NCBI GenBank assembly: GCA_025965695.1
Contig: JAOPWM010000104.1
Coordinates: forward strand, 1-44,279
From: Blastococcus sp.
Lineage (GTDB): Bacteria; Actinomycetota; Actinomycetes; Mycobacteriales; Geodermatophilaceae
Direction of reading: 5' to 3'
DNA length: 44,279 nucleotides
The position numbers and the translations under genes are program-made. Shown piece by piece: positions 1-44,279 of the stretch. The number at the start of each line of letters is the position of its first letter. The first letter of the stretch is position 1. The notes below the pieces were generated by a model that saw only the letters and a program-made list of their open reading frames with translations, was not told the origin of the DNA and did no database searches.

Positions 1-220
<220 letters not shown>

Positions 221-274
221 GCGAAAAGGCACCTCAGAAAGTCATTCGGGGATTCGGCGCTCTGATGCGCCCGT

Positions 275-313
275 CATGGGAGTAACGGTCGCCGGCCCGG
301 CGACCTTCCCATG
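275..313 (-). terminator. Two-tier hairpin terminator
   Basis: An outer stem CATGGGA (275-281) pairs with TCCCATG (307-313). It encloses an inner stem GGTCGCCGG (287-295) / CCGGCGACC (297-305). It lies just after the stop codon of the leftward membrane-protein gene ending at 322 and before the typA start. There is no clear U-tract, which is common in actinobacteria. Confidence 0.65.
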
Positions 314-321
314 CTAGTCGC

Positions 322-669
322 TCAGTTCCCCGCGGCGTCCGTTCGCAGGCCGTCGGCCACCCCGAACGTCACCCCTGCGGCGACAAGAGTGACCAGACTC
401 ACCGCCAACCAGGCCGGGAAACCGGCCCCGAGTGCCAGCACGTGGGCCAGGACGAAGGCCGCGACGTACAGGGCGCCGAGGCCGAGCGCCACCGCCCAGC
501 CGCGCCGCTGCACCCACAGCCAGGCCGCACCCAGCCCACCGAGGGCGAAGACCGCGCCGCCCAGCGCGCGAACACCCGTGCCCTGCGCGATGCCGAAGCC
601 GGCGGCCAGGCCGACGGCCACGAGCAGGGCGGAGGGGAAGCGGGTGCGGGTCAGGGTCGAGGTCGACAT
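322..669 (-). CDS. Small integral membrane protein of unknown function
   Basis: About 115 residues with roughly four hydrophobic helices and an Arg-containing turn (WVQRRGW) in the middle. I chose the ATG at 669 (MSTSTLTRTRF) because it is preceded by GGGAG and because starting at the upstream in-frame ATG (705) would run the gene into the DsbA-like stop at 715 and add a non-hydrophobic tail. No catalytic motif is visible and I do not recognise the family. It sits third in a leftward group after the MauE-like and DsbA-like genes, with 45 nt separating it from the latter, so co-transcription is likely. A role in the same envelope or redox process is only a guess from position. Confidence 0.7.
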   Translation of the reverse strand: MSTSTLTRTRFPSALLVAVGLAAGFGIAQGTGVRALGGAVFALGGLGAAWLWVQRRGWAVALGLGALYVAAFVLAHVLALGAGFPAWLAVSLVTLVAAGVTFGVADGLRTDAAGN

Positions 670-714
670 GTCTCCCAGTCTCCCCCTGGCGGCCACCATG
701 GCCATTGTGCCCGC

Positions 715-1473
715 TCAGCCGGCGGCAGCCGCGGTGACGGCGGAGGTCAGCCCGGCCGAGGAGAGGTCGGCGAGCTTGTGCCCATCGACGAACACGGTCG
801 GGGTCGCCGTCACGCCGTCCTTGCTCGCCTGGTCGGTGGCCGTCTTCACCCAGTCGCCGTACGTCAGGTTCCGGATGTCGTGCTCGACCGAGCTGCCCGC
901 CGCTCCGGCCTGCGTCGCGTACTGCACCAGCTGGGCGTCGGTCAGCCCGGACCCGCCCTCTACGGGCTGGTTCGCGAAGAGCAGGTCGTGGAAGGCCTGG
1001 AAGGCCCCGGGGCCGGCGGTCGCGACGACGACCGCGGCGGCGTTGAGGGCCCGGGTCGAGTACCGGCCGTTGGCGCTCGTGTCGAGGAAGGCCATGCCGT
1101 GGTAGTGCGCCTGCACGGTGCCGTCGGCGACGAGCTGGGCGACGGTTCTGCCGCTCGCGTCCTCGAAGGCCTTGCAGTTGGGGCACTGGAAGTCCTCGTA
1201 GAGGTCGACCGTGACCGGGGCGTCTGCCGAGCCCACGGAGATGACGGTGCCGTCGACCGTGTTGGCAGGCACCGCGGCGTTGGCCGACGTGGACGTTCGA
1301 TGCGTCTGCACCACGATCACGGCGACCAGCGCGACGAGGACGGCGACCGCTGCGACGACTCCACCGAGAACTGTCCGCCGACGGCGCTCGGCCTGCGCGC
1401 GAGCGGCCGCCTCGGCCGCGCGGCGGGCGGCGAGCCGCTCACGATTGGCCGCGCGGGTGGTCTCAGCGGGCAC
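715..1473 (-). CDS. Membrane-anchored DsbA-family thiol-disulfide oxidoreductase
   Basis: This 252-residue protein has an Arg/Ala-rich cytoplasmic N-terminus (about 1-33, probably helical), one transmembrane anchor (about 34-55) and an extracytoplasmic thioredoxin-fold domain of the Thioredoxin_4/DsbA type. The active site is CPNC at 97-100, after the DLYEDFQ strand. The cis-proline loop is TATPTVFVDG near the C-terminus. It should catalyse disulfide exchange in exported proteins. I chose the GTG at 1473, preceded by AAGGAG at good spacing; it overlaps the end of the upstream MauE-like gene by 11 nt, which suggests translational coupling. Longer in-frame starts exist but run back inside the MauE gene. 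The pairing with a MauE/DoxX-like protein is consistent with MauE acting as redox partner. Confidence 0.88.
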   Translation of the reverse strand: MPAETTRAANRERLAARRAAEAAARAQAERRRRTVLGGVVAAVAVLVALVAVIVVQTHRTSTSANAAVPANTVDGTVISVGSADAPVTVDLYEDFQCPNCKAFEDASGRTVAQLVADGTVQAHYHGMAFLDTSANGRYSTRALNAAAVVVATAGPGAFQAFHDLLFANQPVEGGSGLTDAQLVQYATQAGAAGSSVEHDIRNLTYGDWVKTATDQASKDGVTATPTVFVDGHKLADLSSAGLTSAVTAAAAG

Positions 1474-1969
1474 GGGAGTACTCCTTGCGATCTGTGGTTC
1501 CGGCGACCGAACGGCCGCCGAGAGCGAGCCGGGATGCCGGCCACCGGGCGAGCAGGAGCGCGACGACCACCAGCGCAGCGTCACGGAGCACCTCGAGGGG
1601 ATACGCCGTCTCCCCCGCGGTCACCTCACCACCGTTGCCGAAGCAGCCGCAGTCGATCCGGAGGCCGCGGGCCCAGGCGGAGCCGACGCCCACGAGGAAG
1701 ACGACGAGCAGGACGGCGGCCGCGATCGACGCCGTGCGGACGAAGACGCCGAGCAGCAGCGCCAGTCCCACCGCGATCTCGATGACGGGCAGCCCGAAGG
1801 CCACGGGGGCGACGAGCGACTCGGGCAGCAGCCGGTAGGCCCGGACGGCACGCACGGCCGCCCCCGGGTCCGGGACCTTCAGCGCGCCCGCGACGACGAA
1901 CACGCCGCCGAGGACGAGACGGGCGGCCGTGCCCAGCCAGGGGCCGGCCGTGGCCGCGTTCCACCTCAC
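1463..1969 (-). CDS. MauE/DoxX-family membrane protein (putative redox partner of DsbA)
   Basis: This 168-residue protein has about four transmembrane helices. Key features are the GVFVVAGALKVPDP segment near residues 22-35, the IEIAVGLALLLG helix near 63-74, and RIDCGCFG with Cys107 and Cys109, a motif typical of MauE/DoxD-like proteins. MauE proteins are linked to disulfide or electron transfer at the membrane; MauE itself is needed for methylamine dehydrogenase maturation. No methylamine dehydrogenase genes are nearby, so a general role with the downstream DsbA-like protein is more likely. The GTG at 1969 is the only in-frame start after a TGA upstream. The GGAGG there lies only one base from it, so initiation is unusual or the start is imperfectly assigned. 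Confidence 0.82.
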   Translation of the reverse strand: MRWNAATAGPWLGTAARLVLGGVFVVAGALKVPDPGAAVRAVRAYRLLPESLVAPVAFGLPVIEIAVGLALLLGVFVRTASIAAAVLLVVFLVGVGSAWARGLRIDCGCFGNGGEVTAGETAYPLEVLRDAALVVVALLLARWPASRLALGGRSVAGTTDRKEYSRAR

Positions 1970-2204
1970 GCCTCCGATGGTCTGCTCCGAACCGTGGAGT
2001 TTCCGGAGAGCGGCCTGTGCACTTGCTCACAGGGCGCGCCCGCGGCGCGATGGCCCAGGCGCCGCCGTCAGAGGTGTCGAACCAGCCCGGCCGTAGGGCG
2101 CGATCACCGGCACGTCGACCGCCGGGCCGAGCGCGGCGTCGAGGTCCGGGGGCAGCCGCCGGGCACCGAGGTGCAGGGCGGCCCGTCAGAGGGGTCCCGA
2201 CACG
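1970..2204. other. Gap with upstream region of mauE-like gene and a probable decayed coding fragment
   Basis: No intact gene is seen. On the minus strand, codons with almost perfect GC3 read LPPDLDAALGPAVDVPVIAP, and after a one-base shift GWFDTSDGGAWAIAPRARP. This looks like a frameshifted piece of a lost gene whose family I cannot name. Two similar minus-strand 21-mers (core CTCTGACGG) occur about 120 nt apart. The part next to 1970 should hold the promoter for the MauE/DsbA group, but no clear -10/-35 is visible. Confidence 0.35.
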
Positions 2205-2246
2205 CCACGAGGGCCCCGGGGGCGGCATCGCCCGGGGCCCTCGTGG
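2205..2246 (-). terminator. Strong intrinsic-type hairpin after yceI
   Basis: A perfect 16-bp stem runs from CCACGAGGGCCCCGGG (2205-2220) to its reverse complement (2231-2246), with a 10-nt loop. It lies 14 nt past the stop of the leftward YceI gene. GC-rich stems without a U-run are common terminators in high-GC actinobacteria. Confidence 0.85.
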
Positions 2247-2260
2247 GAGGTAGTGCTGGA

Positions 2261-2824
2261 TCAGGCGGTGCGGAGCACGGCCTCGATCTCGAGCTCGACG
2301 TTGATCTTGTCGCTGACGACGACGCCGCCGCCGTCCATCGGCATGTCGATGTCGACACCGAAGGCCTTGCGGGAGATCTCCGTCTTGGCGGAGAAGCCTG
2401 CGCGCGTGCCGCCGTATGCGTCCGGACCGAAGCCGTTGAGCTCCAGCTCCAGGGTGACCGGCTTCGTGATGCCCTTGATGGTGAGGTCGCCCTCGACGGT
2501 CCAGTCGGCGCCGTCGGTGCGGACGCTGGTGGAACGGAAGGTCATCTCGGTGTGGTTGCCCACGTCGAAGAAGTCAGCGGAGCGGATGTGCGCGTCGCGC
2601 TGCTCCTGACGGGTGTCGATCGAGTCCATGTTGACGGTGGCGGTGACGCTGGACTGCGCGGGGTCCTCGGCGGTGACGAGCTCACCGGAGAACTCACGGA
2701 AGTAGCCGCGAACCTTGCTGACCATCATGTGGCGGACCGAGAAGCCGACGGTGGAGTGTGCTGCGTCGATGTCCCAGGTGCCGACGACGTAGCCGGGGAT
2801 CTGAACGCTGGTGGAGCTGGTCAT
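2261..2824 (-). CDS. YceI-family lipid-binding protein
   Basis: This 187-residue protein has the full YceI pattern: GTWDIDAAHSTVGFSVRHMMVSKVRGYF at the N-terminus, the VNMDSIDTRQEQRDAHIRSADFFD segment in the middle, and DLTIKGITKPVTL before the last beta strands. YceI proteins form lipocalin-like barrels that bind isoprenoid or other amphiphilic ligands. There is no signal peptide, so this version is probably cytoplasmic. GGAGG sits about 8 nt before the ATG. The gene is divergent from a MarR regulator across 92 bp, a common arrangement in which the regulator controls yceI. Confidence 0.93.
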   Translation of the reverse strand: MTSSTSVQIPGYVVGTWDIDAAHSTVGFSVRHMMVSKVRGYFREFSGELVTAEDPAQSSVTATVNMDSIDTRQEQRDAHIRSADFFDVGNHTEMTFRSTSVRTDGADWTVEGDLTIKGITKPVTLELELNGFGPDAYGGTRAGFSAKTEISRKAFGVDIDMPMDGGGVVVSDKINVELEIEAVLRTA

Positions 2825-2916
2825 GTGGAAAGCCTCCGAGATTGGTTGAGCGCTTGATCTTCTGCTCGACGGTAGCGTAGTTGAAGCCTGAAGTATTCCG
2901 CTAGTACTCTAGGGGC
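2825..2916. promoter_or_regulatory. Divergent yceI/marR promoter region
   Basis: For the MarR gene, TTGAAG (2881-2886) and TACTCT (2905-2910) make a plausible -35/-10 pair with an 18-nt spacer, which would leave a very short leader. The same stretch contains TAGTTGAAGCCTGAAGTA, a partly symmetrical, direct-repeat-like segment that could be the MarR operator overlapping both promoters. The operator is a weak prediction. Confidence 0.45.
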
Positions 2917-3417
2917 ATGAGTGTGCACGCGTCGTCTCCCTCCTCGGGACCCTCCGAGGCCGTGGAGCCGCGCTGGCTCGACCCCGAGGAGCAGAAGGCC
3001 TGGCGGGCCTGGCTCTCCAGCGCTCAGCTGCTGATGGACCGGCTCGACCGCGAGCTCACGCATGTGACCGGGATCTCCCACGCGTACTACGAGATCCTCG
3101 TGGCGCTGTCGGAGACGCCCGGCCGGATGATGCGGATGAGCGAGCTCGCCGACCGCTGCCTCTCCTCCCGTAGCCGCCTCTCGCACGCGGTCTCCCGGCT
3201 GGAGGAGCGCGGCTGGGTCCGGCGGCAGGTGTGCGCCGAGGACGGCCGCGGTCAGCTGGCCGTGCTCACCGACGAGGGCTTCACCGCGCTCGAGGCGGCG
3301 GCGCCCGTGCACGTCGCGAGCGTCCGCACCCACCTGTTCGACCAGCTGTCCCCGGAGCAGGTGGCCGCGATGCGCGACATCGGCGAGACCCTCCTCCGCC
3401 ACCTCGACCCGTCCTGA
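2917..3417 (+). CDS. MarR-family transcriptional regulator
   Basis: This 166-residue protein has a MarR winged helix-turn-helix. MRMSELADRCLSSRSRLSHAVSRLEERGW (about 73-100) holds the recognition helix, and the wing carries CAEDGRGQLAVLTDEG with the conserved D-x-R pair (Asp109, Arg111). Flanking helices (about 28-68 and 125-163) would form the dimer interface. No redox cysteine pair is obvious; Cys81 and Cys106 are both within the DNA-binding part. The ATG at 2917 is preceded by AGGGG. Divergent position suggests it represses yceI and itself, probably released by a small amphiphilic or phenolic ligand, by family analogy. Confidence 0.9.
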   Translation: MSVHASSPSSGPSEAVEPRWLDPEEQKAWRAWLSSAQLLMDRLDRELTHVTGISHAYYEILVALSETPGRMMRMSELADRCLSSRSRLSHAVSRLEERGWVRRQVCAEDGRGQLAVLTDEGFTALEAAAPVHVASVRTHLFDQLSPEQVAAMRDIGETLLRHLDPS

Positions 3418-3453
3418 ACCGGCACCGGGAGCGGCTGCCCCCGGTGTGCCGGT
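3418..3453 (+). terminator. Hairpin after marR
   Basis: ACCGGCA (3418-3424) pairs with TGCCGGT (3447-3453), and CCGGG pairs with CCCGG inside, with a 2-nt bulge. It begins directly at the stop codon of the MarR gene. Confidence 0.6.
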
Positions 3454-3570
3454 GATGAATCGGCCGTTCTGCCGATGGACACGCCGGTCCGCCCCCCGTT
3501 GGACTGGCGGGGCCGGCGCCCCGGACGGTGGCCGGTTCCGACCCGTCCGCCATGACGTCTCGGGGGCCGC

Positions 3571-4953
3571 ATGCTCGCGTTCCGCATCCAGCGCGTCGTC
3601 CATCACAGCCTGTGGCCTCTGCCGCTGCTCTGCCTGCTGGGCGGGACTCTGCTGGTGCTCGGCACGCTCGCGCTGGACCGCACGTCCGGCTACACGCTCG
3701 TGCCGCAGTCGGTCACCGGCACGCCCTCGGACGCGCAGACGATCCTGTCGACGTTCGCCACGGCGATGGCCTCGCTGACCAGCCTCGTCCTGACGGTCAC
3801 GCTCGTCGCGGTCCAGCTGGCGATGGGCCAGTTCTCGCCCCGGATCGTGGGGGCCCTGCTCGCCGACCGGTTCAGTCAGCTGGCGATCGGGTTGTTCGGC
3901 GCCACCTTCGTCGTCACGATCCTGACCCTGCGCGAGATCCGCGGCTCCGATACCGGGACCGTTCCCGGCCTGTCGATGCTGCTGTCCTACGTGCTCATGT
4001 TCGCCAGCGTCTCCGTGCTCATCGTGTTCGTGCACCACGCCGGCCAGGGCCTGCGCGTGTCGGGGCTGATCGACCTGATCGGCGACCGCTCGCGTGAGCT
4101 GATCCTCCGCAGGCACCCCGGGGAGGTGCCCGTCGACGTGAGCGAGGCGGACGAGGTCATCGCACAGGAGCCCGGGAACGTGATGCGGGTCGACCGGTCG
4201 GGTCTGGTCGCCGCGGCCCGCCGTGCGGACTGTGTCCTCGAGATGGTCCCGGTCGTCGGCGACTTCGTGGTCGGCGGCACTCCGCTGTTCCGGGTCCATC
4301 CCGGCCTCCCGGCGACGGTGGCCGGCGACGGCCACGCCGCGCCCCGGCTGCGGCCCGAGGAGATCACCAGGCTCGTGATGATCGGTCCGGAACGGGTGCA
4401 CACCGAGGACCTGGCCTACGGCTTCCGCAAGCTCGTGGACATCGCCGTGCGGTCCATCGCCCAGCCGTTCGACGACCCGACGACCACTGTGCAGGCGGTG
4501 CACCGGTTGCACGACCTGCTGCGTCAGCTCGCCCCCCAGACCTTCCCCAGCGGCGAGCACCGCGACCAGGACGGCGTCGTTCGGCTGGTCGAGCGGGCCG
4601 TGAGCTGGGAGGGCTACGTACGGCTGGCCTTCGACGAGGTCCGGCTGGCCGGAGCCTCGGAGCCGCAGGTGAGCCGCCGCCTGTGCGCAGCGCTGGAGGA
4701 CCTGAAGTCGGTGGCTCCCCCTGACCGGCAGGCTCCGCTGGACCGGCAGCTGCGTCTACTGACCGCGGCGGTCCGCCGGGCCCACGAGGACGAGGAGGAC
4801 GTCGTCGCGGCGCTCACCCCGGACACCGAGGGCATCGGGTCCGGCGCCGACGTCACCACGCCCGTCCGGCTCGATTCCATGGACTTTCGGCGCCGAAAGT
4901 TCGGGGGGACCTCCGGACTTTCGGCGCCGAAAGTCCGCTCAGGCGAGGTCTAG
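3571..4953 (+). CDS. DUF2254 predicted membrane protein
   Basis: The protein has 460 residues. Four hydrophobic helices lie at about 14-33, 60-82, 104-121 and 134-156, followed by a large soluble C-terminal part (about 160-440). The TSLVLTVTLVAVQLAMGQFSPRI segment after the second helix is characteristic of DUF2254. Its function is unknown. GGGGG precedes the ATG. The last 20 or so codons (RRRKFGGTSGLSAPKV) are encoded by two copies of a palindromic repeat, and the ORF runs 15 nt into the convergent molybdoenzyme gene. The natural C-terminus was therefore probably changed when the repeats arrived. Confidence 0.85.
   Translation: MLAFRIQRVVHHSLWPLPLLCLLGGTLLVLGTLALDRTSGYTLVPQSVTGTPSDAQTILSTFATAMASLTSLVLTVTLVAVQLAMGQFSPRIVGALLADRFSQLAIGLFGATFVVTILTLREIRGSDTGTVPGLSMLLSYVLMFASVSVLIVFVHHAGQGLRVSGLIDLIGDRSRELILRRHPGEVPVDVSEADEVIAQEPGNVMRVDRSGLVAAARRADCVLEMVPVVGDFVVGGTPLFRVHPGLPATVAGDGHAAPRLRPEEITRLVMIGPERVHTEDLAYGFRKLVDIAVRSIAQPFDDPTTTVQAVHRLHDLLRQLAPQTFPSGEHRDQDGVVRLVERAVSWEGYVRLAFDEVRLAGASEPQVSRRLCAALEDLKSVAPPDRQAPLDRQLRLLTAAVRRAHEDEEDVVAALTPDTEGIGSGADVTTPVRLDSMDFRRRKFGGTSGLSAPKVRSGEV
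4881..4936. repeat. Pair of 22-bp palindromic elements at a convergent gene end
   Basis: Two copies of the half-site GGACTTTCGGC followed by its reverse complement lie at 4881-4902 (one mismatch in the right arm) and 4915-4936 (perfect). They lie between the end of the rightward DUF2254 gene and the stop of the leftward molybdoenzyme gene at 4939. Being symmetrical, they could end transcription from both directions. The same element occurs as another pair at 20413-20468. Confidence 0.85.
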
Positions 4954-7047
4954 CTCGCGGAAGTACTTGTCCGGGGTGATCGGGAGGTCGCGGACCCGCA
5001 GCCCCGTCGCGTGCCAGTAGGCGTTGGCGACGGCCGCCGCGGCACCGGTGATGCCGATCTCGCCGATCCCTTTCAGGCCGAGCTCGTTGGCCAGCTCATC
5101 CGGCTCGTCGAGCCAGGAGATGTCGAGCTCACCGATGTCGGCATTGGTGGCGACGTGGTACCCGGCCAGGTCGTGGTTGACGTAGTGACCCAGCCGCGGG
5201 TCGATCAGCGACTCCTCGTGCAGGGCCATCGAGACACCCATGCTGAAACCGCCGAGGAACTGCGACCGCGCCGTCTTCGCGTTCACGATCGTCCCGCCGT
5301 CGTACACGCTGGTCGCCCGGGGCACCCGGACCTCGCCGGTGTCCTGGTCGACCCGCACCTCGACGAGGTGCGCGCCGAAGGCGTGCATCGAGTGGGTCTT
5401 CGCGTGCGGCCCCTCGCCCTCCACCCCGCCGTCGACGCTCACCCCGTCGGCCGGGAGCTGCCCGCCATACTCGTCGTCCAGCCGCCGGCGCAGATCCCGG
5501 GCGGTGAGCACGATCGCCGAGCCCCACGACGCAAGCCCCGTCGAGCCTCCGGCTCCCCCGGCGCGGGGCAGCCGGCTGTCGCCGATGTGCAGCTCGATCG
5601 AGCCCAGATCCGTGGCCAGCGCGTCCGCCGCGATCTGCGAGAGCGCCGTCCAGGCGCCGGTGCCGATGTCGGAGCCGTCGATCTCGACGGTGTACCGGCC
5701 GCGCCCGTCGACGGAGATGCGGCACTGCGCCCTGCGCCGGCGAGTCGGGTAGGTCGCCGACGCGACGCCGGTGCCGACCAGCCAGCGCCCCTCGGTGCGC
5801 TTCCGCGGGCGCAGGTCACGCCCCGCCCAGCCGAACCGCTCAGCGCCGGTGCGCAGGCACTCGACGAGGTGGCGGCTGGACCACGGCACGTGGCGCTCGG
5901 GGTCCTGCGCCGGCTCGTTGCGGATGCGCAGCTCGATCGGGTCCATGCCCAGAGCTGCCGCCAACTCGTCCATCGCCGACTCCAGCGCGAACATGCCGGG
6001 CGTCTCCCCCGGCGCCCGCATGATCGTCGGCGGCGGGACGTCGAGCCGGGCCAGCCGGTGCGTCGTCCGCCGGTTCTCCGCCGCGTACATGAGGCGCGTC
6101 GGGGTCGCGGTCTGCTCGGCGAACTCCATGATCCGCGCGGTGTGCTCGACGACCTCGTGGCTGATCGCGGTGAGCCGGCCGTCGGCATCCGCGCCGAGCC
6201 GGACCCGCTGGATCGTCGGCGTGCGGTGACCGACCAGGGAGAACATCTGCTGCCGGCTCAGCTCGAACACAACCGTCCGCGCTACCACCCGCGCGGCCAT
6301 CGCCGCCAGCATCTGGTTGGGGTGGGTGAACGCCTTCGACCCGAACGCACCGCCGACGTACGGCGAGATGACCCGCACCTGCCCGCGGTCGAGCCCGAAG
6401 CCCTTCGCGAGATCGTTCACGATGGTGTGCGGGCCCTGGTTGGCGTCCCACATCGTGAGCGAGTCGCCGTCCCAGCGGGCCATCGAGGTGTGCATCTCGA
6501 TGGGGTTGTTGTGCTGGGTAGGCGTCTCGTAGGTGGCGTCGACGGTGACGGCCGCGGCCCCAAGTGCCTGGTCGACGTCGCCGATGATCGAGTCGGTGGC
6601 GAAGCCGGCATTCACCTGCTCCGGCGCGTAGAGGTCCTGGCGGTCGGCGCTGAGGACCACGTCGGGCTCCTCCGCCGCGTACTCCACGAGGACGGCGCCG
6701 ACCGCGGCCCTGGCGATCTCCGAGGTCTCCGCCACGACGGCGGCCACCACCTGCCCCTGGTAGGCCACGTCGAGCGACTGCAGGACCGGCAGATCCGAGG
6801 CGAGCCCCTCGGCCAGCCGGGGGGCGTTGTCCGGCGTCAGCACGGTCAGGACGCCCGTCATCGCCTCGGCCCGCGCCGGGTCGAGGCGGGTGACCCGGCC
6901 CCGGTTCACGGTGCTCTGGACGACGGCGAGGTGGGCGATCGGTTCGCCCGGGTCCTGCTCGTAGGCGTACGGCGCGGTGCCGCGGACCTTGGCCGGCCCG
7001 TCGATGCGGTCCACCCCGGCACCGACCACGCGATCGATCGTCGTCAT
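4939..7047 (-). CDS. Molybdopterin-binding large subunit of PaoC/xanthine-dehydrogenase-type aldehyde oxidoreductase
   Basis: This 702-residue protein belongs to the xanthine dehydrogenase Mo-cofactor family. Motifs include VDRIDGPAKVRGTAPYAYE at the N-terminus, TPTQHNNPIEMHTSMARWDG (about 160-180), GGAFGSKAFTHPNQMLAAMA, RAPGETPGMFALESAMDELA and GTGAWTALSQIAADAL. LKGIGEIGITGAAAAVANA near the end carries the catalytic Glu at about residue 663, 39 residues from the C-terminus, close to the position of the E. coli PaoC catalytic Glu. Expected reaction: hydroxylation of aldehydes (or N-heterocycles) to acids. Its ATG overlaps the stop of the FAD subunit by 4 nt. The exact substrate cannot be read from sequence. 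Confidence 0.92.
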   Translation of the reverse strand: MTTIDRVVGAGVDRIDGPAKVRGTAPYAYEQDPGEPIAHLAVVQSTVNRGRVTRLDPARAEAMTGVLTVLTPDNAPRLAEGLASDLPVLQSLDVAYQGQVVAAVVAETSEIARAAVGAVLVEYAAEEPDVVLSADRQDLYAPEQVNAGFATDSIIGDVDQALGAAAVTVDATYETPTQHNNPIEMHTSMARWDGDSLTMWDANQGPHTIVNDLAKGFGLDRGQVRVISPYVGGAFGSKAFTHPNQMLAAMAARVVARTVVFELSRQQMFSLVGHRTPTIQRVRLGADADGRLTAISHEVVEHTARIMEFAEQTATPTRLMYAAENRRTTHRLARLDVPPPTIMRAPGETPGMFALESAMDELAAALGMDPIELRIRNEPAQDPERHVPWSSRHLVECLRTGAERFGWAGRDLRPRKRTEGRWLVGTGVASATYPTRRRRAQCRISVDGRGRYTVEIDGSDIGTGAWTALSQIAADALATDLGSIELHIGDSRLPRAGGAGGSTGLASWGSAIVLTARDLRRRLDDEYGGQLPADGVSVDGGVEGEGPHAKTHSMHAFGAHLVEVRVDQDTGEVRVPRATSVYDGGTIVNAKTARSQFLGGFSMGVSMALHEESLIDPRLGHYVNHDLAGYHVATNADIGELDISWLDEPDELANELGLKGIGEIGITGAAAAVANAYWHATGLRVRDLPITPDKYFRELDLA

Positions 7048-8039
7048 CGGGAGACCTCCACCAGGTCCAGGAGCGTGCGGACGACGAGGTTGCGGGCGAG
7101 CGGCACCTTGAACCGGTTGTCGCGCAGCGGGGTGGCCGCGTCGAGCTCGGCCCGGGCAGCCGCGGCGAAGGCCTCCTCGGTGGCCGGCCCGCCGACCAGC
7201 GCCTGCTCGGCGGCCTGCACCCGCCAGGGCTTGTGCGCCACCCCGCCCAGCGCCAGGCGGACGTCGCGGACGACGCCGTCCTCGACCCGCAGCGCCGCAG
7301 CCACGCTGACCAGGGCGAAGGCGAAGGAGGCCCGCTCCCGGGCCTTGCGGTAGCGGGAGGGGAAGGCGAGCGCGGGCAGGTCGATCGCAGTGATCAGCTC
7401 GCCGTGCCGCAGCGTCGTGTCACGCGAGGGATCGTCGCCGGGTAGCCGGTGCAGCTCTGCGATCGGGACGGCGCGCTCCCCGTCGGGCCCCAACACCCGG
7501 ACGACGGCGTCGACGGCGAGCATCGCCACCGCCATGTCCGACGGGTGGGTGGCGACGCAGGTGCCCGGTCCCTCGAGCGTCTGGCCGAGGATCGCGTGGT
7601 TGCGGTGCACTCCCTCCAGTGCCCCGCAGCCACTCCCGGGAGCGCGCTTGTTGCATGGCTTGGTGACGTCGGTGAAGTAGCCGCAGCGGGTGCGCTGCAA
7701 CAGGTTCCCCCCGGTGGTCGCCCGGTTGCGCAGCTGGCCCGAGGCACCGGCCAGCAGCGCCTGGGAGAGGACCGGGAAGCGCTCGCGCACCCGCCGGTCG
7801 GCGGCGAGGTCCGCGTTGGGCACGCCGGCCCCGATCCGCAGCCCGCCGTCGGGCAGGTCGGTGATCTCCCGGGAGGTGAGCTCCCGGACGTCGACCAGGA
7901 CGTCGGGGGTGGCGACCCCGAGCTTCATCAGGTCGACCAGGTTCGTGCCGCCACCGAGGAAGGCGCCTCCGGGGGCGCCGGCGAGCAGTGCGACCGCTCC
8001 GGCCGCGTCCGGCGCCTGCTCATAGCGGAACTCCCTCAT
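7044..8039 (-). CDS. FAD-binding medium subunit with extra [4Fe-4S] motif (PaoB-like)
   Basis: This 331-residue protein has the FAD-binding GGGTNL loop (about 29-34) and TTGGNLLQRTRC (about 108-119). The Cys-rich insertion with Cys119, Cys129 and Cys138 (YFTDVTKPCNKRAPGSGC), plus Cys161, matches the insertion that binds an additional [4Fe-4S] cluster in E. coli PaoB and 4-hydroxybenzoyl-CoA reductase-type subunits. It passes electrons from the 2Fe-2S subunit to FAD and then to an acceptor. I chose the ATG at 8039, which overlaps the stop of the small subunit in an ATGA; the longer in-frame extension lies in the small-subunit gene. The extra cluster favours PaoB over ordinary xanthine dehydrogenase. 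Confidence 0.92.
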   Translation of the reverse strand: MREFRYEQAPDAAGAVALLAGAPGGAFLGGGTNLVDLMKLGVATPDVLVDVRELTSREITDLPDGGLRIGAGVPNADLAADRRVRERFPVLSQALLAGASGQLRNRATTGGNLLQRTRCGYFTDVTKPCNKRAPGSGCGALEGVHRNHAILGQTLEGPGTCVATHPSDMAVAMLAVDAVVRVLGPDGERAVPIAELHRLPGDDPSRDTTLRHGELITAIDLPALAFPSRYRKARERASFAFALVSVAAALRVEDGVVRDVRLALGGVAHKPWRVQAAEQALVGGPATEEAFAAAARAELDAATPLRDNRFKVPLARNLVVRTLLDLVEVSR

Positions 8040-8560
8040 CGCCGCACCCCTTCGGCCTGGGCCACCGCGGCGACGGCGGGGACGATGTTGGCGTAGGCGG
8101 CGCAGCGGCACAGGTTGCCGCTCATCCGCTCCCGGATCTCGGCGTCGGTCAGGTCGACGTCCGCGTCGTCGAGGTCGCCGGTCACCGCACTCGGCCACCC
8201 GGCCCGCGCCTCGGCCAGCACCCCCATGGCCGAGCACACCTGGCCCGGCGTGCAGTAGCCGCACTGGAACGCGTCGTACTCGACGAAGGAACGGTGCAGC
8301 CGGTGCGGCTGCCCGTCGGCGGCGAGCCCGTCGGAGGTGGTCACCTCGGCGTCCCCCACGGTGACGGCGAGGACCAGGCAGCTGTTCACCCGGCGGCCGT
8401 CGAGCAGGACGGTGCAGGCGCCGCACTGGCCGTGGTCGCAGCCCTTCTTCGGGCTGGTGTTGCGCAGTCGCTCCCGGAGCGCGTCGAGCAGCGTCGTCCG
8501 CGTGTCCACGGTCAGCGGGTGCGCCGCACCGTCGACCCTCAGGGTGATCTCGGTGTCCAC
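8036..8560 (-). CDS. 2Fe-2S small subunit of the molybdenum oxidoreductase (PaoA-like, no Tat signal)
   Basis: The protein has 174 residues. The plant-ferredoxin-type cluster uses Cys41, 46, 49 and 61 (KKGCDHGQCGACTVLLDG...NSC). The second cluster uses Cys100, 103, 151 and 153 (FQCGYCTPGQ and GNLCRCAAY). It is the first gene of the leftward three-gene operon, in the same small-FAD-Mo order as paoABC. E. coli PaoA carries a long Tat signal; here the protein starts directly at the ferredoxin domain, so the complex should be cytoplasmic. The start is GTG 8560, with GGAG 6 nt upstream, both held in a hairpin (8557-8590). No XdhC/PaoD-type maturation gene is present in the window. Confidence 0.93.
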   Translation of the reverse strand: MDTEITLRVDGAAHPLTVDTRTTLLDALRERLRNTSPKKGCDHGQCGACTVLLDGRRVNSCLVLAVTVGDAEVTTSDGLAADGQPHRLHRSFVEYDAFQCGYCTPGQVCSAMGVLAEARAGWPSAVTGDLDDADVDLTDAEIRERMSGNLCRCAAYANIVPAVAAVAQAEGVRR

Positions 8561-8590
8561 ACCACGCTCCTGCCCCGGGAGCGGGTGTGG
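8557..8590 (-). promoter_or_regulatory. Hairpin covering the ribosome binding site and start codon of the 2Fe-2S subunit gene
   Basis: CCACACC (8557-8563) pairs with GGTGTGG (8584-8590), and CGCTCC (8565-8570) pairs with GGAGCG (8578-8583). There is one bulged base and a 7-nt loop. In the mRNA (minus strand) both the GGAG and the GTG start lie in this 13-bp stem, so translation of the whole coupled operon could be limited by its opening. It might also simply end transcripts coming from upstream. Confidence 0.55.
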
Positions 8591-8660
8591 ACAAACGATC
8601 GAGCGCGCACCTGGTTCACCGCGTACGAGTCTCTCTCCTCCGACCGGGCGCCCGCCGAGG

Positions 8661-9530
8661 TCAGGACGACGGGACGACGTCGTCCGGGGGCAGCGGCCAG
8701 CGCGGCACCCCCGCGACCGCTCCGGGGCCGAGCCCCGTGCCGAAGCGCGGCGGCCGCTTCTCCAGGAATGAGGTGATCCCCTCGGCAGCGTCCGGGCCCG
8801 CCCCGAGCTCCATCAGCGCCTGCGACTCGAGCCGGTGGGAGTCCCAGGGACTCGGGGCGCCCAGCATCGACCAGAGCAGCTGCCGGGCCGCCGCGACCGC
8901 CACCCCGGAGGTGTTCTCGACGATCTCGGCGGCCAGGGCGCGGGCGGTCGGCAGCAGGTCGCCGTCCGGCAGGACGCGGGAGACCAGCCTCCCGCGCAGC
9001 GCTTCGGCGGCGTCGAAGATGCGGCCGGTGGCCACCCATTCCATCGCCTGGCTGATCCCGACGACGCGCGGCAGGAACCAGCCGGACGCGGCCTCGGGCA
9101 GGATGCCGCGCCGCACGAACGGGAACCCGAAGCGGGCCGACTCCGCCGCGAGCCGCACGTCCATCGGCAGGGTCATCGTCGCGCCGATCCCGACCGCCGC
9201 GCCGTTGATCGCCGCGATCACCGGCTTGCGCAGGGCGGCGAACGCGAGCGAGGCGACGCCTCCGCGATCGCGCGGCACACCGCCGATCTCCTGGGCGAGG
9301 GGGCCCGGCGGCCGGTTCTCCAACGGGTTGCGGTGGAAGGTGTCGGGGCCGCCGCTGAGGTCCGCGCCGACGCAGAAGTCCCGGCCCGCGCCGGTCACGA
9401 GGACGACCCGGACGTCGTCGTCGGCGTCGGCGGCCCCAGCGGCGTGCGCCAGCTCGTCGGCCATCCTGCCGCTGAACGCGTTGCGGTGGTCCGGACGGTC
9501 CAGCGTCACGGTCGCAACGCCGTCGGCCAC
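8661..9530 (-). CDS. Enoyl-CoA hydratase/isomerase family protein
   Basis: This is a crotonase-fold enzyme of about 289 residues. VATVTLDRPDHRNAFSGRM is at the N-terminus. VLVTGAGRDFCVGADL and PVIAAINGAAVGIGATMTLPMDVR form the CoA/oxyanion-hole elements. FPFVRRGILPEAASGWFLPR carries the Glu typical of hydratases. It should hydrate or isomerise 2-enoyl-CoA in a beta-oxidation-like pathway. Start problem: clear family sequence (TKLTEIRYEV) continues ten codons upstream of the GTG at 9530, but no ATG, GTG or TTG is in frame there. An AGGGG motif precedes a GTT-ACG at 9555-9560. The real start may be non-canonical, or a GTG start has been lost. Confidence 0.88.
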   Translation of the reverse strand: MADGVATVTLDRPDHRNAFSGRMADELAHAAGAADADDDVRVVLVTGAGRDFCVGADLSGGPDTFHRNPLENRPPGPLAQEIGGVPRDRGGVASLAFAALRKPVIAAINGAAVGIGATMTLPMDVRLAAESARFGFPFVRRGILPEAASGWFLPRVVGISQAMEWVATGRIFDAAEALRGRLVSRVLPDGDLLPTARALAAEIVENTSGVAVAAARQLLWSMLGAPSPWDSHRLESQALMELGAGPDAAEGITSFLEKRPPRFGTGLGPGAVAGVPRWPLPPDDVVPSS

Positions 9531-9581
9531 CTCGTAGCGGATCTCGGTGAGCTTCGTAACCGTCCCCTCTCGTCATCCCTA

Positions 9582-9607
9582 CCGGACTTGTGGCGCCAGA
9601 AGTCCGG
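9582..9607 (-). repeat. Variant palindromic element / terminator after acyl-CoA dehydrogenase genes
   Basis: Arms CCGGACTT (9582-9589) and AAGTCCGG (9600-9607) flank TGGCGCCA, with one G:G mismatch on each side. This is the same design as the 22-bp elements at 4881-4936 and 20413-20468 but with changed inner bases that keep the symmetry. It lies 7 nt past the end of the leftward acyl-CoA dehydrogenase gene and upstream of the enoyl-CoA hydratase, so it probably ends the former transcript. Confidence 0.75.
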
Positions 9608-9613
9608 GAACGG

Positions 9614-10606
9614 TCAGGCGCGGAGGGCGCCCGCCACCGCGAGCCGCGCGACGGTGTCGAGATGCTCGGCCTCGTCGCCCAGCAGCAAGCGGTCGACCTT
9701 CGCCCGCCGCCAGTACAGGTGGGCATCGTGCTCCCAGGTGAAGCCGATGCCGCCGTGCACCTGGATCAGCGTCTCGGCCGCCCGTTCGAACACCTCGGCC
9801 GCGTAGGCCTTCGCCGCGGACGCCGCGAGCGGGAACTCATCCGGCGCGGCATCAGCCGCCCAGGCCGCCCACCAGAGCAGCGAGCGCAGCTGGTCGACCC
9901 CGACCCACGCGTCGACCAGCATGTGCTTGACCGACTGGTAGGAACCGATCGCCCGGCCGAACGCCTGCCGCTCCTTGGCGTAGGCGACGCCGAGCTGGAC
10001 GGCACGGTCGGCGGCACCCAGGTCCTCAGCCGCGAGCACGACTGCGGCCGCCTGCCGCGCCCGCGCCCACAGCTCCCCGGCGTCCTCCCGCAGCACTCGG
10101 CGGTCGGTGAGCCGGACCGAGGCCAGCCCGCGGGTGGCGTCCATCGGTTGCCCGGCCCTTGCCTCCCCCGCGCCGACGACGAGCGCCCCGCCGTCCAGAC
10201 CCAGGAAGAGCGTGGCGCCGGCGGCGTCGATCGAGGCGTGCGAGCCGTCGACCGGGCCGTCGAGCACCGCGAACGCCGTCGAGCCGTCGGCCAGCAGCGC
10301 CGCCAGCTCGGGGACGCCGGCCAGCAGGACGGCGGCCCGCGCCGCCGTCACCAGGGACGGTCCGGCCAGCACGGCGCCGCCCTGCTCGGCGACGACGGCG
10401 AGGTCGAGCAGCGATCCACCCGCGCCGCCGGCCGCTTCCGCGACGGTGATGCCGAGGAAGCCGATGTCGGCCAGCGCCTTGTGCCCCGGTTCGACCGCGC
10501 CCCCTTCGAGGGCTGCCCGGGCGGCGGCCGGCGACGCCGAGCCGGTGAAGAAGGCGCGCGCCCCCGCAGCGGCGTCCCGCTGGTCGACGTCGAGGTCGAA
10601 GTTCAT
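9614..10606 (-). CDS. Acyl-CoA dehydrogenase, smaller subunit-type
   Basis: A 330-residue member of the acyl-CoA dehydrogenase family, shorter than the usual 380-400. The N-terminal helical domain is MNFDLDVDQRDAAAGARAFF. The middle domain is degenerate. The C-terminal helical domain carries RQAFGRAIGSYQSVKHMLVD and ETLIQVHGGIGFTWEHDAHLYWRRA, the conserved FAD-binding segment. ATG 10606 overlaps the stop of the upstream acyl-CoA dehydrogenase by 4 nt. In actinobacteria such coupled long/short pairs form heterotetrameric enzymes, often on steroid side-chain or branched acyl-CoAs. That is family knowledge; the substrate here is unknown. Confidence 0.88.
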   Translation of the reverse strand: MNFDLDVDQRDAAAGARAFFTGSASPAAARAALEGGAVEPGHKALADIGFLGITVAEAAGGAGGSLLDLAVVAEQGGAVLAGPSLVTAARAAVLLAGVPELAALLADGSTAFAVLDGPVDGSHASIDAAGATLFLGLDGGALVVGAGEARAGQPMDATRGLASVRLTDRRVLREDAGELWARARQAAAVVLAAEDLGAADRAVQLGVAYAKERQAFGRAIGSYQSVKHMLVDAWVGVDQLRSLLWWAAWAADAAPDEFPLAASAAKAYAAEVFERAAETLIQVHGGIGFTWEHDAHLYWRRAKVDRLLLGDEAEHLDTVARLAVAGALRA

Positions 10607-11820
10607 CGCGTGCCTCCGGAGAAGGGGCCCGACTTGTCGGCCCGCGGTTCCGGTGGCAGGCCCAGCACCCGCTCGCCGAGGATGTTGCGCAGCACCTGGT
10701 CGGTGCCGCCGGCGATCGCCAGCCCCGGCATGTACGCCTGCATGCCCTGCCAGGTGTCGTCGCCGTCGGCCGCCGCCCCGTACACGGCGTCGTCGCCGAG
10801 CAGCCGCACCCCGGCGTCGGCCACGAGCCGCCCCGCCGCGGTGCCGGCGAGCTTGCCGGCGCTGGCCTCGGGCCCGGGCAGCCCGCCCTGACTGAGCACG
10901 GTGAACCGCCGGTACCCCGTGTACCGGGTGGCCAGCGAGGCGACGACCGCCCGCCCCACCGCCTGCCGGGCCAGTACCTGACGGTCGGGACCGAGGGCCG
11001 GTAGCCGGTCCCGGGCGTGCGCGGCGAGGGTCTCGACCGGGACGCCGATGTCGCTGCCGCCACCACCGATGGCCACCCGCTCGTTCATCAGAGTGGTCAG
11101 CGCGACCCGCCAGCCCTCGCCGGGCTCGCCGAGCCGCTCCGCATCGGGGATGCGCACGTCGTCGAAGAACACCTCGTTGAAGCCCGAGCCCCCGGCCATC
11201 TGGCGCAGCGGTCGCACGGTGACGCCGGGGGCGTGCATGTCGACGACGAACATGGTCAGTCCGGCATGCTTGGGACGATCGGGATCGGTGCGGGTCAGCA
11301 GGATGCCGTAGTCGGCGACCTGCGCGAGCGTCGTCCAGACCTTCTGCCCGTTGACCACCCAGTCGTCGCCGTCTCGGACGGCGGTGGTGCGCAGCGCGGC
11401 CAGGTCGGAGCCGGACGCCGGCTCGCTGAAGAGCTGGCACCAGACGTCGTCGGCGCGCAGCAGCCGGGCGAGGTACCGCTCCTTCTGGTCGTCGCTGCCG
11501 TGCGCGATGACGGTCGGCCCGCACATGCCCAGCCCGATGTGATTGATCAGCGTGGGGATGCGCGCCCGGGAGAACTCCTGCCCCGCAATGGCCTGCTGTA
11601 CGAGCGTGCCGCCCTGGCCACCGTGCTCGCGCGGCCACGGGATGCCGATCAGCCCGGCCTCGGCCAGCACCCGCTGGGTCCGGCGGAACTCCGCCTCGTG
11701 GGTGGCCGGGTCGAGCGACTCGCCCGCGCCGCCGTGCAGCAACTCACCGGTGTGCTGCTCGAGCAGCGCCCGCACGTGCGCCCGGTACTCGGCTTCCTCG
11801 GGGTTGTCGTCGAAGTCCAC
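10603..11820 (-). CDS. Acyl-CoA dehydrogenase, larger subunit-type
   Basis: This 405-residue protein has a typical acyl-CoA dehydrogenase layout: an N-terminal helical domain (GIPWPREHGGQGG, about 68-80), a beta domain with CQLFSEPASGSDLAALRT and DWVVNGQKVWTTLAQ, and a C-terminal domain ending YMPGLAIAGGTDQVLRNILGERVLGLP. The position that is Glu in classical enzymes (EGT-type motif) is Gly here, as in many actinobacterial heteromeric dehydrogenases. I chose GTG 11820 (VDFDDNPEEAEY) because GAGAGG precedes it; the longer ORF adds an Arg-rich extension. It leads a leftward pair with the next subunit, divergent from the TetR regulator. Confidence 0.9.
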   Translation of the reverse strand: MDFDDNPEEAEYRAHVRALLEQHTGELLHGGAGESLDPATHEAEFRRTQRVLAEAGLIGIPWPREHGGQGGTLVQQAIAGQEFSRARIPTLINHIGLGMCGPTVIAHGSDDQKERYLARLLRADDVWCQLFSEPASGSDLAALRTTAVRDGDDWVVNGQKVWTTLAQVADYGILLTRTDPDRPKHAGLTMFVVDMHAPGVTVRPLRQMAGGSGFNEVFFDDVRIPDAERLGEPGEGWRVALTTLMNERVAIGGGGSDIGVPVETLAAHARDRLPALGPDRQVLARQAVGRAVVASLATRYTGYRRFTVLSQGGLPGPEASAGKLAGTAAGRLVADAGVRLLGDDAVYGAAADGDDTWQGMQAYMPGLAIAGGTDQVLRNILGERVLGLPPEPRADKSGPFSGGTR

Positions 11821-11878
11821 GTGCCGTTGCCTCTCGTCGTCCCGCCGGAGCCGGCAGCGTGGCACCGATTCCTCGTAA

Positions 11879-11902
11879 CGGTCAACGGTGACTGTTCACG
11901 GT
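11879..11902. promoter_or_regulatory. Putative TetR operator between acyl-CoA dehydrogenase and tetR genes
   Basis: GTCAAC (11881-11886) and GTTCAC (11894-11899) form an imperfect inverted repeat within a CGGT-rich stretch, the only AT-richer part of the 108-bp divergent gap. Position and size suit a TetR operator controlling both directions. The prediction is weak without comparison to other genomes. Confidence 0.35.
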
Positions 11903-11928
11903 CCCGGCCGCGGCCTACGCTTCGCGCG

Positions 11929-12633
11929 ATGAGCGCCGAGCCGGCCCCGCGCACGCCCGCGGAGGACGTGCCGCCCGCACCGCGCACCCGCTCGAAGCGG
12001 ACCGCCGACAGCCGCCTGCTGATCCTCGACGCGGCGGTCGCCTGTCTGGTGGAGGACGGCTACGCCGGGGCATCGACGCTGGCGGTCCAGGCGCGGGCGG
12101 GGGTCTCCCGAGGCCGGCTGTTGCACCACTTCCCGTCCCGGGCGGAGCTGCTGGTCGCCGCGGCCGAGCACCTGTCCCGGACGCTGCTGGAGGACGCCCG
12201 GCGGCGGGCCGCCGCGCTGATGGCCGATCGGCCGCAGGGCCGGGAGCGGGTCGACCGGGCGATCGACCTGATGTGGGCGACCTTCCAGGAGCCGCCGTTC
12301 CGGGCGGCGATGGAGCTGTGGACGGCGGCCCGCACCGACCCGGAGCTGCGTGCGGCGCTGCGGGTCGAGGAGCGGCGGCTGCGCGCCGCGATCCGGGGGG
12401 TCGCCGACGAGATCTGGGGCCCCGAAGTGGCGGCCGCGCCGCTCTACGCGGAGCTGTGCGAGCTGTTGTTCACCAGCATGCGCGGCGTCGCGATCGTGTA
12501 CGCCTTCGAGGACCGCCCACCGAGCACCGACCCGCACCTTGCCCTGTGGAAGCGGCTGGCCGTCATGGCCCTGTTCCGGGATGACGAGGGGATCTCGCGA
12601 CCGCGGGCCGAGGACCAGCCTGCCAACAGCTGA
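11929..12633 (+). CDS. TetR/AcrR-family transcriptional regulator
   Basis: The protein has 234 residues. A disordered Pro-rich N-terminus (1-22) precedes the TetR DNA-binding domain: SRLLILDAAVACLVEDGYAGASTLAVQARAGVSRGRLLHHFPSRAELLVAA (about 28-78), with the helix-turn-helix at about 49-68. The ligand domain follows, with helices such as PFRAAMELWTAARTDPELRAAL. Divergent from the acyl-CoA dehydrogenase operon and followed by an acyl-CoA ligase, it most likely represses fatty-acid or aromatic acyl-CoA genes and is released by an acyl-CoA. That role is inferred from position. Confidence 0.9.
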   Translation: MSAEPAPRTPAEDVPPAPRTRSKRTADSRLLILDAAVACLVEDGYAGASTLAVQARAGVSRGRLLHHFPSRAELLVAAAEHLSRTLLEDARRRAAALMADRPQGRERVDRAIDLMWATFQEPPFRAAMELWTAARTDPELRAALRVEERRLRAAIRGVADEIWGPEVAAAPLYAELCELLFTSMRGVAIVYAFEDRPPSTDPHLALWKRLAVMALFRDDEGISRPRAEDQPANS

Positions 12634-12832
12634 CGGAACTGCACGTCGTCCTGGTCGACCGCTGGATCGTCGACCCGGGCAAGGAAGAACGCCAGAAAGA
12701 TGCTGCGGGTGCGCGCATCGGTCAGCAGGTCGCGGCGTCCACAGATTCCTCCCCGCAGTCGGCAGCAACGGTCGATCCTCCACCGACGGCGGAGTGCATG
12801 ATGCGGGTCACATTCGAGCCGGAGGAGTGCCC
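12634..12832. other. Gap between tetR and acyl-CoA ligase
   Basis: No intact gene is visible. Directly after the tetR stop the plus strand reads ELHVVLVDRWIVDPGKEE, while the minus strand of the same stretch reads RSIFLAFFLARVDDPAVDQ. Either may be a decayed fragment, but I cannot decide which. GGAGGAG at 12821-12827 is the ribosome binding site of the ligase. Confidence 0.3.
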
Positions 12833-14431
12833 GTGAGCGTCTCGATACCCGTCCTGCGGGGCCGCGGCATGACGATGAGCGACCAGCTCGCCCGGCACGC
12901 CCGGAAGAGCCCGGACGCGACTGTCGTCCGCTTCGAGGGGGCCGGCCGCACCTACGCGGAGCTGGACGAGCGGGTCACCCGGTTGTCGCACGCGCTACGG
13001 GACCGGGGCGTCGGAGCCGGCGATCGCGTGGCCGTGTTCGCGCTCAACGGGATCGAGGTCCTGGAGGCCTACGTCGCGGGCGTCCGGCTCGGCGCGATCG
13101 TCGTCCCGGTGAACTTCCGGCTGGTCGCCGACGAGGTGGCCTACGTGCTTTCCGACAGCGGCGCGGTGGCGCTCGTCGCCGACAGCGCACTGGCCGGGCT
13201 CGCGGCGAAGGCCCGAGAGCAGGCACCCGGGGTCCGCAGCGCGCTGGTGATCGGCGGCGGCAACGCCGGCCCCGGTAGCGAGGACTACGAGACGGCGGTG
13301 GCCGCCGCGAGCACCGAGCCCCTGGACGTCGTCGTCGACGAGGACGAGCCCGCCTACATCATGTACACGTCGGGGACGACGGGGCGGCCCAAGGGTGCGG
13401 TCCTGACCCATCGCAACCTCCAGATGCACGCCTTCAGCCAGGTCGCGCACCTCGGCTTCGCGTCCGCCGACCGCGTGGGCGCACCGGGTGCGCCGATGTT
13501 CCACATCGCGGGACTCGCCGGCATGCTGCCGATGCTGCTGCTCGGCGGCTGCGTCGTCCTCACCCGCTCCGGGGGCTTCGACCCGGCAGAGACGCTCGAC
13601 CTGATCGAGCGTGAGCGGATCACCAGCATCTTCCTGGTGCCCGCGATGTGGGCGGCGGTGGTCGCCGTCCCGGACATCGCCGACCGCGACCTGGCGCACC
13701 TGCGGCGGATCTCCTGGGGTGCCGCCCCGGCGTCGACCACCCTGCTCCGGACGATGATCGACACCTTCCCGCAGGCCGAGGTCGTCACCGCGTTCGGGCA
13801 GACCGAGTGCAGCCCCGTCACCTGCTTGCTCCGCGGCGAGGACTCGCTGCGCAAGATCGGCTCGGTCGGCACCCCGATGCTCAACGTCGAGGTGCGCGTG
13901 GTCGACGAGTCGATGAACGACGTCCCGCGGGGCGACGTCGGCGAGATCGTCTACCGCAGCCCGATGGTGATGAAGGAGTACTGGAACAAGCCGGAGGAGA
14001 CGTCGATCGCCTTCGATGGTGGCTGGTTCCACTCCGGCGACCTCGTGCGCGAGGACGAGGACGGCTACTTCTACGTCGTCGACCGCAAGAAGGACATGAT
14101 CATCTCGGGCGGGGAGAACATCTACTGCGCCGAGGTGGAGGACGTGCTCGCCGCGCACCCCAAGGTCGGCGAGGTCGCGCTGATCGGCGTCCCCGACACC
14201 AAGTACGGCGAGGCCCCGCTCGCCGTGATCGCCCCGCGCGACCCCGCCGATCCGCCCACGGCCGAGGAACTGTCTGGTTGGTGCCGGGAGAAGCTGGCCC
14301 GCTACAAGAACCCGCGGGAGTACTCGATCGTCGGGGCACTCCCCCGCAATCCCAGCGGCAAGGTGCTCAAGACCGCACTGCGCCAGGAGCACTCGGCCGG
14401 CTCGTTTCCCCCGATCATGAAGTTCCGGTGA
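12833..14431 (+). CDS. Long-chain-fatty-acid--CoA ligase-type AMP-binding enzyme
   Basis: This is a 532-residue ANL-superfamily enzyme. Motifs: YTSGTTGRPKG (178-188, ATP/AMP-binding loop), VVTAFGQTECSPVTC, GWFHSGDLVREDEDGYFYVVDRKKDM (hinge region) and PSGKVLK near the C-terminus, with catalytic Lys at about 510. It adenylates a carboxylic acid and transfers it to CoA; the acid cannot be predicted. GTG 12833 is preceded by GGAGGAG. It probably feeds the acyl-CoA dehydrogenases and hydratase next door. The stop codon lies inside an inverted repeat shared with the convergent patatin gene. Confidence 0.92.
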   Translation: MSVSIPVLRGRGMTMSDQLARHARKSPDATVVRFEGAGRTYAELDERVTRLSHALRDRGVGAGDRVAVFALNGIEVLEAYVAGVRLGAIVVPVNFRLVADEVAYVLSDSGAVALVADSALAGLAAKAREQAPGVRSALVIGGGNAGPGSEDYETAVAAASTEPLDVVVDEDEPAYIMYTSGTTGRPKGAVLTHRNLQMHAFSQVAHLGFASADRVGAPGAPMFHIAGLAGMLPMLLLGGCVVLTRSGGFDPAETLDLIERERITSIFLVPAMWAAVVAVPDIADRDLAHLRRISWGAAPASTTLLRTMIDTFPQAEVVTAFGQTECSPVTCLLRGEDSLRKIGSVGTPMLNVEVRVVDESMNDVPRGDVGEIVYRSPMVMKEYWNKPEETSIAFDGGWFHSGDLVREDEDGYFYVVDRKKDMIISGGENIYCAEVEDVLAAHPKVGEVALIGVPDTKYGEAPLAVIAPRDPADPPTAEELSGWCREKLARYKNPREYSIVGALPRNPSGKVLKTALRQEHSAGSFPPIMKFR

Positions 14432-14479
14432 CGACACTCCGGTTCGAAACGGCGTGTCACCCCGCCGACTTCATGATCG
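14412..14479. terminator. Bidirectional inverted repeat between convergent ligase and patatin genes
   Basis: CGATCATGAAGT (14412-14423) is exactly repeated in inverse orientation at 14468-14479. Inside, GGTGAC (14427-14432) pairs with GTCACC (14456-14461). The structure includes the last codons and stop of the ligase and ends 14 nt before the stop of the leftward patatin. A nearby GACTTC...GAAGTC pair (14467-14488) resembles the CCGGACTT-type gene-end palindromes elsewhere in the window. Confidence 0.6.
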
Positions 14480-14492
14480 TTTCGAAGTCCGG

Positions 14493-15344
14493 TCAGCTGT
14501 TCCAGACGTCGGCGATCCGCTGCGCGACCCGGGCCGCCTGGTCGCGCCCGGCCTTCGCCGAGGGCGCCCGCGCGGCGGGGTCCAGGACGTTGCGGCCGAT
14601 CGCCGTCCGGCTGTCCTTGTCGGGCGAGACGACCGCGACCCGGGAGACCATCCCGGTCACCTGCGCGGCCACGCCGGCCATCGGCCCGACGCCGCGCGAG
14701 ATCGGCGCGAGGACGACGAGCCGGTCGTAGTCGTCGGCGAGATCGGCATTGGCCGCCGACCGCATCCCGCCGTCGACGTACCGACGCCCGTCGATGGTCA
14801 CCGGTGGGTAGACGCCGGGCACCGCGCAGCTGGCCGCCACGGCGTGGACGAGCGGGACGCCGGAGTCGCGGTCGAAGGTCCGGAACGCGCCCGTCTCCGC
14901 GTCGACGGCGGTGATCACAAGCGCCCGGTCCGGCCACTGCGTGCTGACCAGCCGCGCGCCGATGACGTCGAGCCGCTCCTGCTCCGACGGGGTGACGCCG
15001 GCCTTCTCGGCGGCGAGGGCGAGCGCACCGACCCGGCGACGGAACTCGACGTCCTTCCCACGGCTGCGCAGCATCGCCCAGGCGAACTGGGCGAGCGTCG
15101 CCCGGTTGAGCCGCGCCGCCTTCTCCGACGTCGCCGGCTCCAGCTGCCGCTCGTACAGCGCCTCGAGCCCGGCACCGCTGGCCACCTGCGCGCCCACGAC
15201 GGAGCCCGCGGAGGTGCCGACGACGAGGCCGGCCCCGCTCAGGTCGATGCCCCCCTCGGCCAGCCCGGCCAGGAGGCCGATCTCCCAGGCGATGCCGGTG
15301 ATGCCGCCGCCGCCGAGAACGAGTGCGGTGCGCTGGTCACTCAT
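14493..15344 (-). CDS. Patatin-like phospholipase (acyl hydrolase)
   Basis: This 283-residue cytoplasmic protein has the full patatin catalytic set: oxyanion loop GGGGITG (11-17), nucleophile elbow GTSAG (43-47, Ser45) and Asp191 in VDGG (190-193). The TAVDAETGAFRTFDRD segment is typical of bacterial patatins. It should hydrolyse acyl ester bonds in lipids. ATG 15344 has GAGG 8 nt upstream; the longer in-frame start lacks one. It is divergent from an acyl-CoA ligase and could supply fatty acids to the neighbouring CoA ligases. Confidence 0.9.
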   Translation of the reverse strand: MSDQRTALVLGGGGITGIAWEIGLLAGLAEGGIDLSGAGLVVGTSAGSVVGAQVASGAGLEALYERQLEPATSEKAARLNRATLAQFAWAMLRSRGKDVEFRRRVGALALAAEKAGVTPSEQERLDVIGARLVSTQWPDRALVITAVDAETGAFRTFDRDSGVPLVHAVAASCAVPGVYPPVTIDGRRYVDGGMRSAANADLADDYDRLVVLAPISRGVGPMAGVAAQVTGMVSRVAVVSPDKDSRTAIGRNVLDPAARAPSAKAGRDQAARVAQRIADVWNS

Positions 15345-15430
15345 GGCGACATCCTCACAGACACCCCCGGTTATCTCGACAGCGCGTGTGAGCTGAGCCA
15401 CGCTGTGTGTCCGTACCCCCGACGAAGTGG

Positions 15431-17173
15431 ATGCGCATGATCGCCACGCAAGCCCCGACCCCTACCGCCGCCAGCTGGCCGCCCGGGCTCCCCCGGTCGC
15501 TGGAGTACCCCGACGTCCCGGTCGGGTCGATCCTGCGCGCGGCTGCGCGGCGCTGGGGCGAGCGGCCGGCGTTCATCGACCACGACGTCCCGCTCACCTT
15601 CGACGAACTCGGCCGTCGCGCGCACGCGGTCGCCGGCTGGCTGGCCGACCACGGCGTCGGCCGGGGCGACGTCGTGGCGGTGCACATCCCCAACTGCCGG
15701 CAGTACCCGCCGCTCTACTACGGGATTCTGCTGGCCGGGGCCACCTTCTCCCCCACCAACCCGCTGCTGCCGGCGCCCGACCTCGCCGCCCAGCTCACCG
15801 ACGCCGGCGCGAAGGTGCTCATCACCTGGGACCAGGTGCTGCCCTTCGTCCGCGGCGCGCTGGTGCCCACTCCCGTGGAGACGGTCATCGTCACCGGCGA
15901 GGCGCACACCCTCGACTTCGCGGCCCGCCTGGAGCTGGAGGACGGCGACGTCGACGCCGCCGACCTGCTGGCCGCCGACCCCACCGACCGGCACCTGGAC
16001 GCCGCCGTCGACCCAGCCACCGACCTCGCGCACCTGGCCTACACCGGCGGGACGACGGGCGTCAGCAAGGGCGTGGAGCTCCCGCACCGCAACGTCGTCA
16101 CCAACGTGCTCCAGTCGGCGTGCTGGACGTCGGGCTCGCTACCCCAGCTCGACGAGGCCGGCGACGTGACGCTGCGCCAGGTGGTGGGTGAGGACCAGTA
16201 CCCGACCCGGCTCGGCGAGGCCCGGCTGGTGAACCTGACCCCGTGGTTCCACGCGATGGGCGCGATCGGCTACCTCAACGGCATGGTCATGGGCGGCACG
16301 ACCACGGTCATCCACATGCGCTTCGACCCGGTCAAGTACGTCGAGGACGCGGTGAAGCACAAGGTCACCAGCATCGGCGGGGCGCCGCCGGTCTTCGTGG
16401 CGCTGCTGCAGGTGCCGGGCATCGAGGACGCCGACCTGTCCTCGGTCCGCGGCGTCTCCAGCGGCGCGGCGCCGCTGCCGGTGTCCCTGATCGAACGCCT
16501 GAAGACCCTGCTGCCGAACGCCGTCGTCGGCGAGGGCTACGGGCTGACCGAGGTGACCATGCAGGCCACCGGCAATCCGTCCTTCCTGTCCGGCACGCGC
16601 AAGGCCGGCACCGTGGGCGTGCCGGTCTTCGACACCGAGATCTCCATCCGGCCGCTCGGCGGCGGGGACGCGCTGCCGCCCGGCGAGCGGGGCGAGGTGT
16701 GCATCCGCGGACCGCAGGTGATGCGCGGCTACGCCCACCGCCCGGAAGCCACCGCGGAGTCGATCGACGCCGACGGCTGGTTCCACTCCGGTGACGTCGG
16801 GATCCTCGACGAGGACGGCTACCTGTCCATCGTCGACCGCACCAAGGACATGCTGCTCTACAAGGGCTACAACGTCTTCCCGCGCGAACTGGAGGAGATC
16901 CTGTTCGGCGTGCCCGGGGTGGCCGGTGCCGCGGTGGTCGGCCGGCCCGACGAGGAGGCCGGCGAGCTTCCCGTCGCCTACGTCGTCCGCAAGGGCGACG
17001 ACGCAGGGGCCGCGCTGACCGCCGAGTCGGTCATGGCGGCGGTCAACGACAAGGTGACCCCCTACAAGCGGCTGCGCGACGTCGTCTTCATCGACGCGAT
17101 CCCGGTGTCCGCGGCCGGGAAGGTGCTCAAGCGCGAGCTCACCGAGCGCGAGCGGGCAGCGGCCGGCGCCTGA
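15431..17173 (+). CDS. Long-chain fatty acid--CoA ligase-type AMP-binding enzyme
   Basis: This is an ANL-superfamily enzyme of about 580 residues. Motifs: [19 protein letters not shown] (ATP loop), [64 protein letters not shown] and [11 protein letters not shown] with the C-terminal catalytic Lys. It is distinct from the first ligase, with a longer N-terminus and an insertion around [18 protein letters not shown]. The start is uncertain: ATG 15431, ATG 15437 and GTG 15407 are in frame and none has a good Shine-Dalgarno sequence. Substrate unknown; context suggests fatty or cyclic carboxylic acids. Confidence 0.9.
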
Positions 17174-17197
17174 CGCGAAGCTCCGAAAATCGCTCGA

Positions 17198-17222
17198 CCC
17201 CGCCGATCCCCGACCGGCGGGG
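17198..17222 (+). terminator. Hairpin after second acyl-CoA ligase
   Basis: An 8-bp perfect stem CCCCGCCG / CGGCGGGG with a 9-nt loop lies 24 nt after the ligase stop and is followed by TT. Confidence 0.75.
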
Positions 17223-17253
17223 TTGCGGCGCGCATGGCGGGGCATTGCCGGTC

Positions 17254-17303
17254 GATCGGGTGTGCCGCGACGGCTCGTGGAAAGAGGCCTGCCCCACCCG
17301 ATC
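17254..17303 (+). promoter_or_regulatory. Structured 5' leader of the APC transporter gene
   Basis: GATCGGGTG (17254-17262) pairs perfectly with CACCCGATC (17295-17303). The loop contains a small hairpin GCCG-CGA-CGGC (17264-17274) and an AGGCCT-rich tail. The closing stem ends directly before the GAGGAGGAG ribosome binding site. Such a leader could regulate translation. I do not recognise a known riboswitch class, and it is too short for ydaO (c-di-AMP). Confidence 0.4.
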
Positions 17304-17315
17304 CGAGGAGGAGCC

Positions 17316-19298
<1,983 letters not shown>

Positions 19299-19375
19299 CG
19301 GGCAGGCGGCTCTCGACTCACCCGGACGGGTACAGCGTCCCGCGTCCGCAGTGGGCGCTCACTATCGTCCGCGGG

Positions 19376-20404
19376 GTGGACAGCGAGAGGAGCGGACCCG
19401 AGACCGAGCACACCGGGGTCCGGCTGGCCCATCAGGAGGAGTCGCCCGTCCGGCAGGTGTGGCGCCGCGTCCTCATCGCCGCCGCCCTCCTCGCCTTCAC
19501 CGTGGCGGTCATCTACCTCGACCGCGACGGCTACCGGGACGGCGACAACGTCGGACTCTCCCTGCTCGACTCGGTCTACTACGCGACCGTCACCCTCTCC
19601 ACGACCGGCTACGGCGACATCACGCCGATCACTCCGGGCGCACGGCTGGTCAACATCCTGCTGATCACCCCGCTGCGCATCACGTTCCTGCTGGTCCTCA
19701 TCGGAACCACCCTGGAGGCGCTCACCGCGCGCTCCCGGGAGGAGTTCCAGATCCGACGCTGGAGGTCCCGCGTGCGCCAGCACGTCATCGTGTGCGGTTA
19801 CGGCACCAAGGGCCGCAGCGCCATCCGCTCGCTGCAGGCCCTCGGCACGCCACTGGACAAGATCGTCGTCGTCGACCCCGAGCCGCGGGCCATCGACGAG
19901 GCCAACTCCCTCGGGCTCACCGGGATCGTCGGTGACGCCGGCCGCACCGAGGTGCTCCGGCGGGCCTCGGTGGAACGCGCCCGCGCGGTCATCGTCGCGG
20001 CCAACCGGGACGACGCCGCGGTGCTGATCACGTTGACGGTGCGGCAGCTCAACCCGAGCGTGCCGATCACGACCAGCGTGCGCGAGGAGGAGAACGCCAA
20101 CCTGCTCCGGCAGTCCGGCGCCGACACGGTCATCACCACCTCGGCGACGTCCGGCCGGCTGCTCGGCCTCTCCACCGACGCGCCGCGCGTGGTGGCCGTC
20201 GTCGAGGATCTCGTGACCGGGGGCCAGGGCCTGGACCTGCACCAGCGCCGGGTGACCTCCAGCGAGGTCGGCCTGGACTCGCGTTCCTTGCGGGACATCG
20301 TCCTCTCGGTCACCCGGGGTGGACGCACGCTGCGCTTCGACGACCCGCTGATCGGCACACTGCAGCCGGAAGACGACCTCGTCGTCGTCCGCTCCCACCA
20401 CTGA
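19376..20404 (+). CDS. Two-TM potassium channel with TrkA-N/TrkA-C (RCK) domain
   Basis: This 342-residue protein has TM1 at about 33-48, a pore helix and the selectivity filter TTGYGD (76-81), and TM2 at about 92-112. A cytosolic RCK domain starts HVIVCGYGTKGRSAI (136-150) with the GxGxxG nucleotide-binding loop, and a TrkA-C-like part follows (about 265-342). It should be a ligand-gated K+ channel of the MthK/TrkA-N type. GTG 19376 is assigned because it sits before the first TM region; a clear Shine-Dalgarno is lacking. It follows the APC transporter after 77 nt on the same strand, suggesting joint ion homeostasis. Confidence 0.92.
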   Translation: MDSERSGPETEHTGVRLAHQEESPVRQVWRRVLIAAALLAFTVAVIYLDRDGYRDGDNVGLSLLDSVYYATVTLSTTGYGDITPITPGARLVNILLITPLRITFLLVLIGTTLEALTARSREEFQIRRWRSRVRQHVIVCGYGTKGRSAIRSLQALGTPLDKIVVVDPEPRAIDEANSLGLTGIVGDAGRTEVLRRASVERARAVIVAANRDDAAVLITLTVRQLNPSVPITTSVREEENANLLRQSGADTVITTSATSGRLLGLSTDAPRVVAVVEDLVTGGQGLDLHQRRVTSSEVGLDSRSLRDIVLSVTRGGRTLRFDDPLIGTLQPEDDLVVVRSHH

Positions 20405-20412
20405 CCCCCCTC

Positions 20413-20468
20413 GGACTTTCGGCGCCGAAAGTCCGGTAGGAGGTCCGGACTTTCGGCGCCGAAAGTCC
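20413..20468. repeat. Pair of perfect 22-bp palindromic elements at a convergent gene end
   Basis: Two perfect copies of GGACTTTCGGC plus its reverse complement occur at 20413-20434 and 20447-20468, each followed by CGGTAG. They fill the 78-bp gap between the rightward potassium channel gene and the leftward haem peroxidase gene. Spacing between copies is 34 nt, as at 4881-4936. Confidence 0.9.
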
Positions 20469-20482
20469 GGTAGAGGCGAGGG

Positions 20483-22399
20483 TCAGGCGGTCACGCGTTT
20501 CCAGGGGGCGAAGGCGTTGTCGCTCTGCCGCAATGCCGGCCGCAACTCGGGGAAGTGCCGCAGCAGCACCGTGCGCATGTCGTTGTCCCGGATCCAGTTC
20601 AGCCCGGTCGGCGAGTAGACCTCCGGTCGGAAGTCCTTCGTGAAGAACCGGTCGCTGTTGAGCCGGCGGGACGCCATCAGGATGAAGATGCGGAACGCGG
20701 TGTCGCTGAACGCGAAGCCGGTCGGCCGCTTCTCCGCGAACAGCCCCACCATCAGGTCGACCTTCTCGACGTCGCCGTAGAGATCCTCCATGTCCCTCGC
20801 GAGGCCGGCGTCGTCGGTCAGCTCGGCGAACGAGGCCGGTGCAAGCAGGTGCATCTGCCGGCGGAACTCGCAGTACCGGGGGACGCCGAGCTCGCGGATC
20901 CGGACCAGGTCGGTGGACGCCAGGTCCATCTTCTTCCCGTCCGGCCGCTCGTACTCCTGCAGGAACCTCGGGTAGTTGCGCAGCACGATCGCGCCGGGGT
21001 TCGTGGTCCCGAACGAGTAGAAGAGATCGCCGAGGGAGTACGTCGCGAAGATCTCCTTCGAGTGCGGGCCGGCCAGCTTCCGGAAGCCCAACTGCGCCAG
21101 CGGGCGGTCGCCGTCCGCCGTCCGGAAGTCGAAGTCGTCCGGCAGCAGCGGGTGCATCCGGTAGACGCTGGTGAACTCCTCGGTGAGCGAGAACGGGACG
21201 CCGTAGTGCTCGGTCTCGGCGCCCGGGATGCCGCTGATCACCTCGCTGGTGCTGATCCGCCCGAACGCACGGGCGATCCGCTCCCCCGCGACGCCGAACC
21301 AGTTGGCCCGCAGCGCGAACACGGTGGTCGGGTGGCTGATGATCGCCGGCGTCCACTCGACGGTGTGGATCTTGGCGAGCAGGGCCGAGACCACCAGCCG
21401 GGCCCGCTGGAACAGCTCCTCGTCGTCCCAGTGCGGGTATTCCTGCGCCAGCCGCTCACAGACCGCGTTGTGCTCGCGCGCGAAGAGGGTGAGAAGCATC
21501 GCCATGCCGGTCCACCATCCGGGCCTCATGGTGGGGTCGAGCGCGGGATCGTCGGGGATGGGGATCTGGCCGTCCTCGGTGAGCCGCAGCCGGCCACCCT
21601 CGCCGGCACGCACCCGGCGCTGCTCCTCCAAGGACGAGCCGTACAGCGACGAGCCGTCCCACCAGTGGGTCACGTCGTTGACCGTGGTGACGGGTCCCTC
21701 CGCCCCCTCCGGCCGGGTGGGGTCGACCTTGATCCGCGGGATGCGCATCGGGTTCTCCCACCAGGTGTCCCCCGGCCTCAGCGGGATGTCCACCAGGCGC
21801 GAGGTGTCGCCCTCCCCGTGGGTGAACCAGTCGCGGATCATGAACTGCAACCACGCCGCGGCCAGGGTGTTCACGCTCTCCGCCGGCAGGAACGGGTCGC
21901 GGGTGAGCAGCCGCCGGCTGACCTCGCGGGGGTTGGGCTCCATCAGCTGCTCGCGGGTCACCGGCAGCACCTGGTCCAGCGGGATGTTGCGGCCGAACCG
22001 GGCGCCGGCCCGGCCCATGTCCGGGTGGTCGAGGTCGTTGTAGGTGCCGTCGACGCTGCGAGCGACCAGGTGCTGCGGCGTCCGCTCCGGCACCCGCGGC
22101 GCATCGACGATCGGCACCACCGTCGACGGGTCGTGCAGGTTGTTCTGCCGGAGGATCGTGCGCACGCCGATCAGGACGGCGAGGCCCGCGGGCAGGGGCA
22201 GTTTGTCCCAGCCGCGCCGGTGGTCGATCGCCTGCGCGACCCAGTCGTAGATCCGCCAGAAGGGCGTCCGCCGGTAGTCCGCTCCTGGGACCGGCGGCGG
22301 CGCCGCCGGTAGCGCGCTCCGGGGATGCCCGTCGGAGTCGACGCGCGGCTGCGGTACGGACGCGGAGGTGCTGGTCTGTCCTGGGGTCTCGGTGCTCAT
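20483..22399 (-). CDS. Animal-type haem peroxidase, cyclooxygenase/alpha-dioxygenase-like
   Basis: The protein has 638 residues. Visible features: WLQFMIRDWFTH with a likely distal haem His194 (aligning with the FTH of cyclooxygenases), HWWDGSSLYGSS (245-256), LTLFAREHNAVCERL (303-317) and KIHTVEWTPAII. TEEFTSVYRMHPLLPDDF holds Tyr413 and proximal His416, spaced as Tyr385/His388 in COX-2. Presence of that Tyr suggests fatty-acid oxygenation rather than plain peroxidase activity. There is no signal peptide. Its ATG overlaps the stop of the GMC oxidoreductase by 4 nt, so the two are translationally coupled. The substrate is not known, and homologous bacterial proteins are often labelled simply 'peroxidase'. 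Confidence 0.88.
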   Translation of the reverse strand: MSTETPGQTSTSASVPQPRVDSDGHPRSALPAAPPPVPGADYRRTPFWRIYDWVAQAIDHRRGWDKLPLPAGLAVLIGVRTILRQNNLHDPSTVVPIVDAPRVPERTPQHLVARSVDGTYNDLDHPDMGRAGARFGRNIPLDQVLPVTREQLMEPNPREVSRRLLTRDPFLPAESVNTLAAAWLQFMIRDWFTHGEGDTSRLVDIPLRPGDTWWENPMRIPRIKVDPTRPEGAEGPVTTVNDVTHWWDGSSLYGSSLEEQRRVRAGEGGRLRLTEDGQIPIPDDPALDPTMRPGWWTGMAMLLTLFAREHNAVCERLAQEYPHWDDEELFQRARLVVSALLAKIHTVEWTPAIISHPTTVFALRANWFGVAGERIARAFGRISTSEVISGIPGAETEHYGVPFSLTEEFTSVYRMHPLLPDDFDFRTADGDRPLAQLGFRKLAGPHSKEIFATYSLGDLFYSFGTTNPGAIVLRNYPRFLQEYERPDGKKMDLASTDLVRIRELGVPRYCEFRRQMHLLAPASFAELTDDAGLARDMEDLYGDVEKVDLMVGLFAEKRPTGFAFSDTAFRIFILMASRRLNSDRFFTKDFRPEVYSPTGLNWIRDNDMRTVLLRHFPELRPALRQSDNAFAPWKRVTA

Positions 22400-24429
22400 C
22401 GGGTCTCCTGAACGGCGGTCGAGCGGGAGGGCTTGCGCGGACGGGGCAGCAGAGCGAGGACGTGCCGCAGATCGGGCCGCTTGGAGACCGATGACGGCGC
22501 CGCCGCGGGAGCCGCGGCGTCCTGCGCCGCTGCGTCGGCCAGGATCGCGGCGCTGGCCTTCTCGGCCGCCATGTAGATCGCGGTGACGATGAAGAACCCG
22601 GGGATGCGCGGGAACACCGAGGCGTCGACGACGCGCAGCCCCTGCGTGCCGTGCACCCGGAAGTCACTCCCGACGACGGCCCGCGGGTCGGTGGCCGGCC
22701 CCATCGCGCAGGTGCACGAGGCGTGGTGCCCCCACGCCTGGTCGCGGACGAAGGACCGCAGCTTCTCGCGGGTGTCCGCGGCCGGACCCGGCATCAGCTC
22801 GGCAGCCACGTCGTCCTCGAGGCAGGCCATGATGGACCGGGCCACCTCGATGCCGGTGACCACCGCGTCGAGGTCCTCCCCCGCGGTGTCGCTGCCCTCG
22901 TCGAAGTAGCGGAACCGGATGTCGGGGGGATCGCGCGGATCGGCCGACCGCAGCAGGACGCTGCCGGCGCTGTTGACCGTGTGCGCCTTGAGGATCGCCC
23001 AGGTGAAGACGTCGGACTGCTGGGCGAGCGCGCCGGAGTAGCCGGGGAAGTATCCGGTGAACCGGGCCGGCAGACCGAAGATGAACAGGTCGGGGCTGGT
23101 CAGCTCGGGGCGGGAGCGGCGGATGATCCCCAGCAGCGCCCCGTTGGTCGTGTACACGCCCTCGCCGTCCTGCCACTGGCGATAGCCGGGGTCGGGCTCC
23201 TCCCCCTCGCCCGGCGGCCGGAACGTCAGGCCGTCGAGCAGGGCGAAGTTACGCCGCATCTGGCTGACGACGCCGACCTCGTAGCGGTCCTGCAGGTTCT
23301 CCCCGACGCCCGGCCGGTCCCGGCGGCAGGGGATCCCGAGCCGGTCCAGCTCGGCCCGCGGCCCGATGCCGGAGAGCTTCAGCAGCTGCGGGGTGTTGAA
23401 CGCGCCCCCGGCGAGGATCACCTCGCGACGGGCCCGGACCCGGACCGCTGCCGGTGGTTCCCCGGCGACCGCGGCGGGGTCGGCCCGGTAGGCGTGCGGC
23501 TGGGCCAGGTACTCCACGCCGGTGGCGACCGGATCCCCGTCCGGGGTCGGGGGATCGTCGAACAGCACCCGGGTGACCAGGGCTCCGGTGCGCACCTCGA
23601 GCCGGTCGGGCCGCCGCTGTTCGACGTCCCGGATCCGTTCCCGGGCCCCGTTGCGCCTCCCCGTGCGCACTGCGAGCGGAATCAGCCAGAGCCCCTCGGG
23701 CAGCGTGCGTGCCCGCCAGTCGTTCGGGTCGACCGCGCTGTTGAGCCCCTCGAACGGGGTGAGCGGGCGGTGCAGGAAGTCCGCGAGGTTGCGCGCCGCG
23801 GCCGACTTGATCACCGAGATGACCTGTGTGTCGCCGAGGGCCAGCGCGGGGTCGGCGAGGTTCGTGTGCAGCCAGCCGTCGAAGCCGTGCCGGCTGCGGT
23901 TGACGTACTTATCACTCACGAGCGGCAGCGCCGCCAGCAGCCGGGCCAGCCACGGGTGCCGCGGCAGCATCCGGGGACGGCGCTTGTACTGACAGGCCTC
24001 CAGCCGCTCGAACCACTGGCGCATCTGCGTCGCCCGCCAGCTCGGGTCGCCGGTGGCCGCGGCGATGCCGTCCCAGTCGGCGTCGTGCGGGTAGACGGTG
24101 ATCATGGCGTTGTGGGCCGTGCAGCCACCGAGCGTGCCCGAGCGCGGGTACAGGACGCCGTCCCGCTCGGGCACGAACTTCCCGTCCCGCTCCTGCTGGG
24201 CACGGTCGTCGAAGTGGCGGACGTAGAGGGGCCAGCTCATCCCGGGGTGCTCGCTCGCGCGGCCGTGGAAGGCGGGCACCCGGTAGTCGTCGTCCTCCGG
24301 GTCCAGCCCGGCCTCCAGCAGCAGCACCCGGTGGCCGGCGTCGGCCAGGTTCGCTGCGACGGGGCCGCCCCCGGCGCCGGAGCCGACGACGATGTAGTCG
24401 AAGATCTCGGCGCCGATCGGGGCGGTCAC
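22396..24429 (-). CDS. GMC-family FAD oxidoreductase
   Basis: This 677-residue protein has the N-terminal FAD dinucleotide fold [21 protein letters not shown] with GSGAGG at 16-21, [22 protein letters not shown] (GMC signature 1 region) and [22 protein letters not shown] (signature 2). C-terminal [12 protein letters not shown] carries the catalytic His pair at 568-569. The second catalytic His/Asn position is in an unusual [19 protein letters not shown] context. It probably oxidises an alcohol or hydroxy-lipid with O2 or another acceptor. A Pro/Ala-rich tail (about 625-677) follows the domain. The GTG start overlaps the stop of the upstream membrane protein (GTGA). Confidence 0.92.
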
Positions 24430-24824
24430 GGCCGGCTCCTCCGCGCGGCCAGGTACGCGGTCACCGCCAGCACGGTGTTCAGCCCCGAGATCAGCGCGAG
24501 GGGACGGGCACGCTCCGGGGACAACTGCTTGTTGCGCTGGAGGCCCAGCACCGTCGCGGTGTCAGTGGCGTGGATGATCGGCGCGGCCCAGAGCGCCCGG
24601 TCGAGGTCGCGGCCGCGCAGCCGGATCAGGTCGGCCCCGATGAGCACAGTCCGGATCCCGAACAGCCGCAGCCCGTAGATCGCGGCAGGGTTGGCGGTGG
24701 GGTTGCTGTCGCCGAAGCGACTGATGATCATCGCGGGGGCCAGCAGGCCTGTCGTGCCGGCGATGATGCGGACGCCGCCGAGAGCGAAGCGGGCCGTTTT
24801 CCCGATGGTTGCGATGGCCGACAC
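24426..24824 (-). CDS. Small membrane-associated protein of unknown function
   Basis: A 132-residue protein with about three to four moderately hydrophobic helices: FALGGVRIIAGTTGLLAPAMII, IYGLRLFGIRTVLIGADLI, ALWAAPIIHATDTATVLGL and LISGLNTVLAVTAYLAARR. I cannot assign a family with confidence; it resembles small DUF4267-like membrane proteins. GTG 24824 has GGGAGGA upstream. It leads the leftward operon with the GMC oxidoreductase and haem peroxidase through overlapping stop/start codons, so it may anchor or assist these enzymes at the membrane. That is inference from context. Confidence 0.75.
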   Translation of the reverse strand: MSAIATIGKTARFALGGVRIIAGTTGLLAPAMIISRFGDSNPTANPAAIYGLRLFGIRTVLIGADLIRLRGRDLDRALWAAPIIHATDTATVLGLQRNKQLSPERARPLALISGLNTVLAVTAYLAARRSRP

Positions 24825-25477
24825 TGCGGTCCTCCCCGCCCGGCCCCGCGCCGGGCGAAATCATCGGAGGAGTGGGCGCACGGCGCACATTCGACGCGGA
24901 AGAGAAATGCAGTTCACCGTCGACGGACGTGCACTGATCCCCGGTCACCGGCAGGCACCGGTTCGACTTCCCCCTGAATGAATGGCGCACCGGATTCTCG
25001 ATCCGGCGGCGCCCAGATTCCTCCCGCCCCAGCATGATCACAAGGGGGTCGCCCGCCGTTGCCCAGAATTTGCGGACGATCCTGCCGGCGGTCAGGGGAG
25101 GCTGTCCGCGGCCCTCATCGGGGCTCCGTCCCGGCCGATCGGGCGGGCGACGTCGGGGCCGGCGAGGTAGTCCTGGCTCGTGTGCCGGACGCTGGGGTTG
25201 ACGCTCCGCTCCCCCTGCAGCGGCGCGGCGGAGCGGTTGAGCCAGTGCGTCGACGAGGTCGTCGGCCACCACCGTGCCCAGGCTCCGGCCCTCCGCACGT
25301 CGGCGACGACCAGGGGCCGCACGCCTTGACAGGAAATGGTGGCGCGTGGACGCTGCTCGGTCATAGCCGGGCAAAAACTCCGAATGCGCCAAGGCCCGTC
25401 GCCGACAGCAATTCCTGTCCTCATTCAGCTGAATTCCGGCAGCACGGCACGCGCGCGATCCGCACCGAGGGGGACCC
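24825..25477. other. 653-bp divergent control region between the two oxidation/lipase operons
   Basis: The region separates the leftward operon (starting 24824) from the rightward one (starting 25478). A 7-bp GCCCGGC/GCCGGGC hairpin lies at 24838-24856, in the leader of the leftward operon. A TTGACA occurs at 25326-25331 without a convincing -10. The stretch 25375-25440 is relatively AT-rich and holds a perfect 12-bp palindrome ATTCAGCTGAAT (25423-25434), about 44 nt before the rightward start, a possible operator. A small ORF is listed separately. No regulator gene is located in this gap. Confidence 0.5.
25092..25364 (-). CDS. Possible small hypothetical protein or gene remnant
   Basis: This 90-codon ORF (MTEQRPRATISCQG... 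to ...APMRAADSLP) has almost exclusively G/C at third positions over its last 50 codons, for example SVNPSVRHTSQDYLAGPDV, which suggests real coding history. The first 35 codons look less coding-like, and a neighbouring frame (GTVVADDLVDALAQPLRRA) also looks protein-like, so it may be a frameshifted remnant. No family recognised and no clear ribosome binding site. Confidence 0.3.
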   Translation of the reverse strand: MTEQRPRATISCQGVRPLVVADVRRAGAWARWWPTTSSTHWLNRSAAPLQGERSVNPSVRHTSQDYLAGPDVARPIGRDGAPMRAADSLP

Positions 25478-25936
25478 ATGGGAGGCGTCCACGTCCGCGC
25501 CCACGGCGCGGTGCCCCCGGAACGGTTCGTCGCGGCGCTCACCGACTTCGGTCCCGGGCGCGAGGAGATCTTCGGCGAGAGCGATCCACGCAACCTCACC
25601 GTTCATGACCGCGGTGAGACGTGGGCCGAGGTCACCGAGGGATCCGGCGCGGGCCGTGTCTGGCAGCGGTTGCGCTACGACTGGTCGGTGCCCGACGTGG
25701 TCACCCTCGACGTGCTCGACAGCAACGCCTTCGGCCCGGGGAGCCGCTGGACCTACCGGGTGGAGTCCGACGGCGCGGGTGGCTGCCACGTCGATCTCAC
25801 GATCGTGCGGGTGCCGACGACGACGAAGGGCCGGGTGCTCGACGTCCCGCTGGGCCTCGGCGGCGGCGCCTACTTCGGCCGCGATCTGCGGCGGTCACTG
25901 CGCCGCCTGGAGAGCCGGTCGCGGACGCCGTCCTAG
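25478..25936 (+). CDS. SRPBCC/START-like ligand-binding protein
   Basis: This 152-residue protein fits the helix-grip (SRPBCC) fold: an N-terminal strand VHVRAHGAVPPERFVAALTDFG, a central run of beta strands (ETWAEVTEG, VWQRLRYDWSVPDVVTLDVLDSNAFGPGSRWTYRVE, CHVDLTIVRVP) and a C-terminal helix (GRDLRRSLRRLESR). Such proteins bind hydrophobic ligands such as lipids or polyketides. GGGGGA precedes the ATG. It opens the rightward four-gene operon that ends in a patatin, and could carry the lipid product or substrate. Confidence 0.75.
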   Translation: MGGVHVRAHGAVPPERFVAALTDFGPGREEIFGESDPRNLTVHDRGETWAEVTEGSGAGRVWQRLRYDWSVPDVVTLDVLDSNAFGPGSRWTYRVESDGAGGCHVDLTIVRVPTTTKGRVLDVPLGLGGGAYFGRDLRRSLRRLESRSRTPS

Positions 25937-25995
25937 ACCCTGTTGCCGCCCTGCGGGGACGGCCGATCCCGACCACCACCGACCAGGGGAACAGC

Positions 25996-27558
25996 GTGGC
26001 CGACCACAACGACCCGAACTCGGTCAACAGCATCTTCTCCGACGTCGACGTGAGCGCCGCCGACGTCTACGACATGTTCGGCTATCCCAGCGACGCCACC
26101 GACGAGGAGAAGGTGGTGCTCGCGCTGACCTTCGCCGCCGTTCCCGAGGCGGGCGTGTTCGACACCGACATGCTGTACCGGCTGCTGGTCAACCCGCACG
26201 CGCGCTCGGTGCGCCCGGCGGCGGAGGACTGGAGCCTGCCCGCGCTGACCCGCTACTTCGACGCGAGGAAGGACCACTACCTCGGTCAGCGCGACGCGGC
26301 GGAGATCCGGGTGACGGTGGACGGGGGCGGGACGGCCACGGTCCGCTTCACCGGCTTTCCCGGCGGCGACTTCACCCAGCAGGTCCCGACGAACGAGGTC
26401 ACGACCGTCCGGTCGCCGTCCGGCACGGAGGTCACCGCCTACCTGGGCGGCCGCGACGACGCCTTCTTCAACGACCTGACCGGGTTCTTCCGCTCGATCA
26501 ACTACGCCCCACAGTTCTACGAGGTGCCACAGGCGCGGCAGGACGTGCGTGAACTGCCGATCCCGAAGACGTTCCTGGAGCTCGACGGGAACACCCTCTT
26601 CAACGTCAACCCCGACATCCCCGAGCACGGCCGCGGCGTGAAGCTGGACCTCCCCGAGGGACCGCTCACCTGGGAGGGCGACAGCTTCGCCAAGGACGCC
26701 GACGGCAACTACCGGTTCGTCTACAGCGGCGAGGACGCCCAGGCCGGGAAGAACGTCAACGCGATCGTCCTGGAGGTCCCGCTCCGCTTCCTGACCGCGG
26801 ACCCGGACGAGGACCGGGTGGTCAACGTGTGGGGCGAGAGCTGGGTCCGCAAGGCGGCGGCGAAGATCGAGACCATCCCGGACGACCCGCTCTGGACGGA
26901 GAACCCGGTCGCCCTCCTCCGCCGGCGCCGCCTGGACGACGAGCTCCGGCAGTACAAGCTGGTGGACACCGTGGGCCAGCCGTTCGCCGACGCGGGCCTG
27001 AGCGAACGGGAGGACAACCGGCAGCTGGGGGCCAACAACTTCTGGCTGGCCCCGGCGTTCGTCCGCCGCCTCGCCCACCTGGGCTGGGGCTTCGGCCCGT
27101 CGGTGACCGCGCTCGGGCTGGCCAGCGTCTTCGACCACGACGGGGCGCCCGTGTCGGTGCACAAGACGTACTCGACCGCCGCCGCGGCCTTTCCACGCTG
27201 CCGGAAGCTGATCTTCCAGGAACTGCGGATGCCCGACGACTCCTGGAAGAGGTCGAACGTCGACATCCCGCTGCGCCGGCCGTTCGAGATCTTCATCCCG
27301 AACGTCTGCGCGATCGACATGGACACCACCGGCACGTGGCCGTTCGGCCGCCGACCGGAGGACCAGGTCGCCACCCGGTTCCTGTCGATGTTCCTCGACA
27401 TGGCCGCGCCGCTCGGGCCGGGCGGTTACTCGGTGGAGACCCTGAACGACCAGGCACTGTGGGACGCCGCCCCTATCACGCCGAAGACACCGCCCAACCC
27501 GCTGACCAACGACAAGCCGTTCCTGACGACGTTCCCCTATCTGGCCGAGCCGTGGTGA
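25996..27558 (+). CDS. DUF4331-like protein of unknown function
   Basis: The protein has 520 residues and starts MADHNDPNSVNSIFSDVDVSAADVYDMFGYP. It continues VLALTFAAVPEAGVFDTDMLYRLLVNP and ends with a GRRPEDQVATRFLSMFLDM...PLTNDKPFLTTFPYLAEP segment; these are like DUF4331 proteins (initial DHxDPxxxx, later GRRPxDD). The enclosed MDTTGTWPFGRRPEDQ is conserved-looking. There is no signal peptide, whereas many DUF4331 proteins are exported. GTG 25996 is preceded by AGGGGA. The product of the next gene starts in its stop codon (GTGA). No reaction can be proposed from sequence; the family assignment itself is moderate. Confidence 0.7.
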   Translation: MADHNDPNSVNSIFSDVDVSAADVYDMFGYPSDATDEEKVVLALTFAAVPEAGVFDTDMLYRLLVNPHARSVRPAAEDWSLPALTRYFDARKDHYLGQRDAAEIRVTVDGGGTATVRFTGFPGGDFTQQVPTNEVTTVRSPSGTEVTAYLGGRDDAFFNDLTGFFRSINYAPQFYEVPQARQDVRELPIPKTFLELDGNTLFNVNPDIPEHGRGVKLDLPEGPLTWEGDSFAKDADGNYRFVYSGEDAQAGKNVNAIVLEVPLRFLTADPDEDRVVNVWGESWVRKAAAKIETIPDDPLWTENPVALLRRRRLDDELRQYKLVDTVGQPFADAGLSEREDNRQLGANNFWLAPAFVRRLAHLGWGFGPSVTALGLASVFDHDGAPVSVHKTYSTAAAAFPRCRKLIFQELRMPDDSWKRSNVDIPLRRPFEIFIPNVCAIDMDTTGTWPFGRRPEDQVATRFLSMFLDMAAPLGPGGYSVETLNDQALWDAAPITPKTPPNPLTNDKPFLTTFPYLAEPW

Positions 27559-28667
27559 ACGCGCTGCTGGCGTCCCCAGTCGGCTTCTCGGCCGACCTGG
27601 CGGCGGTCAGCCGCCGACGGGCCGAGCGGGAGGCCACGGCCGACCCGGCCAGCCCGTCGGCGGCCGGCGAGGTGCTGACGCTGCGCCACCGCGAGGTGAT
27701 GCTCACCGGTGGCCGGCCGGAGGAACTGCTGGCCCTCGGCGCCGCGGTGGACCGGGCCGTGGAGCGCTTCCCCGCATGGCCGGACCTGCGCATCCTCCGG
27801 GGCGGCCTCGCCCTGGCGGTGCACCGGCCCGACGTCGCCGCCGCGGCGCTGGATGCGGTGCCGGGACTGGCCTCAGTGCCTCCGGGCCGCGTGCTGGCCG
27901 CGGACATCGCACAGTTCGCCGGCGACTACCCGGCGGCGAGGGCGGGCTACCGGAAGGCCGCCCGGGAGGACCCGCTCTGGGACACCACGGCCCGGCTGGC
28001 GGCGCTGGCGCTCGCGACGGGCGCGTGCGACGAGGCCGACGCCCTGTACGCCGCGGCCGAGGACGACATCACCGCCAAGCAGATGCGCGCTTTCGCCTGG
28101 GTCCGCGTGCAGCGCGCCGACCTCGCGCTGGCGCTGGGCGACCTCGACCGGGCCGGCCGGCTGCTCGCCGACGCCGGGCGCGCCTATCCGGACTGGTGGT
28201 ACGTCGCCGCCCACCTCGCCGCCCTGGACGCCGTGTCGGGCCGGCCGGAGCGGGCGGTGGCCGGGTACCGGAGCGTCCTCGCCGACGTCGACCGGCCGGA
28301 GTTCCGGGAAGCCCTCGGCACCGTCCTGCAGGCCACCGGCGACACCGACGGCGCGGCCGCGTGCCACGCGGCGGCCCTGTCGGCCTACCTCGCCTCGGTC
28401 GCCCGGGGCGAGGTCCACTACCTCCACCACCTGGCTGCCTTCCACGCCGACGTCCGCCCACACGCCGGGGCGGCTGTCGCCTGGGCGCGACAGGACGCGG
28501 AGCTGCACCGCAGCGGCACGACGCTGTCACTGCTGGCCTGGTGCCTGCACCGGGCCGGCCGCCGCGACGAGGCGCTGGCCGTGGTCGAGGAGGCGTTCGC
28601 GCTCGGCGCCGGAGATCCGCGGCTGCAGTCGCGGGCCCGCGAGATCAGAAAGGGTGGACAGACATGA
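27555..28667 (+). CDS. TPR-type repeat protein
   Basis: This 370-residue protein is rich in Ala, Leu and Arg with helix-turn-helix repeats of about 34 residues. Examples are PPGRVLAADIAQFAGDYPAARAGYRKAAREDP, AFAWVRVQRADLALALGDLDRAGRLLADAGRAYP, WWYVAAHLAALDAVSGRPERAVAGYRSVLADV and EALGTVLQATGDTDGAAACHAAALSAY. These are tetratricopeptide-like and usually mediate protein contacts. The GTG start at 27555 overlaps the stop of the DUF4331-like gene, and its stop overlaps the ATG of the patatin, so the three products are made together. It may be a scaffold for the patatin or the oxidative enzymes. Confidence 0.82.
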   Translation: MNALLASPVGFSADLAAVSRRRAEREATADPASPSAAGEVLTLRHREVMLTGGRPEELLALGAAVDRAVERFPAWPDLRILRGGLALAVHRPDVAAAALDAVPGLASVPPGRVLAADIAQFAGDYPAARAGYRKAAREDPLWDTTARLAALALATGACDEADALYAAAEDDITAKQMRAFAWVRVQRADLALALGDLDRAGRLLADAGRAYPDWWYVAAHLAALDAVSGRPERAVAGYRSVLADVDRPEFREALGTVLQATGDTDGAAACHAAALSAYLASVARGEVHYLHHLAAFHADVRPHAGAAVAWARQDAELHRSGTTLSLLAWCLHRAGRRDEALAVVEEAFALGAGDPRLQSRAREIRKGGQT

Positions 28668-29656
28668 CGATCACCGACACCGGCCGGCCGGCGGACCTCG
28701 TTCTGGAGGGCGGTGGCGTCAAGGGCCTGGGCACCGCGGGCGCCGTCATGGGCCTGCTCGACGCCGGGTGGACCTTTCCTCGCGTCGCCGGAACCTCGGT
28801 GGGCGCCCTGGCCGCCGCCTTCGCCGCGGCGGGCGCCGACTCCGCCACCTTCGGCGACGTGCTCCGCCGCCTGGACCTCCGGCGGATCCCCGACCGTCGC
28901 GTCCCCCTGCCGCTGATCAGCGAAGGCGTCTCGCTGTTCGTGGGGCGCGGCGCCTACGCCGGGGACTGGATCCACCAATGGCTCACCCGCGAGCTCGAGG
29001 GGCTCGGCGTCCGCACCTTCGCCGACCTCCGCCGCGACGACCCGGGCGCCGACCCGGCACTGAGCACCCCCGACCACCGCTACAAGCTGGTCGTCATGGC
29101 CACCGACGTCACCAACGGCCGGCTGCTGCGGCTGCCGTGGGACTACCCGCGGTTCGGCCTGGACCCCGACGAGCAGCTCGTCGCCGACGCCGTCCGGATG
29201 TCGCTGTCGATCCCGTTCTACTTCGAGCCCCGCACCCTGCGGAACCCGGTCACCGGCGACGAGGCGACGATCGTCGACGGCGGGGTGCTCTCCAACTTCG
29301 CCATCGAGATCTTCGATCGCACCGACGGCCTCGAGCCGCGCTGGCCCACCTTCGGCGTCCGGCTGCTGCCCGACCTGCCGGCCGGACTCGGCGACCTCGT
29401 GCCGTTCTTCGGACTGCCGATGTTCCCGCCGGTCCGGCTGCTGGAGCAGGTGGTGGCCACCGCCCTGGTGGGGCGGGACCAGACGCACCTGGAACGGCCG
29501 GGCGTGCGGGAACGGACGATGGCGGTCGACACCCGGGGGACGTCGATCACCGAGTTCGGGATCGGCGCCGAGAAGCGCCGCGCGCTCATCGGCCGGGGCA
29601 GGCAGGCCGCCCGGGAGTTCCTCCGCAGCCGGGAGCAGGAGCTCGTCGGCAGCTGA
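28664..29656 (+). CDS. Patatin-like phospholipase
   Basis: This 330-residue protein has oxyanion loop GGGVKG (16-21), nucleophile elbow GTSVG (43-47, Ser45) and Asp206 in IVDGGVLSNF. The catalytic dyad is complete. VVMATDVTNGRLLRLPWDYPRFGL and SLSIPFYFEP are typical patatin segments. Unlike the other patatin in this window, it has an insertion with LPLISEGVSLFVGRGAYAGDWIHQWL. It should release fatty acids from phospholipids or related esters. ATG 28664 overlaps the TPR gene stop. Its coupling to the SRPBCC/DUF4331/TPR genes and divergence from a COX-like oxygenase are notable. Confidence 0.92.
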   Translation: MTITDTGRPADLVLEGGGVKGLGTAGAVMGLLDAGWTFPRVAGTSVGALAAAFAAAGADSATFGDVLRRLDLRRIPDRRVPLPLISEGVSLFVGRGAYAGDWIHQWLTRELEGLGVRTFADLRRDDPGADPALSTPDHRYKLVVMATDVTNGRLLRLPWDYPRFGLDPDEQLVADAVRMSLSIPFYFEPRTLRNPVTGDEATIVDGGVLSNFAIEIFDRTDGLEPRWPTFGVRLLPDLPAGLGDLVPFFGLPMFPPVRLLEQVVATALVGRDQTHLERPGVRERTMAVDTRGTSITEFGIGAEKRRALIGRGRQAAREFLRSREQELVGS

Positions 29657-29661
29657 GCGGG

Positions 29662-31188
29662 TCAGGCGACGCGGCGCACCCAGGTGGGGGTGGAGACGTC
29701 GCGGCCGCGCAGCTCCACCTCGCCGTCGCGCACCCAGTGCGCGCGCTCGTCCGGATCGGCCGCGAGCACGGTCGCCTCGCTGGCCACCGCCCGGCCGGGG
29801 TGCTCCTTCGCCAGCTCGGTGAGCCGGGCCGCCTCGTTCACCGGGTCGCCGATCACCGTGTACTCCAGCCGGCTGGCCGCGCCCACCTGCCCGGCCCACA
29901 CCCGCCCGCAGGCGACGCCCACCCCGACGTCCACCTCGCCGGCGGCACGGACGGCGTCGCCGATGCGGCGGGCCGCCCGGAGTGCGGCGCCGGCCGCGTC
30001 CGCGTGATCGGTCGGTGCGCCGAAGACGCAGAGCGCGGCGTCGCCCTCGAACTTGTTGACCAGACCGCCCTCCTCCTCGATCGTCTCGACGACGACCTGG
30101 AAGAAGCGGTTGAGCAGGCCCACCATCTGCTCCGGGCCGGTGCGCCGGACCAGCGAGGTGGAGCCGGCGATGTCGACGAACAGCGCGGCGACGGTGCGTT
30201 CCTCCCCACCCAGGGAGACGCCGGTGGCGAGGGCCCGGTCGGCGACCGTCGTCCCGACGTGACGGCCGAACAGGTCGCGCAGCCGCTCCCGTTCGGCCAG
30301 GCCGGCCGCCATCGTGTTGACCCCTTCTTGGAGGAGCCCGATCTCCCCTGCATCGTCGACGACGACGCTGACCTCGTAGTCCCCGCGCGCGACCCGTCCC
30401 ACGGCCTGCCGCAGATCGCGCAGCGGCTGCCCGACGGCGCGGGCGATGAGCAGCGTGGCCAGGCCCCCGACCAGCAGGGCGACGACCACGAGGAAGACGA
30501 CCGCGGCCTCCCCGGGCCCGTCGGGATTGCTCGGATCCACGAACAGCAGGACGACGCCGAGCATCGGCACCGCACTCGTCAGTCCCCAGGTGAGCAGCAG
30601 GCGCGGCCGGACCCCGAGGGTGAGCGCGCCCGCGGGCGGGTGCGCGGCCAGCGCGACGGCCGTGACGGCGCGCGCGGCACGGGCGACCAGCAGATAGGTG
30701 ACCCCGGCGGTCGCGATGCCCCCGAGCAGGGTGGCGATCCCGGTGCGCAGTCCCACGCGGGCATCGGGGAAGGCGACGGTGGAGACGATCCCGATGAGGA
30801 CGGCGCCGACCGCCCACACGATGCCGGCGATCAGGGCGGTGTCGACCGGCAGCCGCAGCGCGTAGGTGGCCTCGGCGCTCGTGGGTTCCCGACCGGCCAT
30901 CAGCCACCGGTTGGTGACCCGCTGGCGGCGCAGTCCGACGAGCGTGGCCGTGGGCAGGGCGACCACGAGGTAGCCGGCGACGGCCAGGAGGACCGCGGTG
31001 CGCGCATGGTCACCGCCGCCGTCGGAGACGCCGACCAGGAGCAGCGTGACGGTGGCGACCCCGACCAGGTTGGCGACGAGCACCAGCAGCACGATCGCCG
31101 GGACGGCGATGCGTCCGCTCGGCGCCCAGGAGGCCCAGACGCCGTCGCGGCGGACCGTCTCCGGGGCGCTGTCCCCGTCGACCCTCAT
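29662..31188 (-). CDS. Class III adenylyl cyclase with membrane region and HAMP domain
   Basis: The protein has 508 residues. Six hydrophobic helices occupy about 25-250, followed by a HAMP linker (about 245-300, AVGQPLRDLRQAVGRVARGDYEV) and a class III cyclase domain (about 325-508). Metal-binding Asp339 (ALFVDIAGST) and Asp383 (NKFEGDA) are present. Lys379 and Asp448 (VIGDPVN) indicate ATP specificity, and Asn451/Arg455 (PVNEAARL) are the transition-state residues. The layout matches the actinobacterial Rv1318c-type cyclases. It makes cAMP in response to a membrane or osmotic signal. Its stop is 5 nt from the convergent patatin. Confidence 0.93.
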   Translation of the reverse strand: MRVDGDSAPETVRRDGVWASWAPSGRIAVPAIVLLVLVANLVGVATVTLLLVGVSDGGGDHARTAVLLAVAGYLVVALPTATLVGLRRQRVTNRWLMAGREPTSAEATYALRLPVDTALIAGIVWAVGAVLIGIVSTVAFPDARVGLRTGIATLLGGIATAGVTYLLVARAARAVTAVALAAHPPAGALTLGVRPRLLLTWGLTSAVPMLGVVLLFVDPSNPDGPGEAAVVFLVVVALLVGGLATLLIARAVGQPLRDLRQAVGRVARGDYEVSVVVDDAGEIGLLQEGVNTMAAGLAERERLRDLFGRHVGTTVADRALATGVSLGGEERTVAALFVDIAGSTSLVRRTGPEQMVGLLNRFFQVVVETIEEEGGLVNKFEGDAALCVFGAPTDHADAAGAALRAARRIGDAVRAAGEVDVGVGVACGRVWAGQVGAASRLEYTVIGDPVNEAARLTELAKEHPGRAVASEATVLAADPDERAHWVRDGEVELRGRDVSTPTWVRRVA

Positions 31189-31312
31189 GACCGGCGCAAC
31201 GACGGGCCGGGGCGGCTGGACACGGCCGGGCGCGTCATCGTGATCACCGCGTCATGATCGCGGAGTGCGGGCGCGCGCGCCCGCGCGACGGGAGAGGTTC
31301 GCCCGGGAGAGT

Positions 31313-31336
31313 GTTCGCACAGCGCACGATGCGCAC
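31313..31336 (+). promoter_or_regulatory. Putative IclR-type operator upstream of the iclR gene
   Basis: GTTCGC (31313-31318), three bases, then GCGCAC (31322-31327) forms a near-perfect inverted repeat like IclR/PcaR-family boxes. It overlaps a second palindrome GCGCA-CGA-TGCGC (31322-31334). Both sit 13-36 nt before the ATG of the regulator, suiting autoregulation. Confidence 0.45.
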
Positions 31337-31348
31337 TACGGTATTCCC

Positions 31349-32131
31349 ATGGCGGACCAGCCGGGTCGCACCGACACCCTGCAGTCCCTGGAGCGGGGTC
31401 TGACCGTCCTGCAGGTCTTCTCCAAGGATCACCCGCGGCTCACGCTGAGCGAGGTCGCGCGGCTGGCCGGGATCACCCGCGCCACCGCCCGGCGGATCCT
31501 GCTCACCCTCCAGCACCTGGGCTACGTGCGCGCCGACGGGCGGCAGTTCTCGCTCACCCCGCGGGTGCTGTCCCTCGGGTTCGGCTACCTGTCCTCGCTG
31601 AACCTCTGGGAGATCGCCCAGCCGTTCATGGAGCAGCTGGTCGAGCAGACCCACGAGTCGTGCTCGGCGGCCACGCTGGACCTGCCCGACATCGTCTACG
31701 TCGCCCGCGTGCCCACTCGCCGGATCATGACCATCGCGCTGGGCATCGGCTCACGGCTGCCGGCGCACTCGACCTCGATGGGACGGGTGCTGCTCGCCGA
31801 CCTCCCGGACGCGGAGCTCGACTCCTTCCTCGCGACCGGGCCGTTCGAACCCTGCACGGAGCGCACCACCACCGATCCGGAGGACCTGCGGACGGCGGTC
31901 CGGCGTGTCCGCGAGCAGGGCTGGTCGATGGTCGACCAGGAGCTGGAGATGGGCCTGCGCTCGATCTCCGCGCCGATCCGGGGTGCCGACGGCCGGGTGA
32001 TCGCGGCACTCAACCTTGCCGCTGCCGCGCCACGGGTCGGGCTGGACGAGCTGCGGGGGCAGTTCCTCCCGCTGTTGCTGAAGACGGCGGAGCAGATCTC
32101 GATCGCCTTCACGCACAGCGGCAAGCAATAG
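31349..32131 (+). CDS. IclR-family transcriptional regulator (PcaR/PobR type)
   Basis: This 260-residue protein has an N-terminal winged HTH: DTLQSLERGLTVLQVFSKDHPRLTLSEVARLAGITRATARRILLTLQHLGYV (about 9-60). The C-terminal ligand domain contains ATLDLPDIVYVARVPTRRIMTIALGIGSRLPAHSTSMGRVLLADLP and GLRSISAPIRGADGRVIAALNLAA, the usual IclR signature. It belongs to the branch controlling beta-ketoadipate genes, but no such genes lie in the window. Its nearest partner is the BBE-type flavoenzyme on the other strand and the decayed fragments between. ATG 31349 lies after probable operator sites. Confidence 0.9.
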   Translation: MADQPGRTDTLQSLERGLTVLQVFSKDHPRLTLSEVARLAGITRATARRILLTLQHLGYVRADGRQFSLTPRVLSLGFGYLSSLNLWEIAQPFMEQLVEQTHESCSAATLDLPDIVYVARVPTRRIMTIALGIGSRLPAHSTSMGRVLLADLPDAELDSFLATGPFEPCTERTTTDPEDLRTAVRRVREQGWSMVDQELEMGLRSISAPIRGADGRVIAALNLAAAAPRVGLDELRGQFLPLLLKTAEQISIAFTHSGKQ

Positions 32132-32177
32132 GTCAGGAGGCAGGCAGGTTCGCCAGGGTGCCGAACGAGCGGCTGCG

Positions 32178-32398
32178 CTAGAGCAGCGGCTCCACGTCCT
32201 GGCCCTCCGCATGGACGACGTGGCCGATCGCGATGAGGTGGTCGCCGCCGGGCAGCAGGTCCTCCTGGCGGCGCATCGTCCCGCGCGGCCAGGGAGCGGT
32301 CCACTCCGCCAGACCGGGACGCGGAGCACCTGTCCGACCTGGATCGTGTCCAGGTCCCGCAGCCGGTTGGCCGCCGCGAGGGTGTCGCCGCACGTCAC
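32178..32398 (-). pseudogene. Remnants of a LysM domain and a flavin reductase C-terminus
   Basis: Reading leftward, 32398-32309 encodes VTCGDTLAAANRL followed by DTIQVGQVLRVPVW, a LysM repeat with an internal deletion. It is followed in another frame (about 32315-32178) by EDLLPGGDHLIAIGHVV and AEGQDVEPLL then TAG, which reads as the tail of a flavin-reductase-like FMN-binding domain. Neither has a start or a full domain. Two unrelated gene ends joined this way indicate deletion and decay downstream of the BBE-type flavoenzyme. Confidence 0.6.
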
Positions 32399-32443
32399 GC
32401 CGGCACCCCCGCGGAGACAGGACCGCTCCGGCTCGTCCGGCCG

Positions 32444-33844
32444 TCAGGTCGCGCTCCCCCGCGGCGAGGGCACGGGCAGCGGCCGGATGTTCTGGCACAG
32501 GTGGAACAGGTTGTCGGGGTCGTAGCGCCGCTTGACCTCCATGAGCCGCCGGTAGTTGGCGCCGTAGTTGTCGGCCACCTTGTCCTGGTCGTCCGGCGAC
32601 GCGAAGTTGACGTAACCCCCGGCCTGGGAGTGTGGCGCGATCGCGGCGTAGTAGTCGCGGACCCAACGGATGTTGCGCTCGTTGTCGGCCGGGTCGGGCC
32701 ACATGCCGGCGATGACGGGAGCGAAGTTCGCGTCGCGATGACCGAACGCCGTTGCGTCAGCCGGGACGTCATGGACCGCACCGTCGACCGGGTAGAGGTG
32801 CACCGTCGAGTTCACGGTCGGCACCTTGGGGCCGTGCTCCATGTGCACCGCGATGGCCTCATCGGTCAGGTCACGGACGTAGGCGGCCTTCCAGTAGTGC
32901 TGCAGGCCGGGCGGGACCAGGCCGTCGAAGGCGCTGTTCAGCGCCGCGTACGGCATCTCGCCGATTCCCTCGGCGACCGGACGGGCAACCGCGCGGAACC
33001 CGTCGAGCAGCCGCTCCCCCTCCTCCACCGCTCCCGTCCAGCACGACACCAGCGCGACGAACGGCTCCCCCGCCCGGTTCTCCGGCACGAACGGCAGCGG
33101 AGGCGCGATCTGGAACGCCGGGAAGCCGCCGTACTCGCGCGGCGCCGTCGGGATGAAGTCCCGGAAATGCTTGAGGACGGCGGCACCGTCGGACAGCTCG
33201 AAGAACATCGGACCGCCGTAGACCGTGGTCACGGGGTGCAGCCGGAAGGTGAACTCGGTGACGACGCCGAAGTTGCCGCCGCCGCCGCGGAGCGCCCAGA
33301 ACAGGTCGGCGTGCTCGTTCTCGCTGGCGGTGACCAGTGAGCCGTCGGCGGTCACCACGCGGGCGGAGACCAGGTTGTCGCAGGACAGTCCGTGCGCCCG
33401 GCACAGGTATCCGATGCCGCCGCCGAGGGTCAGCCCACCGACCCCGGTGGTGGAGATGATCCCGCCGGTGGTGGCGAGGCCGTGCGCGGCGGTGACGTCG
33501 TTGAAGCGGCCCCAGGTGGTACCCCCGCCGGCGGTCGCTGTGCGATGCGCGTCGTCGACGTCCACGGACTGCATGGGCGAGAGGTCGGCAACGATCGCAT
33601 CCTCGGCGGTGCCGAACCCGGGCACGCTGTGCCCGCCACCGCGGACGGCGAGGTCCATCCTCTCCTCGGCTGCCAGGCGGACCACCTGCACGACGTCGTC
33701 CGCGGTGGCGCAGCGGACGATAGCGGCCGGCCGCACGTCGACCATCGCGTTGTAGACCCGCCGCGCCTGTTCGTACCCCTCGTCGCCCGGACGGATGACC
33801 TGTCCGGACACTCGGTCGGCCAGCGCTCCCAGTGCCTGTGTCAT
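32444..33844 (-). CDS. FAD-dependent oxidase, berberine-bridge-enzyme (BBE) family
   Basis: A 466-residue PCMH-type flavoprotein. DLAVRGGGHSVPGFGTAEDAIVADLS (65-89) carries His72, the expected covalent 8-alpha-histidyl FAD site. GIISTTGVGGLTLGGGIGYL (128-147) is the FAD-binding segment in which bicovalent enzymes have Cys; here it is Ser/Thr, so FAD is probably bound by His alone. The C-terminal BBE domain has NYRRLMEVKRRYDPDNLFHLCQNI. It should oxidise an alcohol, sugar or alkaloid-like substrate with O2. Next to the IclR regulator, but on the other strand. Confidence 0.93.
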   Translation of the reverse strand: MTQALGALADRVSGQVIRPGDEGYEQARRVYNAMVDVRPAAIVRCATADDVVQVVRLAAEERMDLAVRGGGHSVPGFGTAEDAIVADLSPMQSVDVDDAHRTATAGGGTTWGRFNDVTAAHGLATTGGIISTTGVGGLTLGGGIGYLCRAHGLSCDNLVSARVVTADGSLVTASENEHADLFWALRGGGGNFGVVTEFTFRLHPVTTVYGGPMFFELSDGAAVLKHFRDFIPTAPREYGGFPAFQIAPPLPFVPENRAGEPFVALVSCWTGAVEEGERLLDGFRAVARPVAEGIGEMPYAALNSAFDGLVPPGLQHYWKAAYVRDLTDEAIAVHMEHGPKVPTVNSTVHLYPVDGAVHDVPADATAFGHRDANFAPVIAGMWPDPADNERNIRWVRDYYAAIAPHSQAGGYVNFASPDDQDKVADNYGANYRRLMEVKRRYDPDNLFHLCQNIRPLPVPSPRGSAT

Positions 33845-34142
33845 AGCTGCTCCTGACGTCGGAGCGCACGCCCCCCGGGTCGAGCACGCGCGCAGATGGC
33901 GGCGCCGAACCTAGGGCGGGGGGTCCGTGGCCCGACACGGCCAGAAGTCCCTGTCGGTCGCCCCGCCCCCTGCTCGCGAGGCCCGTGCAGGTGGGGCCCC
34001 ATAGTTTCCCTGCGGTGGGTACCGCACGTCAGAGTGCCCACTCTCCAACGGGAAGTGTCCTGGGCAGCGACGGGTTGCTGCTGGTGGGCCGCAGGTCTCC
34101 GCGCCCGATCACCGTCAGCAGTTCCCGAAGGAGCACGAGCAC
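33845..34142. promoter_or_regulatory. 298-bp divergent region between BBE oxidase and qorB-like gene
   Basis: No gene is seen. Small inverted repeats occur: CCGACA...TGTCGG near 33933-33958 and GCGGT-GGGT-ACCGC near 34013-34026. These could be operators, but no confident -10/-35 pair is visible. A GAAGGAG lies 5-11 nt before the qorB-like ATG. Confidence 0.35.
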
Positions 34143-35006
34143 ATGTCGATCGTCATCACCGGCGCCACCGGTCACCTGGGCCGCCTGGTCGTCGAGTCCC
34201 TGCTGAGGCGCGGCGTCCCGGCCGAGGAGATCATCGCGACCGGACGGCGGACCGAGGCCCTCGCCGACCTGGCCGAGCGCGGCGTCGTCGTCCGGCGTGC
34301 GGACTTCGACGACGAGGCGTCCCTGCGCGAGGCGTTCGCCGGCGCGGAGAAGTTGCTGCTGGTCTCCGGCAGCGAGGTCGGCCAGCGCGCCCGGCAGCAC
34401 GGCAACGCGATCAACGCCGCGAAGGCCGCCGGCGTGCAGTTCATCGCCTACACCAGCATCCTGCGCGCCGACACCTCCACGCTGCTGCTAGCCGCGGAGC
34501 ACCTGGCCACCGAGCACCTGCTGGCCGAGGCGGGCGTGCCCCACACGCTCCTGCGCAACGGCTGGTACATCGAGAACTACACCGGCCAGCTGCCCGTCTA
34601 CCTCGAGCACGGCATCGCGGGCGCGGCCGGCACCGGCAAGGTGAGCGCGGCGACCCGCGCCGACTTCGCCGAGGCCGCGGCGACCGTGCTGGCCGGCGAA
34701 GGACACGCGGGCACGAGCTACGAGTTGGGTGGCGAGCCCTTCACGATGGCCGAGCTGGCCGAGGTCGTCTCCGCGGCGAGCGGGCGGACCGTCACCTACA
34801 CCGACCTGCCGCTCGAGCAGTACCAGTCGGTCCTGGTCGGCGCCGGCCTGCCCGAGCCGGTCGCGGCCGTGTTCGCCGACGGCGACCGGGGTGTCGCCGA
34901 CGGAGAGCTGTTCGTCGAGGGCAGCGATCTCGAGAAGCTCATCGGCCGGGCACCGACGACGCCGGCCGACGCCGTCGCCGCCGCCGTGGCGGACCTGCGC
35001 GGCTGA
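34143..35006 (+). CDS. qorB: NmrA-like SDR, NAD(P)H:quinone oxidoreductase type 2
   Basis: This 287-residue atypical SDR begins MSIVITGATGHLGRLVVESLL, with the GATGxxG NADP-binding loop at 7-13. It contains EKLLLVSGSEVGQRARQHGNAINAAKAAGVQFIAYTSIL and HTLLRNGWYIENYTGQLP, which match E. coli QorB (YtfG) closely in order and spacing. It should reduce quinones by two electrons using NADPH, protecting against quinone or electrophile stress. It is followed on the same strand by an HxlR regulator, the same family that sits beside qorB in E. coli as ytfH, there divergent. Confidence 0.88.
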   Translation: MSIVITGATGHLGRLVVESLLRRGVPAEEIIATGRRTEALADLAERGVVVRRADFDDEASLREAFAGAEKLLLVSGSEVGQRARQHGNAINAAKAAGVQFIAYTSILRADTSTLLLAAEHLATEHLLAEAGVPHTLLRNGWYIENYTGQLPVYLEHGIAGAAGTGKVSAATRADFAEAAATVLAGEGHAGTSYELGGEPFTMAELAEVVSAASGRTVTYTDLPLEQYQSVLVGAGLPEPVAAVFADGDRGVADGELFVEGSDLEKLIGRAPTTPADAVAAAVADLRG

Positions 35007-35021
35007 CCAACCGGCCACCCC

Positions 35022-35056
35022 GACGGCCGGCCCGACCCCGCGTCGGTCCGGCCGTC
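35022..35056 (+). terminator. Long hairpin after qorB-like gene
   Basis: GACGGCCGG (35022-35030) pairs with CCGGCCGTC (35048-35056), and inside CCGAC pairs with GTCGG, with a 5-nt loop and one mismatch. It lies 15 nt past the stop, so the downstream HxlR gene likely has its own promoter. Confidence 0.75.
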
Positions 35057-35146
35057 AGGGAGCGCCTCCCTGCGCAAGCGGAACGAAGGACGGCCGCTTC
35101 CTCGTTCGAAACAGCGCCCTGATCAGTGACCGACGAGGAGTTCGTG

Positions 35147-35533
35147 ATGCCGCAGCCGATGCCGCCCTTCGACCCGTACAGCGCGGCGTGCCCGAGCCGG
35201 CAGGCGCTGGACCGGATCGGGGACCGTTGGACGATCCTCGTCTTCGGCGCCCTGGACGACGGGCCGCAGCGCTTCACCGAACTCGCTCGGCGGATCGAGG
35301 GCGTCAGTCAGAAAATGCTCACCCAGACCCTGCGGGGGCTGGAGCGCGACGGCCTGGTGACCCGCACCGTCCATGCCACCGTCCCACCGCGGGTCGACTA
35401 CGAGCTCACGGCGCTGGGCCGAACGCTCAGCGGCCCGATCGCGGCGCTGGAGAAGTGGGCCATGGACCACATGGCCGACGTGCTCGCTGCACGCGAGGCC
35501 TACGACACCCGGCGCGCCCAGCCCGTCGCCTGA
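35147..35533 (+). CDS. HxlR-family transcriptional regulator
   Basis: This 128-residue winged-helix protein contains [59 protein letters not shown], the full HxlR pattern with the N-terminal Cys (about residue 13) used for electrophile sensing in QorR/YodB/HypR-type regulators. I chose ATG 35147 because GAGGAG sits 6 nt upstream; GTG 35126 is in frame but lacks one. Next to the qorB-like gene, it most likely represses that gene and is inactivated by quinones or diamide. This is inferred from E. coli and Bacillus parallels. Confidence 0.9.
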
Positions 35534-35537
35534 CAGC

Positions 35538-35556
35538 CGACGGAGCCGCTCCGTCG
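35538..35556 (+). terminator. Hairpin after hxlR
   Basis: CGACGGAGC and GCTCCGTCG flank a single C, 5 nt after the stop codon. The innermost pairs must open to form a loop. Confidence 0.6.
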
Positions 35557-35832
35557 CCGGAAAGCTGCCACTCAGATGGTTCGGCGGCGCACGACCGTCA
35601 CGACTTTCTCTTCCGGAACCGGTCCCTCCGCGGGCGCACCGCCGTAACGTGGACCCCGGTGCCCTCGGCCTCCGCCGGGCACTGGCGCCCAGCCCTCGGC
35701 GCCGCTCTCTCCACGGGACCGGACCTCCGGGCCCCCGTGGCGCCGCGACGGCCCATCCCCGCCCGCCGAGTCCTCCGTGCACGTGAAGCGCTCCGCTTGC
35801 CGGTGGTCGGTCCGTCGTCGAGAGGACCACCC
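35557..35832. other. Gap upstream of sseB-like gene
   Basis: About 276 bp without a convincing gene on either strand; the minus-strand ORF over it has no recognisable domain. A TAACGT hexamer near 35645 could be a -10 element, and CCGGAACCGGTCC near 35614 is nearly palindromic. There is no strong Shine-Dalgarno directly before the SseB-like ATG; GAGAGGA lies 5-11 nt upstream. Confidence 0.35.
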
Positions 35833-36300
35833 ATGACCACAGCTCCCGAAGACAGCACGACCTCCGGCCGGCCCAGGCCTGAGGACACCCCTTCCTCGGA
35901 CGAGCAGGACGCCGCCGACGGCGCCGCCCTGCTGCGCTCGCTCGCGACCAGCATCGCCCTGCTGCCGCAGGTCCCCGCGGCGGAGGGAGAGGAGCGCCCC
36001 GACGGCGCGATCGCGCTGCCCGTCATCGAACAGGCCGGCAGGCGGTACATCCCCGTCTTCACCACCGAGGAGGCACTGCAGGCCGCCGGAGCCGACCCGG
36101 GAACGGCGCTCCACATCCCCCTGGTCGAACTGGCCGCGAACTGGCCTTCCGATGACGTGTGGCTCGCAGTGAACCCGGCCAGCGAGGAAGGGCTGGGCCT
36201 GCCCCCGGACGTGGTGCGGGCGCTGCCTGTGTTCGCCGGTCAGAAGGGCCATGGCACCGGCAACGGGGTCGGGCCGGATCCTGCGTCTCGGCCGGCCTGA
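35833..36300 (+). CDS. SseB N-terminal-domain family protein
   Basis: The protein has 155 residues. The first 45 are disordered and rich in Thr, Ser, Pro and Asp/Glu. The rest fits the SseB-like domain found in many actinobacterial cytosolic proteins: GAIALPVIEQAGRRYIPVFTTEEALQAA, ALHIPLVELAANWPSDDVWLAVNPASEEGLGLP and DVVRALPVF. The name comes from a type III secretion factor, but actinobacterial members are not part of such a system and their function is unknown. It is followed by a DinB-like gene after 58 nt, with no clear functional link. Confidence 0.78.
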   Translation: MTTAPEDSTTSGRPRPEDTPSSDEQDAADGAALLRSLATSIALLPQVPAAEGEERPDGAIALPVIEQAGRRYIPVFTTEEALQAAGADPGTALHIPLVELAANWPSDDVWLAVNPASEEGLGLPPDVVRALPVFAGQKGHGTGNGVGPDPASRPA

Positions 36301-36358
36301 TCCGATACCTCGCGGTGCCCGGAGCCGGGGACTCATCGGGGCTGACACCATCGCCACC

Positions 36359-36871
36359 ATGACGACGACCGATCGCGGCATGCCGCCACTGCAGGCCGAC
36401 GAACGCGCGACGCTGGACGGTTGGCTGGACTTCTACCGGGCCACGCTGGCCCAGAAGTGCGACGGACTCACCGACGAACAACTGCGCACCGCCTCGGTAC
36501 CGCCGTCACCCCTGACGCTCCTCGGGCTCGTTCAGCACATGGCCGAGGTCGAGCGGAACTGGTTCCGCCGTGTCCTACTGGGCGAGCAGGCCGCACCGAT
36601 CTACGACCCCGCCGCCGACCCCCAGGGCCCGGACGGTGGCTTCGACCTCTCCGAAGCCACCACCTTCGACAGCGCTCGGGCCACGTGGGAGGACGAGATT
36701 GCACGAGCCCGGGCCAATTGCGCCGTGCGAAGCCTCGACGAAACCAGTTCGTTCATGGGCGGCCACGTCACCCTCCGATGGATCTACAACCACATGATCG
36801 GCGAGTACGCCCGGCACTCCGGCCATGCGGACCTCATCCGGGAGCGCATCGACGGCGCGACCGGCGCCTGA
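36359..36871 (+). CDS. DinB-family (DUF664-like) protein
   Basis: A 170-residue four-helix-bundle protein. WLDFYRATLAQKCDGLTDEQL, LTLLGLVQHMAEVERNWFRRVLLG and LRWIYNHMIGEYARHSGHADLIRERIDG are the three DinB motifs. The His residues in VQHM, NHMIGEYARHSGH and neighbouring acidic residues are the likely metal site. Many actinobacterial relatives are mycothiol- or thiol-dependent enzymes of unknown substrate. Its stop is 28 nt from the convergent MFS transporter gene. No clear Shine-Dalgarno precedes ATG 36359. Confidence 0.9.
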   Translation: MTTTDRGMPPLQADERATLDGWLDFYRATLAQKCDGLTDEQLRTASVPPSPLTLLGLVQHMAEVERNWFRRVLLGEQAAPIYDPAADPQGPDGGFDLSEATTFDSARATWEDEIARARANCAVRSLDETSSFMGGHVTLRWIYNHMIGEYARHSGHADLIRERIDGATGA

Positions 36872-36899
36872 GCAGACCCCGGAAGCCCTGTGTGCCCGG

Positions 36900-38228
36900 T
36901 CAGGACCGGGCGACCGCCTGGCCCGGGTTCGGCAGCAGTCGCAGCGAACGCAGCCGCTCACGGGCGACGCGGACATGTGCGACGCCGGCCCGACGCCCGA
37001 ACCCGGTGGCGACGACGGCCACCACCAGCCCGGCAACGAACACCACGCCACCGAGGGCGAGACCGGCACGGGGTCCGAACACGCTCAGCAGACCACCGGC
37101 GAGAACCGGCCCGACCAGCCCACCCAGCCCACTCACCGTGCTCCACGCACCCATCACACGACCCCGAACCGCTTCCGGCGGGCGGGTCAACAGCAACGTG
37201 CTGCTCGCTGTCGCCGCCACCGACTCGATCAGGCTCATCGCAACCGCTGCGACGAGCAGCGCGACCAACGAAGGGGATCCGGCTGCGCCGACCTGCACGA
37301 CCGCGCCGACACCGGCGAGCAGGACGACGGTCGCGACCCGTGGCCGCCGGAGCCGACCGGACACCAGCGCGCCCAGGGTCGCACCGATGCCCAGCGCCAG
37401 ACCGACCGCGCCATAGCCGCTGCTCCCCGCCTGCAACGCGTCCAACGTGAGCGGCGCAAGGGACAGCGACAGGCTCCCGGTCAGCATCGAGGCAAGCACG
37501 CTCACCGTGGCGAGCAGCAGCAGACTCGGCTGACCGGCGAGCCAGCGGACGCCGCCCCGCAGGTCGAGTCCACGGTCCCGCGGAGCTCCGCGGCGTTCGG
37601 CGATGCCCGGCCGCTGCGACGGGAGCGTCCCGATCACCGCCACGACGCACAGGAACGACACCGCATTGAGTGCGTAGGCCGCCGGGACGCTGAGGGTGCC
37701 GAGAACGATCCCGGCAGCAGCAGCACCGGCCACGCGGCCGACGTTGAAGGTCACCGACCCGATGCTGATCGCCGAGGGCACATCATCCGGGGCGACGAGT
37801 TCGTTGCCGAGCAGCGCGGACGCCGGGCCGTTCATGGTGCCGACGACTCCGGACGCGACCGACAGCGCCATCAGCACAGGCACGGAGAGAGCGCCTGTTG
37901 CGGCGAGGACGCCGGTCGTAGCGGCGATGACGGCCAGGAGCGTCTGCCCGACGGCAGCGACAACGCGACGCGGCCACCGGTCCGCCAGTGCGCCGCCGAC
38001 CGGGCCCAGCAGCAGGGACGGGAGGGCACTCGCGGCAACGGACACTCCGGCGAGCACCGGTGATCCGGTCAGTGTCAGTACCAGGAGGTTCTGCGCGACG
38101 ATCTGCAGCCACGACCCCATGGTGCTGACCAGGTTCGCGACGGCCCACCGACGGTAGGCAGGGAATCGCAACGCACGCCAGGGTGAAGCCGCGGCACGGG
38201 CAGACCCGCGCCGAAATGTATGCACCAC
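36900..38228 (-). CDS. MFS transporter, EntS/DHA3-type exporter
   Basis: This 442-residue protein has 12 predicted helices. The N-terminal segment RALRFPAYRRWAVANLVSTMGSWLQIVAQNLLVLTLTGSPVLAGV and GPVGGALADRWPRRVVA (loop 2-3 motif) mark the DHA3/EntS branch of exporters; RGRVMGAWSTVSGLGGLVGPVLAGGL is the second-half equivalent. It probably exports a small organic compound or drug. It is last in a leftward run with the cupin and alcohol dehydrogenase genes, separated from them by an 85-bp gap with a hairpin. A reasonable guess is export of a compound handled by those enzymes. Confidence 0.9.
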   Translation of the reverse strand: MVHTFRRGSARAAASPWRALRFPAYRRWAVANLVSTMGSWLQIVAQNLLVLTLTGSPVLAGVSVAASALPSLLLGPVGGALADRWPRRVVAAVGQTLLAVIAATTGVLAATGALSVPVLMALSVASGVVGTMNGPASALLGNELVAPDDVPSAISIGSVTFNVGRVAGAAAAGIVLGTLSVPAAYALNAVSFLCVVAVIGTLPSQRPGIAERRGAPRDRGLDLRGGVRWLAGQPSLLLLATVSVLASMLTGSLSLSLAPLTLDALQAGSSGYGAVGLALGIGATLGALVSGRLRRPRVATVVLLAGVGAVVQVGAAGSPSLVALLVAAVAMSLIESVAATASSTLLLTRPPEAVRGRVMGAWSTVSGLGGLVGPVLAGGLLSVFGPRAGLALGGVVFVAGLVVAVVATGFGRRAGVAHVRVARERLRSLRLLPNPGQAVARS

Positions 38229-38286
38229 TCATCTTCCGCCGTCCGGGGCCGCCACCACGGGGCTCCCGGTGGGAGTTCGCCCACAT

Positions 38287-38304
38287 GACCGGGCGACGCC
38301 GGTC
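38287..38304 (-). terminator. Small hairpin after cupin gene
   Basis: GACCGG and CCGGTC flank six bases, 9 nt past the cupin stop. It may be a weak terminator between cupin and the MFS gene. Confidence 0.45.
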
Positions 38305-38313
38305 GGGACGACG

Positions 38314-38697
38314 TCAGCGCGCGTTGTAGTCGTCGTCGCTGACGAGGTCGCCCCACTGCGAGTCGTCGCCTTCCCAGATCGCGGTGTGGATCATGTAGTG
38401 GTCCGGGGCGGCACCGTGCCAGTGCCACTCCCCCGGGGGCGTGTAGATGGTGTCGCCGGGCCGGATGACCAGCACCTCGCCGCCGCTTGCCTGGACCAGC
38501 CCCATACCGTCCGTCACGTGCAGCGTCTGTCCGAGGGCGTGCGAGTGCCAGGCGGTACGCGCGCCGGGAGCGAAGCGGACCGTGTTGACGCGAACCCGCG
38601 AGGGCTCCTCGCCCCTGGCGATGACGTCGAGCCAGACGTCACCGGTGAACATCTGAGCCGGTCCCTTGACCGACGGCTGCTTCTGCAGGATCTCCAA
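38314..38697 (-). CDS. Small metal-binding cupin, hydroxynitrile-lyase-like
   Basis: A 127-residue single-domain cupin. RTAWHSHALGQTLHVTDG holds His51, His53 and Gln57; PPGEWHWHGAAPDHYMIHTAI holds His92. These four positions are each two residues before the metal ligands His53, His55, Gln59 and His94 of the Granulicella-type bacterial (R)-hydroxynitrile lyase, and overall length is nearly the same. Related bacterial cupins of unknown activity have the same ligands, so lyase activity is possible but not certain. It lies 36 nt downstream of an alcohol dehydrogenase on the same strand and may share its transcript. ATG 38697 has GGAGAC upstream. Confidence 0.88.
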   Translation of the reverse strand: MEILQKQPSVKGPAQMFTGDVWLDVIARGEEPSRVRVNTVRFAPGARTAWHSHALGQTLHVTDGMGLVQASGGEVLVIRPGDTIYTPPGEWHWHGAAPDHYMIHTAIWEGDDSQWGDLVSDDDYNAR

Positions 38698-38733
38698 CGT
38701 CGTCTCCTTTGATCGGTGGTGGAGCCGGCCGCG

Positions 38734-39756
38734 TCAGGGCCGGACGAGGACCTTCAGCGCCTCGCGGGCGTCCATCGCGCGGTACCCCTCGGGGACGTCG
38801 TCGAGACCAACGGTGCGGTCGAACACCTTGCCCGGCTCGATGCGGCCCTCGAGGACGTCGGGCAGCAGCTCCTCGATGTAGGCGCGGACCGGGGCGGGGC
38901 CACCGGTCAGCGTGATGTTGCGCCCGAACAGGCTGCCGAAGCCGATCGGCGCCTCCTCGTACTGCGGCACGCCGACCCGGCTGATCACGCCGCCGACGCG
39001 CACGACGCCGTAGGCCATCTCGTAGGCGGACATGTAGCCGACGCACTCCAGCACGGTCTGGGTGCCGTCGCCGCCGGTGAGCTCCCGGACCGCGGCGATG
39101 CCCTCCTCGCCACGCTCGGCGACGACGTCGGTGGCCCCGAACTCGCGGCCCAGGTCGGTGCGGTCCTCGTGTCGGCCCATGAGGACGATCCGCTCGGCGC
39201 CGAGCCGCCGAGCGGCCAGCACGGCGGAGAGGCCGACCGCGCCGTCGCCGATCACGGTCACCGTCGTCCGGGGGTTGACCCCGGCCCTGACCGCTGCGTG
39301 GTACCCGGTGAGGAACACGTCGGACAGAGTCAGCAGCGAGGGCAGCAGCGCGGAGTCCTCGCCCACCGGGGCCTTCACGAGGGTGCCGTCGGCGAGCGGC
39401 ACGCGCACGGCCTCGGCCTGCGCGGTGGAGAAGAACCCGCCCTGCCGGCAGGACGTGTGCAGGCCCTCGCGGCAGAACTCGCAGGTGTTGTCCGAATACG
39501 CGAACGGCGCGATGACGAAGTCGCCCCGCTGCAGCGTCGCGACGTCGGAGCCGATCTCCTCGACGACGCCGATGAACTCATGTCCCATCGGGGAGCCCTG
39601 CGCCGAGGCCGGCATGGTGTGGAAGGGGTGCAGGTCGCTGCCGCAGACGCAGGCGCGCACCACGCGCACGACCGCGTCGGTCGGGGCCTGCAGCACCGGG
39701 TCGGGCACGTTCTCCACCCGCACGTCACCGGCGCCGTACATCACAGTTGCTCGCAC
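38734..39756 (-). CDS. Zinc-dependent alcohol dehydrogenase (MDR family)
   Basis: The protein has 340 residues. Catalytic zinc ligands are Cys38 (RACVCGSDLH) and His59-Glu60 (GHEFIG). The structural zinc lobe DNTCEFCREGLHTSC has only three of the usual four cysteines (92, 95, 103). The Rossmann loop is VTVIGDGAVGLSAVLAARRLGA. It should interconvert an alcohol and an aldehyde or ketone with NAD(P). It heads the leftward cupin/MFS group and is divergent from an XRE-type regulator that is the likely controller. Confidence 0.92.
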   Translation of the reverse strand: MRATVMYGAGDVRVENVPDPVLQAPTDAVVRVVRACVCGSDLHPFHTMPASAQGSPMGHEFIGVVEEIGSDVATLQRGDFVIAPFAYSDNTCEFCREGLHTSCRQGGFFSTAQAEAVRVPLADGTLVKAPVGEDSALLPSLLTLSDVFLTGYHAAVRAGVNPRTTVTVIGDGAVGLSAVLAARRLGAERIVLMGRHEDRTDLGREFGATDVVAERGEEGIAAVRELTGGDGTQTVLECVGYMSAYEMAYGVVRVGGVISRVGVPQYEEAPIGFGSLFGRNITLTGGPAPVRAYIEELLPDVLEGRIEPGKVFDRTVGLDDVPEGYRAMDAREALKVLVRP

Positions 39757-39891
39757 GAAGATCGATCCATTCGGTCGGTGTCATCTGACTCCACCCAGGA
39801 AACCCGCACCGGCGGCACTGAGGGAGAGCCTGTCGACAGGGGTACTGGCAGAGACCCCCTCAGCACCCCGAGCCGACCTAGCCTCGTCGTC
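39757..39891. promoter_or_regulatory. Divergent control region of alcohol dehydrogenase and XRE genes with nested palindromes
   Basis: A perfect 12-bp palindrome CCTGTCGACAGG (39829-39840) lies within a larger inverted repeat CTGAGGG (39818-39824) / CCCTCAG (39857-39863). The nested symmetry, 28-75 bp before the XRE start, is a good operator candidate for that regulator. Confidence 0.5.
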
Positions 39892-40788
39892 GTGGACAAC
39901 CGGAACGACCTTCGCCAGTTCCTCGCGTCGCGACGGGCCAGGCTCACGCCGCAGCAGGCGGGGCTGCCCGTCTACGGCGGTCACCGGCGGGTTCCGGGGC
40001 TCCGCCGCGAGGAGGCAGCCCTGCTCGCCGGAGTCAGCGTCGAGTACTACACGCGTCTGGAGCGCGGCAACGCGCACGGGGTCTCCGACAGCGTGCTCGA
40101 CGCGCTCGTCCGCGCACTCCAGCTCGACGAGGCCGAGCGGGCTCACCTGTTCGACCTCGCCCGGGCGTCGAACGCGACGTCCCGTCCTCGTCGCCGGCCC
40201 ACCCAGCAGCGCGTCCGCCCCGGTGTGCAGCAACTCCTGGACGCGATGACCGACGTCCCGGCCTTCGTGCAGAACGGCCGGCTCGACGTCCTGGCCGCCA
40301 ACACCATGGGCCGGGCGCTGTACGCCGACATGTTCGACGACGTCGACACGGGACGACCTCCCAACCACGCCCGGTACACGTTCCTCGACCCGCGGTCGGC
40401 GGACTTCTACCCCGACTGGGACGGCGCCGCGGCCGTCGGGGTGTCGCTGCTCCGGGCCGAAGCAGGCCGGAACCCCGACGACCGGTTGCTGACCGATCTC
40501 ATCGGTGAGCTGACCACCCGTTCCGACCGGTTCAGCGCCCTGTGGGCGACGCACAACGTCCGCTGGCACACCACCGGCACGAAACACTTCCACCACCGCG
40601 TCGTCGGCGACCTCTCCCTGGCCTACGAGGGACTGGCCCTCGCGGCCGACCAGGGCCTGATGCTGCTCACCTACACCGCGGAGCCCAGCTCACCGTCCCA
40701 TCAGGCCCTGCGCTTCCTCGCCAGCTGGGCCACGCCGCCCGACCAGGCAACCGCCCACGACCCCGCGAGCGAGCACGACCACGCCTGA
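39892..40788 (+). CDS. XRE-family regulator with MmyB-like ligand domain
   Basis: This 298-residue protein has an N-terminal HTH: LRQFLASRRARLTPQQAGLPVYGGHRRVPGLRREEAALLAGVSVEYYTRLERG (about 7-60), the hallmark of actinobacterial MmyB-like regulators. The C-terminal PAS-like domain has PAFVQNGRLDVLAANTMGRALYADM and FSALWATHNVRWHTTGTKHFHHRVVGDLSLAYEGL. Such proteins usually control a neighbouring divergent oxidoreductase gene, here the alcohol dehydrogenase. The GTG at 39892 starts exactly at the conserved domain. Its stop is 13 nt from the convergent antiporter gene. Confidence 0.93.
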   Translation: MDNRNDLRQFLASRRARLTPQQAGLPVYGGHRRVPGLRREEAALLAGVSVEYYTRLERGNAHGVSDSVLDALVRALQLDEAERAHLFDLARASNATSRPRRRPTQQRVRPGVQQLLDAMTDVPAFVQNGRLDVLAANTMGRALYADMFDDVDTGRPPNHARYTFLDPRSADFYPDWDGAAAVGVSLLRAEAGRNPDDRLLTDLIGELTTRSDRFSALWATHNVRWHTTGTKHFHHRVVGDLSLAYEGLALAADQGLMLLTYTAEPSSPSHQALRFLASWATPPDQATAHDPASEHDHA

Positions 40789-40801
40789 GCGGACCGCGAG
40801 C

Positions 40802-42385
40802 TCACTCGGCCGGCTCGGGCCTGGACAGACGCACCTCCTCGATGTCCAGCCTGGTCTGGAACTGGCGCAGCACGATGTCGTCGATGCGCTGTTCGTCGCG
40901 GAGCGCGAGCACGGTGGCGCGTTTGCGGGCGAGCAGCGCCAACCGCAGGGCCGCGTAGTGCTGGTCGTGCCGCAGCACGGGCTCGTCGTCGCCGTCCCCG
41001 CCGTCGGCACGCACGACCTGCAGGTGCTCCTCGTACTCACGGCGGGTCCGGTCCACGACGTCCGGGTCGGTGCCCATGCCTTCGGCCACCTCGGGCAGCG
41101 CCGCAAGGGCTGCCTCGGTGGCGAGCGTCTCGGCGAGCCGGCGCTCCTGCTCGACCGAGCCGTCGCGGGGCAGCCGGGCCCAGCGCACCACGCTCGGCAG
41201 CAGGAGTCCCTGGAGCAGGGTGATCGCGATGACGCCGGCGGTCACGAACACGATCAGGTCCCGGCCGGGGAACGGCTCCCCCGACGCCACCGTCTCCGGC
41301 ACCGCGAGGGCCGCGGCGAGCGAGACCGCGCCCCGGAAACCCGCCACCGCGCTGACCACACGGGAGCGGGCGCCGACACGGCGCAGCCGCTGCTGGGGGC
41401 GCCGGTCCAGCAGCCGGATCAGGTACGGGGTGGTGAACAGCCAGGCGAAGCGCACGCCGATGACCACCGCGGAGACGGCGGCGACGGCGAACAGTCCGCG
41501 GCTGAGGTCGGTGCTGGTCAGACCCCGGACCGCAGACTGCACCTCCAGCCCGACGAGGACGAACAGCGCGCCGTTGAGGAGGAACGTCGACAGCGTCCAG
41601 AACGCCGTCGTCTGCTGGCGGGTGTCGGCCCGGCCCCGGCGGGGGCCGACCTGGCTCATGATCAGTCCACACACCACGACGGCGAGGACGCCCGAGGCGT
41701 GTGCGCGCTCGGCCAGCAGGAATGCCGTGAAGGGCGTCAACAGGATGAGCACGTTCTCCAGCAGCGGATCGTCGAGTCGACGTCGAGCCCACGCCGCGAG
41801 CCACGCGACCACCACCCCGGCCAACGCCCCGCCGCCATAGGACAGCAGGAACAGCCCGGAGACGGACAGTGCTCCGGGGCGGTCCTCGCCGACCGTGATG
41901 CCGACCGCGAGGGCGTAGACCACCAGCGCGGTGCCGTCGTTGATCAGGCTCTCCGCACGCAATGTGGTGACGGTGCGGCGCGGCAACGCCCGGGCGAGCA
42001 CTCCGACGGCGGTGGCGTCGGTCGGCGCCAGGGCGGCACCGAGTACCCACGCGGGTCCCCACGGCAGCCCGAGGGCGTGCGCCACCGCCGCCACGGCCCC
42101 GGCCGTGGCGATGACGAGCACGGTGCTCAGCAGGACGATCGCGCGCAGGTTGCTACGGATCTCACGCAGCGACGTGGTCAGGCTCTCCCAGTAGAGCAGC
42201 GCCGGAAGGAAGATCAGCAGCATCGCCTCGGGCGGTAGGTGCACCTCGCGCAGGGCGGGCACGAACCCGAGCAGCACGCCGCAGAGGAGCAGGAGAACCT
42301 GCGGGGCGACCCGCAGTCGGCGCCCGACCACGCCCGCGAGGAGCAGTGTCACCCCCAGGACAACGACCAGTTCCAGCCCGAGCAT
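40802..42385 (-). CDS. CPA1-family Na+(K+)/H+ antiporter
   Basis: A 527-residue protein with about 12 helices (1-410) and a cytosolic tail (about 420-527). LGAALAPTDATAVGVLARALPRRTVTTLRAESLINDGTALVVYALAV contains the cation-binding PTDATAV and ND motifs of NhaP/NHE-type antiporters. GFRGAVSLAAALAVPETV is the second conserved segment. The acidic, helical tail (EQERRLAETLATEAALAAL...YEEHLQVVRADGG) resembles regulatory tails of bacterial CPA1 members. It removes Na+ or K+ in exchange for protons. A strong GGAGGTGG precedes ATG 42385. The neighbouring BCCT transporter would also serve osmotic adaptation. Confidence 0.93.
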   Translation of the reverse strand: MLGLELVVVLGVTLLLAGVVGRRLRVAPQVLLLLCGVLLGFVPALREVHLPPEAMLLIFLPALLYWESLTTSLREIRSNLRAIVLLSTVLVIATAGAVAAVAHALGLPWGPAWVLGAALAPTDATAVGVLARALPRRTVTTLRAESLINDGTALVVYALAVGITVGEDRPGALSVSGLFLLSYGGGALAGVVVAWLAAWARRRLDDPLLENVLILLTPFTAFLLAERAHASGVLAVVVCGLIMSQVGPRRGRADTRQQTTAFWTLSTFLLNGALFVLVGLEVQSAVRGLTSTDLSRGLFAVAAVSAVVIGVRFAWLFTTPYLIRLLDRRPQQRLRRVGARSRVVSAVAGFRGAVSLAAALAVPETVASGEPFPGRDLIVFVTAGVIAITLLQGLLLPSVVRWARLPRDGSVEQERRLAETLATEAALAALPEVAEGMGTDPDVVDRTRREYEEHLQVVRADGGDGDDEPVLRHDQHYAALRLALLARKRATVLALRDEQRIDDIVLRQFQTRLDIEEVRLSRPEPAE

Positions 42386-42475
42386 GGGTCCACCTCCCGG
42401 TACAGCAAACCGCCACGGTTCCGTTCGCGCCGCCCGGTCTGCCTGCCGTGCCCATCGGTCCGGGAGCGCCAGGCG

Positions 42476-42840
42476 TCAGTGGGACGCGAGGCGGGCGATG
42501 TCCACCGGGACCGGCATCGGTTCGTCGTCGACAGGTGGCAGGGTGCCCGGGGTCGCCGGCAGCGTCGAAGGCTCCGGCCGGGTCGGCCGGAAGTGCAGCG
42601 AACAGGCCGTCCCAGTCCGTCGGTGGTGCGCCGGCTACACACGGCGGTGTCCGACAGGAGGCTCCGGACGAGCACCTCGGCCACCTGGTCACGGCCGATC
42701 CCCCCGTTGCCGGTGTCCCCCTGCTCGAAAACCAGGCGGTGGTCGCCGGGCGCGGTGTGGTCGAACCACCCGGGTCGGACGACCGTGTACGGGGCTCCGC
42801 TGGCGCGGACCAGCCGCTCGGACCGTCGCTTCCAGCCCAG
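42476..42840 (-). pseudogene. Decayed C-terminal part of an atypical SDR (NmrA-like) gene
   Basis: Three reading frames in succession give one recognisable SDR C-terminus. First WKRRSERLVRASGAPYTVV with RPGWFDHTAPGDHRLVFEQGD and IGRDQVAEVLVRSLLSDTAV. Then, after a shift, TDWDGLFAALPADPAGAFDAAGD. Then, after a second shift, LPPVDDEPMPVPVDIARLAS and TGA at 42476. The NAD(P)-binding N-terminus is missing. At least two frameshifts and a 5' truncation make it a clear pseudogene. Confidence 0.75.
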
Positions 42841-43267
42841 CAGCCGGGAGCATCGTGCGGATCGCAGGTGGGGACTGACCGTTGCCCCGCCCTGCTGTTC
42901 GACTCCGCACCGGCCCAGTTCTCGCAGCGTTCGCCCCGACCCCTCCACATCCGCCGGGGAGCGTGGCTGGCGGGATCGCGAGGAGAATCACATCGCCGAC
43001 TCCGGCATGGCGGACGCTCGACGCCACGGCGGCCTGACCAGTCGCGACACGCCGTCCCCGGTCGGGTGACATCACGTTTCGCTTCATCAGAAGATGCCAA
43101 TCAGACCTGTGCTGACTGTGCTCATTTGCGGACTTCACGTTTCCGGATGACTCTGGGGTAATCGCTCGAGCGCTCTGCGTGTGCGTATATGACCACCCCC
43201 TGATCGAGGACTCGGTCCTCCTGCACACGGAACGGAGGGGCGCCCCGAGCGGGCGCAGTACCCACCT
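42841..43267. promoter_or_regulatory. Upstream region of the BCCT transporter, with possible coding debris
   Basis: No intact gene is visible. 43075-43200 is clearly more AT-rich than the rest of the window and should hold the BCCT promoter. GTTT (43139-43142) and GGGTAA (43156-43161) resemble stress-sigma (SigB/SigF) elements, but the 13-nt spacing is short. The minus strand near 42985-43050 reads VRHAGVGDVILLAIPPATLP, perhaps a fragment of a dinucleotide-binding protein. A GGAACGGAGGGG lies about 22-33 nt before the start. Confidence 0.4.
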
Positions 43268-44279
43268 GTGACGATGACACCCACAGCACCATCGGGTCGG
43301 CACGATCGCGGATCGGCCGCCGCGGCGGCGCCCGTAGCGGCCGTCTCCGGTCCTGAGCCGCAGACCGACCAGCACCCTGCCATCGCCGATCCGCCGCCCC
43401 CGTTGGCCGACGAGAAGGGCTCGCTCGACCGCGTGGTCTTCACGGTCTCCGCGGCCCTCGCCCTGGCGTTCGTCGCCTGGGGATTCCTGAGCCCCAGCGG
43501 CCTGGGCTCGACGAGCGGCACTGCGCTCACCTGGATCGAGGGCAACCTCGGCTGGCTGTTCGTGACCCTGGCCTCGGCATTCGTCGTCTTCGTCCTGTGG
43601 CTGGCCGGCAGCAAGTACGGCCGCATCCCGCTGGGTCGCGACGACGAGGCGCCGGAGTTCCGCACCATCTCGTGGATCGCCATGATGTTCAGCGCCGGCA
43701 TGGGCATCGGCCTGATGTTCTACGGCGTCGCCGAGCCGCTGGCGCACTACGTCTCCCCGCCGCCCCGTACGGTCGAGGCGCAGACCCCCGAGGCCATCCA
43801 GACGGCGATGGCCACCACGCTGTTCCACTGGACGCTGCACCCGTGGGCGATCTACGCCGTGGTGGGTCTCGCGATCGCCTACGGCACCTTCCGCCGCGGC
43901 CGGAAGCAGCTGATCAGTTCGGCGTTCGAGCCACTGTTCGGCAAGCGCCGCACCGAGGGCCCGGCCGGCAAGGTCATCGACGTCCTCGCCATCTTCGCCA
44001 CGCTCTTCGGCTCGGCGGCCTCGCTGGGTCTCGGCGCGCTGCAGATCGGCAGCGGCCTGGAGATCCTGGGCTGGGCGGGCAGTGTCGGCAACGGCGTCCT
44101 GGTCGCGATCATCGCGGTGCTGACCGCTGCCTTCGTCGCCTCCGCCGTCTCTGGCATCGCCAAGGGCGTCCAGTGGCTGTCCAACATCAACATGGTGCTC
44201 GCCGTCGTCCTTGCCGCCTTAGTGTTCGTTGTCGGCCCTTCCGTGCTGATCCTCAATCTGGTGCCCGGCGCGATCGGCA
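43268..44279 (+). CDS. BCCT-family betaine/choline/carnitine transporter, N-terminal part (cut by window edge)
   Basis: 337 codons are present before the window ends. A disordered, Ala/Pro-rich N-terminus (about 1-55) precedes the first helix (RVVFTVSAALALAFVAWGFL). The family signature WIAMMFSAGMGIGLMFYGVAEPL has the Gly-rich MGIGLMF helix of Na+-coupled betaine carriers rather than the Asp variant of proton-coupled choline carriers. TLFHWTLHPWAIYAVVGLAIAY, SLGLGALQIGSGLEILG and WLSNINMVLAVVLA follow. It imports compatible solutes under osmotic stress. The start is GTG 43268 or ATG 43274. Three-quarters of the helices and the C-terminal sensor are outside the window. Confidence 0.93.
   Translation, partial: MTMTPTAPSGRHDRGSAAAAAPVAAVSGPEPQTDQHPAIADPPPPLADEKGSLDRVVFTVSAALALAFVAWGFLSPSGLGSTSGTALTWIEGNLGWLFVTLASAFVVFVLWLAGSKYGRIPLGRDDEAPEFRTISWIAMMFSAGMGIGLMFYGVAEPLAHYVSPPPRTVEAQTPEAIQTAMATTLFHWTLHPWAIYAVVGLAIAYGTFRRGRKQLISSAFEPLFGKRRTEGPAGKVIDVLAIFATLFGSAASLGLGALQIGSGLEILGWAGSVGNGVLVAIIAVLTAAFVASAVSGIAKGVQWLSNINMVLAVVLAALVFVVGPSVLILNLVPGAIG

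What the first reader, a model, noticed from the sequence alone, without database searches (positions are those of the whole stretch)
20483..29656. Divergent two-operon locus that may form a bacterial oxylipin-type or peroxide-coupled lipid oxidation system
Seen: the leftward operon (membrane protein, GMC oxidoreductase, COX-like haem peroxidase) and the rightward operon (SRPBCC, DUF4331-like, TPR, patatin) have 4-nt stop/start overlaps at almost every junction (24426-24429, 22396-22399, 27555-27558, 28664-28667) and share a 653-bp control region. Known: patatins release fatty acids; COX/alpha-dioxygenase enzymes oxygenate them; GMC enzymes oxidise alcohols and may make H2O2; SRPBCC proteins carry hydrophobic ligands. 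Inference: a pathway from membrane lipid to oxidised fatty acid, or an oxidase feeding peroxide to the peroxidase. I know of no described system with this gene set.
Basis: partly seen in the sequence, partly recalled or inferred. Interest (0 to 1): 0.75.

Follow-up and report, generated by a model that had tools for sequence, protein, structure and literature searches.

The report
Bacterial fatty-acid alpha-oxidation gene locus
A soil actinobacterium carries a seven-gene block, present or absent as a unit among its relatives, built around a bacterial cousin of the plant enzyme that adds oxygen to fatty acids, which suggests that some bacteria make oxidised-lipid compounds much as plants do.

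Summary
In detail: two divergent operons, 4-nt overlaps at four of five junctions, a 653-bp gap, in an apparent Blastococcus draft genome. The haem enzyme is a nearly full-length relative of plant fatty-acid alpha-dioxygenase (E 4e-115). Catalytic Tyr, proximal His and both carboxylate-binding residues are kept, but the distal His is Arg (CGC; CAC in a sister species). In 5 of 8 Blastococcus genomes lacking the block the flanking genes lie 58-256 bp apart. The small membrane protein was found in 13 of 112 family genomes, at 14 places, all within 2.2 kb of the dioxygenase. Membrane protein, GMC and dioxygenase recur together in 13 non-Blastococcus loci among the 80 closest; patatin near dioxygenase in 2 (window type) and 4 (another type). 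Against: the right operon was seen only in Blastococcus; in 33 class-wide places window-type GMC and patatin were never near the dioxygenase; my prediction that the two nearest outside patatins are dioxygenase-linked failed; the GMC enzyme lacks the usual second catalytic residue. Best reading: patatin frees fatty acids, the dioxygenase alpha-oxidises them, GMC processes a product. I found no description of this gene context; chemistry is untested.

The parts
20483..22399 (-). DOX: alpha-dioxygenase-family haem enzyme, 638 aa
   Evidence: phmmer to fatty acid alpha-oxidase 4kvj E 3.9e-115, residues 54-634; Pfam An_peroxidase 2e-104
21833..21835 (-). codon 189 (CGC, Arg) at the place of the distal haem His (rice H157)
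   Evidence: CAC (His) in L048
21161..21163 (-). catalytic Tyr413 (rice Y379)
   Evidence: alignment; role from PMC8720084
21152..21154 (-). proximal haem ligand His416 (rice H382)
   Evidence: alignment; role from PMC8720084
21365..21367 (-). His345 (rice H311), binds the fatty-acid carboxylate
   Evidence: alignment; role
20663..20665 (-). Arg579 (rice R559), binds the fatty-acid carboxylate
   Evidence: alignment; role
22396..24429 (-). GMC flavoenzyme, 677 aa
   Evidence: Pfam GMC_oxred_N/C; nearest solved structure fatty acid photodecarboxylase 5ncc E 3.5e-44
24426..24824 (-). MEM: small membrane protein, 132 aa, DUF4267-like below cut-off
   Evidence: 13 of 112 family genomes, 14 places, all within 2.2 kb of DOX; membrane nature read from the sequence
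24825..25477 (.). divergent control region, 653 bp
   Evidence: no sigma-70-type site found by the scan; holds extra genes in L046 and L049
25478..25936 (+). SRPBCC/START-fold protein, 152 aa
   Evidence: fold model pLDDT 59 and Foldseek matches
25996..27558 (+). DUF4331-like protein, 520 aa
   Evidence: Pfam DUF4331 9.4e-15; start chosen and relatives
27555..28667 (+). TPR-repeat protein, 370 aa
   Evidence: Pfam TPR_19 3.9e-7
28664..29656 (+). patatin-like lipase, 330 aa, with GGGxKG, GTSVG and DGG motifs
   Evidence: Pfam Patatin 6.4e-27; motifs read in the sequence, their meaning recalled

Best explanation
The locus is an accessory lipid alpha-oxidation module. The patatin releases free fatty acids from membrane lipids. 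The alpha-dioxygenase, held at the membrane together with the small membrane protein, adds O2 at C-alpha to give the 2-hydroperoxy acid, which becomes the one-carbon-shorter fatty aldehyde or the 2-hydroxy acid. The GMC flavoenzyme oxidises one of the resulting alcohols or aldehydes. The SRPBCC protein probably carries the hydrophobic intermediate; the DUF4331 and TPR proteins are accessory (roles unknown). Shown: family membership, the other active-site residues, presence/absence as a block, recurrent association of MEM and GMC with DOX. Inferred: every chemical step, the order of steps and the membrane partnership.
For: DOX aligns with plant alpha-DOX over residues 54-634 and keeps Tyr, proximal His and the His311/Arg559/Thr316 equivalents. 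Block presence/absence. DOX and patatin orthologue in the same 8 of 16 Blastococcus genomes. MEM in 13 of 112 family genomes, all among the 20 with DOX, 14 of 14 places within 2.2 kb of DOX (hypergeometric 2e-12, kinship not corrected). Among the 80 closest DOX loci MEM is near in 47 (41 upstream on the same strand), window-type GMC in 19 (13 not Blastococcus, one of them only a partial GMC), all 19 with MEM. Window-type patatin directly downstream of DOX in Streptomyces fulvoviolaceus and Amycolatopsis acidicola (L053, L055); four loci (L052, L054, L056, L062) have near DOX another patatin, a second GMC type, an alpha/beta-hydrolase-like and an acetoacetate-decarboxylase-like protein (families scanned on L052, others by similarity). 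G005 keeps only MEM, DOX and patatin of the seven.
Against: Distal His is Arg in the window copy. The right operon was seen only in Blastococcus. In 33 class-wide DOX places none has window-type GMC or patatin within 6 kb (several of these stretches are cut by contig ends). Across 394 class genomes patatin homologues (42) and DOX (28) share only 5 genomes including the window's own, about 3 expected (overlap counted by me from the tables; each search scored only the best few candidates per genome). The two nearest outside patatins (66%) are not within 9 kb of DOX. G009 has a frame-broken DOX and a shortened SRPBCC gene; G008, G009 and G005 lack DUF4331; G005 lacks GMC, SRPBCC and TPR. No aldehyde dehydrogenase lies in the block.
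Confidence: 0.55

Rival explanations
1. Peroxide-coupled variant: the GMC enzyme is an oxidase whose H2O2 starts or feeds the haem enzyme.
For: Plant alpha-DOX needs peroxide to make its Tyr radical (PMC9305512 section 3.1). GMC of either type (26 of 80 loci) and DyP peroxidase (19 of 80) are never near the same DOX (Fisher 1.9e-4), as if they filled one slot; the loci are related, so this is weak.
Against: The second catalytic residue of GMC oxidases (recalled: His or Asn) is Val or Ala in all 19 aligned rows. The distal His is Arg. Starter amounts of peroxide should need no dedicated oxidase (inference).
Confidence: 0.12
2. The distal-Arg enzyme is no longer an alpha-dioxygenase but a haem peroxidase or hydroperoxide-converting enzyme, in the way that Arg serves as distal residue in other haem families (recalled).
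For: Arg at the distal place in 65 of 85 DOX rows, His 17, Lys 2, Asn 1; DyP genes near 19 of 80 and catalase-like genes near 16 of 80.
Against: His311, Arg559, Thr316 and Tyr379 equivalents are kept. Within Blastococcus six full-length DOX copies and one partial copy have His, against Arg in the window and in the broken G009 copy, so one base change inside one species group would have to switch function. PMC8720084 reports the distal His as only partially conserved among alpha-DOX sequences.
Confidence: 0.2
3. The two operons are neighbours that share a control region but work apart: the left makes oxidised fatty acids, the right (SRPBCC-DUF4331-TPR-patatin) does lipid turnover or envelope work.
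For: The right operon was found with DOX only in Blastococcus; 3 of 8 DOX genomes lack DUF4331; close patatin relatives exist without DOX.
Against: Presence and absence as one block between the same two flanks; window-type patatin beside DOX in two other genera.
Confidence: 0.2

Closest known systems
Plant fatty-acid alpha-dioxygenase (4kvj/4kvk, rice by PMC9305512; 4hhr, recalled as Arabidopsis) and the alpha-oxidation pathway
   Same: Nearly full-length homology; Tyr, proximal His, His311, Arg559, Thr316 equivalents
   Different: Distal His is Arg; bacterial gene block with GMC, patatin, membrane and SRPBCC proteins; no aldehyde dehydrogenase in the block
Cyanobacterial alpha-DOX (CalDOX, LepDOX, CsDOX)
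   Same: Bacterial members with shown activity on medium-chain fatty acids (PMC8720084: abstract, passages and part 1 of the discussion; PMC9305512: abstract, sections 3.1 and 3.2)
   Different: CalDOX and LepDOX keep the distal His; the parts I read name no gene neighbourhood
Fatty acid photodecarboxylase and other GMC enzymes
   Same: GMC family; photodecarboxylase is the best solved-structure hit
   Different: The two residues that I recall as essential (Cys432, Arg451) are Ala and Phe in the alignment
Patatin-like phospholipases (PlpD, ExoU, VipD; CBASS phospholipase models)
   Same: Patatin domain and motifs
   Different: Far below the curated cut-offs of the NCBIfam models for CBASS, anti-phage and T4SS patatins; different neighbours
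Catalase-like/alpha-DOX fusions and DyP/catalase-like alpha-DOX clusters of other bacteria (this work)
   Same: Homologous DOX
   Different: The window block has neither catalase-like nor DyP gene; GMC and patatin instead

Membership tests
Fatty-acid alpha-dioxygenase | Nearly full-length homology to characterised enzymes | tested here: met
   E 3.9e-115 to 4kvj, residues 54-634 of 638
Fatty-acid alpha-dioxygenase | Catalytic Tyr and proximal His | tested here: met
   Tyr413 and His416 in TSVYRMH
Fatty-acid alpha-dioxygenase | Carboxylate-binding His311 and Arg559, Thr316 | tested here: met
   His345, Arg579, Thr350 (roles)
Canonical (distal-His) alpha-dioxygenase | Distal haem His (rice H157) | tested here: not met
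   Arg189 in the window. Filed as a member of the sequence family, where PMC8720084 calls this residue partially conserved, not as a canonical distal-His enzyme
Fatty-acid alpha-dioxygenase | Forms 2-hydroperoxy acids from fatty acids | not testable with these tools
   needs an enzyme assay
GMC oxidoreductase family | N-terminal and C-terminal GMC domains | tested here: met
   PF00732 3e-17, PF05199 6e-30
Classical GMC alcohol/choline oxidase | Catalytic His plus second His/Asn (pair recalled) | tested here: not met
   His in GHHA kept; second place Val/Ala in all 19 aligned rows
Fatty acid photodecarboxylase | Cys432 and Arg451 (recalled) | tested here: not met
   Ala and Phe in those columns
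MftG (mycofactocin-linked GMC) | NCBIfam TIGR03970 cut-off 387.45 bits | tested here: not met
   127.9 bits
Patatin-like lipase | Patatin domain over the gathering score; oxyanion, Ser and Asp motifs | tested here: met
   95.4 vs 27.7 bits; motifs read in the sequence
SRPBCC/START fold | beta-alpha-alpha-beta6-alpha helix-grip fold | tested here: met
   weak model, pLDDT 59, but topology and Foldseek matches agree

The most novel reading that the evidence does not exclude
A large, mostly actinobacterial branch of the cyclooxygenase/alpha-dioxygenase superfamily works with Arg in place of the distal haem His, together with a dedicated small membrane protein, and takes exchangeable redox partners (GMC flavoenzyme, or DyP peroxidase plus catalase-like protein) and lipases: a modular bacterial oxylipin system with its own way of starting the Tyr radical.
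Probability: 0.25. Interest if true: 0.75.

Novelty: new variant of a known kind. Interest (0 to 1): 0.55.

Why it matters
Alpha-oxidation of fatty acids is known from plants; [quoted passage not shown] Gene contexts like these name candidate partners (lipase, flavoenzyme, membrane protein, DyP, catalase-like protein) and so make a bacterial oxylipin pathway directly testable. The natural His/Arg difference at the distal haem place between sister species offers a clean test of how the Tyr radical of the COX/alpha-DOX superfamily is started.

Tried and rejected
DOX fold model: pLDDT 36, discarded. Fatty acid photodecarboxylase for the GMC gene: key residues absent. CBASS/anti-phage patatin: scores far below cut-offs. 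Patatin tree: with unlinked copies from Geodermatophilaceae only, DOX-linked and unlinked patatins split cleanly; I then expected the two closest outside patatins (G167, G450, 66%) to sit by a DOX, and they do not, nor are these genomes among the 28 with DOX; with them included the linked set is 8 of the 10 rows of one supported branch. Catalase-like neighbours: the stand-alone proteins gave no hit in Pfam or, as a profile, in the PDB; they were tied to catalases only through the fused copy. Sigma-70 promoter and terminator scan: nothing above chance. Literature: ten searches of an open-access library; from their listings I found no paper on alpha-DOX gene neighbourhoods in actinobacteria (DUF4331: 0 papers; alpha-dioxygenase with GMC oxidoreductase: 0 papers). 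Subscription journals are mostly not held. Papers opened: PMC8720084 (abstract, passages, discussion part 1), PMC9305512 (abstract, two sections), PMC4420034 and PMC4334559 (passages); all others were seen as listings.

Full report
What is there. Two divergent operons fill 20483-29656 between a potassium-channel-like gene (19376-20404, +) and an adenylate/guanylate-cyclase-like gene (29662-31188, -), both pointing into the block. The seven genes show purifying selection against relatives.

The block is a unit. Of 16 genus genomes 8 have DOX (E<=1e-20) and the same 8 have the patatin orthologue (E<=1e-30). In the 8 without it, the channel and cyclase genes are 58, 78, 83, 134 and 256 bp apart in five, 1.5 and 1.7 kb apart in two, and one contig ends (distances from aligned ends). 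Among 9 Blastococcus DOX loci (window plus 8 in 7 other genomes, three of them cut by contig ends) the divergent layout with the SRPBCC gene is seen in 8 (shortened in G009). G008 and G009 lack the DUF4331 gene, G009 has a frame-broken DOX, and G005 keeps only MEM, DOX and patatin with a GMC remnant. L046 and L049 (the same places as L029 and L027) have extra genes between the arms: a trypsin-like gene in L046 and a gene with a sub-threshold alpha/beta-hydrolase hit in L049; a second extra gene in L046 was not identified.

The haem enzyme. It matches the plant alpha-dioxygenases 4kvj and 4hhr over nearly its whole length at E 4e-115 and 3e-111, far above lactoperoxidase (best 2e-25) and prostaglandin synthases (best 2e-19). 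Reading that alignment with the roles given in PMC8720084 (discussion, part 1): Tyr379 = Tyr413, H382 = His416, H311 = His345, T316 = Thr350, R559 = Arg579, F375 = Phe409, F552 = Phe572 are kept; the distal H157 is Arg189. The codon is CGC in the window and CAC in L048. In 85 DOX rows (79 of 80 loci, one partial dropped, plus five family rows and the window; the broken G009 gene left out) the distal residue is Arg in 65, His in 17, Lys in 2, Asn in 1, with 7 changes for Arg on the tree, at least 6 forced by supported branches. In 33 class-wide places it is His in 19, Arg in 9, Lys in 4, unread in 1. PMC8720084 already says that the distal His is partially conserved.

Neighbours elsewhere. MEM was found in 13 of 112 family genomes (E<=1e-8), all among the 20 with DOX, and its 14 places lie within 2.2 kb of DOX. 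In the best 80 of 268 relatives (the closest ones, a biased set; 60 of 80 have 7.5 kb held on both sides), counting within 7.5 kb, MEM is near DOX in 47, window-type GMC in 19 (13 outside Blastococcus: 11 Streptomyces, one of them with a partial GMC, an Acidimicrobiaceae MAG with MEM downstream, and Virgisporangium with a 2.9-kb gap), DyP-like peroxidase in 19 (family confirmed, 8re3 E 2e-76), catalase-like protein in 16, window-type patatin in 6 (2 outside Blastococcus), another patatin in 4, a second GMC type (which I call cholesterol-oxidase-like from memory) in 7; at least one of these or of the unnamed F1 family is near in 59, none in 21. GMC of either type and DyP never coincide (26 and 19 of 80, Fisher 1.9e-4, kinship not corrected). 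In the class sample, which overlaps the 80 in part and has several contig-cut stretches, MEM is near in 9 of 33 (within 6 kb), catalase-like in 11, DyP in 4, second-type GMC plus second-type patatin in 2, window-type GMC and patatin in 0.

Catalase-like partners. In six Geodermatophilaceae genomes (L039-L044) DOX lies in single open frames of 921-961 aa; the two that I scanned (L039, L041) carry an N-terminal catalase-like domain (Pfam Catalase 2.8e-7 and 4.3e-7; L039 nearest solved structure 3e4w, 6e-12). The stand-alone catalase-like neighbours are homologous to it (hhalign 99.2%). This points to hydroperoxide handling as a common partner function of bacterial DOX (inference), but the window block has no such gene.

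Results against my reading. The right operon is known here only from Blastococcus; the DUF4331 protein has no homologue at E<=1e-8 in 393 other class genomes (best few candidates scored per genome), although the DUF4331 family itself is common (56 of 296 phylum genomes). Patatin and DOX share 5 genomes of 394 including the window's own (42 and 28 positives, about 3 expected). The expectation about the two nearest outside patatins failed. The GMC enzyme lacks the usual second catalytic residue in all 19 aligned rows.

Mechanism. Most likely: patatin frees fatty acids; DOX makes 2-hydroperoxy acids and from them Cn-1 aldehydes or 2-hydroxy acids (chemistry as described for plant and cyanobacterial enzymes in PMC9305512 sections 3.1-3.2, and for plant enzymes in PMC4334559 passages); the GMC enzyme oxidises a product; MEM holds or serves DOX at the membrane; the SRPBCC protein carries a hydrophobic intermediate. 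Family membership and association are shown; all chemistry is inferred.

Noticed in passing
L039-L044 (unnamed Geodermatophilaceae genomes), e.g. L039:11976-14777: Single open frames of 921-961 aa holding DOX; in the two scanned (L039, L041) an N-terminal catalase-like domain is fused to a distal-His alpha-dioxygenase domain, which looks like a hydroperoxide-making and hydroperoxide-converting pair in one protein. Five class-wide places (L241-L245) have the same domain directly upstream on the same strand, in open frames of 960-1120 aa.
   Followed up: partly
L058:11788-16020, L063:5027-9419, L096:4913-9481 and others: A recurrent set of an unnamed F1 family, DyP-type peroxidase and often a catalase-like protein and MEM beside DOX in Amycolatopsis, Streptomyces, Modestobacter and Ktedonobacter loci; the F1 copies scanned have no Pfam or NCBIfam hit.
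   Followed up: partly
window 20412-20473 and 4881-4936: A paired palindrome GGACTTTCGGCGCCGAAAGTCC, copies about 34 bp apart; 62 sites in this genome at up to 2 mismatches against 0 for the reversed control; exact copies in 1 of the 161 loci then held, and that one is of this genome.
   Followed up: partly
window 12827-17173: By eye, a second patatin-like gene (14493-15344) and two acyl-CoA-ligase-like genes lie within 8 kb of the block, beyond a transporter-like gene and the channel gene; the nearer ligase lies beside the channel gene in 6 of 8 genomes without the block. Not scanned against families.
   Followed up: no
L115:9965-13243: In Streptomyces sp. DHE7-1 the DOX frame seems to run, by a frame change near its end, into a stretch that I read by eye as trypsin-like; a trypsin-like gene also sits between the arms in L046.
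   Followed up: no
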